NCBI RefSeq assembly: GCF_023101665.1
Contig: NZ_CP082163.1
Span: forward strand, 62,001 to 126,000
Length of the DNA: 64,000 nucleotides
Direction: 5' to 3'
DNA from: Bradyrhizobium sp. 195
GTDB lineage: Bacteria; Pseudomonadota; Alphaproteobacteria; Rhizobiales; Xanthobacteraceae
A model generated the notes under the pieces. It saw nothing but the letters and a program-made list of their open reading frames with translations. It was not told where the DNA came from and made no database searches. The translations under genes were made by a program, and so were the position numbers. Positions 1 through 64,000 of the stretch are shown piece by piece. Position 1 is the stretch's first letter. Every line of letters begins with the position of its first letter.

Positions 1-2
1 CA

Positions 3-683
3 ACAGGCATCGAGGAAGCCGTCCCGACGCGGAGGGGAGGGCAGGGGCCTGCCGATTGGCAGGTCGTGCACGCCGCCTTCCGCGCGATCGTCGATCAGAT
101 TCCGCGTACTGCCACGCGCCAGCAGCTCGAGCCGATCGCCGACGAGCTGTCGCAACTTGCAGACGACGTGCTCAATCTGCTGGAAGCGCACATCAAATCC
201 AAGAATCCGAGCGCCAATGAGTCCCATTCTGAGCGCCACATACAGAATTCAAATCCAGACACCCCTATTGAACTTGAACCTGTCCTTCGAGAAGGCAGGG
301 CGGCGGGAGCTGAGCCCAAACCTCAACCGTCGCGAGTCGGGGAGGGGGCGTATCCGTTAGGAATGGTCCTGAGTGCATGCCCTGACATCGTCGATTATGC
401 GAAGGGTGGGGTTTCGAACTGGCGCGATCTCCTGGCCACAGCGGCCGTTGTACGATCGATGTTGGGGATTAGTCCGAGCGCCTGGGAGGAGGCGCAAGCG
501 GTCATGGGCGAGGTCCCCGCAGCCATCGTCGTCGCGTGCATCCTGCAACGTGGCGCCGCGATCAATTCCGCCGGCGGTTATCTGCGCGGCCTGACGCGAA
601 AAGCCGAGGTCGGCGAATTTTCGCTTGGCCCGATCCTGATGGCGCAAATCAATTCCCGGCGGCGAGACAAGCAGCGGGCGTGA
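3..683 (+). CDS. repC: Plasmid replication initiator RepC, C-terminal part (5' end outside window)
   Basis: The reading frame is open from the window edge and ends at 683, giving about 226 residues. The last 110 residues (DIVDYAKGGVSNWRDL, then a segment with NSAGGYLRGLTRKA) match my memory of the C-terminal domain of RepC, the replication initiator of repABC plasmids in Hyphomicrobiales. The full family is about 400 residues, so roughly the first half lies upstream. The GTG at 66 is internal and not the start. In repABC plasmids the origin lies inside repC and repA/repB sit upstream. Those partners are not visible here. The ParA/ParB pair at 4.8-6.5 kb is a separate cassette. Confidence 0.85.
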   Translation, partial: TGIEEAVPTRRGGQGPADWQVVHAAFRAIVDQIPRTATRQQLEPIADELSQLADDVLNLLEAHIKSKNPSANESHSERHIQNSNPDTPIELEPVLREGRAAGAEPKPQPSRVGEGAYPLGMVLSACPDIVDYAKGGVSNWRDLLATAAVVRSMLGISPSAWEEAQAVMGEVPAAIVVACILQRGAAINSAGGYLRGLTRKAEVGEFSLGPILMAQINSRRRDKQRA

Positions 684-792
684 GGCGATGACGTGACGGT
701 CCCCAGACCTTGCCTTTTTCGTGTGATCGAAAGTGCCGGCGCTGGCCCGGCTGCTGCACTGTGTCGGCGCAAAGCCGTTCGGAGAGATCGTC

Positions 793-1212
793 ATGGCAAA
801 ATGCCCTCCAATCATGCTCACGCCGTTTTTCCAGCTTCGCGATGAAGACGCCGTCGAGCAACGGACTTACGTGGCAGGGTTCGCCGACCAGGAGGGCGAG
901 GCTTGGGGGACGCTGGTCCCGTTGGATGCGGAGATGGTCGAGAACGCCGTTCTGGGACAACAGACATTCACGGTCTGGTGCAACTCTGACGGTTGCATCC
1001 AACCGCAGCCGACCAGCGACGGCCTGTTTGAAGAGCTTCTGGAGAAGGGCCAATTGAAGGACGCGCCCCTCGATGAACTCGTCGCCGAAGCCATCGAACA
1101 GGGCAAGAATGAACCCAATGATGACATCCTCGATATGTTCGAGACCCTGCATGACCGGCTAGGGCGGGCGCAAGACATGGTCGCTGACGAGATCGCGCGG
1201 CGCAGGCGATGA
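793..1212 (+). CDS. Conserved hypothetical protein, 139 aa
   Basis: An acidic soluble protein with no membrane segment and no domain I recognise. I choose ATG 793 because GGAGAG at 781-786 sits seven bases before it. The longer reading from 733 has no ribosome-binding site. The C-terminal half (residues about 75-139) is strongly acidic and helical in look, and ends in a basic cluster. It follows repC in the same direction with a gap of about 110 bases, so it may be a plasmid accessory gene. Function unknown. Confidence 0.6.
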   Translation: MAKCPPIMLTPFFQLRDEDAVEQRTYVAGFADQEGEAWGTLVPLDAEMVENAVLGQQTFTVWCNSDGCIQPQPTSDGLFEELLEKGQLKDAPLDELVAEAIEQGKNEPNDDILDMFETLHDRLGRAQDMVADEIARRRR

Positions 1213-1296
1213 CTCCTCGCGCCGTGTATGCGCCTGCGGTTCAGTTCTGCGTCGAGCGCGCGAGTTGGCTGCAGCAAGGGTCCCGGCTTTATTTCT

Positions 1297-1455
1297 TCAG
1301 AACGGCTCCGGGCCAAGAGCAAGGCCGACGGCCATAGCCGCCACAAGGGTGAACAGCAGACCGGCACCGCAGAAGATCGCGATGGTCTTCAGGTCCTCAA
1401 CGTCGGTTGCCGGACGTCTGACGCGCGAGAGCGCCCTCGCCAAGGTGGCTATCAT
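1297..1455 (-). CDS. Small single-span membrane protein, 52 aa
   Basis: The ORF can be opened to 1635, but the start at 1455 is preceded by GGAGGAG four bases upstream on the minus strand, which decides it. The protein has a basic N-terminus (residues 1-19), an acidic stretch with TDVEDLK, then a hydrophobic segment with AIFCGAGLLFTLV (about residues 27-46). Small proteins with this DVE-LK-IAIFCG pattern are common in Bradyrhizobium in my memory. Inner-membrane location is inferred. Function unknown. Confidence 0.6.
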   Translation of the reverse strand: MIATLARALSRVRRPATDVEDLKTIAIFCGAGLLFTLVAAMAVGLALGPEPF

Positions 1456-1763
1456 CTGTCTCCTCCGAAGAACGCGAGATGAGACCATAGAGGACCCGGC
1501 CGCGGAGCCGTGTGAGCTACGTCTCAATGACAACTCGATTTTCGAGAGCCGGTTGGCGGGCAAGCATTGCACCAGCTTGGTGCCGCCGGTTTGCAGTCGT
1601 TGACCACGCATCGATGCTGTCGGGCGGCCCAGCAATCTCGTAGCAAAGATGCGAAAAGCGGCGGCCGAGATGGCCTGGACCGGCCAGGAAAGTCGTGAAC
1701 ATTCGTCCCGGCCGATGAAGAAGACGCCGAAAACTGACGACCGGGCCGCGCTCGGACGAGGTC
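1456..1763. other. Intergenic, nothing recognised
   Basis: About 300 bases between two small minus-strand genes. It carries the ribosome-binding site of the 52-aa gene at its left edge. I see no coding, RNA or repeat signal in the rest. Confidence 0.4.
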
Positions 1764-1964
1764 TTAAGCTTCGCCGGACCCCGAAAACAGCGCCGTCGGT
1801 GGCGTCGCGCGCGGGGGCGGGAGAGTCCGACCGCCTCCGGATCCTGGTCTGCTCTTCAGGTCGTATCGTTGGGCCAGGTCGAGTAGCCGCCGCTTGGTGA
1901 ACGGGTCCGCGCTCTCGGCCAGATCGCGCGCCCGCTGGGCGAAGCTCTTGTAAAATTCTTCCAC
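1764..1964 (-). CDS. Small conserved hypothetical protein, 66 aa
   Basis: It starts with GTG at 1964, behind a G-rich stretch. The first 40 residues (MEEFYKSFAQRARDLAESAD, then PFTKRRLLDLAQRYD) follow a pattern I know from many small Bradyrhizobium proteins: a charged helical segment of the type YK-FA-RARELAE-ADPFTK-RLLDLA-RYD. The tail after residue 41 is proline- and glycine-rich and probably disordered. No function is known to me. Confidence 0.6.
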   Translation of the reverse strand: MEEFYKSFAQRARDLAESADPFTKRRLLDLAQRYDLKSRPGSGGGRTLPPPRATPPTALFSGSGEA

Positions 1965-2034
1965 GACGCCACCCCCCGCAACATCACTGAAAACCGGATT
2001 TCACTGTGAGACGCGCTCCGCGTCAAGCGGTCTG

Positions 2035-2295
2035 GTGCATGCGGACAAGTTTCGGCGATTGACTTGTGCTCGCGGCGCACCGGGAACTAAGCTGGTCCCG
2101 GCAGGGAAAAACCATGACCCACTCTACCTGAGCCGGAAGCTGTGCCCAAGGTGCGGGAAGCCGATGACGGCCGTGCCCGACGATGTCGCACCCGGCCGGC
2201 CGCGCCACGTTTGCCTGGTCTGCTAGGACGATCCGCTGCGCGATCCCGCCGCCGGGAAGTGGGCGGAAAGCCCGCTGCGGCCGCCGGCCAAATAA
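2035..2295 (+). pseudogene. Small zinc-ribbon protein interrupted by an in-frame TAG
   Basis: Residues 1-63 end in CPRCGKPM ... CLVC, then TAG at 2224-2226. The same frame continues directly after the stop with DDPLRDPAAGKWAESPLRPPAK and ends at TAA 2293-2295. The paired CxxC motifs suggest a zinc ribbon. The tail (DDPLRDPA-KW-ESPLRPP) is a familiar ending of small Bradyrhizobium proteins of this kind, so the TAG looks like a nonsense mutation and not the real terminus. Alternative: a 63-aa protein is made and still binds zinc, since both CxxC pairs precede the stop. Confidence 0.6.
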
Positions 2296-2996
2296 CGTTC
2301 GAGCCGAAATCGAGCCCGGCAGCCGGATTGCTGCAGAGGCCGATTGTGCTCACAACCCTGTCCAACGCTGTTGCAATCCGAACGTCCAGCTTCGTGCCAT
2401 CGCGCGTACCGGCGGAATCGCCCGGACTCGGTGGCCGGCATGTCCAGCGACGCTAGCATCTGTTTCACGCCCCGCACGGCGGTCAGTCGCATGGATGCGG
2501 AGGGCGGGGTTGCATCCACATGGCGAGTACGTCGCCAGCCTCGTTATCGATCTTGCGATGGCGAGTTCGACAGTGCGCCTAAGTTGCTGATCGCGACGGT
2601 TTCCATTGCGTGTGATGACGCGGCGTTTAGGTGGTCTGCTTAAGGTGAACGACGTTTCGCTGCTACGCCTGTTGCCTTGAGATCCGAATGGCCGATAGGG
2701 CCGCCTGTCTTCATCCCATGTGTTTTTGCGACGGGCGCACCCATCTGCGTCCTCGATAAAGGCTGGTCTGACCGAAGGCCGATCCCGCTTCGCGGGCTCT
2801 CGATCTTGTCCCTGCAACGACCGTCCTCGACTTTCTTCCCCTGGCGCTGCGCACCATTCCTCGCGGTCCAAGAAAGTCGCTGCCGGCCGCCCTCCATTTC
2901 ATTTCGGCCCTTTGGGTGCAGGTCGATCGCCTCCGGTCTCACGACCGCCATCGAGGTCGCGATAGGCGCGGCCCGAGAAAACAAGGGCATGAGACA
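2296..2996. other. Non-coding stretch, nothing recognised
   Basis: Seven hundred bases without an ORF that I can support. Several open frames exist on both strands, but they are arginine- and serine-rich and look like GC-driven noise. The right end must hold the promoter and leader of the DUF736 gene at 2997. Confidence 0.45.
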
Positions 2997-3308
2997 ATGG
3001 CTACCATCGGCACCTTCACCTCCACGGGCAATGGCTTCTCCGGCGCAATCAAGACGCTCAACCTCAACGTCAAGGCCAAGCTGATCCGCGTCGAGAACCC
3101 ATCCGACAAGGGACCGCACTTCCGCATCTACTCGGGCAACGTCGACTTGGGTGCGGCCTGGCAGAAGACCGCCAAGGACACCGAGCGCGACTACCTCTCC
3201 GTCAAGCTGGACGATCCGAGCTTCCCCGCTCCGATCTACGCCACCCTGACCGAGGTCGAAGGTGCGGAAGGCCTCCAGCTGATCTGGTCCCGGCCGAACC
3301 GGGACTGA
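2997..3308 (+). CDS. DUF736 family protein, 103 aa
   Basis: ATG 2997 opens [20 protein letters not shown], the hallmark start of DUF736. The rest shows the usual core ([18 protein letters not shown], then a GAAWQKTA segment, then a [12 protein letters not shown] segment) at normal family length. DUF736 genes are frequent on plasmids and integrative elements of Hyphomicrobiales, near replication and transfer genes. The biochemical role is unknown. A 47-aa gene follows in the same direction, probably co-transcribed and ended by the hairpin at 3502-3521. Confidence 0.9.
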
Positions 3309-3369
3309 AGCTCAGCCAGTGGGCTCCGCCGCACGGCGGGGCCTGCTTCCTTCGACCGGAGATGCGATC

Positions 3370-3513
3370 ATGACCATCGACACTATCGAAGAATTGCGCG
3401 CCGAGCTCCGCGAATGCCTGTTTACGCCGGCGGAGCGTAAGGCGCTCGAGCTTGAACTCGCCGAACTCATCCGCCAACGCGACGAAGCGCTTGCAGCTGA
3501 GGAGGGGGCATAA
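3370..3513 (+). CDS. Small helical protein downstream of DUF736, 47 aa
   Basis: Starts at ATG 3370 (MTIDTIEELRAELRECLFT). The whole protein is charged and helical (ELELAELIRQRDEALAAEE) and ends at the hairpin at 3502-3521, whose loop contains the stop codon. Short proteins of this look often follow DUF736 genes. The helical pattern with regular leucines suggests oligomerisation. Function unknown. Confidence 0.6.
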   Translation: MTIDTIEELRAELRECLFTPAERKALELELAELIRQRDEALAAEEGA

Positions 3514-3521
3514 GCCCCCTC
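3502..3521. terminator. Strong hairpin between DUF736 unit and HU gene
   Basis: Perfect inverted repeat GAGGGGGC / GCCCCCTC with loop ATAA (3510-3513). The TAA stop of the 47-aa gene lies within the loop region. It separates the plus-strand DUF736 unit from the convergent HU gene ending at 3532, so it could act in both directions. There is no long T-run. Confidence 0.6.
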
Positions 3522-3531
3522 GTCTTGCGCC

Positions 3532-3837
3532 TTATGATCCAGCGTCGCTAGGGTCCGCTGCTCCGTTGAGGACATCCTTAATAGCTTTGGCAGGCGTAAA
3601 AGTCAGCTTCCTGGAAGCTGCGATCGCAATCGTTGCGCCGGTCGACGGATTGCGGCCCTCACGCGCGGGGCTATCCTTGACCTTGAACTTGCCAAACCCA
3701 GGAAGGCTCGTCTCGGCTCCGCTTACGGCCGCATCAGCGATCGCCTTGAACGCGCCATCGACGATGGTTTTCGCCTGAGCCTCTGTCAGGTCGTTCTCGG
3801 CTGCAATCTTTTCGGCGAGCTCATTGGCAGTGGTCAT
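3532..3837 (-). CDS. HU family DNA-binding protein
   Basis: 101 residues, the usual length for HU/IHF. It begins MTTANELAEKIAAENDLTEA, with the helical dimerisation half followed by the beta-arm region (GFGKFKVKDSPAREGRNPSTGA) carrying the conserved GF-G-F and RNP-TG motifs that contact DNA. HU proteins bend and compact DNA. Plasmid-borne copies are common and may act as replicon-specific nucleoid proteins. Convergent with the DUF736 unit. Confidence 0.95.
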   Translation of the reverse strand: MTTANELAEKIAAENDLTEAQAKTIVDGAFKAIADAAVSGAETSLPGFGKFKVKDSPAREGRNPSTGATIAIAASRKLTFTPAKAIKDVLNGAADPSDAGS

Positions 3838-3877
3838 GGGACGAGCTCCGGCTTGCTTCGGTTTTGCTCGTCTGACA

Positions 3878-4155
3878 TCAAGGTCGTGGAACAGATAGAG
3901 CCGGGATCACAGGTAGAGCCGTAATCCCCGAGAAATTGCCTGACTGCGATAGCTTTTCGTCAACTGCAACGTAAACGCGCCTTCGCTTGGCGCGCTCCAG
4001 CCGTCTGAACGCTTCGATCGCGTCCGCACTGCCATCGAAGGTCTGCACCACCGTGCCGATCCGGCCCCAAATGCGGATCAGCGATATTTCTCCGAACAAG
4101 GTCGGCTGCGTGGACAACGCATAGAACGCATATTGCGCTCGGCATCTGCTTCCAT
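3878..4155 (-). pseudogene. WGR-domain protein, frameshifted near its N-terminus
   Basis: The frame from about 4125 leftwards encodes FYALSTQPTLFGEISLI, then RIWGRIGT and an FDGSADAIEAF segment, a WGR domain with the W-G-R intact. The preceding residues of the domain (EADAERNM, expected just before RFYAL) are found in another frame, starting at ATG 4155 and running to 4129. The switch at 4127-4129 removes about one codon plus one base relative to the second WGR gene at 40870, which reads RRDPARNMARFYVL. The longer uninterrupted reading begins at an ATG inside the palindrome at 4181-4207 and gives an unlikely N-terminus. Probably inactive, or a sequencing indel. Confidence 0.6.
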
Positions 4156-4180
4156 GGCAAAACGCCGTCCAATGAGGTTT

Positions 4181-4207
4181 ATGAATCGACCGGGCAGATC
4201 GATTCAT
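4181..4207 (-). promoter_or_regulatory. Inverted repeat upstream of WGR gene 1 (shared with WGR gene 2)
   Basis: Perfect 9-bp arms ATGAATCGA (4181-4189) and TCGATTCAT (4199-4207) with a 9-base spacer. The same core TGAATCG / CGATTCA, with the same 11-base core spacing, occurs before the other WGR gene at 40801-40825. This suggests an operator for one shared regulator. Confidence 0.5.
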
Positions 4208-4730
4208 TCTATCGATAGGTCAATCGCGTCGGAAATTGCCTCAACTTTGCTGGACTAAATCTTTCCTCAACGGCGACTTCGCTCTTACGACGCGCGCGGC
4301 GCAATGCCTAGCTTGCGACTGCGGCCTTCTCTATCGCAACAGCCGGCCGTGGACGAGCTTGAGCCGGCGGCACGAATCTCGCTCGCGATAGGTAGAATGT
4401 ATTCTCATCGATGCAGATAGCCGTCGCATAGAAGCATTCGTGTCCGGCAGGCCACTCTTGCAGCAGGGGACGCTTGGGCGAGCCCCTCCGGGGACGGCTC
4501 TACTCGCGCCGCCACGGCGACGCTCCCGGAGCCCGCAAGCGGTCTCCGCGCATTCGCGTGACGATCCTCGCGCGACCGTGTCGACAGCAGTGGTCCTGCA
4601 ACGAGCACGATTTCCAGTCTTGCTTCCCGGAATTTGTTCCCTCGATGGCTATGGGCTGACCTGACTCTTCTGGCAGGGGATTCGCCGGAAGAATTTCGGG
4701 ATCGTTCCGGTGATCGGATTCGCAATCGTC
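4208..4730. other. Intergenic before parA, no gene seen
   Basis: About 520 bases with no supportable ORF. I looked for iterons or an AT-rich origin block and saw none. The left edge abuts the WGR palindrome and the right edge the parS-like palindrome. Confidence 0.4.
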
Positions 4731-4748
4731 TGTTGGTTCAAACCAACA
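4731..4748. promoter_or_regulatory. parS: parS-like 18-bp palindrome before parA
   Basis: TGTTGGTTCAAACCAACA is a perfect palindrome except for the CA centre. It lies about 64 bases before the parA start. The 16-bp core begins GTT and ends AAC, like the parS sites of repABC plasmids, though the centre is CA and not GC. A second copy at 6854-6873 lies before the mobilisation genes. Either the ParB-binding centromere or an operator. Confidence 0.55.
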
Positions 4749-4811
4749 TCCCCACGACATGATGGACGAGAATATGAGCCCAACGCCGCTAGACCCATTC
4801 CGGATTTTGAG

Positions 4812-5573
4812 ATGAAGACCATTGTCATCAACAATCAAAAGGGCGGGGTCGGCAAGACGACTCTTGCTGTCCATTTGGCTTGGTTCATGGCGGAAGCGAA
4901 TCTCCGCGTTCTCGTGATCGACGTTGATGCGCAAAGCAATGCGTCGGACACGTTGAGGCACTACGCCGGCTCAACGTTAGCCGCGGATTTGTTCAAGCCG
5001 GGGGCGCGGATAGTGCCCAGGGAAGGCGAAGGCCTAACGCTCGCGCCGGCCGATAGCTCGCTGACGGATCTCGATCGCAGCAATGCGACCGCCATAACGA
5101 CCCTGCAAGAGAACATCGCTGTCGCGTCGGATCAGTTCGACGCCTGCGTGATCGATACCCCGCCATCGCTTGGACTTCGCAGTGTCGGCTGTTTGGTTGC
5201 GGCGTCGCACGTCCTGGCTCCCATCTATCTGGAAGACTATTCGATCAAGGGCGTCAAAGGTCTGATGCAGACCGTAATCGGCGCGCAGAGGCGTTATGGC
5301 CGCCAGGATACGAGGTTCCTCGGGTTGCTGCCCTCGAACTTCAACACGAAATCGCCGCGTCAAAGGACGCATCTTGAGCAACTCCTGCGAGAGGCTGGCA
5401 AATATGTGTTCCCGGGCCAGATCGTTGCACGGGACGGCTACGCTGAGGCCGTCGCGGAACGCCTGCCGGTCTGGAAGTTGAAGCGCCGCTCTGCGCAGGA
5501 AGCTGGTCGCGAAATCCGCGATGTTCTCGCCAAGATCGTCGCGCAGATGGAGGAGCCGGCACATGGCGCTTGA
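4812..5573 (+). CDS. parA: ParA family partition ATPase
   Basis: 253 residues from ATG 4812. The deviant Walker A motif KGGVGKTT is at residues 10-17, followed by VLVIDVDAQSNAS (A' box) and CVIDTPPSLG (Walker B). The protein is short and lacks an N-terminal DNA-binding helix-turn-helix, so it is a small type Ib-like or Soj-like ParA. It would drive segregation of the replicon together with ParB, whose gene overlaps its 3' end by 11 bases. The palindrome at 4731-4748 lies in the presumed promoter, fitting autoregulation. The upstream in-frame extension to 4710 overlaps that palindrome and is unlikely. Confidence 0.9.
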   Translation: MKTIVINNQKGGVGKTTLAVHLAWFMAEANLRVLVIDVDAQSNASDTLRHYAGSTLAADLFKPGARIVPREGEGLTLAPADSSLTDLDRSNATAITTLQENIAVASDQFDACVIDTPPSLGLRSVGCLVAASHVLAPIYLEDYSIKGVKGLMQTVIGAQRRYGRQDTRFLGLLPSNFNTKSPRQRTHLEQLLREAGKYVFPGQIVARDGYAEAVAERLPVWKLKRRSAQEAGREIRDVLAKIVAQMEEPAHGA

Positions 5574-6540
5574 TCTCAGCTTTAAGCAGCTCATCGACGC
5601 CGCGGAAGATGGTGCTGCAATCGGGCAACCGACTTGCGTCTCCATCAACAGTATTGACGAAGATCCGGACCAGCCCCGTCGCAGCTTCGACGAACAGAAG
5701 CTCGAGGAGCTTGCGGAATCGGTCCTTCAGCATGGCGTGCTGCAACCGATCGTGCTGCGACAGGCGACCGAGGAAGGCCGGTACGTGATCGTCATGGGTG
5801 CGAGGCGGTATCGTGCCGCTAAGCGCGCCGGGCTCCGTGAGATTCCAGCATTCATTCGTGCGATCGGTCCTGCGGATCGATATGCTCAGATGATCGAGAA
5901 TATCCAGCGTGACGACCTCAATGCCCCCGAAATTGCGGCATTCATCGCGAACCGTCTGGAGCTAGGCGATAGCCAGGCCGACATCTCGCGCAAGCTCGGC
6001 AAGCCCAGGGACTGGGTATCTCGCTACGCGTCGGTCCAGAGTATGCCGGAGTTCCTCCGGTCGAAGCTTGCTGGCTCGTCAATCCGTGCTGTGTATGAAC
6101 TCTTCCAAGCGTGGCGCGAACAGCCCAACGCCATCGAGACCTTATGCGCAGCGCAGGAGAGCTTTACCGATGCACACGCACGTCAGCTGGCTCGCAAAAT
6201 TCGGACTGAAGGCCGCGGTTCTTGTGCTGATGGCGAAGGTGCCCTTGGAGCTCAACCAGAACGAAGTCCGATTGCACCGCGGATGGCATTGCGATCGACA
6301 GAGACGGACCCAGCAACACCGAGCGCGGAAAAACGCTCAAACTCTTCGGTCCACCGAAACGAGAGAATGAGTCCATCACCGACGATTAGAGTACGTCACC
6401 AGGATCGCCCGGGCTGTCTTCTGGTCGATCGACCAGCCTCTCAGGGCTCACGTCATGCCGTGCTGCTGATGGATGGCGCAGACGAAGCGGAAGAAGTTCC
6501 AGCATCGACCATCATAATCGAAGAGGTCCTTTTTGCATGA
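5563..6540 (+). CDS. parB: ParB family partition/DNA-binding protein
   Basis: 325 residues from ATG 5563, with GGAGG at 5551-5555. The N-terminal ParB/sulfiredoxin-like region carries INSIDEDPDQPRRSFDE and MGARRYRAAKRAGLREIP (box II type), followed by a helix-turn-helix (QADISRKLGKPRDWVSRYA). Residues about 215-270 are low-complexity. The last 50 residues (RVRHQDRPGCLLVDR onward) resemble the C-terminal dimerisation domain of KorB-like ParB proteins. It would bind the palindromes flanking the cassette and load ParA. KorB-type proteins also repress plasmid promoters, so it may regulate the mob genes downstream. Confidence 0.88.
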   Translation: MALDLSFKQLIDAAEDGAAIGQPTCVSINSIDEDPDQPRRSFDEQKLEELAESVLQHGVLQPIVLRQATEEGRYVIVMGARRYRAAKRAGLREIPAFIRAIGPADRYAQMIENIQRDDLNAPEIAAFIANRLELGDSQADISRKLGKPRDWVSRYASVQSMPEFLRSKLAGSSIRAVYELFQAWREQPNAIETLCAAQESFTDAHARQLARKIRTEGRGSCADGEGALGAQPERSPIAPRMALRSTETDPATPSAEKRSNSSVHRNERMSPSPTIRVRHQDRPGCLLVDRPASQGSRHAVLLMDGADEAEEVPASTIIIEEVLFA

Positions 6541-6958
6541 AGCTGGTCTTAGACTGCCTCCTCAGAAACACTGCTGCAGTTGGTGCGCCGGCGGAGCGGA
6601 TTTCCCATCCGAAGGATGGCGCATCAGCGCAGCAGCCGGAGGCCGAACGCGCCCCCCACAGCGCTGTAGAGAGGCCGGAGGCTGCTGGAAAGCCGCGGTC
6701 CACATGCTCGGTGCCAACGTTGCCGATCTGCATGGGCCGCATTCGTAGAGTACAGCGACTAAGGGCGACGGCTGCGTCAGAGGTATTCTTCGTATCGATC
6801 GTCGGCTGGGTTGGATCTCACCTGGAGCAACTCGCGAGCTTTGAATGCCGAGCGTGTTGGTTTGAACCAACACCGAGAGGGTGGATAGATTCGCTTTTTC
6901 TAGTGCAGGATAGGCTTCGCGCCAGCGATGTATTACATCGCGATTGGGATTGGATTGC
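6541..6958. other. Intergenic between parB and mob genes, with parS-like site
   Basis: About 420 bases. The only clear feature is the 20-bp palindrome at 6854-6873. No supportable ORF. It probably contains the promoter of the mob genes and could contain oriT, since relaxases usually act next to their own genes, but I see no obvious nic-site hairpin. Confidence 0.4.
6854..6873. promoter_or_regulatory. parS: Second parS-like palindrome, before the mob genes
   Basis: Perfect 9-bp arms GTGTTGGTT and AACCAACAC around a TG centre. The core is the reverse complement of the site at 4732-4747. It lies 85 bases before the MobC-like start, so ParB binding here could couple partition to control of mobilisation. 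Confidence 0.55.
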
Positions 6959-7477
6959 ATGGCTCTGATCTCACTTCGCGTCTCCGACGAAGTCGCGGCG
7001 GAGTTCTCAGTTCTTGCAACTACCCAGGGCGGCAAGTCCGCGCTGCTGCGGCGTCTCATTGCTGATGCACTAGCTGCACCAGCGCCGCGCATCTTGACGT
7101 TGCCTGTCGGACGACCGGAAAAGGTGACGGTGCGATTTCGCGAGAGCGAGATGCGGCAACTCGCGGAAGTCTCGCATCAGCGCGGCATGACCCGCACAGG
7201 CTGGATTGTTGCGCTGGTGCGCTCACGATTGGCGGCGCCCGTGCAGCATTCCCCGAAAGAGCATGAGGCGCTCCGTGCGATCGTTCGCGAGCTCAACCGG
7301 ATCGGCGGCAACATCAACCAGATCGCGCGGGCGGCAAACACAAGTGTGCTGCAGGGCAGGGCGGTCGAGCCCGATCTGTCCGCAATTCAAGAGGCCAAAT
7401 TGGTCATCGAAAGAGAGCTCGCGCAATTGCGTAGCGCGCTGCACGGCAATGCCGACTATTGGAATGGACAGTCATGA
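6959..7477 (+). CDS. MobC-like mobilisation accessory protein
   Basis: 172 residues from ATG 6959. Residues 1-30 (LISLRVSDEVAAEFSVLA) look like a ribbon-helix-helix motif. A second RHH-like unit follows (TVRFRESEMRQLAEVSHQRGMT). Then comes the MobC signature ELNRIGGNINQIARAAN. MobC proteins bind oriT and help the relaxase open the strand. The stop overlaps the relaxase start in ATGA, so the two are translationally coupled. Confidence 0.85.
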   Translation: MALISLRVSDEVAAEFSVLATTQGGKSALLRRLIADALAAPAPRILTLPVGRPEKVTVRFRESEMRQLAEVSHQRGMTRTGWIVALVRSRLAAPVQHSPKEHEALRAIVRELNRIGGNINQIARAANTSVLQGRAVEPDLSAIQEAKLVIERELAQLRSALHGNADYWNGQS

Positions 7478-8544
7478 GCCGGCGGTCGCAGCGGTCGACC
7501 GATCTGGCCGGGCTTCCGCCGATCTCGTACGTCTGGGAAACGCCCAATCGGCGCCCACGGCGGGCCGAGTGGGATATCCCAGATCTGAAGGTTCCCGGCC
7601 GCCTTACGCCGGCGATGCGGGCAAAGCTCGAGCGCATTGTGCGCCGCGCACCGGAGGTGATGGTCAAGATCACCGGCCGCACCAAGGACGTGGCGCATCT
7701 CAAGTCGCATCTTGCCTACATCACGCGAAACGGCGAACTCGATGCGGAAACAGAGCAGGGCGCGACACTGGCGGGTCGTTCGGGCTTGAAGGACCTACAG
7801 CAACGCTGGGAGGATGATGCCGGCCTCGACGACAAGCGCCGCCGTGACGGATCGCTTTCGATCAACATTATTCTGTCGATGCCGGCCGGCACCGCTGCGG
7901 TCGCCGTTAAGGATTCAGCCCGGGCATTTGCTATTGAGACGTTCGGCTATAATCACGACTACGTCTTCGTCCAGCATCTCGACAACAAACATCCCCACGT
8001 GCACTTGACCGTTCGATCCCTGGGCCATGACGGCAAGCGCCTCAACCCTCGCAAGGCGGATCTGCAAGCCTGGCGTGAGCGGTTTGCTGGCGAACTTCGG
8101 CTTCGCGGGATCTCGGCGGAGGCAACGCCGCGGCGGACCCGCGGACGCGTTCGAAAAGCCGATCGCGGAGCGGTGCTCGCTTTGCGCAAGCGAAAGATCA
8201 CGGCTGATGTCGATCGGCTCGCTCGTCAGGAAGTGCTTGCGGAGGTGAGGGGCGGCAGGACTGCCAAACATCCTTGGGACGAACAGATCAAGTCCCGTCA
8301 GGACGTGATCCGGCGTCGATTACTCGATTATGCCGCCGAACTACAGCGCTCTGAAGCGCCAGCAGATCGCGAGTTGGCTCGCCAAGTTCGGCAATTCGTC
8401 AACGACATGCCTGCGGTCGAAACCCGCCGACATGCGCTGAAGAACGAGCTTTCGGAGCTTGCCGATCACCGGCGCCGTAGCGCGGAGCGGGGCGTCGACA
8501 GAGACGGCCGCGACGAAACACGAGGCGATGAGCGGACCAGATAA
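7474..8544 (+). CDS. Relaxase, MOBP (VirD2-like) family
   Basis: 356 residues from ATG 7474, coupled to the MobC-like gene. The three-histidine metal-binding motif is visible as HLDNKHPHVHLTV, with H168-x-D170 and H173-P-H175-V-H177. A candidate catalytic tyrosine lies in HLAYITRNGEL. The C-terminal 150 residues are basic and helical, with no primase or helicase domain, as expected for a mobilisation relaxase. No type IV secretion or coupling-protein genes are visible nearby, so the element is probably mobilisable and not self-transmissible within what can be seen. Confidence 0.88.
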   Translation: MSRRSQRSTDLAGLPPISYVWETPNRRPRRAEWDIPDLKVPGRLTPAMRAKLERIVRRAPEVMVKITGRTKDVAHLKSHLAYITRNGELDAETEQGATLAGRSGLKDLQQRWEDDAGLDDKRRRDGSLSINIILSMPAGTAAVAVKDSARAFAIETFGYNHDYVFVQHLDNKHPHVHLTVRSLGHDGKRLNPRKADLQAWRERFAGELRLRGISAEATPRRTRGRVRKADRGAVLALRKRKITADVDRLARQEVLAEVRGGRTAKHPWDEQIKSRQDVIRRRLLDYAAELQRSEAPADRELARQVRQFVNDMPAVETRRHALKNELSELADHRRRSAERGVDRDGRDETRGDERTR

Positions 8545-8947
8545 GCGAGCCCGTACCTGACGACCATGGGCGTCACGTGGGCGAGCGGTTCGCCGCTCTG
8601 GTTCGTCCGCTCCATGGGGACCGCCGAAATGGCAGGCGCAATCGGAATAGCGGCCGCCGCACTCACCGGCGTCATGCCAAATCTTACAGCCAAATCTTAC
8701 AATTGTGTCTGCTGCTGGTGTGCTTGGTTCCCTTGACGGAAGCAAACGGCCGGAGCCCCATAGCCGCCATGCCGGTTAGCACCGATTACGGCATGGCGGA
8801 ATGGGAATGTACGGCCCCGGCCTCAATGCCCCCTCCGTTCCTCGTGGTCGGAGCCGTTCCTGTCTGCCGCGACACAGCGAGGGTTACGCCCGCGCACGCG
8901 ACCGAGGCGCATCTTGTCGGGCGGCCCTATTGCGCGGGAGGACTATC
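8545..8947. other. Intergenic after relaxase
   Basis: About 400 bases with no gene I can support. It includes an exact tandem repeat of a 13-base unit (8676-8701). The right end carries GGGAGGA (8936-8942), the ribosome-binding site of the next small gene. Confidence 0.4.
8676..8701. repeat. Tandem 13-bp repeat, two copies
   Basis: GCCAAATCTTACA occurs twice without a gap (8676-8688, 8689-8701). Too short to assign a role. It could be a replication slip or a binding site. Confidence 0.5.
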
Positions 8948-9216
8948 GTGCCCGCCAACAGTCACCGCGACAATCTAAGTGCCGCTGTGCGCTACGCGCT
9001 AGAGACAACCCGCGCCACTGCGGTTTGCCCTTTCCATTCGGATGTGATCTCCGCATCGGCGATGACGCCGCCGAGAGCCATGCTTTTGAACGCGCCAAAG
9101 GATCGTCAAGAGCGATGGCAGGCAATTGGGACGGCGAAGCTCTCAGGGAGGAATTCAAGCATCAATTCAGCAAAGCCGCAGACGGCAAATGTCCACGGTG
9201 TGCAGGGAGTGACTGA
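8948..9216 (+). pseudogene. Small conserved hypothetical protein with one-base deletion
   Basis: GTG 8948 follows GGGAGGA by five bases and opens MPANSHRDNLSAAVRYALE, ending in CPFHSDVI at about 9050. The next residues of the family (RIGDDAAESHAFERA, then ADGKCPRCAGSD) continue in the next frame to 9216. The join GTGATCTCCGC lacks one base of the expected V-I-L-R codons. A short protein of this composition, with IGDDAAE-HAFERA and a terminal CPxC, is one I recognise from rhizobia. Function unknown. Real mutation or sequencing indel cannot be told apart here. Confidence 0.55.
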
Positions 9217-9275
9217 TCCGGTGCGTGTTAGCGGTTCCGCCGCATCGATGCTCCAAAGGCGAATGCGCGCGCCGT

Positions 9276-12200
9276 CTAGCCCACAGGTTCGTCCGGCGTC
9301 TCGGCAGCACCCACTGCACCGGCGCCGGCCCTCTCCTGGTTGAGCGCAAACAGCCGTTCGAGCGCTTCTTCATCTGAAATGTCGGTCGGCCACACGTAGG
9401 CGGCCGCCACCGCCGCATCGAGCGTTCGATGTGCTTCAAGGAGCCAAGTCGGCTTCTCATTATAGAGCGAGGTCAGCGTGCGCGTGGACAATTCGCGGCC
9501 GGCGTCCGGATTGTTGGGCAACAACCTATCTGGGAAGCCAGGTACGACCTCGGGAATACGATCGATCCGATTTTCAGGGTACAGCCAGGCACTCCGGAGT
9601 TCATTCAGCCTTCGCGCAGCGGTCTCGATTGCCTCGGCGGCGGGGTGTGCTCTTGCCTCGGCGACCGGAAGATTAGGCGTCATTCCGGCCGGAAAAGGAA
9701 ATGTGGCAAACGTGCTCGTATGCGTATACCTCGGCCGATCCTCCAAATCGGAGCCTTTGCGCAGCGCCCACGCCTCGTGAAATCGACTGTGGAGCAAGCC
9801 AAAAATCAAGTCGTCGGCTCTGGGTACAACGATGAGGTTCTTATCGGGCAAAACAGGATACGAGAGCCACACAAAGAGCCGATACTGAGCCGTTTCTGGG
9901 GTGACTATGTATCGCGGCAGCGCCGCAATCTTCTTGCGCATGCCCGGACGCGGCCAATGTGGCTCCCACCAACGTGGTCCGGCTCTGTCTCCCAATTCTT
10001 TTCTCAATTGCTGGATCGTCTTTCCGTCTTCGTCCGGCGTGGTTTCGACGTGGCGAAATGGCCTAGTGAAGAGAGAAACGTCCGCCCTTGAGAGACCCAA
10101 AGGAAAATCGATGAACCAAAAATCGCGAGGACGGCCAGTTACATCATCGCCGTTCCAGTATGGCTTTAGCACCTCGGCGTTGGTCCGCCCATTTGGGTTA
10201 GTCGGCTCTCGCATCCAAGCGCGTGCGATCTCCCCCGGCACATCAAAGGGGCCGCTCTTTTGAATGCCGAGATAGGCTCCATTCTTGTTTTCATGGAGCG
10301 GCCTTGCCAACGTGAGATTTAGACCCGAGGTCAGGTCCGGGTTAATCGAATTAACTTGAGCGCCATTCAATCGGACCTCAAGGTCGTCGGCGTTACCAAA
10401 GCAGATCAGCGAAACGTCGACCGCCGCGCCATCGACGGTCCATTGCTCCTCGTTCCATGCCTCATAAATCCGGGTAGTCGCAGCAATGCGTTTCACTACC
10501 GGCAGATTGGTATTTTTTCTGATCGAATTGGTAGCAACTAGGCCTGCGCGCTGGACCACGCCTCTCTCGATAAGCTCGCGGGCGCGCTCAAACCAATAGC
10601 AAACAAGGTCGGTAAAGCCCGGCAGCCGTCCCTCGTACAGCGCGCGGATTGCCTCTGTTTGCGTTACCCCCAAGCGACGCTTCATGAGTTTGGCGCCTAG
10701 GTATGGAGGGGGTTGCCAATGATAACGTCTGCATCGGGCCAGGGCGCGTGCCGTCCGTCGTCGGTGATGATCGCATTGCGGCATTCGATGTTGGTGAGCG
10801 GCCGCAAGATAGGTTGGCGGCCGACATTGAAGCCGCTGCGACGCATCCACTGAATTTCGCCGATCCACACAGAAACTCGGGCGAGTTCGGCGGCGTATGG
10901 ATTGATCTCTATACCCAGCAGGGCTTCCGGGCCGATCGAGGGAAAACTGCGGGGAAAGCCTAACAACTCCGCCTCCACCGCAACGCGGCGCTCGATGTTT
11001 TTCAGTTCAACGAGGGCGAGGTAGAGAAAGTTGCCCGACCCGCATGCCGGGTCCAGCACGCGCAACGATCGCAGCTTTGCCTGAAAAGCCTTTAACTCGC
11101 CTTCCGCTTGAACCTGAGCATCGATCAGCGCCTTATCCGCCGCCCGCAAGCTTGCTCGAACAGCATCGAGGTTCCGAACCCTCCGTTGCTTCGGGAGGGC
11201 TTCAAAAAGTTCGAGTTGCGGCCGTGCGGAAAGATGCGATCTAACCGCGCGAATCTCCTCCCCCAGTTCTGGAAATGAGGAGGCATTCTCAATCGCGCTT
11301 TCAACCTTGCGCTGTGCCGGATCGAGATAGTTGCTAATTCCTGATCGGACATGTTCCCATTCGTTCAAAAGCGGCTTTGTGATCACCGGCTCGATGATCA
11401 TCATTATCTTTTCGCGATCTGTGTACTCCGACCCAGTTTCGGAACGCTTATTTGGGTCTAAGCCTCGCACAAACAGTGTCCCGAAAATCGAAGGATCAAC
11501 CTCACTCCAATCGAGTTCGGCCGCACGCAGGCAAATCGTAATGTCGTCGGCTTCTAGGTCGAGGCTTTCGCCATCATCAAACAGACCGCCATTGAACCAT
11601 TCGATCTGCTCAAATCCGACCAACCCTCCGTCCTTCATTGCAGTAAACAGCGTGGAGGCGTGCCGGCGAAATTTGGAGGGCTCGCTCTTGGCAGCCTGCA
11701 ACATCCGCAAGAACATCTTATTAGGCAGCAGTTCGGCGTCCTCTGCGAACATGCAGAACACCAATCGGTTCACGAAGTGCGCGACGACTGTCGGATCGTG
11801 GCCGCGATCTCGGAGTCTTTGAGCGAGTGCGGCAAACTCCGCAGCCGCTTCTTCGGTCAACGTCTGTCGTGTCTTGCCCGGCTTGAGCCGTTCCGGGTCG
11901 GAAAAGACCCATTTCAACTTCTGCCGAACATCGGGATCGCGCAAGTCGTCAAGCGAGAACTCGTGGACGATAGAGACGCTGTTGGTCCAGTTCGTGTGGA
12001 TTTCAAAGCGGTCCATATCGCAGACGACCAGCAGGGGCGGATTTTCGAGCGCGAGGGCGTATTGTTGCAGTTGGGCGAAAGCCGCTTTGAGGTCCTTCCG
12101 CTTGCCCTTGTACTCCCAGCCGAAATGGTCGCGCTTCCAGACGTCGGCCCAGCCATCATCGCCGGTTGTCTTGGTCGCACCGCGCTCAAAGGCGTACCAC

Positions 12201-12334
12201 TCGCCCTTCGAATCAACGTCCGTCGGCGCCGGCTCGTCCAGCATTCGGCACAGGTCGATGAAATGGGATTGAGCCGCTGCGCGCTCTTTCAGTTCGACGG
12301 CGTTCCATTTCTTGACGAATTCATCGGGCGTCAA
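9276..12334 (-). pseudogene. MmeI-like type IIG restriction-modification enzyme, frameshifted in the NPPY motif
   Basis: The first part (12334 to 10697, 545 aa) carries an MmeI-type N-terminus with a PD-(D/E)xK-like site (WADVW with D64, then WEYKGK with E74 and K76), a long helical spacer, and SAM motif I VLDPACGSGNF (residues about 425-435). At the catalytic motif the frame reads DVIIGNPLHT and stops. The expected NPPYLGAKL continues in the next frame and runs to 9276, about 475 residues with the target-recognition region. The break lies in a run of five C (minus strand; G in the listing at about 10708-10712). Intact enzymes of this family both methylate and cut. This copy would lose its methyltransferase site. 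No other subunit is nearby. Confidence 0.8.
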
Positions 12335-12493
12335 TTCGGCTGCCCCCCAAGCGAACCTGAAAGCATTATCGTAATAGTTGCATCAACACGGACGCGCCAA
12401 GGCAGGTCAACCCCTCCGTTAGTTCCCCACAGAGCATTTCGATTGAACCAATGATCAACGCGATCCGCGCCTCCGGGTTTTGGGCCCACGATC

Positions 12494-13021
12494 TTACGGA
12501 GTTGCATTGCAGGAACTAACCCGGAGCGTCTCTGGTAGATCTACTCCGTTCGGAATCCACCCGATTTCTCCGGTCGGCCATTTCGCCCACCGCCATCCTG
12601 TGTAGGGGCTCACCAGCCAAGCGCCGGGACGACAGTCTGCAAGCCGGTGACGTGCACCGTTTACATCAATCATTGCCTTTGATCCGCGCGGCCGGTTCTC
12701 GTGAAGATAAGGAAGCTCGAACAGAACCGTGGGAATGGGCACCTCATCTATCGGCGGCAGCGTTTCTTTGGCGGCGCCGTGCCGCCCATCCATCCATTCC
12801 ACATAGGCGAGAACATCTTGTGGCACTGGTGACCAAGGCACGCTGGCCGAGGTCACATCGGTTGGTGGGTTATTGGTGTTTGGCGAGTCGTCGGAACTAG
12901 GTGGCTCTTTTGGTGGCAATGTTGCCCTCGATCGGTTCGCGCAATGCGAAAGCCCGGCAGTAACAGACTGCCAGGCGAGCGCAAATACAACCTCGGATGA
13001 AAGCGCTATTTTGGTCCTCAA
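12494..13021 (-). CDS. Hypothetical protein with N-terminal hydrophobic stretch and SH3-like C-terminus
   Basis: 175 residues. Residues 1-20 are moderately hydrophobic, followed by a proline- and serine-rich linker (about 35-65). The C-terminal 60 residues (HRLADCRPGAWLVSPYTGW, then GEIGWIPNGVDLP) look like a small SH3-type barrel, judged only from the G-W-x-P and W-pattern. Sits between the broken restriction enzyme and the ATPase unit, divergent from the latter. I do not recognise a family, and the start is uncertain. Confidence 0.45.
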   Translation of the reverse strand: MRTKIALSSEVVFALAWQSVTAGLSHCANRSRATLPPKEPPSSDDSPNTNNPPTDVTSASVPWSPVPQDVLAYVEWMDGRHGAAKETLPPIDEVPIPTVLFELPYLHENRPRGSKAMIDVNGARHRLADCRPGAWLVSPYTGWRWAKWPTGEIGWIPNGVDLPETLRVSSCNATP

Positions 13022-13262
13022 CTTCGAGAGCGTCCATCCCGGCAGAATACGGAACGCTGCTGATTGTATGATTGGGGCGGCGCGCGCTTTGATCAGCGGG
13101 AGCGTTTTGGCAGCTTTGGGAGCTTGTCCGGGTTGAATGTTGGCGGCGGCAGGCTGGGTTCTGGCGCCGTTCCCCTTAAGGCGGTAATTTCAAAGGAAGT
13201 GCCATTCTCCTATCGGTAGTCTCGTTGTATTGTCAGGAGCAAGCAACTGGGGGGATAAGCGC

Positions 13263-13490
13263 GTGGAAGGTGAAGCAGAGACGGCAGAGTCGCCGGAGGC
13301 ATTTCTTACGACATTGGGAGAAAGCCTGAAGCAGAGAGAAGGTGTCGATGCCGGCCTGGCGGATATCCTAAAGACGCACATCCTGAAAGCGGTGCCCGCG
13401 CAGAACGCCGTCGCTCAGGCCAAGGACGCCGTCCTGAAACTCGCAGGCGAACGTGCCAATCCTCCGAAGCCGGAGGTGGCCAATGGCTGA
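13263..13490 (+). CDS. Small protein leading the ATPase-DUF3223 unit, 75 aa
   Basis: I choose GTG 13263 because GGGGGGA lies eight bases before it. A TTG at 13230 is possible. The protein is acidic and helical (PEAFLTTLGESLKQREG, then ILKTHILKAVPAQNAVAQAK) and has no domain I know. Its 3' end overlaps the ATPase start by 8 bases, so the two are translationally coupled and likely work together, perhaps as a small partner or regulator. Confidence 0.65.
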   Translation: MEGEAETAESPEAFLTTLGESLKQREGVDAGLADILKTHILKAVPAQNAVAQAKDAVLKLAGERANPPKPEVANG

Positions 13491-15966
13491 CCCTTACTTC
13501 CTTCAGTCCTTGGGACTTTCCGGGTTCCGCGCGTATCTCCAACCGAAGACGTTCGATTTCAGCAAGAAGCGCTGTCTGGCGATCTTCGCGCCGAACGGAA
13601 GCGGCAAGTCCAGTGTTATCGATGCGCTGGAATTCATGTTCTCCAAGGATGGCACACTCGAACGGCTCGGGCAGCGCACAATCAACAACCAGGCCGGCCC
13701 CGTCGCACTGGCGCACAATCTGGCGGAGGAGGCGAAGATCGCTCCGGCGGTCACGATTGGCTTCGTCTCGGGCAAGGATGCCACCAACGGCAGCCGATCG
13801 GCGATAGGGGCGAAGCGGCCGATGCCGGCAGTGGCCACGACTGTGAACGCCTGCTTTGCGGTGCCACCAATCATCCGCGGGCACACGCTGCGCACCTTCG
13901 TCGAAATTCATACGCCCGAACAGCGCTACGCGGATGTCGCCAATTGGCTGCAGCTCGGCCCGCTGGTCGAGGTGCAGAAGAATATTCGCGCGCTGCGCAC
14001 GCAGGTGAAGGCGGCCTCGGAGGACGGGACGGCACTGCAGCGTGTAGACACCCAGCTTACTAGGGAGACGGCCCAGGTGGTGAAAGCCTGGGATTCGGCG
14101 GCGATACGTGCTTACGCCAACATGTCGGTCTTGGCTCCACTCGACGCGGCGCTAGTGCTGGCGGCGCTGACGGCTGGCGATCCGGCCTATCTTGAGCTGG
14201 AAGCGCGCGCTAAGGCCGAAGAGAACAAGATCGGACTTGCAGGCCTGCGTCAGATCCGCAATGCGGCGGCCGCCTTGTGGACGGAGGTAACGGACGCGGA
14301 GAGCGGCGAGAACGTCGCCAGCGGCGCGATTCCGACCTTTGATGCGGCCGTGGGAGCGCTGTCGGCCGCGGTCGCGGAGGAAGCGGAAGAGCGCGGCAAG
14401 GCAGCGAGCACCATGTTTCAGGCTTTGTGGAAAGCCGCGGAGCCGCTTTTCGCCGAAGGTGCACCGGCCCCTGCTGTATGCCCGGTCTGTGAAACGCCCG
14501 TAACTGAGACGGCGGCGGGCAGCGCCGAGGCGATCCGGGGGCATATCGCCAAGCATCTGGAAGAGCTGGCCGATTATGCCGCCGCCAAGAAGGTGCTCGA
14601 CGCGACCAAGACTGCGGCGACCAAAGCTCATACCCAATTGGTGGCGGCGTTGCCGGGGCTTATTGGCCTCGTCGGCGACGATGAAGCGGAACTGAAAGCC
14701 GATCTCATCGCGTATCAAGCCGGCATAGCCGGCTGGCCTCAGGCTGGCGTGCCGGCCTCGGCCGATATCGTTGCGTCGATCGCCAAGCTGCTCGCTGCGC
14801 TCGATCAGGCCATCGTCGACATCGAGTCGAAGCAAGGCGACCACACCTATATCAAGGCCAAGACGAAGATCGATCGGTTGCTGGAGCTACAGAGCGAGCG
14901 GGACCTCGCCCTGCGGATGCGAGCTCAGCTGGGGAAACTCTCCGACGCCTTAACGGCGCAGGCGACGATAATCTCGGCCGAGATCCGCAAGAAGGTGCAG
15001 GCCCTGCTCGACAAGCTTCAGACGCCGATGAACGACATCTACGAGCTGATCCAGGGCGCTGGCGCCGCGCCAATCCGGTTGGAGCTGCCGGCGGAAGACG
15101 ACACGAACCAGCAGCGGCTCAACCTCTTGATCGATTTCGCCAAGAATCGCACTGGCGTGCAACCGGGCGGCTATTTGAGCGACTCACAGATCCATTCGGT
15201 GGCGCTGGCGTTGCGGATGGCAGCGATCCAACAGTTTAACGTCGGCGCCCCCATCATCGCGCTGGATGACATCGTTACCTCCTACGATGCCGATCATCGG
15301 CGCACCATTGCAGGGCTCATCGCCACCATGTTTGGTGGCAGCCAAATCCTGATTGCCACCCACGACGAGCGGTTCTTCAACTATTTGAAGGACCAGCTCG
15401 AGGCAAAGGCGTGGCACTTCACCCGGATCATTGGCCTCGATCCGGCCTACGGGCCGCGTTTCGCCGACCACAAGGTAAGCGACGAGATGATCGAGGCGCG
15501 TTGGGCTGCGGGCCAGTCGGCGGCCAACGAGATGCGCCAAGCCGAGGAAGAATGGCTTCTCGGCGTCTGTCGGGATTTCGGGGTCAGTGTGCGGATCCGG
15601 CCGCTGGAGAGGGCCTATTCTTACGAACGCAGCGAGTTGGCCTCTGCGCTTGCCGGTCTGCTCAAGGATGCCAAGCTCGCGCCTGCGCTGGTGCCGGGGG
15701 TCAACAACCGCTTCCTCGACAGCTTGGTGAAGGGCGAGATCGAGAATTTTGGCAGTCACTTCCAGGACGGGCTTTATGGCGACGGCTCGATAGGCGACGA
15801 GAAGGCGCGCTGGGAGGAGTTCAAGGCTTTCCGCAGCCAGTTCGCCTGCAAGAAGTGCAGCCGGAGAAAGTTCCAGAGGCCTTTTACTCTCAAAAAGCCA
15901 GTATGCGCGCATGATGGTTGCGAGGCGCAGTTCGAGTTTGCGGTAGTACCGGCAGGGGTGGCTTGA
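13483..15966 (+). CDS. SMC/RecF-like AAA ATPase with C-terminal zinc ribbon
   Basis: 827 residues. The Walker A motif APNGSGKSS is at residues 36-44. A long middle region holds a CPVC pair near residue 333 that resembles a Rad50-type zinc hook between helical arms. A signature-like segment (GYLSDSQIHSVALAL) is followed by Walker B IIALDDIVTSYDAD and by ILIATHDERFF, the expected H-loop. About 190 extra residues follow the ATPase head and end in a four-cysteine ribbon (CKKCSRRKF ... CAHDGC). Such SMC-like ATPases sense or process DNA in repair and in many anti-phage systems. Coupled to the small gene upstream and, by TGATG, to the DUF3223 gene downstream. It does not match Gabija or Septu by partner gene. 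Confidence 0.8.
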   Translation: MADPYFLQSLGLSGFRAYLQPKTFDFSKKRCLAIFAPNGSGKSSVIDALEFMFSKDGTLERLGQRTINNQAGPVALAHNLAEEAKIAPAVTIGFVSGKDATNGSRSAIGAKRPMPAVATTVNACFAVPPIIRGHTLRTFVEIHTPEQRYADVANWLQLGPLVEVQKNIRALRTQVKAASEDGTALQRVDTQLTRETAQVVKAWDSAAIRAYANMSVLAPLDAALVLAALTAGDPAYLELEARAKAEENKIGLAGLRQIRNAAAALWTEVTDAESGENVASGAIPTFDAAVGALSAAVAEEAEERGKAASTMFQALWKAAEPLFAEGAPAPAVCPVCETPVTETAAGSAEAIRGHIAKHLEELADYAAAKKVLDATKTAATKAHTQLVAALPGLIGLVGDDEAELKADLIAYQAGIAGWPQAGVPASADIVASIAKLLAALDQAIVDIESKQGDHTYIKAKTKIDRLLELQSERDLALRMRAQLGKLSDALTAQATIISAEIRKKVQALLDKLQTPMNDIYELIQGAGAAPIRLELPAEDDTNQQRLNLLIDFAKNRTGVQPGGYLSDSQIHSVALALRMAAIQQFNVGAPIIALDDIVTSYDADHRRTIAGLIATMFGGSQILIATHDERFFNYLKDQLEAKAWHFTRIIGLDPAYGPRFADHKVSDEMIEARWAAGQSAANEMRQAEEEWLLGVCRDFGVSVRIRPLERAYSYERSELASALAGLLKDAKLAPALVPGVNNRFLDSLVKGEIENFGSHFQDGLYGDGSIGDEKARWEEFKAFRSQFACKKCSRRKFQRPFTLKKPVCAHDGCEAQFEFAVVPAGVA

Positions 15967-16685
15967 TGGGAGGGCGTTCAAAACCCGTGGAGCTGGCGAC
16001 GCGCAGCTTCGAAAAGCAGGGCGACGCCACGGCTTTCTTCAAGGCCATGCTTAACCGCTACCGGCCCGGTGAGCGGGTGAGTGACGAGGATGGCCTCGAC
16101 GTTGCGGCCCTTCTCGAACGCCACACTGAATATCTCGCCAAGGTGGGCTGTGGCGTTAGCCATTTCCAAGTCATGATGACCGAGCATGGGACGCAATGCT
16201 TCCGGATCATCCGCAGGGATGGCAGCGGCACGGATTTCTCCTATCCGCACTGCATCTCCCAGCGACCACCAAGCCGTAAGCAGGAGGTCGCCCAAGCCTT
16301 TCGACGTACGGTGCGCTTCGATCTCTACAAGGCCCGCGATAATTTCTTCGCTACCCATAGCGGTTCTGACGGTCTGGTTTCCTGTGCCGTTACAGGCGAA
16401 CGCATCGCGCGGGACGAGGCGCATATGGATCACCGTCCGCCAATGACCTTCGAGGTCATCGTGACGACGTTTCTCTGCGGGCGCGGCCTATCGCTCGATG
16501 ATGTGCCGCTCACGACAGCCAAGGATGATCAAGTCTCGCCTGAGGTGACGGATGACGCCTTGAGCGAGGCGTTCCGAGCCTACCACGCTGGGATCGCGCG
16601 GCTCGATTTTGTGCGGAATACGGTCAATTTGGCCCAAGCCAGTCGGCATCGGCTGAGGGACGGTCGGATCACGCTGACAGGATAG
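15966..16685 (+). CDS. DUF3223 / HNH-like protein
   Basis: 239 residues from the ATG that overlaps the ATPase stop. The N-terminal part (FFKAMLNRYRPGERVSDED, then LLERHTEYLAKVGCGVSHF and CFRIIRRDGSGTDFSY) fits DUF3223, a fold found in plant DCL proteins and some bacterial nucleases. The C-terminal part has CAVTGERIARDEAHMDHRPPMTFE, in which C-x-x-TG and HMDH-PP-TF resemble an HNH-type zinc nuclease site. As partner of the SMC-like ATPase it is the likely effector. Catalytic activity is inferred from the motif only. Confidence 0.7.
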   Translation: MGGRSKPVELATRSFEKQGDATAFFKAMLNRYRPGERVSDEDGLDVAALLERHTEYLAKVGCGVSHFQVMMTEHGTQCFRIIRRDGSGTDFSYPHCISQRPPSRKQEVAQAFRRTVRFDLYKARDNFFATHSGSDGLVSCAVTGERIARDEAHMDHRPPMTFEVIVTTFLCGRGLSLDDVPLTTAKDDQVSPEVTDDALSEAFRAYHAGIARLDFVRNTVNLAQASRHRLRDGRITLTG

Positions 16686-16816
16686 CCACTACCGGCCACG
16701 AGAGTTTCGCCGCGCTTTCTTGTCTCACGTGCACTGAGAAAATACGAGGTCGAGCTTCGAGAAGGATAGTAATGGGCGAAACTTGGGGATTTCCAAGCCA
16801 ACGACTTGTGATAAAA

Positions 16817-16844
16817 CCTCTGCTATATATTTCTTGGTCAGAGG
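16817..16844 (+). promoter_or_regulatory. Inverted repeat upstream of first AbiEi
   Basis: Arms CCTCTG (16817-16822) and CAGAGG (16839-16844) flank a 16-base AT-rich spacer with TATATAT, ending 14 bases before the AbiEi start. AbiEi antitoxins are known to repress their own promoter by binding inverted repeats, so this is a candidate operator overlapping the promoter. Confidence 0.5.
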
Positions 16845-16858
16845 AAACGTCACCGTCC

Positions 16859-17479
16859 ATGCCATCTGCCAGCGTCCAGCGGCTTCGTGCGATCGATCTC
16901 CTGAAGACCCGGGGAATGCTCCGGCTGAAGGACTTCGTCGCCGAAGGCATTGGCCCGGAGACATTGGCCCGTCTTGTCCGGGAGGAGGTAGTCGTCCGCC
17001 CGGCACGTGGCCTCTATCAACTCCCGGACGCCCATGTCGAGGCTGCTCATACACTGGCTGAGGCGGCGGTTCTAGTTCCAAAGGGCGTAGTTTGCCTGAC
17101 CTCAGCCCTCCAATACCACGAACTGACGCTGCAGATGCCATCGGCTGTATGGATGGCGATCGACCGTGTCGCCTGGCGGCCCAAGATCGAATATCCCGCT
17201 ATTCGATTCGTGCGCTTCACTGGATCGGCACTGACCGAAGGAGTTGAGCGTCACCGCATCGAGAATGTTGACGTTCCCATCACGAATCCGGCGAAGACAA
17301 TTGTCGATTGTTTTCGCTACCGGACCAAGATTGGCCTCGACGTCGCGATGGAGGGGCTGCGCGAGGGTCTCCGCCGTCGCCGATGCAAGCCGGATCAGCT
17401 CTGGCGTTACGCGCGCAAGGCGCGGGTCTGGTCGGTCATGCGCCCTTACGTCGAAGCAATGGTGTCCGATGGCGCGTGA
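16859..17479 (+). CDS. abiEi: AbiEi-family antitoxin / transcriptional regulator (pair 1)
   Basis: 206 residues from ATG 16859. The N-terminal winged helix (RLRAIDLLKTRGMLRLKDFV, then LVREEVVVRPARGLYQLP) is the usual AbiEi DNA-binding domain. The rest includes CLTSALQYHELT and NVDVPITNPAKTIVDCFRY, a core common to AbiEi proteins of type IV toxin-antitoxin systems. It would repress its own promoter and neutralise AbiEii. The gene overlaps abiEii by 11 bases. Confidence 0.88.
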   Translation: MPSASVQRLRAIDLLKTRGMLRLKDFVAEGIGPETLARLVREEVVVRPARGLYQLPDAHVEAAHTLAEAAVLVPKGVVCLTSALQYHELTLQMPSAVWMAIDRVAWRPKIEYPAIRFVRFTGSALTEGVERHRIENVDVPITNPAKTIVDCFRYRTKIGLDVAMEGLREGLRRRRCKPDQLWRYARKARVWSVMRPYVEAMVSDGA

Positions 17480-18389
17480 GCCGCGCAACATCGGCGCATC
17501 AGTGCGAGCGCGACTCCTCGATCGGGCACGTGCCGAACGATCGGATTTCCAGATTCTGCTGACGCGCTATGCGCTTGAGCGCCTGCTCTATCGGCTGAGC
17601 GTGTCACCACACCGCGACCGCTTCATCCTCAAAGGTGCGATGCTCTTCGTGACCTGGGTCGCCGATCCGTTTCGGCCTACGCGCGATCTGGACCTGCTTG
17701 GCAATGGCGACAGCGACGCCGAGGCCATTGCCGAAACCTTCCGGGCCATTTGTGCGCAACCCGTCGCCGATGACGGGGTGACGTTCGATATCGCCGCGCT
17801 GATGGCGGCCCCGATCCGTGAGGAGGTGGAATATGGTGGCGTGCGGGTTCGCACAACGGCAACCATCGCCGGCGCGCGTATTCCGATCCAGGTCGACATT
17901 GGTTTCGGCGATGCCATTACACCCGCGGCGGTCGAGATCGACTATCCCACCCTGCTGGACGCCCCAACGCCGCACCTTCGCGCATATCCGGTCGAAACGG
18001 TGGTGGCCGAGAAATTCGAAGCGCTTGTAACGCTCGGCGTGGCCAATAGCCGTCTCAAGGATTTCTATGATCTTTGGGTGATCTCCCGAACATTCGAGCT
18101 TCGCCGGGCTGCCCTTGTCGAGGCAATTCAGCGGACCTTCGAAAGACGCGGAACGGTCCTCCCATCCGTTGTGCCGGTTGGTCTGACCGATGAATTTGCA
18201 GAAGCATGGGCCGCTCAGTGGCGCGCCTTCCTAGGCCGCGACCGTATGGCAGCAGCACCAGCTGCTTTCGCCATTGCCGTTGCCGATCTTCGCCTCTTCT
18301 TGATGCCGCTGGTCGTCGGCTTGGAGGAAGAACGAATTTGGCCGCCGAGCGGGCCGTGGTCGCCGGGAGCAGCAATCGATGAGGCGTAG
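17469..18389 (+). CDS. abiEii: AbiEii nucleotidyltransferase toxin (pair 1)
   Basis: 306 residues from ATG 17469. The active-site region FILKGAMLFVTWV ... PTRDLDLLG has the glycine motif and the D-x-D of the DNA polymerase beta-like fold. Later VVAEKFEALVTLGVANSRLKD (EKFEA-LG--NSRLKDF-D) gives the conserved helper motif. AbiEii toxins transfer nucleotides to tRNA or other targets and cause growth arrest after phage infection. All motifs are intact here, unlike the second pair at 39.7 kb. Confidence 0.9.
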   Translation: MAREPRNIGASVRARLLDRARAERSDFQILLTRYALERLLYRLSVSPHRDRFILKGAMLFVTWVADPFRPTRDLDLLGNGDSDAEAIAETFRAICAQPVADDGVTFDIAALMAAPIREEVEYGGVRVRTTATIAGARIPIQVDIGFGDAITPAAVEIDYPTLLDAPTPHLRAYPVETVVAEKFEALVTLGVANSRLKDFYDLWVISRTFELRRAALVEAIQRTFERRGTVLPSVVPVGLTDEFAEAWAAQWRAFLGRDRMAAAPAAFAIAVADLRLFLMPLVVGLEEERIWPPSGPWSPGAAIDEA

Positions 18390-18466
18390 CGGGACGATAG
18401 AATTGCTCCGTTCCGCATGGCGCGATTGACGAAGAAAAGAGCCGTGATCGCGGTTTGGGGGGACGA

Positions 18467-18637
18467 ATGGATAAGAAGCACTTTTATCGCGTGGAGGTGG
18501 ACGAATTACCTGATGCGCGGCAGCCACAGTCGGCAGATCCAGATTTCTGGAACGATTGGACGCGGAGCGTCGATTGGGATGCAGTTTCGAAAGCATGGTC
18601 GGGTGCTGCTCCGGCACGACTGCCGGAGGAAGAATGA
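18467..18637 (+). CDS. Small acidic protein preceding sbcD, 56 aa
   Basis: ATG 18467 follows GGGGGGAC closely. The sequence (MDKKHFYRVEVDELPDARQP, then FWNDWTRSVDW) is acidic and tryptophan-rich with no known domain. The last codons overlap the sbcD start in ATGA, so the two are coupled. Possibly a helper of the SbcCD complex. Function unknown. Confidence 0.55.
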   Translation: MDKKHFYRVEVDELPDARQPQSADPDFWNDWTRSVDWDAVSKAWSGAAPARLPEEE

Positions 18638-19866
18638 TCCGTATTCTGCACACGGCTGATTGGCATATCGGTCAAACTTTACGCGGGTTCTCTCGGGAGC
18701 ATGAGCACCGCAAAGTGTTTGAGCGGCTCGAAGAGATCGTCGTAGAGCGGGATGTCGATGCTCTCGTCATCGCCGGCGACGTGTTTGACAGCCAAAATCC
18801 CTCCGGGGAAGCGCAGCAGCTCTTCTATAATACGCTCGTGCGGCTGAGCCGCGCGCATCCGCGCATGGCTATGGTGATCGCTGCCGGCAACCATGATGCA
18901 GCTGGTCGGTTGGAAGCGCCGCGGCCTCTGTTGGAGGCATTCAACATCCGCGTCGTGGGCAATGTGCTGCGGCGTGAAGGGCGGGTCGAGGCTGCACGTC
19001 ATCTCGTTCCTATCGCTGACACAAGTGGTTCGGTGGCTGCTCATGTGCTTGCAGTCTCCTACCCAACTGCAGCCTGCCTTCCGAACTTGACGCGGCTGGA
19101 TGATGCAGCAGGCTCGCCCGTCATAGCCGGCGTGCGGAGCCTCTATGCCGAATTGGTCGATACGTTACGGGGACCGATAGATGGTCTACCGTTCGTTCTA
19201 ACGGGACACCTCCACGTCGCGGGCGGCATCGAGTCGGAAGGCGCGGAGCGAAGAATTCTAGTCGGCGGCCAGCATGCCGTGCCGCACGACGTGTTCCCGG
19301 CGGACGCAAGCTACGTGGCGCTTGGCCACTTGCATAAGGCTCAGGCTATCGGTCGTGATACCGTCCGCTATTCTGGTTCACTGATCCCTTTGTCGGCGAC
19401 GGAGATGCCTTACGCGCATGGGGTCACTCTTGTGACCCTCGACGGAACAACGGTTCTATCCGAACATATCCCGATTGACCGGCCAGTTCCCTTCGTCCGC
19501 CTTCCTGAGGCGGGAGATATGCGTTTGAGCGAACTTGGCGATCATCTGACAGCAATGAACCTCTCATCGGAGCTGCCGGTTCATGAACGGCCATTCGTCC
19601 AGGTGAGGCTTGCCCGCGAAGGGTTATCGCCTGGGTTCAGAGAGGAGGTCGACCGCATTGCGGAGAGTTTTCCGGTGCGCATCGTCGATACCCGTGTCGC
19701 GGCAATACCCGGGGCGTTAAATGACGTAACCCTCGCCGATCCTATGATCCGGCTTGCGGAAAGAGATCCGGCGGATCTGTTCAAGCTCGCATTTGAATGC
19801 ACCTTCGGCGTGGCCCCCCATGCCGCGCATCTGGATGTCTTCCACCGCGCACAGGGGGAGGCATAG
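18634..19866 (+). CDS. sbcD: SbcD nuclease subunit (Mre11-like)
   Basis: 410 residues. The calcineurin-like metallophosphoesterase motifs are all visible: HTADWHIGQ near the start, VIAGDVFDSQNP, AAGNHDAAGR, LTGHLHVAGG and VALGHLHKAQ. Together with SbcC it forms the Rad50-Mre11-like complex that cuts hairpins and protein-blocked ends. The start at 18634 (MIRILHTADW) is standard. sbcC follows two bases after the stop. Confidence 0.93.
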   Translation: MIRILHTADWHIGQTLRGFSREHEHRKVFERLEEIVVERDVDALVIAGDVFDSQNPSGEAQQLFYNTLVRLSRAHPRMAMVIAAGNHDAAGRLEAPRPLLEAFNIRVVGNVLRREGRVEAARHLVPIADTSGSVAAHVLAVSYPTAACLPNLTRLDDAAGSPVIAGVRSLYAELVDTLRGPIDGLPFVLTGHLHVAGGIESEGAERRILVGGQHAVPHDVFPADASYVALGHLHKAQAIGRDTVRYSGSLIPLSATEMPYAHGVTLVTLDGTTVLSEHIPIDRPVPFVRLPEAGDMRLSELGDHLTAMNLSSELPVHERPFVQVRLAREGLSPGFREEVDRIAESFPVRIVDTRVAAIPGALNDVTLADPMIRLAERDPADLFKLAFECTFGVAPHAAHLDVFHRAQGEA

Positions 19867-19868
19867 CC

Positions 19869-22800
19869 ATGCGGATCTTGGCTATCCGCGGCGAGAATCT
19901 GGCAAGTCTTGGTGCTCCCTTCGAGATTGATCTTGCCGCAGAGCCTCTCGCAGGTTCCGGCCTCTTTGCCATCACTGGCGAGACCGGCGCCGGGAAATCG
20001 ACCATCCTGGACGCGCTCTGTCTCGCACTCTATGGCGAATATCCGCGCGTCTCCGTCGGTCGACGGGAGAATGCGCCCGATCCCAGCGGGGAGGCGATTT
20101 CAATTCATGATGGCCGGGCGATCCTGCGCCGAGGCGCCGGTAGCGGATATGCCGAGGTAGACTTCGTCGGGCAGGATGGCGAACGCTACCGCGTCCGTTG
20201 GGAGGCCAATCGGGCGCGGGGCCGAGCAAATGGACGGCTTCAGAATGAGCAGCGCTCGCTGTATCGACTTGACGACGGCAGCGCGGTGGCGACTGGCAAG
20301 ACTCAGGTCCGTGAAGCGGTGGAGACGAGAACCGACCTCACATTTGATCAGTTCCGGCGAACGGTGCTCCTCGCTCAGGGCGAGTTCGACGCCTTCCTGC
20401 TCGCCGCCGAGAGCGAGCGCGCGGAATTGCTGGAGAAGATCACAGGTACTGAAATCTACGCAGCGATCTCGATCCGCGTTCATGATGGCACGGAGGCACG
20501 ACGAAGAATTGTCGCGCAACTGGAGCAGCGCCGAAACGACATCGGGCTTCTTGATGACGAAGCCATGCAGGCGCTGTTGGGCGAGCAAAGTCAACTTGCC
20601 TTAACCGTCGCCCAAAAAGGCGCGGCGCGCGATCAACACAGCGAGCGGTTGGATCATTTCAAGCGCGTCGCCGCAGCTCGCAGCGATCTCGCACTGGCCG
20701 AGGCTCAGGCGATTGCAGCGCGTGCGACACGCGACGCAGCTCCTGATGAGTATCAATCCCTTGCCGAGTTCGATCTCGTCGAGCCGCTTCGTCCGCTAGC
20801 GGGTGATTTTCAAAACGCACGGCGGACGGCAGCGGAGGCCAAGACCCGTCTCGACGGTTTGCTTGTTGCACGCGAGGAAGCGCGGACACTGGACGCGACG
20901 TCTACAATGCAACTGGCGGACACAGTAAGTGCCAACGTAGCGGCAGAAGGCTTCCTCAAGAACTTCAGCCCCCTTTGGAGCGAAGCCGAAAGGCTCGACA
21001 CCGAGCTGGCGACAGCCCGGATCGAGTTTAATGATGCGATGGAAAAATCGCAGCAAGCGGAAGCGACACTGCGCGATAAGGCCGATGCGCTGGCCAGGAT
21101 TGATCTGACTCTCAATCAGACATCAGAGTTACACCGTACGACGGTTGCGCGGCTAGACGGTCAATCAGATCGCCTTCTGCTCGTTGATCGTCTTAGCGAT
21201 GCGATGGAGTTGTTGGCGAAGCGGGGAGCGCTCAAACGGGAGCACGCCGCAGCCACGTTGGCGGTCATTGGAGCGGAAGAAACAGCTGCGCGATTGCAAA
21301 GTGAAATTTCCGTGCTGTCGGAAAGGCTCACCGAGGATCGCGAGCGAAAGGATGGCCTAAGTCGTGAAATCGGTGATCGTAGAGGCCGTCTTGCGGGCAT
21401 CGACGAGGCGGCGTTGGACGAACGGGACATCAGTCTGCAACGCGCGCTTGAGACTCTGCGTGAGGCAAGTGCCGTCTGCGAACAGCACAATCGGGCGTCG
21501 GCAGATCTAACGCGCCGGCTGACCGAGCACACGCTAGCGACCCAGGAGGTGAGCGCGGCGAAAAGCCAAATCGTTGAGGCCGAAGCGGACCAGCTCCGTG
21601 ATCGGACTGCGCGTGCGGAAGTTGTTCCAATCGCAGAGCTCGCCGATGAGGCGGTCTCATCTGTGGCCATCCATCTGCGCAGCCTGCTGGCCCCAAATTT
21701 GGCCTGTCCGGTGTGCGGCAGCACCAATCATCCGCACCTTGCACACCCCAGCGCACTAAACGAAATGGCTGCCAGGCTTCGCCGCCGGCGGGGAAGAGCT
21801 TGATACGGCGCTGGCTGCAACTGGCCACCGTTTAGACGCGGCCACGCGCGCGCTCTCCGCCGGAGAGGCGCGCCAGGCGGAGACAAATCGCGGAATCGAT
21901 ATGGCGCGCGGACAAGTTCTGGCTGCCAACAGCGCTTATGGCGAACAGTGGTCATCGCTGAACGATCTCTGCACGAAGGCTCAGATCGAGGGGGGTGCAC
22001 CTCCCGTTCTCGATGACCAGACTGCGTCGAAACTGGCTGCCCTCATCTCAGTTGCGATCGCAGAACGGCTGGCCGTTGCGTCTCCGATCGCAGACGCCCG
22101 GCGTCTTCGGACAGAGATCGACAGGTTGCAGCGGGAGCATCACGCGCTCGGTGAGGCGATCGAGACGATTACGCAGTCCATCGACCAAAGACGTTCTGAT
22201 TTCCACGCTGCGCAATTGAAGACAACTGAGTACACGGTCCAGACGGCGGGCCTTGCTGAGCGCCTCATTTCAATTCGCCGCGAAATCACGCCGTTTCTTG
22301 CTGCCGCGGGTCTGGCAGTCGATGATCTCAATGTCGATGCCGCCGGCGTTGGCGTTACGCTATCAACAGTCGCGGCGGAGTACGCTCGCCTGCGCGAACG
22401 GGTTGGCCAACTTGAAATGACGCTCCAGCATCTGGCGCCCGAGCGTGCAGCGGCGGGCGCCTCGCTTGAGCACGCGCGGGCACAGGTGACGGCAACCGCA
22501 CTTCTTCTCGATCAACGTCGCATGGCCGAGGGAGAGAAGACGCGTGCCAGAGCTGAACTCCTCGATGGCGAGGCGACAGCGAGCCACCGGGCTAGGATCA
22601 ATGAGGCTTGCCGGATCACTCGTGAGGCGCTCGCTCGTGCGCGCGAGACGAGATCTGCCACCGATGCAACGTTCCAGGCGGCTGGGGCTCGTTGCGACGA
22701 AGCCGCTGCTGGATTGGAGATCGCCAACGGCCGTAACGCTCTAGCCGAAGAAGCATTCAACGCGGCCTGCCTGAATATTGCTCGCTCGTCGGATCAGGTT

Positions 22801-23655
22801 GCCGCGCTGATCGCAACCGACCCATCATTCGGCAGAGCGTTGCGGCTCCGAATTCAGGAGATCGACCGAGGCGTGAACGATGCCGGCACCGCAGTGCTTA
22901 CGCGCCAGAACGACTTACACCGGGCGTTGGAAGGGTTCGACGCGCCCACTGATGCCGAGGCGTTGACCGCAGTCATCGCGGCGTTGGCAACTGAAATCGG
23001 AGACTTGCAACAACGGACCGGCGTACTTGCCGCGGCGCTCGCGCGAGACGACGAGGCCCGCCGCGCCGCCGCGAACCTATCTGCGGAAGTCGACACTGCG
23101 AAAGCGGAACTCGCAATCTGGCAGGCTGTCGACGATGCTGTCGGCTCGGCCAGCGGTGATCGTTTCCGTCGCTTTGTGCAGGGCATCACGCTCGACCACA
23201 TGGTGCAATTGGCGAATGATCACCTCCATGCATTGACCCCGCGCTATTGGCTCGCGCGGGGGGCCGCATCCGATCTCACGCTGCATATCATTGATCGCGA
23301 CATGGGCGACGAGGTCCGCGGCACCCGAAGCCTGTCAGGCGGTGAGCGGTTCTTGGTCTCCCTTGCGTTGGCGCTGGCTTTGTCAGGTCTCGAAGGCCGA
23401 TCGTCCTTTGTCGATACATTGTTTATCGATGAAGGCTTTGGATCGCTCGATGCGGAGACGCTCGACTTAGCAGTAGATGCGCTGGAGACCTTACAGGGCA
23501 GAGGTCAGAAGGTTGGCGTCATCACGCACGTCGCTGCCATGATCGAGCGAATCGTCGTGCAGGTTCGCGTAGAAAAGCGTGGCGCTGGGCGATCGGAGAT
23601 TAGAGTTTCTGATGGCATGAGTGCAACATGGCCTGCCACAAGTAGCGCGCAATAG
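19869..23655 (+). pseudogene. sbcC: SbcC ATPase (Rad50-like), frameshifted after the zinc hook
   Basis: The N-terminal ATPase half has Walker A GETGAGKST (residues 37-45), the Q-loop segment TVLLAQGEFDAFLLA, and a coiled coil up to the zinc hook CPVCGSTNHPH at about 21710. At 21780-21793 the frame changes: the first frame ends in LRRRRGRA, stop at 21803, while EELDTALAATGHRLDAA and the rest of the coiled coil continue one base further on. The second half carries TRSLSGGERFLVSLALALAL and TLFIDEGFGSLDAE, signature and Walker B, to 23655. One extra base in CGCCGCCGGCGGGG explains it. Combined length about 1,260 residues. A true mutation would leave SbcD without its motor. A sequencing indel is possible. 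Confidence 0.85.
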
Positions 23656-23702
23656 TATCAGGAGAAGCGGCCTCGGCGCGTTCAGATCGGAAGAGGGGAT
23701 AG

Positions 23703-24254
23703 ATGGAGAAGTATCATATCAAGCTGACCGAGAGCGAGGCCGCGATACTCGCGAAGATAGATCTTAAGGAATCTCATCGCAATCATGATGAGGGCCACGC
23801 AGCTTATAAAGCCAATGCGCAGCCGATCCTCGCCTTGCTCCAATCTCTGAGCGACAGGTCCGCGATTCCACAACAAAGGATGAATTACTGGAATGACCCC
23901 CGATACCACCAGGGGAGGATCAAAGCTTCGCGAAAAGGCCTATTCGAGAGAAATGGCTGCAGAGGCGCTGACATCTATACACATCCGCATTTTATTCGCC
24001 ATCTTCGCTATTTTCTCTTCGGCGCCGAGCTTCCTGACGAGATAATCCTCGCGTTTGAGGAGAAGGTCGGAAATCCGCAGTGGGTAACCTCCAGTGACAT
24101 CGTTCCGATCGGCAAGTTTGCCCGGGACCTTACCCGCCAATACCGTCTGGACAAGACGGATGCTCCGGAGGAGTTCTTCAAATTGTGCCTCGACATTGGA
24201 CTCAGTTTAACGACGGCCGTGAGCGTCATGCGGTCGGTCAAACAAATTCGATAG
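23703..24254 (+). CDS. Hypothetical protein downstream of sbcC, 183 aa
   Basis: ATG 23703 with an AGAGGGGAT leader just before it. A soluble mixed-charge protein. Visible segments include MEKYHIKLTESEAAILAKID, then YWNDPRYHQGRIKASRKGLFE and YTHPHFIRHLRYFLFGAELP. I know no domain for it. It lies 47 bases after sbcC in the same direction and could be part of that unit. Convergent with the helicase gene that ends at 24433. Function unknown. Confidence 0.6.
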   Translation: MEKYHIKLTESEAAILAKIDLKESHRNHDEGHAAYKANAQPILALLQSLSDRSAIPQQRMNYWNDPRYHQGRIKASRKGLFERNGCRGADIYTHPHFIRHLRYFLFGAELPDEIILAFEEKVGNPQWVTSSDIVPIGKFARDLTRQYRLDKTDAPEEFFKLCLDIGLSLTTAVSVMRSVKQIR

Positions 24255-24432
24255 AATATGGACAAACCGACCTTGTACTATGTCTGGGGGCAGGACCGGA
24301 TACCGGTCGTACTGCGGCGGACGGGAAGGGCAGCGCTTGCGCGTTTGAATTCCCTTCGCGGAAACGGATCGCCAGTGGCTTCGGAATGATAGGCGAACGT
24401 CGCCCGTTTGGATTGCCGGCAAGAAATCCGCG

Positions 24433-27400
24433 TTAATTCGGCTCCAGTCGAATTTGTAGATCGGCGAGATCGTCAGCACGTGTGTCGGCTCCCATAAGGG
24501 TCTGGAGGTAGTCCAGCAGATCGTCCTGCCGGGGCTGGCCGAAGGCCAGACGATAGACAGTGAGACTGCGTTTCAGCCACGCGAGGCGCGTGACCTCGCG
24601 GCTGAAGGGCAGCATCGGCACATACCGTTCAACACGCACAGAGCCTTCATAGATCCAATAGGGAATGAGGTCGGTGTTAACGGCGGCTTCGGATCGCGCT
24701 TGCTCGAACATCCGCTTCCAAGGGTCATCCGGCGCATGGCCATTGCCTCGAACAGCGCTGGCTTGGCGCTCCGCGAGGTTGAGACGGACCGCGTGTCCCT
24801 TGAAGCGATGAACGCGCCCTTCGCGCTGCTCTAGGTCGACGGGGTTGCCCGGAAGATTCCAATGGTAGACGCGGTAGCAATAGGGGTGGAAGTCTAGTCC
24901 CTCCTGACCGACAGAGGTGGTGGCGAGAACGAAGGGCCGAAAGGGGGAATTGAAGGCATCCCTCACGCCGCCGAGACGCGCAACGGTGCCTTCCTCGTCC
25001 CGATAGTCGGCGAGCCGCATTGCGAAGCGGCCGCGCATCTGGAACTTTCTGATGGTGAGGCTGTCGCCTTCAATCCGGAGATCATCGACGTCGATCTGCG
25101 AGGGACGGATGGACAAGGCTGTGGCCATCGCGCGGGCGACTCCCGCCGCCCGGTCTTCCGGTGACCGAGCGCCCAGGCCTTCCGCATCGACAAGATAGTG
25201 AGCGTATTCATCCAGGACGGCCTGGAGGTTCTGGTCGACGCCATAGGTCAGAACGCGATGCCAGTAGCGATCTTCGGCGCCTCGCCGCAGCAGGGCGACG
25301 GCGTCGTGCTGATTGAACAGCGTGCGGAAGGCCCAAGCGACTTCGGCGGCGGCGCTTAGCAATCGTGGGTCGTCCCACGCAAGCTCCGGCGCGATCCGGC
25401 GCAGGGCGCGCAGCGCACACACCGCTGGACTGCCCAAGGCGACGTCCACGAGCAGATCCCGCAGATCATCGGCAAGAGCACCAAAGTCGCGCTTCTTCGC
25501 TGCGCTGCTCAATTCAAGGACGTGTTCGCGGAAACCCTCCTCACTGGCCAAAGCTGCCATGCCTCCCGGCGCCGAAAGCCAAGCGCTGGCACGCGAGCCT
25601 AGCAGATCGTCAATTACAGCGGGGATGGCCCATTCGGCGACCGGGGGCCCACTATCCTGGACGGCGGATTGCCTGAGTGCCTCAAGCGCCGGTTCGAGGC
25701 GATTGGCAACGGCCTCGCGCATCGCTTCCTGTGACAGCGGTCGGTCCCGTTTGGCGAAGACCGAGAGCGGATCGGCGATCTCGGCCAATTTGGGAGACGG
25801 ATAGATCAGCAGGAGCACCCTCAGTCCAGCCAATCGGCCCTGGTCTTGCCGAAACTGCAATGGCCGCAAGCGATGCTGCTCGAAATAGTGCCGGCCGGAG
25901 TCGCCGACACCCATGCGCCGTTCCGCCTCATAGGACAGGAGCGCAGCGATGGCGTCGGGCACCATGGACCAGGAGGAGAAGATAAGCGCCTTGGTTAGCG
26001 GCGGTTCCGATCTCTGGGCACCGTAGTAGGGCATGGCCGCGGGAATCCAGAGATTCTGTTCGAGGCCAGAGCCGAATATGTCGTCCATGATAGCGCGCAT
26101 GCGGCCGTTGGCCGGGTCGAGCGGGGCGTAAGCATCGAGCGCGTCGTGATCGAGCATCGCTGGGCGGGCAGCCAGGATCGCGTTGCGGAGCGCGACGGAG
26201 GGCGCATGCATCTTCTCCTCCAACAGGCGCTTCAGGCTGTAGTGCCGCATGAAGTTGAGAAGATAGGGCGCTGATTTCCAATACTCTATGATCTCCGGAG
26301 CATCGAGCGCGCGCGCCACATTCGAGACGGCTGCCGCCTGCGCGAGATCGGCCGGGGCCACCGAGACGGTGATGGACGGCTCGCCCATCATGGAGTCACG
26401 CTCGACTGTGCTGGCGACGCGCTCGGTGCGCGCAATCACCCGGCGCAACCGTTGCTCGATTGTTTTGCGCGCCTCGACCGCAGCGGCATGTGACGCGGGT
26501 AGGCCGTGGAGGAAGCCCCGGAAGGCGCGCATCTCGCGCGCCAGCATCCCAGCTACCTCCGGCCCCTTCTCACGGCCGTAGAGGAAACTCAGCGTCTCCA
26601 GAAAGTCCTGATAGTGATCACCTTCGTCCGGCTCGTCGCCAGCAAGGGTCAGCATGCGATAGGGAGTGGCCGACAGGAGCAGGGTTCGCGCGGCGTGACC
26701 GTCGCTGCCGGAATAGTCGAACAGCTCGCGTGCCAGGATCGCGGCGTCGCTGTCGCCGTGTAGAAGATCGCGGAAGCGCTGAAACTCGTCCATGATGATC
26801 AGATCGGGCTGAAGCGCATCCACGCAGGCGTGGGACAGCTTCGCGCGCAGCCTCGCTACGAGGCTATTGCGCGGTTGGGTCATTTCCGTCGGATACTCGT
26901 CCCGGCGGCGCGGGAACATCTCGCAAACGCGCTCCAATTCCTGGAAGAGATCGGAATCGGCCTGCACATCGCGGCGGAAGCGTTCGATGATTCGCGTGTC
27001 GACGCCCTGAAGAGTCAGGCTGTCGACAGCTCGGTTCCAACCGTCAATGCCGGCGGTGACCTGCAACAGATTATGAAGGCCGCGCGGACGGGAGACGAGA
27101 TCGTTCAGCACGTGCAGCAACAGGGCGCGCTCTTGCGTGACGCCGGTCGCCGATCGGAGATCGAATGTGGTGCCGGGAGTAAGGCTGATGAAGTTGACTT
27201 TGTTGGCGTCTAGCCCCGCTTGGTCCCGTAGTTGTAGCGGTATCAGGGTCATTCGGGTCGGCAGGGCCAATTCGCGGCGCCCGAGGACGTTCAGTCGGTT
27301 CAGGTTTTGCGCGGCAATCGCCTGGTTCGAGCAAATGTACAGGATATCGATCCGCCCGACGCTGTCCCAAAGATGCTCGATCATCCGCGCGATGACACCA

Positions 27401-27564
27401 CGGGCGACCATGGTCTTGCCGAGCCCCACCTCGTTGGCCACCAGGAACTGGCGGACAGGATCATCCGACCCGTAGAGCCGGTCGAAAACATAGTCGACGG
27501 TACGGCGCTGGAAGGCTTTCAGTGGGGCCAGTGCCGAAGTTGCGCGAAACCGTTCACTCGGCAT
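24433..27564 (-). CDS. SF2 (SNF2-like) helicase of the five-gene operon
   Basis: 1,043 residues from ATG 27564, overlapping the preceding gene by 11 bases with a GGGGAG leader. The motifs are VANEVGLGKTMVARGVI (Walker A), DLIIMDEFQRFRDLL (Walker B), TLLLSATPYRML (motif III), then in the C-terminal lobe LATTSVGQEGLDFHPYC and WNLPGNPVDLEQREGRVHRF (motifs V and VI). The length exceeds a minimal SNF2 motor, with a large middle insertion of unknown role. Last gene of the operon. Similar helicases act as DNA translocases in restriction-like anti-phage systems, which I infer here. Confidence 0.85.
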   Translation of the reverse strand: MPSERFRATSALAPLKAFQRRTVDYVFDRLYGSDDPVRQFLVANEVGLGKTMVARGVIARMIEHLWDSVGRIDILYICSNQAIAAQNLNRLNVLGRRELALPTRMTLIPLQLRDQAGLDANKVNFISLTPGTTFDLRSATGVTQERALLLHVLNDLVSRPRGLHNLLQVTAGIDGWNRAVDSLTLQGVDTRIIERFRRDVQADSDLFQELERVCEMFPRRRDEYPTEMTQPRNSLVARLRAKLSHACVDALQPDLIIMDEFQRFRDLLHGDSDAAILARELFDYSGSDGHAARTLLLSATPYRMLTLAGDEPDEGDHYQDFLETLSFLYGREKGPEVAGMLAREMRAFRGFLHGLPASHAAAVEARKTIEQRLRRVIARTERVASTVERDSMMGEPSITVSVAPADLAQAAAVSNVARALDAPEIIEYWKSAPYLLNFMRHYSLKRLLEEKMHAPSVALRNAILAARPAMLDHDALDAYAPLDPANGRMRAIMDDIFGSGLEQNLWIPAAMPYYGAQRSEPPLTKALIFSSWSMVPDAIAALLSYEAERRMGVGDSGRHYFEQHRLRPLQFRQDQGRLAGLRVLLLIYPSPKLAEIADPLSVFAKRDRPLSQEAMREAVANRLEPALEALRQSAVQDSGPPVAEWAIPAVIDDLLGSRASAWLSAPGGMAALASEEGFREHVLELSSAAKKRDFGALADDLRDLLVDVALGSPAVCALRALRRIAPELAWDDPRLLSAAAEVAWAFRTLFNQHDAVALLRRGAEDRYWHRVLTYGVDQNLQAVLDEYAHYLVDAEGLGARSPEDRAAGVARAMATALSIRPSQIDVDDLRIEGDSLTIRKFQMRGRFAMRLADYRDEEGTVARLGGVRDAFNSPFRPFVLATTSVGQEGLDFHPYCYRVYHWNLPGNPVDLEQREGRVHRFKGHAVRLNLAERQASAVRGNGHAPDDPWKRMFEQARSEAAVNTDLIPYWIYEGSVRVERYVPMLPFSREVTRLAWLKRSLTVYRLAFGQPRQDDLLDYLQTLMGADTRADDLADLQIRLEPN

Positions 27565-29407
27565 GCGCGCTCCCCTGAGCTTCGAGCGCAATCCGGAATG
27601 TGTCCCAGAGGGTCCGGAACTCGGCTGGAATGGGATCTGCTTCGCTAGGCTCGATAGTCTCCAATCGTGTGATCAACCGTTCGATGGCGCGGAGCTGATC
27701 GCCGCCCCGGCAGAAGGCCCGAACCATGTCCTCGAGGAGCGGTGCGTCGTCGGCCATGCGCCACGCGCCGTGACCGGAGCCCTCCTGCGCGGCTAGCGCG
27801 GCCGCAAACGGGTCGCCAAGTTCGGAGAGGAGCAGTCGCAAATACCTAAAGAAGGCATCCTTACTGTCGATCACCCAGCGCAGGATAGCGGCGTACCGTT
27901 CGGATGGCAGGCCCTCCAGAACGAGGCCGGTGCTGAACAGAATGGAGACTTCGCCATCCTTGTCGGTCAGATGGAAAGCGACGAAACGCGTAAGATCAAT
28001 CAGCGGCATCGCCCCGAGATCGACCGGTTGGCCCAGCAGCAGTGTTTCAAGGGCATCCTTGCCATGGCCTTCGCCGCGCGTGATGGGCCACGCGCGCAGG
28101 CCGCCAATGCCGAGGAGCGGGAGGGGCGCGGAAGGTATCAGCCAGACGCGCCAGAGCAGACAGCCGTCATCGGCCGATTGGGTGCGCTCGCAATGAAGTT
28201 TCAAGCTGCTCCGACAAATGTCGCGGCGAGCTGCATCTAGCCGCGCCTCGGCGGCACGCAGGGCTGTATCGACGGCGACCAGTTCATCAGGCACGAAGGG
28301 GCGTGTGAGCCGACCAAACCCCTTGTCCCCTAAAATCTCCTCAATGCTGCCGACTCGTGAACGTTTGCCGGTCAGAGTGGCGAAGACCTCCACATTGCTT
28401 CCTGACAGAAGAGCAGGGCGCGTGGCGTTCCCGGATCCGACCGTGATCGCCGTATCCCAGCCAAGCTCTGCGATGAAGGCCTTGGCGTGCAGGCCCTGGA
28501 GAGCCGTGGTGTCGGTTTCCTCGCCGTCTTCTGTCGCCGCCATCTCATCCAGAACGGCCACCCGGCCGAAACGGGCGAGTGTTGCACCAGGCACTAAAGC
28601 AAGTTCATCCGAGCGGCCAATGAGGACGGGCTTCTCTGCACCGGCGAGGTCCGCGAGCATCGACAGTGCTTTGTCGTCACAGAACGGCGAGATCACGCCG
28701 AGCCGGGCGCACGGTTCTGGACGCCATTGCTTGCCGCCGAGGCCATTCACAGCGAAGGCGACGCTCTGAAAGAGCTCGGGCAAGTCCCAATCGGTGTGGC
28801 GCACGTCCTCGGCAAGTTCTTCGGTGAGGTTGCGCGCGCCATTGGGCAGGCCGGCGGTCGCCAAATCCGGCAGGCGGCGAATGAGATCTGCCAAAGGACG
28901 ATTGAGCGCCAGCGGCCGTTTAGCGACCACGCCGTCGAGCGTCAAGGCGATGTCCCATGAGCGATCGCGGGTGAGATTGCGCGACAGCACAAGCAGGCGA
29001 ATGCGAGTCGATTCATCTGCGCGCAAAGGCTTGAAGCGGAGTGCCCATATCTTGGGATGGAAAGCGCCTCCGTTGGGGGCTGCAACCTCCACGATGATCC
29101 GTTCAAGCAGCGAGCACAGGCGAGAATGAGGCCGCGTGTGCGCCTGGATGTGTCCGGCATCAGTGAAGACAAGGAGACGGCCGGCAATGCGTTCAGCTCC
29201 TTCGAGCAGCGCCAAAGGATGAGTGAGAATATCGTCGCGATTCTCGGCGGCGAACAGCGCCAGGCTAACCGGCACGGCGAGCGCCGTCTCGAAGTCGAGC
29301 GAGAAGGTGGTAGCGACGGCGGTGTCGAAGACGTAGCCAGCCGGCGGCTGCAGGTTGGCGCCGTAGAGGGTGCGCTGTTCGGGATCGAGGCTGTGCCTAT
29401 TCAGCAT
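27554..29407 (-). CDS. Phospholipase D-fold protein (putative nuclease)
   Basis: 617 residues. Two PLD-type half sites are visible: FHPKIWALRF followed by LVLSRNLTRDRSWD, and LHAKAFIAELGWD followed by TVGSGNATRPALLSG, each with H-x-K and the downstream N/D residues. PLD-fold proteins with this arrangement are often DNA nucleases in defence islands. The 3' end overlaps the helicase start and the 5' end overlaps the DUF6361 stop by 11 bases, so it is firmly in the operon. Phospholipase activity is not implied. Confidence 0.8.
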   Translation of the reverse strand: MLNRHSLDPEQRTLYGANLQPPAGYVFDTAVATTFSLDFETALAVPVSLALFAAENRDDILTHPLALLEGAERIAGRLLVFTDAGHIQAHTRPHSRLCSLLERIIVEVAAPNGGAFHPKIWALRFKPLRADESTRIRLLVLSRNLTRDRSWDIALTLDGVVAKRPLALNRPLADLIRRLPDLATAGLPNGARNLTEELAEDVRHTDWDLPELFQSVAFAVNGLGGKQWRPEPCARLGVISPFCDDKALSMLADLAGAEKPVLIGRSDELALVPGATLARFGRVAVLDEMAATEDGEETDTTALQGLHAKAFIAELGWDTAITVGSGNATRPALLSGSNVEVFATLTGKRSRVGSIEEILGDKGFGRLTRPFVPDELVAVDTALRAAEARLDAARRDICRSSLKLHCERTQSADDGCLLWRVWLIPSAPLPLLGIGGLRAWPITRGEGHGKDALETLLLGQPVDLGAMPLIDLTRFVAFHLTDKDGEVSILFSTGLVLEGLPSERYAAILRWVIDSKDAFFRYLRLLLSELGDPFAAALAAQEGSGHGAWRMADDAPLLEDMVRAFCRGGDQLRAIERLITRLETIEPSEADPIPAEFRTLWDTFRIALEAQGSAHAE

Positions 29408-30575
29408 CGGCCAGATCCCGCAGATGCGATCTCGCTTGGCTCCAGCGAAAGTTGAGACGGTTGACGCCGGAGGCGCCAGTCCAGCGATCGCGCACAGCGT
29501 GATTGGCGTAGCGCGATTGGCTGGTCTTCAATCGACGTTCGCGCTCTTCCACGAGCTGCCGCGCTGCGGGCGCCGAAGCAATCTGGGTTGAGTTCTCCAC
29601 AACCAGTTCGAGCCACTGCATCACGAAGCGCTTGGCTGCAGGCCGGATGCTATGGCCGGGATGCTCGACGGCGTCCCAGAAATCGTCCAGCGACCAGTTG
29701 CGCACGAGGGAAAGATCCACCTCGGCGGTCCACGTCGCGATGCGTTCGCGATAATCCTCGGCCCAATCATCCCGACTACGCAGTTCGCTTAGCACCAGGT
29801 TGTAGAGGAGCGCCGCCCCATGCATCACATTCGAGAAAATCTCGCCGTGGTGGATCAGGCGGCGCGCGGGCGCCGGAAACGACGCAAGATGCGGGTGAGT
29901 CCAGATATGGTCGCAGTCTGCATTGATACCTTCGCGTGCCAGCAGGGTCAGCAGCGCCGCCGGTTGGGTAGCGACCAGGCGATCGATGATGAACTGCGCT
30001 TCGTCCGCCGCTAGGCGAAAGACGGCGCGGTCGAGCAGGTCCTTGGGTGCCTGCGGCAGGGATTGGTTCCATATAGCAGCCGCCCGCGGACCTGCAGCGG
30101 CGTCCTCGCTGTCTGACGATACGCGCAGCCTCTTCAGGCTGCGCAAAGAGACGAAAAGGCTATCGGCGGAGCCCGGAAAGAGGCGAATGCCCCAGGCGCC
30201 GAGGCCCGCCCAATAAACCGAGCTGGGGAGCCGCTGCAGCCGCGGACCGGCGTCGCGGCCGATGATGCCATTCGACTCTCCGCCAGCCTTGAGCGCGTCG
30301 GCGAGCCGAATTTCCAAAACGCGGGCCTCGGTGCGAAGCTGGCTTTCCGGAATGTCCCGGGCTTCCAGCGTGCGGAATAGCCAGGGAATGAAGAGCATGT
30401 ATCGCAAACGGGTCTGGATCGTGCTCGTCCCCGGAAAGAGATGATCCGCGATCGAATCACGAATGGCGCCCAAGCCCAGTTCGTCGCGGCCCTCGCGCTC
30501 CTGAAAGAGCGCCATGATCCGCTGCGCGCGCTGGCGCTCGGCTTCGTCAAAATCGATCCAGGCAAGAGATGACAT
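29397..30575 (-). CDS. DUF6361 family protein
   Basis: 392 residues from ATG 30575. It begins MSSLAWIDFDEAERQRAQRI and continues with LGLGAIRDSIADHLFPGTST, the typical start of DUF6361. No catalytic motif is evident. Genes of this family are found, in my memory, together with PLD-fold and helicase genes, as here. The start lies 14 bases after the UvrD-like stop and its own stop overlaps the PLD gene, so expression is coupled. Role within the system unknown. Confidence 0.78.
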   Translation of the reverse strand: MSSLAWIDFDEAERQRAQRIMALFQEREGRDELGLGAIRDSIADHLFPGTSTIQTRLRYMLFIPWLFRTLEARDIPESQLRTEARVLEIRLADALKAGGESNGIIGRDAGPRLQRLPSSVYWAGLGAWGIRLFPGSADSLFVSLRSLKRLRVSSDSEDAAAGPRAAAIWNQSLPQAPKDLLDRAVFRLAADEAQFIIDRLVATQPAALLTLLAREGINADCDHIWTHPHLASFPAPARRLIHHGEIFSNVMHGAALLYNLVLSELRSRDDWAEDYRERIATWTAEVDLSLVRNWSLDDFWDAVEHPGHSIRPAAKRFVMQWLELVVENSTQIASAPAARQLVEERERRLKTSQSRYANHAVRDRWTGASGVNRLNFRWSQARSHLRDLADAE

Positions 30576-30589
30576 GCGCGCGTCCGATC

Positions 30590-33500
30590 TCAGGATATCG
30601 GGACGGCCGGCTTCGTTCGCGCGACGGGGATGATCACCCCTGACGTCGCCAGCACGATCAGTCCGCGTTCGGCTTGGGTCGTATCCAGATAGGCGCGAAC
30701 CTGCGCTCGATAGTGTTCGAGCGTCTCGGGGGCGGGCGCGATGTCGCTCTTCCAATCGACAACCACTTGAGGCGCGCCATCGGCGCCAAAGGCAATCGCA
30801 TCAGCAATGCCAGCTGTCGCTTCTTCCTGTTCCTTGGTCAAGGTGGAGGCGTAGACCGGGAATTCCGGCAACAGGCCCGGTCTGAGGGCGACAATCTCAG
30901 GGAGAGCCAGAGCACGAAGGACGCAGGAAGCGAGTTCGGCGGGCACCAGCCCCTGCGCTGGATCGGGGGCCACAGGCCGGCCAATGGCTCGGGTCAGGGC
31001 TTCCGCGCGGGCGATGAGGGCGGCTTCCGCCTCCACCGTTTCGCCAGTGAGGACCTCTTCGATGAGCTTGTGCAGGATAATGCCGCGCTCGCGGCCCCCT
31101 TGGATCGTCGGGGTAACGCCGTCCTCGACAGGCGCGCCATCGACATTCGTCACCAGGATCGCCGGCAGCTCGGCGTGCAACGCCGGTCCGGTCACGCTTT
31201 CGTCGCGGCTCGGGGCGAGCCAGAGAATGCGCTGGCGGCGCTCGGCGATGATCGCCGCTTCCGCAGCGAAGCTTTCGCGGGTCTGCGCGTTCTCCGTGCC
31301 AGCTGCACCAAGCCCGATTTCGGGCGGCAGGTGACTAAGATCAAGCGCCGGTAGTTCCGCCAGCGACAGATCGAGAAGCGAAATCCAGGCCGATGCCTTG
31401 GCCGTGACGTCAAGTCGCGGCAGGACCAACAGCTCGCGCGCCCGTGTGGCGGCGACATACCAGAGACGGATGCGTTCGCGGTCGAGCTCGGCTTTCTCTG
31501 CGTCGCGTGCCGCCTCGTAACCCGTCGGCTTCACGCCGAACACCGGACAATAAAACCGGTCGCTACCACGGTCGGTGACAGCGCTCTCCGGCGCCATGAT
31601 CTGCGTCATCGTGTTGACCGGCACGACGATCGGCCATTCCAGACCCTTGGCGGCGTGCATGGTGTAGAGCGCAACCGCCTCTTCCTGGGCATCGGGACGG
31701 CCTTCAACGGCGCGAGCCTCGTCGGTCCACGCGGCGGTCATCGCTTCTGCGAAAGCGCGCAGGCCGCGGACAGCATATGCGCGACTGAGGCTCAGATAGA
31801 GATCGACATTGGCGAGCGCGCGCTCGGCCTGGTCGCGATGCCGCTGAAGGAGGATCGGCCGCACGCGCAGCACGTCTATTGCTTGCGACAACAGATCGTG
31901 CGGCGTGGTGGCGTTGATCTTCAGGCGCAGCGCGTGCAGCTTCTCGATGATGTCGCGCGCATGCAGATGGGTGACGGTTTCCAGAGCCACGCTGAGGTCC
32001 AGCAGCGGCAGGGCATCCGGCGCATCCTCGGAGCGCGGGAGCGCCCATACAATGTCCAGCAGTTCTTCCTCGGTCAGGCCGACCAATGGACCGCGCAGCA
32101 GCGCGCCGAGCGCGAGCGTGTCGCGGCGATCGGCGAGGACCCGCGTGAGGGCGATGAGGTCTTGAATCTCCTGGCGACGGAATAGTCCTTTGCCGGCCTG
32201 GGTCGCGACCGGAATGCCGCACCGCTCCAGCGCTTCCTCATAGCGCCATAGGTCGCTTCCCGTTGGCGCCAAGAGGGCGATGTCGCCGGGCCTGCAGGCG
32301 CGGCGCTCGCCGGTCTTGCGATCGAGTATAGCCTCGCTGCCGATAAGCCGCGCGCACATGTCGGCAACGGCTTCTGCCTCACCGTCGCGCTGGCGTTCGG
32401 CCGAGGCCTTGCCGTCAGCATCGGCCACGGCGATGTCGAGGGCCGCGATGCATAGCCCCTCGTTCCGTTCGGGGTGAAACGCATCCAGCGCGGTGAACCC
32501 CGGCTGGCCGTTTTCGGTCGACAGCAGAAGCGCAAAGCGATCGTTCACATAGCGCAGGATCGGTTCGCAGGATCGAAAATTGGTCGAGATCGGCAACACG
32601 CTGTCCGGCGCTTGCGCAAGGAACGCTTCTCGCGCTTGGATGTAGGCCGCGACGTCGGCGCCGCGAAAGCGATAGATCGCTTGCTTCGGGTCGCCGACGA
32701 GGAACAGTGCGCCGGGGCGGATTTGGAACGTGGTCCAGTCGTCGTTGTCCGTGTCTTCCTGGGGTTCGCCGCATAGGCGCCAGAAGATTTCGGTCTGCAA
32801 GGGATCCGTGTCTTGGAATTCGTCGACCAGGACGTGTGCGAAGCGAGCTGCCAGCGCGTGGCGCACGGCTTCGTGGTCGCGTAATAGCGCGCGTGCGGAG
32901 AAGATGAGATCGTCGAAATCGAGAAGGGCAGCCGAACGCTTGTATTCGCGGAAACGATCCATCACCGGCTGCACAAGGCGAACGAGCTCGGCGAGGGCGC
33001 GCGCAGCGGCCGCCTGCGACAGTGCGGTCCATGCTTCGCAACAGGCGCTGTAGTGGCCTTCTGCGGCAGCGTTCAAGCGATCGCCATCGGCTTTGGCGAG
33101 GCCCGCGCGCTTGGCCGCTTCGCCCCATTTGCCTTTCTTCTTGTAGGCTCGAAATCCTCCCGCAGCCGTACAGAGGTCGGGATGGGGACGTGCGAGCAAC
33201 AGCCGCACGAGATCGGCAGGCTGCGCCGCCGGCGAGATGGCCACAACGATCTCGGCCGTTTCGCAAAAGCGCGCGGCGATGTCGGCGGTCTCCATCTCGT
33301 CGACCCCGGAGGCGCGCACTAAAGACGCGAACTCGCCTGCCGCCTGGCGGAGGGCATGGATGAGCGGGACCAGCGCTTTCGGTGCATCGACGATCAGAGT
33401 GCGGCGATCGCGGAGATGGCTAAGAATCTTGTGAATCAGTCCGACGGTCTCGCTCGGGCCCTGCAAGACCAGTTCGGCGAGCAACCCGCCAGCATCCCCG

Positions 33501-33997
33501 GCGAGTTCCTCCCGAAGCCAGGTTTCAATGATCTCAGTGAACGCGAGGTCCGCTTGGTTTCGGTCCATCACTGCCGCGCCAGGATCGATATCTGCCTCAA
33601 CGGGATAGGGTTTGATGAGGCGCTGACAGAAGCCGTGGATGGTGGAGCAGGTGATTTCGTCAATGGCTGTGCTGGCGGCCCAAAGATGGCGTTGCTGGTC
33701 TTCGGACAGTCCATGAGGTAAGGCGACACGAAGCTCGGCGGGCATGCGCCCCGCCGCCAACTCGCCAACGAAATCGCGTACACGGATGAGAAGCTCACTG
33801 GCCGCGAGCTCGGTGAACGTTACCGCGGCGACCATCCTAGGTGCGATGCCCTCGGCTAGCATCAGAGCGATACGGCCGGCCATGACGGCGGTCTTGCCGG
33901 AACCCGCGCCGGCTTCGACCAGAAATGAGCGATCGTGGACCGCGATCGCTGTCCGCCGTGCCAGATCATCGGCGTGCGGTTTCAATGGCGCATTCAT
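30590..33997 (-). CDS. UvrD/AddA-like helicase-nuclease
   Basis: 1,135 residues. SF1 motifs: FLVEAGAGSGKTAVMAGRI (Walker A), HVLVDEFQDTDPLQTEIF (Walker B), FLVGDPKQAIYRFRGAD (motif III), YTMHAAKGLEWPIVVPV (motif V) and LWYVAATRARELL (motif VI). The C-terminal 250 residues hold a RecB-type nuclease site (PQVVVDWKSDIAP, D-x-K). The architecture is that of AddA. ATG 33997 overlaps the AddB-like stop in TGATG and has GGAGG seven bases upstream; GTG 34000 is the alternative. Together with the AddB-like protein it would form a DNA end-processing helicase-nuclease, here dedicated to this operon. Confidence 0.9.
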   Translation of the reverse strand: MNAPLKPHADDLARRTAIAVHDRSFLVEAGAGSGKTAVMAGRIALMLAEGIAPRMVAAVTFTELAASELLIRVRDFVGELAAGRMPAELRVALPHGLSEDQQRHLWAASTAIDEITCSTIHGFCQRLIKPYPVEADIDPGAAVMDRNQADLAFTEIIETWLREELAGDAGGLLAELVLQGPSETVGLIHKILSHLRDRRTLIVDAPKALVPLIHALRQAAGEFASLVRASGVDEMETADIAARFCETAEIVVAISPAAQPADLVRLLLARPHPDLCTAAGGFRAYKKKGKWGEAAKRAGLAKADGDRLNAAAEGHYSACCEAWTALSQAAAARALAELVRLVQPVMDRFREYKRSAALLDFDDLIFSARALLRDHEAVRHALAARFAHVLVDEFQDTDPLQTEIFWRLCGEPQEDTDNDDWTTFQIRPGALFLVGDPKQAIYRFRGADVAAYIQAREAFLAQAPDSVLPISTNFRSCEPILRYVNDRFALLLSTENGQPGFTALDAFHPERNEGLCIAALDIAVADADGKASAERQRDGEAEAVADMCARLIGSEAILDRKTGERRACRPGDIALLAPTGSDLWRYEEALERCGIPVATQAGKGLFRRQEIQDLIALTRVLADRRDTLALGALLRGPLVGLTEEELLDIVWALPRSEDAPDALPLLDLSVALETVTHLHARDIIEKLHALRLKINATTPHDLLSQAIDVLRVRPILLQRHRDQAERALANVDLYLSLSRAYAVRGLRAFAEAMTAAWTDEARAVEGRPDAQEEAVALYTMHAAKGLEWPIVVPVNTMTQIMAPESAVTDRGSDRFYCPVFGVKPTGYEAARDAEKAELDRERIRLWYVAATRARELLVLPRLDVTAKASAWISLLDLSLAELPALDLSHLPPEIGLGAAGTENAQTRESFAAEAAIIAERRQRILWLAPSRDESVTGPALHAELPAILVTNVDGAPVEDGVTPTIQGGRERGIILHKLIEEVLTGETVEAEAALIARAEALTRAIGRPVAPDPAQGLVPAELASCVLRALALPEIVALRPGLLPEFPVYASTLTKEQEEATAGIADAIAFGADGAPQVVVDWKSDIAPAPETLEHYRAQVRAYLDTTQAERGLIVLATSGVIIPVARTKPAVPIS

Positions 33998-36657
33998 CAC
34001 GGAGCCTCCCAGACCTGCGCGGCGGCTCCAAGACGCTCGGTAGCGGCGGCGATCTTGCGTTTGCAGTAAGCAGCGCCGGAATTGGCCGGCAGCGCGAAGG
34101 CGAGGTCGTCATATGTCCCGCCCGCGTCGGCCCCGAGCACAGCGCCACCGGCGAGGAGATTTGCGTGTGCGGCGCGCAGGTAGCCTACGACTTCGACCAG
34201 GGTGCCTTCGGGATCCTCGAGCCGCAGGTCGACCTCATCGCGGGGATAGAGGAGCGAAGCACTGACGGTGACATCGTCTCCGAGCATCGCCTTCACGGCG
34301 AACGCGTAGAGGCAGCGCTGCAACTCTTTGCCGCCGTCGAGGATGATGCTGTCTTTGGGCTTTCGACCGGTCTTATAGTCTCGCACCAGAGCGCAGCGGC
34401 CGTCGCCGGAGATATCGAGCCGATCGATGTAGCCAGCGATCCGGAAGCCGGTGCCGGGAATTTCAACACTGGCCGCTGGGTCCCAGGGCGGCGCTGCGTC
34501 GGTCTTGGGTTGGGCGCCGCCGAAGGGGACCTCGCCGAAAGCACGGGTGCCAGCGAGGTGCCCGTCGCCAAAAGCGAGCGCGCGCTGGCTCAGTTCACGT
34601 GCCTCGTCGAGGGTGCGCCGCCAGATCACTCGCGGCGGCACGGGGCGTTCTGTTTCCCAGAATTCGGCAACCTCGCCGACAGCGCCATCGACGGTGCTGG
34701 CGATCTGTTGCGCCGTCGCGACTGCCAGTCCGCCGTTGGCCTCAATCGCGCTTAGCGCTCGATCCAGTGTCATGTGAACAAGATCGCCCATAGCAAGCGT
34801 ATCGAGTACGAGCGGGTCGTCGCCGCTTTCGGACGCTCGCCAGCGCAAGCCATAGTGCCAGACGAAGCCGAGCGGATTGCGCAGGAGCTGGCGAAGAGAG
34901 CTTGCGGATTGCGTGCGTGCCAGGGTGGCTCGCACGACGGGATGGTCAGCACGAACGAGCCCGTCATGGGGTGTGATCTCCTCCCGCAACCAATTGCGCC
35001 AGCAGGTGGTTGCCGCAGCGGCTTGCGGCAGGGTGCGGAATTCTTGCGGCCGGGCCATCAGTCGGTCGGTCTCGCTAAAGGCATGATCCGGCACCCGGTT
35101 ACGTCGCAGATAGATCTCATCGGGATGACTCTGCAGCAAGGTGCTGCGACCGAGCAGACGACCATCGCTGTCCCGCCGCGCCCGTGACAGGACAACCTGT
35201 CGCTCGCTGGTGGCTAGGATGGTCGCGAAGTCCCGCCGGTCGGCCGCGCTGACCGGAAGCGGGTCGAGCTCCTCGGTGGGAATGATGTGATCGGAGAGGA
35301 GCCGATCCTCGGAAATGCCGCGCGGCCAACGCGAAGAATTGAGGCCGAGCAGGCGAACGAAGCGGCGCGGCGATGCCGCCAAGGCGCTCGCCGGCATCCA
35401 GGCGACCGAGGCGCAGGCATTGAGGCCGTCATCCTGTTTCAACGTCTCCAAGGTCAGATCGAGCGAGGCAGCCGGGCCGGCAAGGAGCGCCTTGCGCCAG
35501 ATGGCCAACGTCCTGCCATGCAACAGCGCTTCGCTAATCTCTTCAGCCTCGGATATGCCTTGCGACAGCAGAGACATGATCTTCCGCAGCGCCGGACCAT
35601 GATCGATTTCGTCGGGCCAATCGGCAGCCGTCAGACGGTCGAGCAGGTGGACCCACGCTTGGGGCGACGCCAGCGGAGCATCCGCTGGCAGGACGCGTGT
35701 CCAGCCCTCCGGTAGAGCTTGAAACGGGCCGGGATAGGCGGTCAGCAGAGACCCCAAGCGCCGCATACGGGTCTGAGAAAGGCCGCGCACGAGGATATCC
35801 GCCAAGGCGGCAGCCGCCTGACCCTCCCTGCAGGCCGTGATTTTGACGCCATGCACGAAGTGAAGGTCGAGATTGGCGTCGGCTCGCAAAGCCAGGAAAT
35901 GATCGTCGTAGTCGGCCGGCGTGACGGAGGCGATGGCGATCTCGGCGGGATTGGCTGTGCCGGACGCGATGAGCTGCCGCGCCCATCGAAGGGCTTCGAT
36001 GGCTTCGTGATAGGCGGTCGAGGCGCTGACGGTCACGATCTCTGGCGCGTGTGGTTCACTCCGCGCTACATCGATGGCACCGCTATCGAGCCAGGTGGGC
36101 GTCGACCGCGGTCCGGCGGTCCAGCGAACCGGCACCCGCGCAGCAATCGCATGCAGTAGAGGCCGCCAGCATGGCGACAGCTCCGTGATGCCGACTATCT
36201 CAATCGGCCCGAACAGGGGGCCAACATGATCTAGCCGTTGCAACGCTGTAGCCACTAGATCGGTGGGACGCATCATGGCTGGTGGCAGGGCGGCAAGGAC
36301 TGCGTCCTCGATGCTGGCGATCGAGGCAATGCGCGGGTGCTCGCCGGCCCGCGCCTGCAAATCGACGCCAGCGCGCCACGCCTTACGAAGGGTGTCGGTG
36401 GCGGCCCCGACCACGCCTGGCAGCAATTTCAGGCTATCAAGCTCGCCCAGCACGATGCTCGGCAGAATCGCCTGAACGGTGGAACGCAGGGTCTCGTCAT
36501 CGACCGGACGCGCCAGACCGCCCGCGAGGCGTGCGGCGACTTGTTCGAAGGTCATGATCTGGAGGCCGTGATGGCGCTCGCGTGCGGCGGCGAGGCGAAG
36601 CTCTCTCATCGCCAGCCGCCCGTGGGCGATAATGGTCCGCCTTCCTGATACTTCCAT
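33997..36657 (-). CDS. AddB-like PD-(D/E)xK nuclease
   Basis: 886 residues from ATG 36657; upstream in-frame codons look non-coding. No Walker A is seen, as in inactivated helicase-fold AddB relatives. The nuclease domain near the C-terminus has GYIDRLDISGDGRCALVRDYKTGRKP (D ... DYKTG, split here for reading), the RecB-family motif. I do not see the cysteine set of an iron-sulfur AddB. First gene of the five-gene operon, transcribed away from the WYL regulator with about 175 bases between the two starts. Confidence 0.82.
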   Translation of the reverse strand: MEVSGRRTIIAHGRLAMRELRLAAARERHHGLQIMTFEQVAARLAGGLARPVDDETLRSTVQAILPSIVLGELDSLKLLPGVVGAATDTLRKAWRAGVDLQARAGEHPRIASIASIEDAVLAALPPAMMRPTDLVATALQRLDHVGPLFGPIEIVGITELSPCWRPLLHAIAARVPVRWTAGPRSTPTWLDSGAIDVARSEPHAPEIVTVSASTAYHEAIEALRWARQLIASGTANPAEIAIASVTPADYDDHFLALRADANLDLHFVHGVKITACREGQAAAALADILVRGLSQTRMRRLGSLLTAYPGPFQALPEGWTRVLPADAPLASPQAWVHLLDRLTAADWPDEIDHGPALRKIMSLLSQGISEAEEISEALLHGRTLAIWRKALLAGPAASLDLTLETLKQDDGLNACASVAWMPASALAASPRRFVRLLGLNSSRWPRGISEDRLLSDHIIPTEELDPLPVSAADRRDFATILATSERQVVLSRARRDSDGRLLGRSTLLQSHPDEIYLRRNRVPDHAFSETDRLMARPQEFRTLPQAAAATTCWRNWLREEITPHDGLVRADHPVVRATLARTQSASSLRQLLRNPLGFVWHYGLRWRASESGDDPLVLDTLAMGDLVHMTLDRALSAIEANGGLAVATAQQIASTVDGAVGEVAEFWETERPVPPRVIWRRTLDEARELSQRALAFGDGHLAGTRAFGEVPFGGAQPKTDAAPPWDPAASVEIPGTGFRIAGYIDRLDISGDGRCALVRDYKTGRKPKDSIILDGGKELQRCLYAFAVKAMLGDDVTVSASLLYPRDEVDLRLEDPEGTLVEVVGYLRAAHANLLAGGAVLGADAGGTYDDLAFALPANSGAAYCKRKIAAATERLGAAAQVWEAP

Positions 36658-36831
36658 CGGTCCCGAGCCCCGTGCGCGCAAATCGCCAACTTTCTTAGAA
36701 GGAGCGCCTGTGCATCCTCCCTGGCGCCGCTTTACGCGCTTGACCCAAACGCCCCTCACGAATAGAAAATATATGGGTCGTAATGATATGTCCAGATAGT
36801 TTCTATCTGCATCGTCTTGGAGGCGAGCTTG
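36658..36831. promoter_or_regulatory. Divergent promoter region of the five-gene operon and WYL regulator
   Basis: The 174-base divergent region is locally AT-rich (36761-36775). It contains a perfect inverted repeat CAGATAG / CTATCTG with a three-base centre (36793-36809), 23 bases before the regulator start, and a related half-site AATAGAAA near 36761. WYL regulators of the BrxR type bind such palindromes in their own promoter, so this is the probable operator controlling both directions. Confidence 0.55.
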
Positions 36832-37701
36832 ATGGCGCAGGCCGGCGCGGGACTGAAGTGGGGGGTGGAGCGACGGCTCGAATTCATCGAATTCCGGCTG
36901 TTCTGGGAAGGCGGCGTCAATCGCGCCGACATCATCGACATGTTCGATGTGTCGGTGCCGCAGGCCTCGAAGGATCTAACCCTTTATCAGGAGCGCGCGC
37001 CCAGTAACGCAATCTATGACAAGAGCGCCAAGCGCTATGTCGCCAGCGAAAACTTCACGCCCTGTTTCCTCAAGCCCGATCCTGACCGGTATCTAAGTCA
37101 GCTTCGCTCGGTCGCCGACGGCATCGTTGACCGCGCCCATGCATGGATTGGTCACTTCCCATCGTTTGGAGTGACACCCAGTCCAGCGCGGGGGATTAGG
37201 GCAGAGGTGCTTCGGTCGGTGCTGTCTGCCATCCGCCAGTGCGAAGCCGTGGAGATACGCTATCAATCTCTGTCCACCTCCGAGCCGAGATGGCGCTGGA
37301 TCACGCCGCACGCGCTCGGCTTTGACGGATTTCGTTGGCACGCGCGGGCGTTCTGCGGTGCTGATCGGACATTCAAAGACTTTTTACTGTCTCGCATATT
37401 GGAGACTAGAGCGACGAAGCCCGGCGAAATCGAGGCTAGCGCCGACATTGATTGGCAAGATGAGGTCACGCTTGAAATTGGTCCGCATCCGGGCCTTTCC
37501 GACGCTCAGAAGAAGGTCATCGCGCTGGATTACGGCATGCGCGACGGAAAGGTGCGGGTGAAGGTACGCAAGGCCCTTCTTTACTACACACTCAAGCGAC
37601 TGGGATTGGATATCGATCCGAACTCACGCGCTCCACAAGATCAACAAATCGTCCTTCTGGGACCGCTGGCTACTCGCAGCGGGGCCATACTAGCGGGCTG
37701 A
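36832..37701 (+). CDS. WYL-domain transcriptional regulator (BrxR/CapW-like)
   Basis: 289 residues from ATG 36832, with GGAGG eight bases upstream. The N-terminal winged helix (VERRLEFIEFRLFWEGGVNR, then SVPQASKDLTLYQE) is followed by a WYL domain (CEAVEIRYQSLS, then RWITPHALGFDGFRWHARAFC) and a C-terminal WCX-type extension. Regulators of this layout sit divergently next to BREX, CBASS and other defence operons and repress them until a ligand, thought to signal infection or DNA damage, binds. Placement here argues that the neighbouring operon is a defence system. Confidence 0.85.
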   Translation: MAQAGAGLKWGVERRLEFIEFRLFWEGGVNRADIIDMFDVSVPQASKDLTLYQERAPSNAIYDKSAKRYVASENFTPCFLKPDPDRYLSQLRSVADGIVDRAHAWIGHFPSFGVTPSPARGIRAEVLRSVLSAIRQCEAVEIRYQSLSTSEPRWRWITPHALGFDGFRWHARAFCGADRTFKDFLLSRILETRATKPGEIEASADIDWQDEVTLEIGPHPGLSDAQKKVIALDYGMRDGKVRVKVRKALLYYTLKRLGLDIDPNSRAPQDQQIVLLGPLATRSGAILAG

Positions 37702-38298
37702 CGGGGACAGTGAATGCTTGGGCTTAATCTCAGACAGGAATTTAGGGGCGGCATCACGGTCGGTCGGTTGTCGTTATTGGCGAGCGCGGCCTCGGCAAGT
37801 CGCCAATTACACGGGACCGCATTGTGCCGGTAAGGCCCGCACTGTTACGACTTGGGCAACGATCCTGGGTGATAAACGGACCTCAGACAGTGCCCGGCCA
37901 GTCAGTGCTCACGCGGCACGTAAGCTAGGCCGGATTCAACATCATCCGCGCGCGATTGCGATGCCGCCGCTCTTCGATGTCCACATCCGGTTGTCAATCA
38001 GCGGCTTGACCGACGGGCTTTCCACGGAATCCGCATCATCGACATGCCGTACCGGCTCTGCCTGCGCGAGAACCAACTGGCCGTTCATTGGTCGAGGGAA
38101 TCATCCGTAAATCCCCGACGCCGATCATGACCGCTGCCGGAGCGGAAGTGTTTAACCGGCATCACGCCCAACAAGGACGGTTTCACCACATACCTCCAAC
38201 CAAAGCCAGCGGATGAATGTCGTGAGTCGACAGAGGCTCACGAATGCTCCTAAGATGTCGAGGAAGTAAGTTCGCGGAAGCCGAGTACGGGTGGGGCA
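37702..38298. other. Intergenic, nothing recognised
   Basis: About 600 bases between the WYL gene and the next small gene. Open frames exist but show no familiar sequence. No repeat, terminator or RNA signal is evident. Confidence 0.4.
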
Positions 38299-38709
38299 GT
38301 GAACTTCCAGGTGACGGTTCTCAAGGTGCTCGTCAGCTATCCAGACGGGTTCGCCGCCATGGCGGATCTCAAGCGCGATATGGCGATTCTGGCGACCAGC
38401 GGACCGGACTGGGCCGAACGCACAAAGCGATTGGCAGCCCGCGTGCCCGACCTGGATATCTTCTCCCAAGGTCTCATCGAGCGGATGAACGGCGGCTGGC
38501 GTGTCACTGATAAGGGACGCGCGGTTCTCGAGATCATGGAGGCTCGGCCCGCACCCGCCCAAGCAACGGAGCTGCATGTCTGCGCGGTCGAGGAGCCGAC
38601 CCCAGCCACGACTCTGAAGATGCCTTCGATAGCGCCAGTTCGACGCATGCGGAAACGAAGCCGACGCCAACGCGACGCTATCCGGCGAAGACAAGCGACT
38701 GCGTCGTAA
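38299..38709 (+). CDS. Conserved hypothetical protein with winged-helix look, 136 aa
   Basis: The first 75 residues (MNFQVTVLKVLVSYPDGFAA, then MADLKRDMAILATSGPDWAE and GGWRVTDKGRAVLEIME) form the helix-helix-wing pattern of a small DNA-binding domain and match a short protein I know from Bradyrhizobium. The last 40 residues are basic (RRMRKRSRRQRDAIRRRQ). I infer a DNA-binding role. No target is evident. The following 170 bases hold the promoter of the second AbiE pair. Confidence 0.6.
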   Translation: MNFQVTVLKVLVSYPDGFAAMADLKRDMAILATSGPDWAERTKRLAARVPDLDIFSQGLIERMNGGWRVTDKGRAVLEIMEARPAPAQATELHVCAVEEPTPATTLKMPSIAPVRRMRKRSRRQRDAIRRRQATAS

Positions 38710-38803
38710 CAACGCTCGATTAGGGGCTAACCAGCGAGTCTCCGGCTTTCGGAAAGCGCGGTTCCAAGGGCCCGTGGAAGGAGTTTGTGGGTTTATGCGG
38801 CTT

Positions 38804-38887
38804 AATTTTGCTTAGTTGGACTGCGCAAAACGGCCAGATTTGAAACCTTGAATGTGGTTTGAAAAGATGCTAATTTACTTAGTATGG
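38804..38887 (+). promoter_or_regulatory. Direct repeats at the promoter of the second AbiE pair
   Basis: AATTTTGCTTAGTTGG (38804-38819) and AATTTACTTAGTATGG (38872-38887) match at most positions and are 68 bases apart. The second overlaps the AbiEi start codon. Candidate binding sites for autorepression by AbiEi. This is read by eye only. Confidence 0.4.
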
Positions 38888-39681
38888 CTGAGCAAAACGA
38901 GAGAAAGCTAAACAAGCTCGAACGAACCCTTCCGCAGGGACTTCTGGTTGATGCCGCCTGGATGGAACGGCAGGGATATTCCACGAGCTTGCGCAGCCAA
39001 TATGTATCGGCCGGCTGGCTTGTTCAGCCGGCGCGGGGAACCTTCAAGCGCCCGCTCGGCGAACTCTCCTGGCAGAGCGTCGTCGTCTCACTTCAGCGAC
39101 TGCTCGGCTCCGATCTCGTCGTCGGCGGACGTACCGCCATCGAAGCGCAAGGCCTCGGCCATTACCTGAGCCAGACGGGTCCTTCGACCGTGCATCTATA
39201 CGGAACGCGGCGTGCTCCCGGCTGGCTGGGCAAACTCCCGCTCAAACAGAAATTCTGCGTTCACCGCACGCAAAGTCTATTCACAACGCGCGGGAGTCTG
39301 CCCGAAACAAAGTCGGGTACGACGCGGAAAATACCGGCACCATTCGACTGGCCTCTCACGGTATCGACGCCCGAACGGGCGTTCCTCGAACTGCTCGACG
39401 AATTGCCCCGCCACGAAAGCTTCCATCAGGTCGATGCTCTGGCGGAAGGCTTGAGGAGCCTGAGTCCCCGGCGGCTGCAAACGCTTTTGAACGACTGCAA
39501 AAGCGTCAAGGTCAAGCGACTGTTCTTCTGGTTCGCGGAGCGGCATCAACACGCCTGGCTCAAACAGATCGACAAGTCGAAGGTCAATCTCGGCACGGGA
39601 AAGCGCATGCTCGTCAAGGGCGGCAAACTCGACACCAAATATCTCATAACCATCCCAGACGACCTCAATGCCCCTGTCTGA
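38884..39681 (+). CDS. abiEi: AbiEi-family antitoxin (pair 2)
   Basis: 265 residues. An N-terminal winged helix (LLVDAAWMERQGYSTSLRSQ, then SAGWLVQPARGTFKRP) is followed by the longer C-terminal AbiEi domain (DLVVGGRTAIEAQGLGHY, then STPERAFLELLDELP), so it belongs to a different AbiEi subgroup from pair 1. It ends in basic segments (KVNLGTGKRMLVKGGKLD). The stop overlaps the toxin start by 14 bases. With the toxin apparently inactivated, it may remain only as a repressor. Confidence 0.85.
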   Translation: MAEQNERKLNKLERTLPQGLLVDAAWMERQGYSTSLRSQYVSAGWLVQPARGTFKRPLGELSWQSVVVSLQRLLGSDLVVGGRTAIEAQGLGHYLSQTGPSTVHLYGTRRAPGWLGKLPLKQKFCVHRTQSLFTTRGSLPETKSGTTRKIPAPFDWPLTVSTPERAFLELLDELPRHESFHQVDALAEGLRSLSPRRLQTLLNDCKSVKVKRLFFWFAERHQHAWLKQIDKSKVNLGTGKRMLVKGGKLDTKYLITIPDDLNAPV

Positions 39682-40585
39682 ACAATATCGGCATCAAGTG
39701 GCCTTGGTGCTCGAGACGATCCCGTTCGTCGCGGCGGAGTCTGATTTGCGCTCAAGGGCGGCACCGCCATCAATCTCTTCCACCGACATGGCGCGCCTGT
39801 CGGTGGATATTGACCTGACCTATCTGCCGGTGGCTCCGCGCCCCGAATCTCTTGCCGCGATCGATGCGGCGATGAAGCGCATGGCGGAGGCGATCAGGAA
39901 AGGATTGCCGGGCGCGCGGGTGACGGAAGTCGTCAACGCCCGTGAAAAGATCGTCACCAAGCTCACCATCCAGAAAGGCGACGCGCAGATCAAGATCGAG
40001 GTCACGCCAGTGATCAGGGGCTGCGTCTTCGAGCCGAAGCTGCGCGACGTGTCGCCGAGCGTCGAAGAAACGTTCGGCTTCGCACAGATGAAAGTCGTTT
40101 CGTTCGCCGATCTATACGCCGGCAAGCTCGTCGCGGCGCTCGACCGACAGCATCCGCGCGACCTCTTCGATGTCCGCGATCTGCTTGCCAACGAAGGCGT
40201 CACCGGCGATCTCCGCAAGGCGTTCATCGTGTACCTCATTAGCCATGACAGGCCGATTTCCGAGGTCGTGGTTCCTCGCCGCAAGGACATCCAGCACGAA
40301 TTCACGCACGGCTTCGAGGGCATGACTGCTGATGAAGTAACCCTGGACGAGTTGCTCGAAGCCCGGGAGACGCTGATCGCCGAACTCGCGGGAAAAATGC
40401 CGCAAGCTCACAAGGATTTCCTCATAGGGTTCAAGCGCGGCGAGCCGGATTGGAGCCTGCTGGGCGTCCCTGGCGCGGCGGAGCTGCCGGCGGTGCGCTG
40501 GAAGCAGATCAACCTGGACAAGCTTCCTGCTGAGCACCGGGCGAAGCTCGTCGCACAGCTCGAGCAAGTCCTGAGCAATGCCTGA
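39668..40585 (+). pseudogene. abiEii: AbiEii toxin (pair 2) with scrambled active-site motif
   Basis: 305 codons read through without a stop, but residues about 27-39 read LRSRAAPPSISST. In the next frame exactly this stretch (39745-39786) encodes FALKGGTAINLFHR, the conserved glycine motif of AbiEii. The frame then returns for DMARLSVDIDLTYLP with the D-x-D. So one base is missing near 39745 and one extra (or two missing) near 39783. The rest is normal (FADLYAGKLVAALDRQHPRD). Since the glycine motif positions the nucleotide, the product should be non-toxic. Two errors of opposite sign 40 bases apart are more likely selected than random sequencing faults, but that needs checking. Confidence 0.75.
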
Positions 40586-40800
40586 CGCCGCCTCGCCATG
40601 GGCCGCTCGGCATCCCAGGCGGGAGGCGACTTCGCGCCCTGCTCACGGCCGATGTCGGAGGAGGGGACTCTACCCCGACCACGTGCGTGGCAACTTGTTC
40701 AGACGACATCTCCCGGAAGTACGCCGCAACCCAGCGGGACCGGAAGCTTGCGGGCTTCAGCGAGCCTGACCGCGACTATCGCGTGTCAGCATAAAATTTC

Positions 40801-40825
40801 TGAATCGTAGGCCCTGATCGATTCA
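40801..40825 (+). promoter_or_regulatory. Inverted repeat upstream of WGR gene 2
   Basis: TGAATCG (40801-40807) and CGATTCA (40819-40825) are separated by 11 bases, the same arms and spacing as at 4182-4206 before WGR gene 1. A third half-site GGTCGATTCA lies at 40841-40850, close to the start at 40870. Candidate operator shared by the two WGR loci. Confidence 0.55.
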
Positions 40826-40869
40826 TTTATTTAATTGGACGGTCGATTCAGTAATTGCGATTCTGGCGC

Positions 40870-41151
40870 ATGTCCGAACTCACCGTGCAATATCTCGTGC
40901 TTGAGCGTCGCGATCCGGCCCGTAACATGGCGCGGTTCTATGTGCTCACGATCGAGCCGACCCTGTTTGGCGATATGGCATTGGTACGTGAATGGGGCCG
41001 TCTCGGTGGCCGCGGTCGACGGCGGCTCGATCTGTTCGATGGTCAAGTGCAGGCCGTCGAGGCTCTCGAGTCCTGGCTCAGACGAAAAACCCGGCGCGGT
41101 TACGTCCAGCGGCAATCGTCATGTTTGGAGCGAACGTGCGACCCCGCGTGA
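40870..41151 (+). CDS. WGR-domain protein, 93 aa
   Basis: ATG 40870. The protein is essentially one WGR domain: MSELTVQYLVLERRDPARN, then FYVLTIEPTLFGDMALVREW and GRLGGRGRRRLDLFD with the WGR core intact. WGR domains bind nucleic acid in PARPs and in some bacterial proteins. Stand-alone copies are common in rhizobia without known function. The last 15 residues after RRKTRRGY are atypical and may come from decay. Follows the AbiE pair by 280 bases. Confidence 0.8.
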   Translation: MSELTVQYLVLERRDPARNMARFYVLTIEPTLFGDMALVREWGRLGGRGRRRLDLFDGQVQAVEALESWLRRKTRRGYVQRQSSCLERTCDPA

Positions 41152-41278
41152 GATGGCCGGGATGGACGAAGCGCCGAAGAAAGTATACTAAAGTAATCCG
41201 AAGTCATCTTCGGTAGCATTCCAAGAATTGCAAAAGTATTCCATAATCTATGTTATGCGAACATGTAGTGTAGACCAC

Positions 41279-42774
41279 CGTTAGAAAGGTCACACCTGTC
41301 CTCATTAGAGATGTCACTTTCCCGGCCATGAGGGCTTGGGAGTTTGGTGTGATGACGGTGCTGTCGATGAGCCGAGCGGAGATCGACCGGGTTCACGTGC
41401 TGAGGGACTTGCTGGCCGAACGGATACGACCGAGCGAAGCGGCGCAGCTGACGGGCGTGACGAGACGCCAAGTGTTCCGATTGCTCAAGGCATATCGCGC
41501 TGGCGGCCCTGCAGCACTGATTTCCAAGAAGCGGGGCAAGCCGAGCAATCGGGCGTATCCGGCGGTTGTCCGGACCGAAGCGATGGCGCTGATCAAGGCC
41601 AATTACGGCGACTTCGGCCCGACGTTGGCGGCGGAGAAGCTTTCGGAGCGGCACGGGCTGCATTTGGGTGTTGAGACGGTGCGGCGCTGGATGCTGGCCG
41701 ACGGGCTCTGGCAGGATCGCCGGCAACGGCTCAAACGGGTCTACCAGCCACGGCATCGTCGCGACTGTGTGGGCGAGTTGATTCAGATCGACGGCTCTGA
41801 ACACTGATGGTTCGAGGATCGCGGCCCACAATGCACCCTGCTCGTCTTCATCGATGATGCGACCAGTCGTTTGATGCACTTGCGCTTTGCAGACACGGAG
41901 TCGACCTTTGATTATTTTGCCGCGACGCGCGCCTATTTGCAGCGCTATGGCAAGCCGATCGCATTCTACTCGGATAAGCACGCGACGTTCCGGGTGAACA
42001 AGGTCGGGGCGACCGGGGGTGACGGCATGACCCAGTTTGGCCGGGCGCTGCACGAGCTCAACATCGATATCATCTGTGCCAACGCTCCGCAGGCGAAGGG
42101 CCGCGTCGAACGTGCCAATGGAACGCTCCAAGATCGGCTGGTGAAGGAGATGCGGCTGGCCGGAATCTCGACCATCGAGGCCGGCAACGCATTTTTGCCG
42201 GCGTTTATGGAAGACTACAATCGGCGATTTGCGAAGACTCCTTTCAGTGACAAGGACGTTCATCGCCCGCTGACTGAGCAGGACGTCGTGGATGATGCCT
42301 TTGCCTGGAAGGAGGAGCGCACGGTATCGCAGAGCTTGACGCTGCAATACGACAAGATGCTGTTCATCCTCGAGCCGAACGAGGTCACGAGCACCCTCGC
42401 CCGCCAGCGCGTCACCGTGTCCGATTACCCGGATGGGCGGCTTGTGATCAAGCACAGGGGCCGGGCGTTGCCCTACCGGACATTCGACAAGGTCCGACAG
42501 GTCGACCAGGCGGCGATCGTCGAGAACAAGAGGTTGGGACCGGTTCTGGCGTACATCGCCGAGCAGCAGAAGCTGCTCGACGTCAGCCGCAGCCAGAAGG
42601 CCCCGCGCCGGCGCGGCCGAGGTGCGAGCCTGTTCAAGGCGGGCTAAAATCCCGAATCGCCCAGGAGCTGCCTTGGCACTCACTCTCATCCGGGCGCCCG
42701 GCCGCTGCGCAACCCGGCCAGCTTCGCGTCCGTGCGCCCTCCTCGCCGGGTCCTGTGGTGACATTTCTAACGAG
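41279..42774 (+). mobile_element. ISNCY-like insertion sequence
   Basis: Terminal inverted repeats are visible: left CTCATTAGAGATGTCAC (41301-41317) and right, as reverse complement of 42758-42774, CTCGTTAGAAATGTCAC (two mismatches). A second related copy CGTTAGAAAGGTCAC (41279-41293) lies outside the left one, so the outer boundary is uncertain by about 20 bases. One transposase gene fills the interior. I see no clear target duplication. Confidence 0.75.
41352..42647 (+). pseudogene. ISNCY-like transposase with internal TGA
   Basis: Reads through as 431 codons in one frame except for TGA at 41805-41807, where IQIDGSEH is followed by stop and then WFEDRGPQCTLLVFIDDATS. The family motif is GSEHWWFEDR, so TGG became TGA. 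An N-terminal helix-turn-helix (PSEAAQLTGVTRRQVFRLL) precedes an rve-type integrase core with IDG, YSDKHATFRVN and KGRVERANGTLQDR giving the D-D-E set. The stop separates the first aspartate from the others, so the element should be unable to move by itself unless the stop is read through. Confidence 0.85.
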
Positions 42775-43289
42775 CGCAATCAGCGACTTGTCTATCGAGT
42801 TCCAACATGGATAGCTGATCGTTTCCAATATGATAGTACCACTTGGTTCCATAACAGAAAAGATGATCCAGAAGCTGCTATGCAGCGAGGATGCAGGATC
42901 CGGCGATACGGCTAGTGCCAAAAGATCTCGGCGGCATCGAGTTTCTGTTTGCTGGGCCCCATAGGAAAAAGATCGATCCTGCCCTGCTCGTCCGCGGCCG
43001 CGCCGTCGTCGATCAGCGCGATCCTGATCTTTGCGCACGATAGCCAGTTTTGCGGTCAGCCTGCCCCAGGTCTCGGCGTAGCCGTCCACGCTACGTCGCG
43101 GATCGCGTTGGCCGCGCCACTTGGAAGCTGAGACCCGGCGCCAGGCCATCGGAGGTGTTGAGACGCTGGATCATTCTCATGTGTTTTGGCTGTCGCGCCG
43201 CTCTTCGAATAACCTTAATTATGGAATATCCGAAGTGCGAAGTCGCGGTGGACGGGACCGCTCACTGCAGCTGTGGGGCTTCGCCGGCG
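42775..43289. other. Intergenic after the insertion sequence
   Basis: About 500 bases. The minus strand has a run of coding-like sequence between 43100 and 42900 (IRIALIDDGAAADEQG, then LFPMGPSKQKLDA), but I recognise no family and several frames compete. Treated as decayed sequence. Confidence 0.35.
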
Positions 43290-44021
43290 TAGGCATTGTC
43301 ACACCGACGCGTCCGACGGCACAGAGACGCTGGAGACGATGGCCCAGGCGACGCGCAAACGCGGCTTCCAATATTTCGGGGTAGCCGATCACTCCAAGTC
43401 GGCGCACTACGCTGGCGGACTGTCGATCGAACACATCGAGCAGCAGCATCACGAGGCCGACCGGCTCAACAGGAGGTTTGGCAAGGATTTCCGGATCCTG
43501 AAGGGCATCGAGTCGGACATCCGATGGCTCGCTGGACTATCCAGACGACGTGCTGGACAGCTTCGATTTCGTGGTCGCAAGTATCCACGGTCGGTTCAAA
43601 CTGGACAGGAAAGCGCAGACGGAGCGCCTGCTACGCGCTATCGCTAACCCATACACTACGATCATTGGCCACATGACGGGCCGACAGCTTCAGCGCCGTC
43701 CAGGTTACGAAATGGACGTCGAGAAGGTGTTGCGCGCCTGCGCCAAGTACCGCGTCGCGGTCGAGATCAATGCGCATCCCTGGCGACTGGACCTGGACTG
43801 GCGCTGGCACCGGACCGCCTTGGATTTTGGCTGTCTACTGAGCATCAATCCGGATGCGCACTCGATCGCGGAGCTCGATCATATGCACTGGGGTGTCGAG
43901 ATGGCCCGAAAAGGCGGCGTAAGGCGGCGTACCGGCAAAGCGAGTGCTGAACGCGATGCCGCTGTCGGCGATCACGCGATACCTCCGCAGTAGGCGGCGC
44001 TCTCTGGCAAGGGCGGCCTGA
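43290..44021 (+). pseudogene. PHP domain of a PolX-type DNA polymerase, decayed fragment
   Basis: HCHTDASDGTETLETMAQAT, then YFGVADHSKSAHYAGGLS, and in a second frame DGSLDYPDDVLDSFDFVVAS, then MTGRQLQRRPGYEMDV, VEINAHPWRLDLDWRWH and SINPDAHSIAELDHMHWGVE. This is the C-terminal PHP (metal phosphoesterase) domain of PolX. The polymerase part is absent. A frame change sits at about 43520. A 10-base tandem duplication at 43911-43930 shifts the frame again before PAKRVLNAMPLSAITRYL, which runs to TGA 44019-44021. Not functional. Confidence 0.75.
43911..43930 (+). repeat. 10-bp tandem duplication disrupting the PolX remnant
   Basis: AAGGCGGCGT occurs twice in a row. Removing one copy restores the reading RKGGVPAKRVLNAM, so the duplication is a mutation by slippage and not a native repeat. 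Confidence 0.75.
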
Positions 44022-44220
44022 CGCGGCGATGAAGGAATTCATGGTACCTAGTGGTAGTGCCGTGCGCTGGCAGCTTCCAACGGACATCCGGTCGGCATCT
44101 GCTGCGCTCGGGAAATACCTGCAATTCATTGCCAGCCCGAGACACCAGCTTCTTTCCATCCCCTTTCAACTTCCGTTTGATTTAGGTCAATGGTCCCCCG
44201 TTGCGTGGAACCTTCTTCCC

Positions 44221-44365
44221 ATGAACCAGCCCGACGAGCGAGGTCCGGTCAGAGAAACGCCGAAGCCCAAGCCGTCGCGCTTGGAGGGAGGCCCGGCGAG
44301 CTATCGAGGAATACGCGAACGATCTACGGGAGATCATCAAGAAACTCCGCACGCAGCTCCATTGA
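44221..44365 (+). pseudogene. Small conserved protein broken by two frameshifts
   Basis: Three pieces in successive frames give MNQPDERG, RNAEAQAVAL and REARRAIEEYANDLREIIKK, ending at TGA 44363-44365. I know the last piece as the ending of a small helical Bradyrhizobium protein of about 45-50 residues. Each frame alone is meaningless, so this reads as a decayed copy. Function of the family unknown. Confidence 0.5.
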
Positions 44366-44452
44366 GCCGCTGGGACCGCGTATCTCAGCCCCGCTGTCAT
44401 GGGTTGAATTGGATGGTGCGCGAATGCATCAAACGCAGTATTCTCCTACATC

Positions 44453-44767
44453 GTGGGCACGCCGGCGACTGAGAGACCGATCGCGCTCCCGCCTTCCTTG
44501 ACGGGAGCCATTAATGTCCCTGTTGCCGAACGCCTCAAGCTTGCTCGTCGCCACGTCGCCAAGGGTCGTCAGATCATTGAACGGCAACAACTTATCGTAC
44601 GCAACGGCGCTTTAAACAACGCAGAAGCTCTCGAGCTACTAGTGCTCTTCGAGACAACGCAGGCAATCTTCGAGGATGATCTCGACCGTCTCCTGCGAGA
44701 AGAGAGCGCCCAGCTTTCCGGAATTGTCAGCGCCGCGGCCTTGCCACATACCCGGCGCGAAACCTAA
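44453..44767 (+). CDS. Conserved helical hypothetical protein, 104 aa
   Basis: Starts at GTG 44453 (no strong ribosome-binding site). Mostly helical: RLKLARRHVAKGRQIIERQQ, then ALELLVLFETTQAIFEDDLD. This composition (LARRHVA-GR-I-ERQ and FE-T-AIFEDDL) is typical of short Bradyrhizobium proteins of unknown role. The first 20 residues are proline-rich. An in-frame start further down is possible. Confidence 0.6.
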   Translation: MGTPATERPIALPPSLTGAINVPVAERLKLARRHVAKGRQIIERQQLIVRNGALNNAEALELLVLFETTQAIFEDDLDRLLREESAQLSGIVSAAALPHTRRET

Positions 44768-44937
44768 GCCGGTCTCTTCTTCGCTCACCTCAGCGCCCGA
44801 AGCTCTCTTCAGCCATGGGCGGGGGCCTTTCGTGAATCGCTTAAACTTGACAGCGACCAACTCACCGACCGGTCCTGGCCGGTATCGCATTTCCTCGCTG
44901 CCAGCTTGGCGGTGGAGCTCGAGTTCGCCGACGGCCG

Positions 44938-45021
44938 CTAGCGCCAGAACAGTGCAAGCAGCAGGATGACGGGAAGCGGGATGCCCAAGAGCCACAATAG
45001 GGCGCCTCTGCCGAATGTCAT
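44938..45021 (-). CDS. Very small membrane peptide, 27 aa
   Basis: ATG 45021 follows GGAGG by seven bases. The peptide MTFGRGALLWLLGIPLPVIL continues with LLALFWR and is a single hydrophobic span. A peptide of nearly this sequence is widespread in Bradyrhizobium in my memory. Divergent from the membrane protein at 45135. Function unknown. Confidence 0.6.
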   Translation of the reverse strand: MTFGRGALLWLLGIPLPVILLLALFWR

Positions 45022-45134
45022 GGTCAATCCTCCTTCTCTAATCTTCAAGCCGCAACCACGTCCGCGGTTCCAACCGATTGGAACTTACGTACGAATTTGA
45101 TCTTGAATCCAAAGTCGTATTTGAGGAGGTAAAC

Positions 45135-45758
45135 ATGGCCACACGCGCGGTACCGCACGCTTTCTTCGCCTGGACCTGGTCACCTGTCCTGGCGGGCGTA
45201 TTTGCTTCATTGGTCGTCCAAATACTGCTGACCATGCTGGGCTTTGGCATTGGCCTGCTCGCCATCGACACTCCGACCGCCGCCTCCGCGCCTGCCAGCG
45301 CTGGCTGGCCTGCCTTCGTCTGGTGGGCAGTTTCGGGCATAATCGCCGCATTTATCGGCGGCGCCATCGCAGCCGCTAATTCCCCCGATCAGAGCGGTTT
45401 GGGCCGTGTCGGACATGCCTTGGGTGCGTGGGCGGTCGCCACCGTCGTCGTGGTGGCGGCAGCAGCGATGATACCTGCTTCGGCTGCCAGCATCGCGGGC
45501 AACCTCGCCGGCCCGAGCTATGCGGCGAATGCCCGCGTCGCATATTATTCGAACAACCCGGCTAACCCGACGCGCGAAACCGTCGGCTCGACGACCAGAC
45601 CGGCAACGCCGGCTCAAATGGAGGAGGCGCGCAAGCACCTCGCCTATGCCATGCTTGCCAGTTTCTGCGCGCTTCTTTTGGGCGCCGGAGCTGCCTATGC
45701 CGCCGGAATGGCAACCACCGCCCGAACGGTCGAAGATGCAGCAAGACCGGTTACTTGA
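45135..45758 (+). CDS. Integral membrane protein, 207 aa
   Basis: ATG 45135 follows GAGGAGG. Four hydrophobic stretches are seen: VLAGVFASLVVQILLTMLGF, VWWAVSGIIAAFIGGAIAAA, AWAVATVVVVAAAAM and ASFCALLLGAGAAYAAGMA. Between spans three and four lies a soluble part with YSNNPANPTRET. The layout resembles small proteins of the inner membrane of unknown role found near stress genes in Bradyrhizobium. The upstream extension to 45078 has no ribosome site. Confidence 0.7.
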   Translation: MATRAVPHAFFAWTWSPVLAGVFASLVVQILLTMLGFGIGLLAIDTPTAASAPASAGWPAFVWWAVSGIIAAFIGGAIAAANSPDQSGLGRVGHALGAWAVATVVVVAAAAMIPASAASIAGNLAGPSYAANARVAYYSNNPANPTRETVGSTTRPATPAQMEEARKHLAYAMLASFCALLLGAGAAYAAGMATTARTVEDAARPVT

Positions 45759-45846
45759 GACCGCTTAGCTATCTCGCTCCTGTTACGGCAAGCAAGCCGC
45801 CAGATCGCCGCTACGACCACTTGATCGCCTGGGCGAGAGTTCAGCC

Positions 45847-45945
45847 ATGACGACATCGTCCGATTCCGCCAAACTCAAGGCGGCGAACACCAAGCTCAAC
45901 ACCGTGGCGCTTCGCAAAGGCGTCGACTGCAAGGCCACAAGATAA
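45847..45945 (+). CDS. Possible small ORF before the DUF4142 gene, 32 aa
   Basis: ATG 45847, preceded by GAGAG, opens MTTSSDSAKLKAANTKLNTV and ends at TAA 45943-45945, eleven bases before the next gene. It resembles the start of small rhizobial proteins with AKLKAAN-KLN-VAL, but I am not sure. It could be a leader peptide or noise. Confidence 0.3.
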   Translation: MTTSSDSAKLKAANTKLNTVALRKGVDCKATR

Positions 45946-45956
45946 CGGAGGTACAC

Positions 45957-46514
45957 ATGAGACGTACGATAATAGCAATCGTGTGCATTTTGCTGGCGAC
46001 GCCAGGACTGGCGCAATCCGTCAGCGAGAAGACCGGCGTCAATTCCGTGCTCGGGGTCAGCCCCTCGACGGTGGATTTTGTCAAGCAGGTCGCGACATCG
46101 GATATGTTTGAAATCGAGTCCAACAAGCTCGCACAACAGAAGGGCAATGCGACCGAGAAGACGTTTGCTTCCCAGATGGTAACGGACCACACCAAGACGA
46201 GCACTGAGCTGAAAGGACTGGTATCCAGCGGCAAGGTGAAAGCCGAATTGCCGAGCACTCTCGATTCATCGCATCAAAGCAAGCTCGACAAGCTCAAGGG
46301 CGCCAGCGGTAACGACTTCAGCTCCGAGTTCAATTCGATGCAGGTCAGCGCCCATAAGGATGCCGTCGACCTGTTCGAGCGATATGCCAAGGGCGGCGAC
46401 AATGCGGATCTGAAGGATTGGGCCGGCAAGACCTTGCCCGCGCTTAAGCATCACCTTGAGATGGCGCAGGATCTCGACAAGAAGCCACCTACGGTCGGCG
46501 AGGGGAAGAAATAG
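45957..46514 (+). CDS. DUF4142 periplasmic protein
   Basis: 185 residues. ATG 45957 follows GGAGG. Residues 1-19 (MRRTIIAIVCILLATPGLA) form a clear signal peptide. The mature part has FVKQVATSDMFEIESNKLAQ, then FASQMVTDHTKTSTELK and LPALKHHLEMAQDLDKK, the DUF4142 helical bundle, distantly ferritin-like. Such proteins are common in stress-related clusters. A strong terminator follows immediately at 46521. Confidence 0.9.
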   Translation: MRRTIIAIVCILLATPGLAQSVSEKTGVNSVLGVSPSTVDFVKQVATSDMFEIESNKLAQQKGNATEKTFASQMVTDHTKTSTELKGLVSSGKVKAELPSTLDSSHQSKLDKLKGASGNDFSSEFNSMQVSAHKDAVDLFERYAKGGDNADLKDWAGKTLPALKHHLEMAQDLDKKPPTVGEGKK

Positions 46515-46520
46515 GGGAGA

Positions 46521-46555
46521 AGGGAGCCGCTGCTCCGCGGCTCCCTCTTAATTTT
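46521..46555 (+). terminator. Rho-independent terminator after the DUF4142 gene
   Basis: Stem AGGGAGCCGC (46521-46530) and GCGGCTCCCT (46537-46546), loop TGCTCC, followed by CTTAATTTT. It lies seven bases after the DUF4142 stop. Confidence 0.85.
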
Positions 46556-46643
46556 CTGGTGTTCATTGTGAAGACCGCAGACACCGAGGATTGGCGATGC
46601 AGCGCCACTGGATTCGTCCAACGAGCGTGCCGGCTGGTTGCGG

Positions 46644-47115
46644 CTAAGCCGCCTTGCGATTGATCGCGGCTTCCGCCAGCTTATTTAGCGCGACGTCCGT
46701 TTTCTTTTCTTCCTCAAGCGTCTGGTTTGGACAGCCTGAGTCCCAGCCCAGGCAATCAACGTCCCGCAGCGCGATATTTCGTAATGCTCAACGGCCTGAG
46801 CACCCGAGAGAAGGCCCGCATCCAGCGCCGGAGAATCTTCGAAATCCTCCATCACTTCTTCGCCCTCGTCGACCAGCCCGAGGATAGCGGGGCAGGTTTT
46901 GCCCTTGGGAGCCTGCGTCATCATTTTGAAAACTTGCTGCAGACGCTGAACTTGACCCTCGGTCTCGCCGGCATGCTTTTCAAGGCACTGCGCGGTTGAT
47001 CAGAATTCGCGGCCTTTGCCATTTTCGGCAACGCAACGAGTATCTTCCTTTCGGCGTAGTAGATGTCTTTGAGGGTCTCCAGGAAGAGGTCATCAAGTGT
47101 CTTGTTCTGGCCCGG
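46644..47115 (-). pseudogene. DUF892 (YciF-like) ferritin-like protein, multiply frameshifted
   Basis: Three frames together give the family: KTLDDLFLETLKDIYYAERK and ALPKMAKAA in the first; LEKHAGETEGQVQRLQQVF and CPAILGLVDEGEEVMEDFED, with AGLLSGAQAVEHYEISR, in the second; LEEEKKTDVALNKLAEAAIN in the third, to the stop at 46644. Frame changes fall near 46990 and 46740. No ATG exists at the expected place just after AAGGAGGA, where CCGGGCCAGAAC stands in place of a start, so the start codon also seems lost. The family is a stress-related ferritin-like bundle. Confidence 0.75.
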
Positions 47116-47210
47116 GGCTTCCTCCTTGTTTGTGCACGAGCCAACAGCGCCTTTCGTCAAAGGTTCCAGGAGTCATGGTACTGCCAGTCGCTCGCCAGGA
47201 GGCGGCACTA

Positions 47211-47243
47211 AAAAGGCCCCCGTTTCCGTTTCCGAGGGCCTTT
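47211..47243 (-). terminator. Terminator after the Rieske oxidoreductase gene
   Basis: Stem AAAAGGCCC (47211-47219) and GGGCCTTT (47236-47243). On the minus strand it is followed by a T-run, and it lies about 100 bases after the oxidoreductase stop at 47344. Confidence 0.7.
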
Positions 47244-47343
47244 CACTAAGGGGTACATCCGCCCTTAGCACCAGATCAATGGTCGGAGACAACAAGCCTC
47301 CGCCACTAGAGTTCCAGCAGGAGGCCTACGAGGCCAAGCGGAG

Positions 47344-48891
47344 CTATTCCGCCGTCAGGTAGTGCGCCGGCTTCTCGAGCTCGGCAAGGCGGGATACGGC
47401 AGGTCCATTGAGCGCGGTGCCATCGGGTGCGAACTGCGATCCGTGACAGGGGCAATCCCAACATTGCTCCAGTGAGTTCCAGTGCACGACGCAACCGAGG
47501 TGCGTGCAGCTGGCGGAATGCAAGTGCAGTTGTCCTTTCTGGTCCCGGCATGCAGCGACCTTTTGCAATCCGCTACGCACCAAGCAACCCTCGCCTGGCT
47601 GCAGCCGCTCAACGGACGCGATTTCGTCCGCCGAAAGATACTCCGCGAAATTTTTCAACGGCGTGATGTTCTCGCTGATGTATTCACCGAGGTTCTTGTG
47701 GATCTTACGTCCCGGCGAATAGATGTCCTCCCACGCACTGGAGCCAATGGTGATCAGGTCCGCGATCAGGATGCCGGCGACGAGGCCGTTGGTGATGCCT
47801 TGTCCGGAATCGCCGCTAACCATGAAAACATGCTCCTCGTCCGGCGAGCGGCCGATGAAGCCAACGAAATCTATCGGCTCCAGGACTTGTCCCGACCAGC
47901 GATGGGTTATCGTGCCCATGTCGGGCAATCGTTCGCGCGCCCAGTGCTCCAGCGCAGCGAAGCGTTCCTCGCCATCATCAGCTTCGCCGGACTTGTGGTC
48001 TTCGCCGCCGACGATCACGAGTACCTCATCGGTAGAAAGCGGCTGCAGGCGGACATAGTGATAGGGATCCAGCGTGTCCCAATAGAGCGCGTCGGCCAGC
48101 ACGCCGCCCGGCAGCTTCGCCGCGATGACGTAAGTGCGATAGGGCGCCTGCTTGGTGTGAACAGCGACTTCAAGATTGACCGGAGAGTTGGTCGCGACCA
48201 CTACGTCGGCGGCCCGCACCTCGAGCCCGGACGAAACTTTCACGACGACCTCGTCCAACTTGTGCTCGATGCTCTCGACACAGCTGTCAGCGTAAAGTTT
48301 CGCGCCGGCGCGCTGCAGGGCGCTTGCCAGCCCGGCGAGATATTTCGTGGGATGAAAGCGCGCCTGCCCAGGGAAGCGCAGCGATCGTACCACGCCATCG
48401 GAGTGGAACGGCGTCGGCGCCATGCGGTCCTCGACGGGAATTCCGAGCCGCTGGCAGCACTCGAGTTCCTCATCCAGAAGGGAGTTCGGCGTCTCCGGCG
48501 CCGGCACCCAGAGGCCGTCGACCCGGCAGAAATCGCAATCGATGTTTTCGAGATCCTGGATGGCTTCGGCTCGGCTGATCGCGGCCATGACGCTCTGGTA
48601 ATAGAGGCGCGCACATTCCTCCCCGCGCACGCTAACAAGCTCTTTGTAATAGTCGTCCAGCGCCGTGGCGAGATGCGCGGTCGTGCGCGCTGTCATGCCG
48701 CTGCCGATGCTGCCGCGATCCAGCACGATCACGGAACGCCCGCGGCTAACAAGCTCATAGGCGACCGACAGCCCCGCAATGCCAGAACCGACAACGACCG
48801 CGTCCGCCCGCTCGGATCCGGACAGGCTGGGAGCTTCGACCACCGAGACATCCATCCAGAGCGATTGCGTACATTCATCTCGCACGTTCAT
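47344..48891 (-). CDS. FAD-dependent oxidoreductase with C-terminal Rieske domain
   Basis: 515 residues from ATG 48891. The N-terminal dinucleotide fold has DAVVVGSGIAGLSVAYELV, and the DAO-type core continues with HPTKYLAGLASALQRAGAK and FMVSGDSGQGITNGLVAGIL. The C-terminal 90 residues carry a Rieske iron-sulfur site (CTHLGCVVHWN ... CWDCPCHGSQF, C-x-H and C-x-x-H). The combination is found in a family of GlcD/DadA-like oxidoreductases fused to Rieske domains, often in stress clusters. Substrate unknown. The frame extends upstream to 49125, but the extension looks non-coding. Intact, unlike its neighbours on both sides. Confidence 0.88.
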   Translation of the reverse strand: MNVRDECTQSLWMDVSVVEAPSLSGSERADAVVVGSGIAGLSVAYELVSRGRSVIVLDRGSIGSGMTARTTAHLATALDDYYKELVSVRGEECARLYYQSVMAAISRAEAIQDLENIDCDFCRVDGLWVPAPETPNSLLDEELECCQRLGIPVEDRMAPTPFHSDGVVRSLRFPGQARFHPTKYLAGLASALQRAGAKLYADSCVESIEHKLDEVVVKVSSGLEVRAADVVVATNSPVNLEVAVHTKQAPYRTYVIAAKLPGGVLADALYWDTLDPYHYVRLQPLSTDEVLVIVGGEDHKSGEADDGEERFAALEHWARERLPDMGTITHRWSGQVLEPIDFVGFIGRSPDEEHVFMVSGDSGQGITNGLVAGILIADLITIGSSAWEDIYSPGRKIHKNLGEYISENITPLKNFAEYLSADEIASVERLQPGEGCLVRSGLQKVAACRDQKGQLHLHSASCTHLGCVVHWNSLEQCWDCPCHGSQFAPDGTALNGPAVSRLAELEKPAHYLTAE

Positions 48892-49153
48892 GACGCACCC
48901 TCTCAAAGAGGGCCAACGGGAGGGCGGAAAAAGGGTTCCATTGGGAGGTCGGCGGGATTGCACCACTTGGCCACAGCGGACCGCGTCTCCCCGATCATAT
49001 CTGTCTTCAGAACCTCTTTGCCCGCTCGTTTTATCCCGGTCGCGCAAGCACGACACCATGCGGGGACGCCGCGAAAAGCGCTGAGGCGCATCCTCTGGTC
49101 GGCCCATGCATTGCCGGGATTTCAATTGCCTGACCGTCGGCTCCGCGGCGGAC

Positions 49154-50690
49154 TCAACGACCTATTTTGACGATGACTCCTTCGTTCGGCTTCAGGTGGA
49201 TTGGTCCCGCTACCTTTTCCTGCTTGCAGTCTAGGCCGGTCGATAACAATCGGACGCCGCAGCCTTCCCACTCCCAAAGCCGTGGTTCTCCGGAAAATAT
49301 TGAGGCCAACGAGGATTTCCGTTTCGTTCATCCTGCGTCCGAACGAGAAGACGTCGTTCTGTGCGCGGCGTGGCAGATACTCTCCCTGCAACAGGCAAGG
49401 CTCCTCCCGACGCAATGCAATGAGTTCATGGTAGAGGTTCAAGAGCGAATTCCGATCGCCCTGTTGCGCTTTGATATTGCGGGTGCGATCCCGGCTCAGT
49501 GGCAGCCAGGGTTCGCCACTGGTAAACCCGCCTCCCTCCGTGTCATCCCAACGCAAGGGTGCCCGCTCGGGATCGCGACCGACGTCAAATCCCTTCATGA
49601 GTTTTTCGAAGGGGTCTTGGATCCTCTCCGGTGGAATCTGCACCTGCTCGGAGCCCATCTCATCCCCGGCGAACAGAAACGGCGTCCCTCTAATGGTCAT
49701 TAACAGCATCGCAAGAATACGTGCCTGAGCCTGACCGACCTTGCTGGCGACGGTGTTTGTCATGGCCGCCGATCACGAAGTCCGGCCAAGCACCGTGCGG
49801 AAGAGCATTGAAGTAGGCGTCGACCGTTCCTTGAAGCGAGATCGCGCTCCATTCCGAATCGAGCAGCGCGAAGTTCAGCGGCAGGTGCAGGCGCGGCTTG
49901 CTGTTTCCGTAGAAATGGCCGATCCGATCGATCTTGCCCTGCACCTCACCGCAGAGAAGTTTTCGGTCGTACTCGTCTAGAACTTCCCTGATGTATTCGA
50001 TGCAACCCATGGTTTTCGGCCTGTCATCCGTAAACACGGGCATACTGGCCTGAGGGGGTGGCGTCTTGTCGTTGGCCTCGGGGTCAGGGCGGGTTATCGC
50101 GTAGAAGGTCATCCTTGATCAACACAGCGCTGGCATCAACCCGGAAGCCATCGACACGGCGCTCTAACCAGAACCGCATCACAGCCGCGATGGCTTCCCG
50201 GACCTCGGGGTTTCGCCAATTCAGGTCGGGCTGGCTCGGCAGAAATGAATGGTAGTAGAACTGCCGGCGCTCCTCGCACCACTCCCAAGCACTGCCTCCG
50301 AAACGGCTGAGCCAGTTGTTCGGCGGACCACCGTTGGCACCAGCTTCCGCCCACAGATACCAATCGGCCTTCGGGTTGTTTCGCGAGGTGCGGCTTTCCC
50401 CAAACCAGGCGTGTTGATCGGAGGTATGATTGGGAACGAGGTCGAGAATGATTCGGTTCGAAGTCTTCCAGGTTACCGAAACGGGAATCGACCGGAGCAG
50501 AAATCGGCAATGTCATAGCCGAAATCATGATTGGAGCTCTTGTAGATTGGCGTCAGCCATACGGCGCCGACGCCAAGCCAAGTGAGATAATCGATACGCT
50601 GCAGAATGCCGGCCAGGTCCCCTTGCCCATCGCCGTTGCTATCCTGAAAAGACATAACGGCAATTTCGTACACGACCGCGCCACGCCACC
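49154..50690 (-). pseudogene. GH13 alpha-glucosidase/trehalose-synthase-like gene, decayed
   Basis: Pieces in several frames reconstruct one glycosidase: WWRGAVVYEIAVMSFQDSNG, then ILDLVPNHTSDQHAWF, RVDGFRVDASAVLIKDDLLR (nucleophile region), LLCGEVQGKIDRIGHFYG (acid/base region), VIGGHDK, ILAMLLMTIRGTPFLFAGDE and the ending LKPNEGVIVKIGR to 49154. Frame changes lie near 50485 (with about 30 bases missing before ILDLVPNH), 50085, 49760 and 49220. No ATG is present at the expected 5' end. It would have acted on alpha-glucosides. Dead in its present form. Confidence 0.75.
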
Positions 50691-51048
50691 ACCTTTCATT
50701 GGAAACAGGCGCGGATTGTCCTCAGCGGTTCATTCCTACTCACGTGGAAAGCAGACTCCCTTGATGACACCGATCCCCCTAGCCCAAGCGGATCTTCAAC
50801 CTCCAGCGAGAGACGTTTGTTCCTAGGAGACCGCGGGGCTCGTCTCCCAGGCACTCCATTCGTCATTCTACTACGCGCGATATTTTGTCGTTAGCTGGAA
50901 GCGGAGAAGCGGTGAGCCAGTTCGCTCCTATACGGCCTCGCTCTGTCGCATTGCAGGTCCATGAAGCACGCTAAGCCAGCGGTAGTCACACGCTGCCGCC
51001 ATTAGGAACGCATTTCCGTTCAGCTGGTTGGCGGAGACGGAGCTCTGT
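50691..51048. other. Intergenic, nothing recognised
   Basis: About 360 bases between the 5' end of the dead glycosidase and a small gene. No coding or repeat signal seen. Confidence 0.4.
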
Positions 51049-51273
51049 ATGTCCCTGAGCCGACAACGCAAGCTCTATCAAAATGAAAACGGCGATAGCT
51101 GGTGGCTTTGTCAGGACGGCAAGGGAGTATTCATTTTGCATGAAGCGAACGTACCTGCTGAAGGAAACGCTACAAAAACCGGACTTGCAGATTTTTTGGT
51201 CAATAACACAGGCGCACCCGAGCATCAGGCGCTCTTGACGATGATTGGCGACCTAACTGGTATCCTCTCCTAA
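51049..51273 (+). CDS. Small conserved hypothetical protein, 74 aa
   Basis: ATG 51049 is chosen over 51028 because the family I remember begins MS--R-RKLYQNENGDSWWL. It continues GVFILHEANVPAEGNATK and ends PEHQALLTMIGDL. Short proteins of this pattern (LY-S-NGDSW-L ... HQAN-PSGG ... PEH-ALL-LIG) are common in rhizobia. No function is known. Confidence 0.65.
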   Translation: MSLSRQRKLYQNENGDSWWLCQDGKGVFILHEANVPAEGNATKTGLADFLVNNTGAPEHQALLTMIGDLTGILS

Positions 51274-51389
51274 CCGCTCGACCATGCCCGGAGGGCTGCC
51301 CTGTACCCGCAACTACTGCAAGCTGGCATGCCCTCGCCCAAGGAACCGAGCGGAAACACCCTGGTCTGTTCGGCAATTGCTACCACACT

Positions 51390-51869
51390 TCAAAAAAGCG
51401 CAAGTTGAGGCTTGGCTATCATCAGCCAGAGTATGGCGGACACAGCGATGAACGCTGGAATGCCGAAGGCAAACCACAGCCAGAAGATTCGGTGATATTC
51501 AGGAGGCAACGGCGAGCCTTTTGCCGCTGCGATTGAGGCAAGATCTCTAAGGCGCATTTGCATGCAAACGACGGGCAGCCACAGTACCCCCGTGATGACA
51601 TACAGCACCATCGACCAAACGATCCATCCTTCCCAGAAGGAGTAGCCGACGTACAGCACAAGCAGCGATCCTGTGATGGGCTGTGCAACGACGGCAGTGG
51701 CTGTGAAGATAAAGTCCGCGATCACAACAATTCGGGCGACCCCCGCGATGACGGAGGGCTTTCCGCCGAGGTGAGCTGCAAGCATGAAAAACGCAATGCC
51801 GGATCCTGTGCCAAGCAAGACCGCTGCGCCGACGACATGTAAGTATTTGAGAACGAAGTACAGCATCAT
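51390..51869 (-). CDS. DUF2269 family integral membrane protein
   Basis: 159 residues with four hydrophobic spans: the N-terminal MMLYFVLKYLHVVGAAVLLG, IVVIADFIFTATAVVAQPI, IVWSMVLYVITGVLWLPVV and LWFAFGIPAFIAVSAILWLM. KYLHVVGAAVLLGTG matches the conserved start of DUF2269. The start overlaps the stop of the preceding NAD-binding gene. Third gene of a membrane operon running 53720 to 51390. Confidence 0.85.
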   Translation of the reverse strand: MMLYFVLKYLHVVGAAVLLGTGSGIAFFMLAAHLGGKPSVIAGVARIVVIADFIFTATAVVAQPITGSLLVLYVGYSFWEGWIVWSMVLYVITGVLWLPVVCMQMRLRDLASIAAAKGSPLPPEYHRIFWLWFAFGIPAFIAVSAILWLMIAKPQLALF

Positions 51870-53143
51870 CGATCATCAAGAACAGCAAGCGCTGCGAAAT
51901 GCAGGACGATAATCGGCCAGATCTTCAGCATCGGCCCTAGAGGATCGGCCCATAGGCGAGGCACAAGTATGGTCCCGATGATCGCGTAAGTGAAGGAGAT
52001 AGCAATGGCCGCATAGAGTCCGTACCGGCTGGTTGGTCGATAGGCGATCGCAAGTCCAATCACCAGGTCGGATAATGCGCCGGCGATCACCGTCAGCGCC
52101 GCACTCGCTCCTTCCACGCCGCCCTCGCCCATGAGACCCATACCGTAGCCCCAGCCCGGCCCCAGCGAGACAAAGGCGGTCGAGATCCAGAATAGAGACA
52201 ACACGACAAATATCACTGGCTTGAGCAAATACATACGCGCAAACCAGCGTTCCTGCACTGAAGCTGGTTCGGAGGCAAAGAACTCCGGAAGGCCTTTTGG
52301 ACGCAGCCCAAGCCGCTGCATGTCTTCAAGATCGCCGACCGCGCCTCGCGTAATCTCCCGCTCGGCAGTGCTCCGTACGGGAGGCCGCCAGCCCAAGAGT
52401 GAGATCATGTCACCGAATTTGTACATCACGCTCGAAGCAAAGTTCGGCAAGTGGATTTCGTGCGCCGGAGGCCAATGGTACCAACGGCGGATCAGTGCAA
52501 TGACTTCAAGGAAAGAATAGCGATGCGGGCCCACCAGTTCGACGACTGTCCGTGTGGGCGCACCGGGCTCTAGAAAATGCTGCACGGCTTGCACGACGTC
52601 CTCAAGCAAGACGATCTGGAGCTGCCCCGTGTTCGGCATCACCGGCAGAGCGGGGAGGGCCGCCAAGCCTCGCATGAGCGCGCTGGCCCCATAAGCCGCT
52701 CGACCGATCACGACGGACGGCCGCAAGATGACCCAGTCGAGGTCACGCCCCATCAGAGCCTTGTCGCCAGATAATTTCGTTTCTGAAAACGCGCTGGGGG
52801 TTTGCCGGTCCACCCCGATTGCGGAGAAATGGATGACACGGCGGATTTTGAGTTGCTCACAGGCGGCAAAAAGATGCGCAATGCCCTGGTGATGGACCAT
52901 TGACGTCGATTCTCTTGGGCTATCTTGGAGCACCCCGGCGCAATTCACGACCGCCTCTACGCCATTGAGATGGGGCAGCCAGTAAGAGGGTGACGTCGCC
53001 TCGTTAAGGTCGACCGAGATAGCGCCCGGACTCCCAATGCCGGCGCTTCTACTCATGGAAACAACTGAATGGCCGCGCGAGGATAGGTCAGCCACAATAG
53101 CGGATCCCAACAGTCCTGTCCCTCCGATGACGGCAACCTTCAT
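51866..53143 (-). CDS. NAD(P)-binding epimerase-like protein fused to a DoxX-like membrane domain
   Basis: 425 residues from ATG 53143, with GGAGG just upstream. The N-terminal Rossmann fold (MKVAVIGGTGLLGSAIVADL, then ILRPSVVIGRAAYGASALM) belongs to the atypical SDR group of NmrA/YbjT type. The C-terminal 130 residues hold about four spans (PVIFVVLSLFWISTAFVSLG, ALTVIAGALSDLVIGLAIAY, YAAIAISFTYAIIGTILVPR and IIVLHFAALAVLDDR), as in SDRs with a DoxX-like tail. Overlaps the DUF2269 gene. Substrate unknown. Confidence 0.82.
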   Translation of the reverse strand: MKVAVIGGTGLLGSAIVADLSSRGHSVVSMSRSAGIGSPGAISVDLNEATSPSYWLPHLNGVEAVVNCAGVLQDSPRESTSMVHHQGIAHLFAACEQLKIRRVIHFSAIGVDRQTPSAFSETKLSGDKALMGRDLDWVILRPSVVIGRAAYGASALMRGLAALPALPVMPNTGQLQIVLLEDVVQAVQHFLEPGAPTRTVVELVGPHRYSFLEVIALIRRWYHWPPAHEIHLPNFASSVMYKFGDMISLLGWRPPVRSTAEREITRGAVGDLEDMQRLGLRPKGLPEFFASEPASVQERWFARMYLLKPVIFVVLSLFWISTAFVSLGPGWGYGMGLMGEGGVEGASAALTVIAGALSDLVIGLAIAYRPTSRYGLYAAIAISFTYAIIGTILVPRLWADPLGPMLKIWPIIVLHFAALAVLDDR

Positions 53144-53165
53144 TGATGGTCCTCCGCGTTCGGGG

Positions 53166-53720
53166 TTAAGCCCTCTTCCGCGACCGCAAGCCTCGAACGA
53201 ATTCCTCCATGTAGGGAAGGACTTCAAACAGCAAGACTGCGAATAAGAACGTCGCCACGTACATCCAAGGTAATGGCTCTCGCTTCAGGACGAGTTCGTA
53301 ATGTCCGGGCTCAGAGCCCAGCCCCCAAAGGCTGAGGAATTGCGGCCAGTTCAAGATTATGACGATAACCATCGCCATGAGGGGCATCAGTTCAAGAAAA
53401 CTATGGACCTGCTGTTCGATGGGCGTGATGAGCCGCTTATGGCTGGCGAAAGTTGTGTCCCAGAGGGCTGTCAGCTGGTGCGTAACAAAGCCCGCGATCA
53501 TAGCCGCAATAATAAGAGCGTTGATCTCCAAAAATATCGCCGCCAGCAGCGGTATCGCCAGCTCGATCAACATCAACAGATGAAGCAAAGTTTCCTTGTA
53601 ACCGCTCGTGATCTCAATCCGAGAAGCGCGATGGCAGAGGTAATCAGCAAAGCCGGCCAATAGCCAAAGGGGCATCACAAAGTACAGCAATACAGCTTCG
53701 GCTGCTGCGGAATGAGACAT
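53166..53720 (-). CDS. Polytopic membrane protein, first gene of the operon
   Basis: 184 residues with about five spans: AVLLYFVMPLWLLAGFADYL, LLMLIELAIPLLAAIFLEIN, LIIAAMIAGFVTHQLTALWD, MPLMAMVIVIILNWPQFLSL and MYVATFLFAVLLFEVLPYME. Several histidines lie in or near the membrane (HR, HLL, HQLTALWD, HKR), which hints at a metal- or heme-related role, but I recognise no family with certainty. The stop lies 22 bases before the next gene. Confidence 0.7.
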   Translation of the reverse strand: MSHSAAAEAVLLYFVMPLWLLAGFADYLCHRASRIEITSGYKETLLHLLMLIELAIPLLAAIFLEINALIIAAMIAGFVTHQLTALWDTTFASHKRLITPIEQQVHSFLELMPLMAMVIVIILNWPQFLSLWGLGSEPGHYELVLKREPLPWMYVATFLFAVLLFEVLPYMEEFVRGLRSRKRA

Positions 53721-53740
53721 CTGGTAAGCACTTCTTCTGT

Positions 53741-53902
53741 TTACAGGCTGTCTGGAGTGCGGAGGGGAGATGACTTATCCTCGTTTCGCAGCTCCTGCTC
53801 CGCCAACTGCCAGAATTCTTCCTCCCTGCCTTCGGGTTTGCCGCTCCGCTCCCATATCTCGTAGGCGCGCTTCTCGATTTCCTTTTCAGTCGGTTGGGTC
53901 AC
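53741..53902 (-). CDS. DUF2934 family protein, 53 aa
   Basis: GTG 53902 follows GGAGG by six bases; a second GTG sits one codon upstream. The sequence MTQPTEKEIEKRAYEIWERS, then GKPEGREEEFWQLAEQEL, is the DUF2934 domain (I-KRAYEIWE--G-P-G-E-EFW--AE-EL). It lies just upstream of the membrane operon in the same direction. DUF2934 proteins are small and of unknown function, frequent in Rhizobiales. Confidence 0.8.
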   Translation of the reverse strand: MTQPTEKEIEKRAYEIWERSGKPEGREEEFWQLAEQELRNEDKSSPLRTPDSL

Positions 53903-54237
53903 CACGTGCCTCCTTCAACTCTATAGGGATCGGGGGGCTAGCCATCAGCGACGCGCTGGGCCGCCTGCTACCACAGCCGTATTTCCGCTCGCCGGCGCAA
54001 TTCCTTATCTCCGGTGATAAACCCGCGAAGTCAGCGAGGTTCCTCCTTTGAAACCTCGCCTTATAAGCGGCAAAAAGTCGCCTTGGGAGCCGAAGGAAAT
54101 CGCGGTGCTGACCGCGGCCTACGCCGACCTGCTTCCTGACATGCTGATCTTGGTCTCCTCCAAAACCGCGATCCCCAACCCGGCCAAAGATCGGCCCCTC
54201 ATTTAGCCCAGATCGAGGCCACGTTCTCTCGATAACT
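53903..54237. other. Intergenic, possible decayed sequence
   Basis: About 335 bases. The plus strand between 54050 and 54190 reads SPWEPKEIAVLTAAYADLLP in one frame, which looks coding-like, but I cannot name it. No other signal. Confidence 0.35.
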
Positions 54238-55302
54238 TCAGCGTTCGCCTTTACCATTGCGGTTGGTAAAGCGGGCGTTGCCGAGGCCGGTGCCGATCGT
54301 CAGCACGCCCCAACGCCTCACGTCCTGCATGAATGGGACCTCAGAAAGCCCCTGCACGACGCCATCGTTGTGCATGATGACGACCGTGTCGTTTTCGCCG
54401 ATCTGCGGGATTGCTTCAAGGAGACTGACTGGCAAATTGAACCTGCTGCTCTCCCAGTTTCCCGGCAAGTTCTGCGCGCCCTTCTTGATCGAGCCGTCGC
54501 TCTCGATGACGCCTGGGCACGCGATGCCGATGAACGGCGCGAGCTTGAAACCCTCGTCTTCCGCCTTCGCGATCAGTTCTTTGAGCATCTTGATAAGGCG
54601 TTTCACGGCGTTCTCACGGGACGGCTCGTCGTCGGCATGACGCCATAGTTCGAACTTCCACACGCATGCCTTGGAGAGGTCCGGCGCCTTCTTACGTCGT
54701 GTTTCCACGACGCCGCAGCGGATGTTCGTGCCTCCGATGTCAACGGCAAGGATGGAATCGTGAGCTTCGAAGATCCAGGAAGGAGCGAGATATAGTGCGC
54801 CGATAAGACCCGCGTCATCCGGGTGAGAATGGATCGGGAGCATCTCGAGCTTGAAGTTGTCGGCCTTGAGGAGGATTTCGGCGCGTGCGATGGCGAGTTC
54901 GCCAAGCCGGCTGTCCCGAAAGCCGCCACCCACCACGATGCGCTCGGTTTTCTCCCAAGCCCTCGTATTGAGGAAGCGGCGCGTTACGTGGGCGAGCTCC
55001 TGTGCGAAGTCCTCGACGGCGCTGTGGACGACAACTGAAGCTTCAGGGTCGTCGCCGCCGAGGGCAGCGTCGAGCTCCTTCTTGCTGACGTCTTCAGAAA
55101 GCTCCTTTCCGAATGGGTCTTCGCCGGATTTGCGCAGCGGCTTTCGCCACTTTTCGAGAGTTTCCCGGAAGGCGCCCTTGCTGGCGCGGTCCCCGATGAA
55201 TTCTTCCTCATCTTTAAGTTCGAGGTTGAAGCTGTCGATCTCAACCCACGGGAGGCGAGAGGCGCCGTGAGCAGCGATGCCAGTGTTCGTTTCGTCCGCC
55301 AT
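54238..55302 (-). CDS. ROK-family sugar kinase-like protein
   Basis: 354 residues from ATG 55302. The ATP-binding phosphate motif of the sugar-kinase fold is ILAVDIGGTNIRCGVVE, at about residues 188-204. Later segments are FIGIACPGVIESDGSI and GVLTIGTGLGNARFTNR. Members usually have this motif near the N-terminus, so the 185-residue front part (charged, helical, with VVGGGFRDSRLGELAIARA) is an unusual addition. The possible role is phosphorylation of glucose or a related sugar. The conserved zinc-binding cysteine cluster of many ROK proteins is not seen. Confidence 0.75.
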   Translation of the reverse strand: MADETNTGIAAHGASRLPWVEIDSFNLELKDEEEFIGDRASKGAFRETLEKWRKPLRKSGEDPFGKELSEDVSKKELDAALGGDDPEASVVVHSAVEDFAQELAHVTRRFLNTRAWEKTERIVVGGGFRDSRLGELAIARAEILLKADNFKLEMLPIHSHPDDAGLIGALYLAPSWIFEAHDSILAVDIGGTNIRCGVVETRRKKAPDLSKACVWKFELWRHADDEPSRENAVKRLIKMLKELIAKAEDEGFKLAPFIGIACPGVIESDGSIKKGAQNLPGNWESSRFNLPVSLLEAIPQIGENDTVVIMHNDGVVQGLSEVPFMQDVRRWGVLTIGTGLGNARFTNRNGKGER

Positions 55303-55459
55303 CCTGAGCCTTACAAGCCGCGAGCAACTAGGCGGCTTAAACCAACACGCGCCACTGGCCACGGTTCCTCCCCCATCGCCGGTTGCAAGGCACGGAATCC
55401 CGATCGGGCAGCGGCTCGAATTACTCGCGGTCACGTCATGCCAATCTCGTAGATCAACT

Positions 55460-55990
55460 TCAGTGGCTTCGCGGAATCGGGGCTTCGTTAGCTCTTTGTT
55501 TGCGCACTGAGCGCGTCTTGCGCCGTACGTACCAGGCCACCACCGAGATAGCGAGCCACGCAAATGATGCGCCCAGGAAGGCCGCCGCGATGCCGGTGTC
55601 CGCCGTCAAAGAAAATGCGACCGCAAAGGCCAGCATGCCCAGCGCGCCGAGCGCGGCGCCAGCGGCGTCGACGGCGGCCGTCATCTGCCCGCGGCGCTCG
55701 CCAGCGAGACCCGCTTCGCCCTTGCGGCGGACTTCATGCTTCTCGATGAGCGTTGCGCTTGCGCAGAATATGGCTGGAAGGGCGAGAAAGACGCCACCGA
55801 CGACAGCTCCATAGCGGCTGCTGACGAGTCCGGTGAAAACGGTCGCGGCGCCGCCGAGCGCGAAGCTGATGAGGTATTCGTACCAACGGCCTTCCTTGAG
55901 AGATGACGGTGAAAAGCGGATTGGGGCATGTCGGATCGCGCGCGCCTGGTGGAACTCTTCTAGGAGCTGAACACATGGCAGCTGGGACAA
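55460..55990 (-). CDS. DUF3147-like membrane protein, 5' end uncertain
   Basis: The body has four spans: YLISFALGGAATVFTGLVSS, YGAVVGGVFLALPAIFCASA, AGAALGALGMLAFAVAFSLT and FLGASFAWLAISVVAWYVRR. The loop KHEVRRKGEAGLAGERR is typical of DUF3147 relatives. No ATG lies at the expected start near RFSPSSLKEGRWYEYL, and the residues before it belong to a junction with the hydrolase remnant on the other strand, so the N-terminus may be lost or altered. Confidence 0.65.
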   Translation of the reverse strand: MSQLPCVQLLEEFHQARAIRHAPIRFSPSSLKEGRWYEYLISFALGGAATVFTGLVSSRYGAVVGGVFLALPAIFCASATLIEKHEVRRKGEAGLAGERRGQMTAAVDAAGAALGALGMLAFAVAFSLTADTGIAAAFLGASFAWLAISVVAWYVRRKTRSVRKQRANEAPIPRSH

Positions 55991-56670
55991 TGTGCTGCCG
56001 CTCCTGCGTAGCGGGACGACGGTGCTGCGCTACGACACGCGCGGCGCGGGCCAGTCGACCAAGCGCGCGGCACCGGCGACATGGCGACCACGGTCGCCGA
56101 TATCGATGCGTTGCTCCAGGCCACGGCGCGCAATGGCCGTGTCGTCGTAGCCGGCGGCGCCGTCGGCGGCGCGATCGCACTCACCTTCGCCGCCAGGCGC
56201 CCCGAGCGTGTCCGAGGCGTCGTCGGCTTCGGCCCGGCGATCGGGATCGCTGCGGAGCGGCGCCCGGCGATCCTCGCCCATGCCGACTCTGTCGAGGCGC
56301 AGGGCATTCCCCGCCATCGCCGAAGCCGAGCTGGCGCGAGCCTATCAGAAACGAATTGCGTACCGACGCGAAGGCCTTTGCGACCTATCGCGCGCGTTGG
56401 CTCGCCAACGACCCCGGCAGCTATGCCGCGATGTACCGCATGCTCGCCGGGCTGGAGATGACGGCCGACCTCGCCGCCATACGCTGCCCCGCGCTGATCC
56501 ATGCCGGCACCAAGGACCCGCTGCGGCCGCCCGCTATGCTGGAGCCGGTCGCGAAGCTGATCGCGCATGCGCGCTTCGAGCCGGTCGAGACCGGGCATTA
56601 CGCCGCCTGGCAGACTCCGCCCCTGGTGGCGGCGAGCCTGAACGGTTTTCTCCCGGACGCTGCCGCCTGA
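55984..56670 (+). pseudogene. Alpha/beta hydrolase, decayed and 5'-truncated
   Basis: Pieces in different frames: NVLPLLRSGTTVLRYDTRGA, GDMATTVADIDALLQATARN and GRVVVAGGAVGGAIALTFAA, AIAEAELARAY, then NELRTDAKAFATYRARW and LIHAGTKDPLRPPAMLEPVA, VETGHYAAWQTPP. The order matches an alpha/beta hydrolase of the enol-lactonase type with nucleophile elbow region GGAVGG (the usual serine is V) and the final H-Y. Frame changes lie near 56075, 56300 and 56345. Non-functional. Confidence 0.7.
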
Positions 56671-56699
56671 CCTTCGATCTTCCTCTCGACAGCGAGAAC

Positions 56700-57185
56700 A
56701 TGATGAAACTGCACTGGTCTCCCCGCTCTCCCTTCGTCCGCAAGGTCATGATCGCGGCCCATGAACTCGGCCTCGCCGAACGGTTCAGCACAGTGCGCAC
56801 GGTGGTCCACCCGGAAGTGCCGCATGAAGGGCTGATGGCGGACAACCCGCTGAGCAAGTTGCCGACGCTGGTTCTCGACGATGGTAGCGCGCTCTTCGAT
56901 TCGCGGGTGATCTGCGAATATTTCGACGGGCTGGCAGGCGGCGCCCGGCTGTTTCCCGCCGCGGGATCGGAGCGCCTCGCGGCCCTGCGCGACCAGGCGA
57001 TGGGCGATGGGCTGATGGATATCGCCTTGCTCTGGCTGATGGAACGCTACGAGCCGGAGGAGCGGCGCTCTCCCAAGTTGATCGCCGCCTTCCAGACCAA
57101 GGTCGCACGCACGCTCGATCGGCTCGACGCCGATATCGGCGCGATCGCCGCGCGCCCCTACGACATCGGGCATCTGACGATCGGG
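56700..57185 (+). pseudogene. Glutathione S-transferase, C-terminally truncated and fused
   Basis: ATG 56700 (or 56703) opens MMKLHWSPRSPFVRKVMIAA, then NPLSKLPTLVLDDGSALFDS and LMERYEPEERRSPKLIAAFQ, a standard GST thioredoxin-like domain and the start of the helical domain. After YDIGHLTIG, about residue 160, the frame runs into metallo-beta-lactamase-fold sequence at about 57185. The last 40 or so residues of the GST are missing. The join is in frame, so a fused polypeptide could be made up to TGA 57330. Confidence 0.7.
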
Positions 57186-57816
57186 CCGGCACGCATGAAC
57201 ATGCTGAACGGGTTGGTGATGTTCTGGCTGGAAGCGGCTGGCGCCGCCCCCGACACGGTGACCCATGTCGTGCACACGCATCTGCACAGCGACCATGTCG
57301 GTTGGAACACCAGCTACGTCGACGGTCGCTGAGTGCCAACCTTCCCCAATGCGCGCTATCTGCTGCCCAAGGCCGACTACGATTTCTTCAATCAGGAGCT
57401 CGCCGAGCGGCCGAGCGCGCTGATCGACAACGCCTTCACCGAATCTGTCGAACCGATCATTGCGGCGGGTCTGGCGGACTTCATCACCGAGGACATGAAA
57501 GAGGTTGCACGTGTGCTCGGGGTCGAGCCGGCACCGGGACACAGCCCGGGCATGCTGACCTATCGCCTTCGTTCCGGCAGGGAGGAGGGACTCTTCACCG
57601 CTGACGTGATGCACAGCCCGCTGCAGATCGTGAAGCCGGATCTCAACACCAGCTATTGCGCGCTGCCGGACGTTGCTCGAGCGACGCGCCGGGAGGTGTT
57701 GAACCGCGCGGCCGATCGCGAAAGCGCTGATCATGCCGATGCATTTCGGCACGCCTCATTGCGGCTATGTCCGCCGCGAGGGCGACGGTTTCCGCTTCGA
57801 GCCGGCAAGCTGGTGA
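57186..57816 (+). pseudogene. Metallo-beta-lactamase-fold hydrolase remnant
   Basis: Starts inside the GST fusion with VTHVVHTHLHSDHVGWNTSY, whose HLHSDH is the zinc motif. The first 80-100 residues of the family are missing. At 57330-57332 TGA replaces the tryptophan of DGRWVPTFPNARYLLPKADY. Further on PAPGHSPGMLTYRLRSG is intact, and the ending ALIMPMHFGTPHCGYVRREG appears only after a frame change near 57718, to TGA 57814-57816. At least three lesions. Such enzymes cleave lactones or esters. Confidence 0.7.
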
Positions 57817-57836
57817 AGGCTTAAGGAGACAGGACA

Positions 57837-58481
57837 ATGAGTGGAAAAGTCATCATCACCTGCGCGGTGACGGGATCGTCCCTGTCGCCCTCCATGTCCA
57901 AGGCCCTGCCGCTGACGCCGGAACAGATCTTACAGCAATCGCTCGACGCGGTGTCTGCCGGTGCCTCGATTCAGCCCGCGCAGCTACGAGATCGTGACCA
58001 AAACAGCTTCGCCACCATCGCCCGGATGATGGACTCCCTGACCGAACACGACATCGCCATGGAGTTCGAGTGCTACGATGTTGGGCATCTCTATGTGCTC
58101 GAGCACCATCTCAGCAAGCGCACGGTCAAGAAGCCGGTCATCCTGCAATTCCTGACCGGTACTCTCGGGGGCATCTCCTCCGAGATTGACCATCTTTTGC
58201 ATCTTAAGCGCACATCCGAGCGCATCTTCGGCAAGGACCTCGTGCTTTTCACCCACGGCACCGGCACCGGCAACATCAAGGCAGCTGCCTTCGGAGCGAT
58301 GATGGGCACGCATCTGCGCGTCGGGCAGGAGGATAATCTGTTCGAGCGGCCGGGGGTTCCCTTCGCCTCCAATGCCGCGCAGGTCGAGAAGATCGTGCGG
58401 GTGCTGCGCGAATTCGACCTGGAGCCCGCCACGCCCGAAGAGGCGCGCGCGATCCTCGGCCTGCCGGCACAGGCGCGCTGA
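57837..58481 (+). pseudogene. BKACE (beta-keto acid cleavage) enzyme with internal deletion
   Basis: 214 residues where about 300 are usual. The start KVIITCAVTGSSLSPSMSKA and the second half ([20 protein letters not shown], then [14 protein letters not shown] and [20 protein letters not shown]) are normal. Between DAVSAGAS and DRDQNSFATIARMMD about 85-90 residues are gone, including the HLHARDP zinc site. The deletion is in frame, so a protein may be made, but it cannot be catalytic. Confidence 0.7.
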
Positions 58482-58519
58482 ACCGCTTCACCGTCAACCA
58501 GACCACGAAGGATTCTGCC

Positions 58520-58665
58520 ATGGCCGCGCCCCGGCCGAGTTACAGGGAGACGCCGAGCCGCTCGGCTCGCGTCCTGCCGGAGGGAGCCTGCAACCCGCAT
58601 TGTCATATCTTCGGCCCGCGGCCGTCTACTTCTATGCCGGCAAGCCAGAGGACCACCCGCCGATG
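58520..58665 (+). pseudogene. N-terminal fragment of an amidohydrolase-like lactonase
   Basis: ATG 58520 follows the BKACE gene by 38 bases and reads [20 protein letters not shown], the typical start of metal-dependent lactonases of the pyrone-dicarboxylate type (G-CD-HCH-FGP). After about 45 residues it runs into opgH sequence on the opposite strand. Only the metal-binding start remains. Confidence 0.55.
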
Positions 58666-58666
58666 G

Positions 58667-59470
58667 GAACACCCAGATGGCGAGCACGGGATCCTGGGCC
58701 GGCCAGGTCGGAAACAACGAGAAGCCTTTCGGGAAATACTCCGGACGCACGAAACGGGCTTGCAGCGCGCTCAACAGCCCCAGCAACAAGAAAAGCAACG
58801 ACAAAGGCGCAGTCAGATACGCGCCGATGCCCACCATGAAATGCAGGCGCGACACCCAATGGAGACCTCGGGCTGGCAACACGGCGAGATGCTGAAGATT
58901 GCCCTGACACCAGCGTAGGTCCGCGCGCCGCGAAACCGAGCAGCGAGGACGGCACCTCTTCGTAGCATCCGCCGAGCGTCGGCAGCATGTATGGCCCATC
59001 CGGCCCGCCGCATCAGCGCGGCCTCGACGAAATCGTGGCTGAGGATGTGCCCGCCGAACGGTTTCCGTCCCCGAAGCTGCGGTAGTGCGGCCGCTTCGGC
59101 AAACGCTCCTACCCGTATTGCGTTGTGTCCCCAGTAGTTGCCTTCGGAGCCGTGCCACCAGACGGCGCCGGCCGCGATCAGCGGACCCTATAGGCTGTCC
59201 GCGAATTGCCTGACGCGGCTGAACAGACTTCGCGCGTTGACGATCATGGGAAGCGTCTGGACGAGGCCGCGGTCGGATTCGTGTCCATGACGTGGACCAA
59301 TCGGTTGTCCCCGCTCATGAGACTGTCGGCATCGAGCACGATCATGAAGTCGTACACGCCACCGAACCGCGTGACCCACTCGGAAATGTTGCCGGCTTTG
59401 CGCGCGGTGTTGTCGGCGCGGTCATAGTCGTCGCAAAGCGAGTTCGGGATGGAGCCACTTTGACCCAATC
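58667..59470 (-). pseudogene. Internal fragment of OpgH (glucan glucosyltransferase)
   Basis: Minus-strand pieces read RADNTARKAGNISEWVTRFG, then [20 protein letters not shown], and, in another frame, [60 protein letters not shown]. These are central parts of OpgH/MdoH, the inner-membrane enzyme making osmoregulated periplasmic glucans. Both ends are missing, and frame changes lie near 59300 and 58970. The left end abuts the inverted lactonase fragment. A displaced piece of a chromosomal-type gene. Confidence 0.72.
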
Positions 59471-59844
59471 CGCAGCTGCCCAGTTGGTCTGCCGATCACA
59501 TTCTAGAGCGCGGAGCGTTGGACCGGCTCGCAAAAACACCGTTTGAAGAACCGTTTTAGTTCGGCCCTCTCTCGAACCTGGGACCCGCTGATTAAGAGAC
59601 AGCCATGGGTTGAAAACAATCAATAACTTAGCGGTCGCACCTCTGGGCTTAACCGGCCCCAAAAGGGCATTCGTCGCACGCTTCGTTGCGTTGAGTCCGG
59701 GGACGGTCGTCAGAGACGACGCTTCAGTCCGCTCGAAGCTTATTTCGCCAAAGCGGGTGTTGCGGCAGCCGGCACGGCACACTTGCTCAAGCGAAGCCAG
59801 TAGCACGGCACGATCCCTCACTCCGATCGGCACTGAGCGTCGTC
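59471..59844. other. Intergenic with tRNA-like fragment
   Basis: No supportable gene. Contains the tRNA-Lys-like 3' half at 59571-59602. The rest is unrecognised. Confidence 0.4.
59571..59602 (-). other. tRNA-Lys(CTT)-like 3'-half remnant
   Basis: On the minus strand the 32 bases read as anticodon arm with loop CTCTTAA (anticodon CTT), then AATCAGCGGGTCCCAGG and TTCGAG. This matches the middle of an alphaproteobacterial tRNA. The D-arm, the acceptor stem and the 3' T-stem half are absent. It could be an attachment-site scar left by an integrative element, or chance. Confidence 0.4.
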
Positions 59845-60798
59845 CTAGGACGGCCTCTCCCGGCGTTTCGCCCGAACAGCGTGAAAGCGCGCGTTCGTCT
59901 GCGGCTTGATGAACAGGGCTGCGACGCTCGGATGATGCTCTCGGATTTCACGTTCGAGGGAGATCACGCATTGCTCGATGTCGTCGGCGCGCTTTTCGTC
60001 AGCGAACTCGACGCTGAGGGCGGCAACAACCTTGTCCGGGGATAGTTGCACCGTCAGGAGGCCGTTGGCCTGGAGCACACCGGGCGAACGCCGGGCGATT
60101 TCGAGGATCGATCGCGCAAGCTCCGGGTGAGCCGGCTCGCCGATCAGCAGACTCTTGCTTTCGCGGGCGAGCCCGACGGACGTGATGCCGAGGAGAATCC
60201 CGATCAGGATCGAGCCCACACCATCCCACACCGGCTGCGCCAGCCATACCGCCGCTGCCGTGGCTGCGGCCGCGATGACGATGCCAACCAGCGCCGCGCT
60301 ATCCTCGAGCAGCACCATGAATGCGGGCGGGTCCTTGCTGCGGACAAAGGCCTGATAGTAACCGAACCGGACAGCATCCGAGCGGAAGCGACGCAAGGCA
60401 ACCAGCCACGAGGCGCCTTCGAATAGGAACGACAGCCCGAGCACGACGAAGCTGACGATTGGGTCCTCCATCGGCTCGGGCATGGCAACATGCAGAATGC
60501 CCTGATAGAGCGAGACGCCGGAACCGAGTGCGAAGATCAGCAGCGCGACGATGAAGCTCCAGAAATACAGTTCGCGACCATAGCCGAGCGGATGGGACTC
60601 GTCCGCCGGGCGGCTGGCGCGACGGTAGCCGTAGAGCAGCAGCACTTCGTTGGAGGTGTCGACGACCGAGTGCACGGCCTCGCTCGTCATCGCAGAACTT
60701 CCCGTCCAGATGGCGGCGCCAATCTTCGTCACCGCGACGAGGACGTTGCCCGCGAGCGCGGCATAGACGGCAGTCTTCGACGACGATGCAGCGGCCAT
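59845..60798 (-). CDS. Cation diffusion facilitator (CDF) transporter
   Basis: 317 residues from ATG 60798. Spans include KTAVYAALAGNVLVAVTKIG and FWSFIVALLIFALGSGVSLY. The CDF signature region is SSAMTSEAVHSVVDTSNEVL with HSVVD, then SHPLGYGRELYF. In transmembrane segment 5 VLLEDSAALVGIVIAAAAT supplies the D. Here the first acidic position is E/H-type in place of the D-x-x-x-D of zinc transporters, so the metal is uncertain. A C-terminal cytoplasmic domain is present. Exports divalent metal from the cytoplasm. Confidence 0.85.
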   Translation of the reverse strand: MAAASSSKTAVYAALAGNVLVAVTKIGAAIWTGSSAMTSEAVHSVVDTSNEVLLLYGYRRASRPADESHPLGYGRELYFWSFIVALLIFALGSGVSLYQGILHVAMPEPMEDPIVSFVVLGLSFLFEGASWLVALRRFRSDAVRFGYYQAFVRSKDPPAFMVLLEDSAALVGIVIAAAATAAAVWLAQPVWDGVGSILIGILLGITSVGLARESKSLLIGEPAHPELARSILEIARRSPGVLQANGLLTVQLSPDKVVAALSVEFADEKRADDIEQCVISLEREIREHHPSVAALFIKPQTNARFHAVRAKRRERPS

Positions 60799-60931
60799 GT
60801 TCACCAAGGCCAGTCTCCTCCGCAACCAGCGGGCTCGCAGCCCGCTGCGCACAGAAGGTCAGCTACCGTTTGCACGGCGGGAGGAACCATGGCTAGCAGC
60901 GGCGTGCCGCGCGAGTTGCTGCACTGCCACT

Positions 60932-61714
60932 TTACGTTTTTGCCGTGCCAGGCTCGGCCATCTTGCGGTGCTGCTTGGCCACCATCTCGTTCGGCGTGAT
61001 GTTGGCGACCGTCGTCTGAATCTTGTTCTTCAGTCCGGTGACGATGTCGGCCTCTCCACGTAGCATTGCATGGAAGCCGGCCTTGGCGACCTCGTACGCA
61101 CCATGCTTCGGCTCGGTGCCGACCTTTGTGTCCATCATCTCGGCGCGGCGAAAGAATTTGGTGTCGGTGGCGCCAGGCATCAGGCAGGTCACCGTGACGC
61201 CGCTGTCGCGCAGCTCCTCGCGCAGCGCGAAGGAGAATGAATCCAGGAAAGCCTTGGAGGCGTTGTACACGGCCTGAAAGCTGCCGGGCGTGAAGCCGGC
61301 GATCGAGCCCGTGATCAGGATGCGCCTGGATTTGTGCCGCAGCATCTCGTTGCCGATGCGATGGATCAGGTAGAGCGTGCCAGTGATATTGGTATCGACG
61401 ACGTGCCTGATCCGGCCAAAGTCCTGATCGAGAAACGCCTTGCCGAGGCCGACGCCGGCGTTGGCGAGCAACGCATCGATCGGACGGTCCTCGACCGCAG
61501 CGCAGAGCTTGTCCACGCCCTCGGTCGTGGCGAGATCGGTCTCGACCGGCTCCACGCTGCCGCCGAGCCTGCGGAGATCGACGGCTACCCTCTCGATCGC
61601 AGGCTCATCCGCGGCGATGACAAGATTTAAACCGACTTGCGCACAGCACCTGGCGAGTTCCAGGCCGATGCCCGTGGAGGCACCGGTGACGACGGCGAGT
61701 TGATTGGCGGGCAT
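60932..61714 (-). CDS. Short-chain dehydrogenase/reductase
   Basis: 260 residues. A classical SDR: VVTGASTGIGLELARCC cofactor motif, NAGVG, the catalytic serine in ILITGSIAGF, then YNASKAF with the Y-x-x-x-K pair. The extension to the C-terminus (ITPNEMVAKQHRKMAEP) is seen in a subgroup of rhizobial SDRs. Substrate unknown. It lies 134 bases upstream of the CDF transporter gene in the same direction and could share a transcript. Confidence 0.9.
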   Translation of the reverse strand: MPANQLAVVTGASTGIGLELARCCAQVGLNLVIAADEPAIERVAVDLRRLGGSVEPVETDLATTEGVDKLCAAVEDRPIDALLANAGVGLGKAFLDQDFGRIRHVVDTNITGTLYLIHRIGNEMLRHKSRRILITGSIAGFTPGSFQAVYNASKAFLDSFSFALREELRDSGVTVTCLMPGATDTKFFRRAEMMDTKVGTEPKHGAYEVAKAGFHAMLRGEADIVTGLKNKIQTTVANITPNEMVAKQHRKMAEPGTAKT

Positions 61715-61879
61715 AAGGCGTATCCTTGCGGATTAGGATGATGACGCCAATCGCCCGACCGGCCAGCCGTTCCTATTTCCGCATCAGGGCCCGGGCAGTT
61801 CGAAGAATTTGCGCGTCGTGTAGCAACCGTCGTTCCTTCCTGGACTTGGATGCCACGTAGTTGAGCCCGGAGGACGGAG

Positions 61880-62685
61880 ATGAAGGCGGCGCTGGTTTGG
61901 CATGGCAAGGAGGACATCCGGTGCGACACCGTCACTGATCCCGAGATCCAGGACCCGCGCGATGACATCATCAAGGTCTCGAGCTGCGCCATCTGCGGAT
62001 CCGACCTGCCCCTCTTCCACAACTTCGTACTTGGCATGCTCCCCGGTGATATCGTGGGGCACGAGACCATGGGCGAAGTGGTCGAGGTCGGCTCCGGGGT
62101 CGATGGCAAGCTGACGAAAGGCGACCGCATCGTCGCTCCGTTCACCATCATTTGCGGCGAATGTGACCAGTGCAAGCGCGGGAATTTCTCGGTTTGCGAG
62201 ACGACCAACCGCAAGCGGCATCTCGGCGACAAGGTGTTCGGGCATACGAAGGCGGGCCTATTCGGCTACACGCACCTCACCGGCGGTTATCCGGGCGGCC
62301 AAGCCGAGTATCTGCGCGTGCCCTATGCCGATGCCACGCACATCAAGGTTCCCGTCGGCATTCCCGACGAGCAGCTGTTGTTTCTCAGCGACATCTTCCC
62401 GACCGGCTGGCAAGCCGCCGTCCAATGCGACATCGAGCCGACCGACACCGTCGCGATCTGGGGCTGCGGTCCGGTCGGGCAGATGGCGATCCGCAGCGCC
62501 ATCCTGCTCGGCGCCAATCAGGTGATCGCGATCGACTGCCTGCCTGAACGGCTCAGCATGGCGGAGGCCGGGGGCGCCACCACGATCAATTTCGAGACCG
62601 AGAGCGTGGTCGGACGCTGAACGAGCTTACCGACAGCAAAGGGCCGGAGAAATGCATCGATTGCGTCGGCATGGAACGACGCGGT
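61880..62685 (+). pseudogene. Zinc-dependent alcohol dehydrogenase, frameshifted and truncated
   Basis: ATG 61880 opens MKAALVWHGKEDIRCDTVTD. The zinc sites CAICGSDLPLFH and GHETMGEV, the structural C-x-x-C-x-x-C cluster (CGECDQCKRGNFSVC) and the cofactor site WGCGPVGQMAI are intact. At about 62615 one base is missing or extra: the first frame ends VVGR at 62620, and the normal continuation LNELTDSKGPEKCIDCVGME follows in the next frame until about 62680, where it runs into the end of the opposite-strand YtkA-like gene. The last 110 or so residues are absent. Resembles glutathione-independent formaldehyde dehydrogenase-type enzymes. Confidence 0.8.
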
Positions 62686-63094
62686 TCATTTCTGCGCCGT
62701 GACGACGAGTTTGCTTTCGACGGTACCCGTCTCGCCCTGCACCTTGGCGCCTAGCGAAAGTTGCCAGCGGCCAGCCATGCTGACAGTGGCCTTAAACCGG
62801 TACGTGCCGGGCTCCTTCCCGGGCATGGGCGTCACCTTGGTGACCATCTCCTGCATGCCGTCCGGTGCCCATGTCGAGCCTGGAGGCGAAGATGACAGCG
62901 TCCGGTACCGGCTTGCCGGTCTTCGTGTTCAACAGCCGAACTGAAATGACCTTGTCGGCGCCGGCCTGGACGGTCGGCTCCACGAGCTGGAATTCGCAGT
63001 CTTTGATGTCGGCAAAGGCGGGCTTCGGCGCCCCCATGATCGAAAGGCCGATCAGCGCGGCAGCGAACGCGTGCGCAGCAGTGGTAGTCTTCAT
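62686..63094 (-). pseudogene. FixH/YtkA-like periplasmic protein with one-base insertion
   Basis: ATG 63094 opens a signal peptide (MKTTTAAHAFAAALIGLSIM, then APKPAFADI), followed by DCEFQLVEPTVQAGADKVIS and SVRLLNTKTGKPVPDAVIF. The frame changes at about 62873-62880, where ATGGGCACC has one G too many. APDGMQEMVTKVTPMPGKEP, then YRFKATVSMAGRWQLSL and VESKLVVTAQK, continue in the other frame to TGA at 62686. The immunoglobulin-like fold is that of YtkA/FixH proteins, here next to copper-type genes. Sequencing error possible. Confidence 0.72.
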
Positions 63095-63195
63095 GATGCT
63101 GTCCTCGAAACGTCTGATGTACCGCCGAAGCGGCATGCGGCGACGCAATCCAGCCTTCACGGCCGTGCGTCGACGTTCCGGCGCAGCGGCGCCGG

Positions 63196-63553
63196 TCAGA
63201 CGTTCGATCGAGGGGGCTGATCCGGAGGGGGACGGGTTAGGCCGTCGGCGATCACGTCATCAAGCGGCTGCAGCAGTTCACGCGCAGGCTGTCCGATTCT
63301 CACTGTCGCCGCCGAAGGTCCAGTCTGGAGTAACCTTCAACATGCAGATCGCGACGAGAGGACAGTCCTGGCATTGCTTGTTGTTCTGCTTGTCGGGGCA
63401 GCACGCCATGTCATCCGGCATGTCCTGCGCGTCTGCCATCTGCATCGCGCCCATCGAATGTCCCGCCGCCGCCAGCGTCACCAGCGGTGCGACCGTCAGC
63501 CCCGTAGTCACAAGTACCGCGACCAGAAACCTGAGGAGGCGGCGAGCATTCAT
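63196..63553 (-). pseudogene. Exported cysteine-rich protein, frameshifted near its end
   Basis: The start MNARRLLRFLVAVLVTTGLT is a signal peptide. The mature part is methionine- and cysteine-rich (HSMGAMQMADAQDMPDDM, then ACCPDKQNNKQCQDCPLVAI), suited to soft-metal binding. After MLKVTPDWTF the annotated frame ends at 63278, but the family ending (RIGQPARELLQPLDDVIADG, then LTRPPPDQPPRS) follows in the next frame to TGA 63196. One extra base near 63335 explains it. Likely a copper-handling accessory protein. The metal is inferred from composition and neighbours. Confidence 0.6.
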
Positions 63554-63644
63554 GGTGTCGCAGTCTCATAGGGCGGGACGCTGGAAAGTGCCCCCGTTCA
63601 CAAACGCGCGAGCCGGGCGCCCAGTGGTTAACTTTCCAAGACGG

Positions 63645-64000
63645 TCAGCCGATGGCTTCCTTGCCGAGGAACCGCATGAACGTCGCACGACCTGCCGGTC
63701 CGAACAGCACGACCGTGTAAGGCTCGGGGTGTCCACCTTCCATCCCCGGCGACCCTACGGGCATGCCGGACACGGCAAGCCCCAGAGCCTTCGGGCGCTC
63801 TGTCAGCAACCGCCTCACCGCCGGCGCAGGTACGTGTCCCTCGAGAACGTAGCCGCCCACCTCCGCCGTATGGCATGCGGCCAGATCGGTCGGGACGCCC
63901 AAGCGTCTCCGGACGCCCGCAAGATCGGAAGCGTCGTCCACCTGGACCGTGAATCCGGCGTCGCGCAAGTGTTGTACCCAGCCCGAGCAACAGCCGCAGT
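63645..64000 (-). CDS. DUF411 metal-binding protein, 5' part outside window
   Basis: The frame is open to the window end. Visible: CGCCSGWVQHLRDAGFTVQV, then PTDLAACHTAEVGGYVLEGH, VSGMPVGSPGME and the ending FMRFLGKEAIG. DUF411 proteins have a C-G-C-C site and a C-H-T segment, are exported, and occur in copper-resistance clusters. The signal peptide must lie beyond the window. With the two genes to its left it forms a probable copper module. Confidence 0.85.
   Translation of the reverse strand, partial: CGCCSGWVQHLRDAGFTVQVDDASDLAGVRRRLGVPTDLAACHTAEVGGYVLEGHVPAPAVRRLLTERPKALGLAVSGMPVGSPGMEGGHPEPYTVVLFGPAGRATFMRFLGKEAIG

Follow-up and report, generated by a model that had tools for sequence, protein, structure and literature searches.

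An AddAB-like helicase-nuclease pair upstream of Azaca in a Bradyrhizobium plasmid occurs beside many different defence systems

Organization of the locus

A plasmid of Bradyrhizobium sp. 195 carries two genes resembling the subunits of the repair enzyme AddAB in one compact cluster with an anti-phage system, which raises the question of whether this pair is part of that system, serves the host in DNA repair, or forms a defence component in its own right. Within the analyzed window (64,000 nucleotides of contig NZ_CP082163.1, in whose numbering all coordinates are given), the six genes concerned are open and closely packed. The AddB-like gene (33997..36657, minus strand) encodes 886 aa with a helicase-like N-terminus and a C-terminal PD-(D/E)XK nuclease whose active-site residues are intact (PDDEXK_1, 61.7 bits); its start at 36657 agrees with the nearest database homologues, which are also 886 aa long and span 96% of the ORF in its longer, 920-aa form, and 36609 is the alternative start preferred by the gene finder. 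It overlaps by one base, at 33997, with the AddA-like gene (30590..33997, minus strand; 1135 aa), which encodes an SF1 helicase with a C-terminal nuclease (UvrD N and C domains, the UvrD match reaching 177.6 bits; best PDB sequence match AddA 3u44_A, E 4e-36). After a gap of 14 bases follow three further minus-strand genes overlapping by 11 bases at each junction, namely zacA (29397..30575; 392 aa, DUF6361; PADLOC ZacA 438.7 bits), zacB (27554..29407; 617 aa; PADLOC ZacB 570.2 bits) and zacC (24433..27564; 1043 aa, an SF2-type helicase with DEAD and Helicase_C domains; PADLOC ZacC 1135.9 bits). A BrxR/CapW-type WYL-domain transcription regulator (from 36832 or 36817 to 37701, plus strand; Pfam WYL 44.3 bits) is divergent from the operon, and an inverted repeat with perfect 7-bp arms and a 3-bp spacer (36793..36809), a candidate operator, lies between it and the AddB-like gene. 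The five-gene operon, divergent regulator and palindrome described in an earlier sequence-only reading are therefore borne out by six open frames with overlaps of 1 to 11 bases or a 14-base gap; its remark about abundant broken genes in the neighbourhood holds for the one gene checked, an SbcC-like gene directly downstream that is split into two ORFs.

The same reading had suggested that the DUF6361, PLD and helicase genes might be Azaca, and PADLOC confirmed this: ZacA, ZacB and ZacC are adjacent, open and in the same order as in that system, with matches over nearly the full models (439, 570 and 1136 bits). ZacB had no Pfam hit, and the PLD fold was a label of the sequence-only reading, ZacB relatives being annotated as phospholipase D family; the predicted ZacA structure (mean pLDDT 74.6) had no PDB match at E 0.001. 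To our knowledge, Azaca as described has no AddAB-like genes, and no PADLOC Azaca model was among the matches listed for the pair. The new part of the locus is the AddAB-like pair upstream of an already known trio.

Relationship of the pair to housekeeping AddAB

A sequence profile of the AddB-like protein found no match in the PDB, and a subsequent fold search with its predicted structure (mean pLDDT 63.5, a partly confident model) gave AddB of AddAB as best match (Foldseek E 9e-13), with RecC weaker. The architecture of the AddAB superfamily is present, with an SF1 helicase and nuclease in the AddA-like protein and a nuclease plus a helicase-like fold, the latter as predicted by the model, in the AddB-like protein. 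The original claim that the pair is AddAB-like and shares an operon with the trio was right. The nuclease residues D, D, K and Q are kept in all 88 aligned AddB-like sequences, those of the AddA-like nuclease in all 84 rows covering them, and the helicase motifs of the latter wherever the alignment extends to them. Iron-sulphur cysteines are a feature of Bacillus AddB; the majority-Cys columns of the 88 sequences are scattered and contain no clustered set of four, a criterion which does not discriminate here because the host's own repair AddB has one Cys. RecD was not listed by Pfam or NCBIfam for any of the six proteins, so that the RecC and RecD subunits of a RecBCD enzyme are not both represented. 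The AddB-like protein had no hit in PADLOC 2.0.0, and the PADLOC matches of the AddA-like protein (best 25 of 46) were to UvrD-type helicase models, GajB among them. We rejected a Gabija-like system, since no GajA model appeared among the matches listed for the six proteins (for the AddA-like protein, again the best 25 of 46).

Could the pair simply be a recombination AddAB? It is not the only one of its host, as the sequence-only reading had left conceivable: repair AddA and AddB are encoded elsewhere in the genome and pass the TIGR02784 and TIGR02786 cut-offs with 1488.8 and 1321.8 bits, respectively, and a repair AddB above the TIGR02786 cut-off was present in 15 of 15 genomes tested, nine with and six without the extra pair. 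A second AddAB that mends breaks which leaky defence nucleases leave in host or plasmid DNA would be consistent with the membership of the pair in the AddAB superfamily and with the several partners (see below) that are nuclease or restriction systems. However, a complete AddAB is present in the host anyway, and the pair is distant from the repair models: the AddA-like protein scores 270.1 bits against an NCBIfam cut-off of 860.75, TIGR02786 is not listed for the AddB-like protein at E 0.001, and BLASTP between the latter and host AddB is not significant (best E 0.095). We consider such a repair role improbable.

Genomic neighbourhoods of the pair

The neighbourhood census comprised the best 80 of 211 genome relatives and 16 chosen loci, namely the window, 10 of 63 plasmid records (L010-L014 and L020-L024) and five genome regions (L015, L106, L113, L114 and L115), and was reduced to 92 loci before counting by removal of the duplicates L031, L062, L067 and L085; as loci were picked by similarity and not at random, its counts are not prevalences. 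The AddA-like gene follows the AddB-like gene in 90 of the 92 loci, and where both are called on the same strand less than 300 bp apart (83 loci), the gap is at most 20 bp in 81 and -1 or -4 in 72. L092 keeps AddB with an AddA reduced to its first ~80 residues.

Systems near the pair are of ten types, namely Azaca, Hma, BREX, ubiquitin-like, Shango, type III RM and SIR2-HerA systems, as well as CBASS-like, Zorya and Wadjet systems in one locus each. A named system was found in 51 of 69 two-flank loci with strict labels and 61 of 69 with looser ones, compared with 0 of 15 repair-AddB regions searched with identical reference proteins; these proteins came from the same loci, so that systems without a label escape notice and cross-hits may inflate the labels, and the comparison has no matched defence gene as background, defence genes being clustered anyway. 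One locus, L025, received three loose labels and no strict one.

The remaining two-flank loci (18 of 69 with strict labels, eight with loose ones) show no named partner, and the pair may therefore work by itself. They include L013, L014 and L015, the last being the host's own chromosomal second copy, which are the examined members of a clade about 40% identical. These loci, together with the highly variable identity of partners, are compatible with the pair being an independent defence system, degrading the ends of phage DNA, that simply shares WYL-controlled islands with its neighbours and has no functional link to them. What speaks against this is the downstream spacing, in which two unrelated partners abut the pair on the same strand with gaps of 4-23 bp. 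A ResIII/DEAD helicase as next gene lies 13-23 bp away in 21 of 21 cases, and at 16 of these 21 junctions the gap is the same 14 bp, with differing systems upstream of the pair; ZacA as next gene lies 4-22 bp away in 12 of 17 loci and 100-159 bp away in the other five. We regard a purely independent neighbour as a serious but rather unlikely alternative.

The sequence-only reading asked whether the pair always accompanies the trio and proposed that the five genes make an extended system. Neither idea survived the census, in which other systems lie near the pair in many of the loci without Azaca. The notion of a single, larger Azaca in which all five genes are fixed has some points in its favour: in 17 of the 81 loci where the following gene was called, that gene is ZacA, and ZacA and an AddB-like gene occur together in six of 385 genomes of a class sample, where chance expects 0.16 (hypergeometric 1.3e-10; the count leaves out G257 with a weak ZacA, E 1.8e-4, and its nine AddB-like genomes include G366 with a broken fragment and G004 at about 40% identity). 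However, Azaca is near the pair in only 24 of 92 loci (strict labels), the pair is missing from five of eight other Azaca regions examined (which do not include two further stretches positive for ZacA, in G025 and on the ZacA contig of G288), and the AddB tree requires at least 13 (loose labels) or 15 (strict labels) changes in the presence of Azaca. Azaca lineages also differ beside equally distant AddB proteins (ZacC 43% and AddB 66% for L010; ZacC 84% and AddB 67% for L020). We reject a fixed extended Azaca, which appears highly unlikely. Occurrence apart from the trio is half of one condition that the sequence-only reading had named as refuting its proposal; the other half, a host without any further AddAB, was not seen.

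Upstream partners change repeatedly as well, at least 18 times on the AddB tree among the 48 rows whose partner is named under strict labels, and 26 times over 76 rows when "none" is treated as a state, or 32 with looser labels. Flanks can differ between closely related pairs: L071 carries Hma and L095 BREX, and L104 is a BREX locus inside a clade of Shango loci. Such cases would also be expected if the pair provided homology or recombination activity for exchange of defence cassettes and had only a secondary role in defence, a reading that by itself leaves the divergent WYL gene and the tight partner spacing unexplained and to which we give very little credence. The pair is found on plasmids and chromosomes. 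A phage origin was rejected, since none of 50,697 phage records matched the pair and the 66 pattern matches in viral contigs did not encode any relative. CRISPR-like repeat arrays are reported for one AddB-like nuclease (PMC10910872), and were rejected as companions of the pair: a search for exact regularly spaced repeats in 116 sequences (115 loci and the window) gave one three-copy match, which lies within a VWA-domain gene of L011, well away from the pair.

WYL regulator and candidate operator

With at most one mismatch allowed, the palindrome CAGATAG-TTT-CTATCTG has a single occurrence in the window and is absent from all of 100 shuffles; identical arms lie between the WYL and AddB genes of two relatives (L033 and L050). 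A divergent WYL gene adjoins AddB in 49 of the 92 loci, and the regulator of the window falls in one sequence cluster with WYL regulators adjoining BREX and Hma genes of relatives. Judged from sequence features, namely a WYL domain, a divergent position upstream of defence genes and a palindromic candidate operator, it is probably a regulator of the BrxR/CapW kind. BrxR-family regulators accompany diverse defence systems, according to PMC9122601.

Proposed function and significance

The presence of the pair beside many different defence systems of related bacteria suggests a common, swappable part of bacterial immunity. We consider it somewhat probable, on sequence grounds, that the pair is a portable, WYL-controlled defence version of AddAB which destroys the DNA ends that its respective partner exposes. 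As a two-gene module, often with a divergent WYL gene, it would travel and become joined to different anti-phage systems, here Azaca. By analogy with BrxR and CapW, repression by the WYL protein would be lifted upon infection or DNA damage; the partner would then mark, cut or stall incoming DNA and thereby expose ends, on which the pair, judging from its intact motifs and homology, could load in order to unwind and degrade both strands with its two nucleases. It may act beside the housekeeping AddAB, or replace it when a phage blocks that enzyme. A bolder form of this proposal, which we put forward as doubtful, is a mobile hub: a WYL-induced AddAB-type machine that neither Chi nor the phage proteins inhibiting the host enzyme would stop, that makes ten or more otherwise unrelated defence systems cooperate or perform better, and that serves as fixed core for cassette exchange.

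Defence systems are usually listed as closed gene sets, whereas here the helicase-nuclease pair is constant and the named systems vary. If partners need the pair, this would explain how different systems complete DNA destruction, would provide a mobile counterpart to the RecBCD hub of Druantia and Zorya, and would supply defence-finding tools with a further module, the AddB-like protein having had no hit in PADLOC 2.0.0. Since natural loci combine the same pair with different partners, cooperation between systems is directly testable.

Comparison with known systems

A literature search found no account of an AddB-like/AddA-like pair as a cross-system module. The pair resembles AddAB of double-strand break repair in having two subunits, an SF1 helicase and two PD-(D/E)XK nucleases, but its AddB-like subunit is shorter (886 aa versus 1056 aa in the host copy), both proteins fall below the NCBIfam cut-offs, and the pair is additional to the host AddAB and near defence genes, unlike the 15 repair-AddB regions. 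With Gabija (GajA-GajB) it shares a UvrD-like helicase in defence, the AddA-like protein matching GajB models, whereas the partner subunit here is AddB-like and no GajA was among the listed matches. BrxR and CapW, as presented in PMC9122601 and PMC9122588, likewise combine a WYL repressor, a palindromic operator (a candidate here) and adjacent defence systems; what differs is that an AddAB-like pair often neighbours the regulator in our locus set, and term searches of the main texts gave no UvrD or AddA (both papers) and no RecB (PMC9122601). BREX and BREX-related systems have auxiliary nuclease effectors (PMC12839542) that are similar in being extra PD-(D/E)XK nucleases recruited beside BREX and DUF499-centred systems; its main text leaves RecB, UvrD, AddA and AddB unmentioned, and a cross-system helicase-nuclease pair was not found in the part consulted. 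Among our loci, HmaC of L037 also matches the PADLOC DUF499 model. A parallel in concept comes from a preprint (PMC13192584) which presents RecBCD as a hub of DNA processing that Druantia III and Zorya II have in common. In both cases a helicase-nuclease would connect different defence systems; there it is the core RecBCD of the host, whereas here we propose a mobile, dedicated copy encoded beside its partner.

Operon structure and active sites of the AddAB-like pair

The trio that the sequence-only reading had tentatively called Azaca gave near full-length PADLOC matches to ZacA, ZacB, and ZacC, which confirms that assignment. The operon (AddB-like, AddA-like, ZacA, ZacB, and ZacC, in this order) runs from 36657 to 24433 on the minus strand and is divergent from a WYL gene (36832-37701). 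A 17-bp palindrome (36793-36809) is unique in the window and did not arise in any of 100 shuffles, and its arms recur between WYL and AddB in two other loci (L033 and L050). CapW is reported to bind palindromes and to repress until infection (PMC9122588), and BrxR is described as an inverted-repeat-binding repressor (PMC9122601). The contig holding the window is 221 kb long (genome of 9.1 Mb in three contigs), window positions 1-8.5 kb match repABC and mobilization genes of Bradyrhizobium plasmids, and the best relative of the AddB-like protein (98% identity) carries the name of a Bradyrhizobium lupini plasmid.

The AddA-like protein has UvrD N- and C-terminal domains, with AddA as its nearest PDB relative. 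The AddB-like protein contains a PD-(D/E)XK nuclease domain; its sequence profile found no relative in the PDB, and its predicted model, which is only partly confident (mean pLDDT 63.5), best matched AddB of AddAB in Foldseek (E 9e-13), followed by AdnA and, more weakly, RecC. The nuclease residues D, D, K, and Q do not vary among 88 aligned AddB-like proteins, and the Walker A lysine, the DEFQDTD motif, and the nuclease D, D, and K are constant in all covering rows of 84 AddA-like proteins (Walker A is gapped in one row and the nuclease in 5-6). Because these motif residues are kept, the helicase and both nucleases look active.

Further genes lie around the operon. Convergent to it (18634-24254, plus strand) are an SbcD-like gene, an SbcC-like gene now split between ORFs at 19869-21803 and 21901-23655, and an ORF of 183 aa. 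The same set, unsplit, lies across WYL from the pair in L032, as do its SbcD- and SbcC-like genes in L038, which links a second group of DNA-end-processing genes to the AddAB-like module. An AbiEi/AbiEii pair is found on the WYL side (38884-40585, plus strand) with one more AbiEii-like ORF on the opposite side (17244-18389, plus strand); AbiE genes also occur near the pair in L011, L013, L032, and L098.

Distinction from repair AddAB

That the pair might be the host's only AddAB is contradicted by a separate repair AddAB elsewhere on the host chromosome, which scores 1321.8 and 1488.8 bits and so passes the family cut-offs; scored against the same models, the window pair falls below them. Repair AddB was above the cut-off in all 15 genomes tested (nine with an extra pair and six without). 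The host chromosome also carries a third pair (L015, about C1:7620584-7626672; AddB 38% identical), neighbored by divergent SIR2-domain and SMC-type genes.

Partner systems and their exchange

We compared 96 loci (the best 80 of 211 AddB-like relatives from a genome scan, the window, 10 plasmid records, and five genome regions), leaving 92 after removal of four duplicates. AddA follows AddB in 90 of them, the exceptions being a contig end (L066) and a locus where only the AddA start remains (L092), and WYL is adjacent and divergent in 49. Under loose labels, with one or more allowed per locus, the upstream systems were Hma (21), BREX (12), ubiquitin-like (11), Shango (6), type III RM (6), AbiE (3), IetA-like (3), other RM (2), SbcCD-like (2), CBASS (1), SIR2-HerA (1), and Zorya (1). 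Downstream were Azaca (30 in the same orientation, of which some reach just 25-30% identity or are fragments, and six convergent), a 1112-aa ResIII/DEAD helicase (22), SIR2-HerA (2), Wadjet (1), and a few others. Strict labels, requiring two genes of a system or a 200-bit match spanning 30% or more of a core gene, gave across the 92 loci Azaca 24, Hma 18, BREX 11, ubiquitin-like 10, Shango 8, type III RM 5, SIR2-HerA 3, and CBASS, Zorya, and Wadjet one each. Representative genes were named by PADLOC or Pfam (HmaA/B/C, type III MTase and REase, SngA/B/C, CD-NTase, SIR2, HerA, ZorA, ZorD, JetC, multiubiquitin, and DUF6527), and BREX genes by the record's annotation. The same references found only AddA similarity in 15 repair-AddB regions of 15-20 kb each.

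In 69 loci the sequence spans 4 kb or more upstream of AddB and 8 kb or more downstream; a named system lies near the pair in 51 of these by strict labels and in 61 by any label. Some loci are partner-free, so the pair may instead work by itself.

On a quick-method tree of the 88 AddB-like sequences, at least 32 changes of the loose upstream label are needed over 76 rows (the label has 12 states including "none", hence a minimum of 11); shuffled labels averaged 49.3 changes, and none of 200 shuffles was as low as 32. Strict upstream labels required at least 26 changes over 76 rows (18 over the 48 rows with a named partner), the loose downstream label at least 23 over 72 rows, and Azaca presence at least 13 (loose) or 15 (strict). 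Partners are therefore inherited for a time and later replaced. Close pairs can stand beside different partners (e.g., L071/L095 and L070/L074), Azaca lineages next to pairs of similar distance differ strongly (ZacC 43% in L010 vs 84% in L020, with AddB at 66-67% in both), and for two unrelated partners the next gene follows the pair closely.

Several arrangements were observed in individual loci. The 1112-aa helicase (L011:21062-24400 and 20 other loci) starts 13-23 bp after AddA, has only weak family matches, and accompanies varying upstream systems; it is possibly a third core gene. In L010, L022, L069, and L093, multiubiquitin, ThiF-type, and DUF6527 genes (Pfam domains checked on L010 only), the pair, and a divergent Azaca lineage (ZacC 43%) follow in one direction. 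In a CBASS-like locus of a Desulfosarcina plasmid (L012), CD-NTase, ThiF, and JAB genes directly precede the pair and a metallophosphoesterase; as no effector is named in the annotation, the pair may take that role.

Azaca with and without the pair

Among 385 genomes from the class, seven had ZacA (excluding one additional weak match), nine had AddB-like, and six had both (hypergeometric 1.3e-10); across 398 genomes of the phylum, the counts were five, three, and two. Whether the pair always accompanies the trio, as the sequence-only reading had asked, was checked in eight further Azaca regions (L105-L112), and the association holds only in part. The pair is directly upstream in two (L106, and L105, whose record seems to be that of L020), convergent in one (G547, L110/L116), and was not found within the stretch in five (L107, L108, L109, L111, and L112). 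All Azaca matches in L110 and L111 are distant, and the L112 contig gives just 5 kb upstream; L111 and L112 come from genomes with AddB-like genes on other contigs.

Proposed role and comparison with known systems

Infection would induce the operon, the partner system would expose DNA ends, and the pair would unwind and degrade DNA from these ends. A dedicated mobile DNA-processing hub is plausible because RecBCD has been reported as a hub common to Druantia III and Zorya II (preprint PMC13192584). It is a matter of speculation that the pair is blind to Chi and resistant to inhibitors. Among the matches listed in our literature search (titles and abstract openings), we recognised no account of an AddAB-like pair common to defence systems. 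Of the closest papers, a BREX survey (PMC12839542) does not contain the terms RecB, UvrD, AddA, or AddB in its main text, and another (PMC10910872) refers to a single AddB-like nuclease accompanied by repeat arrays.
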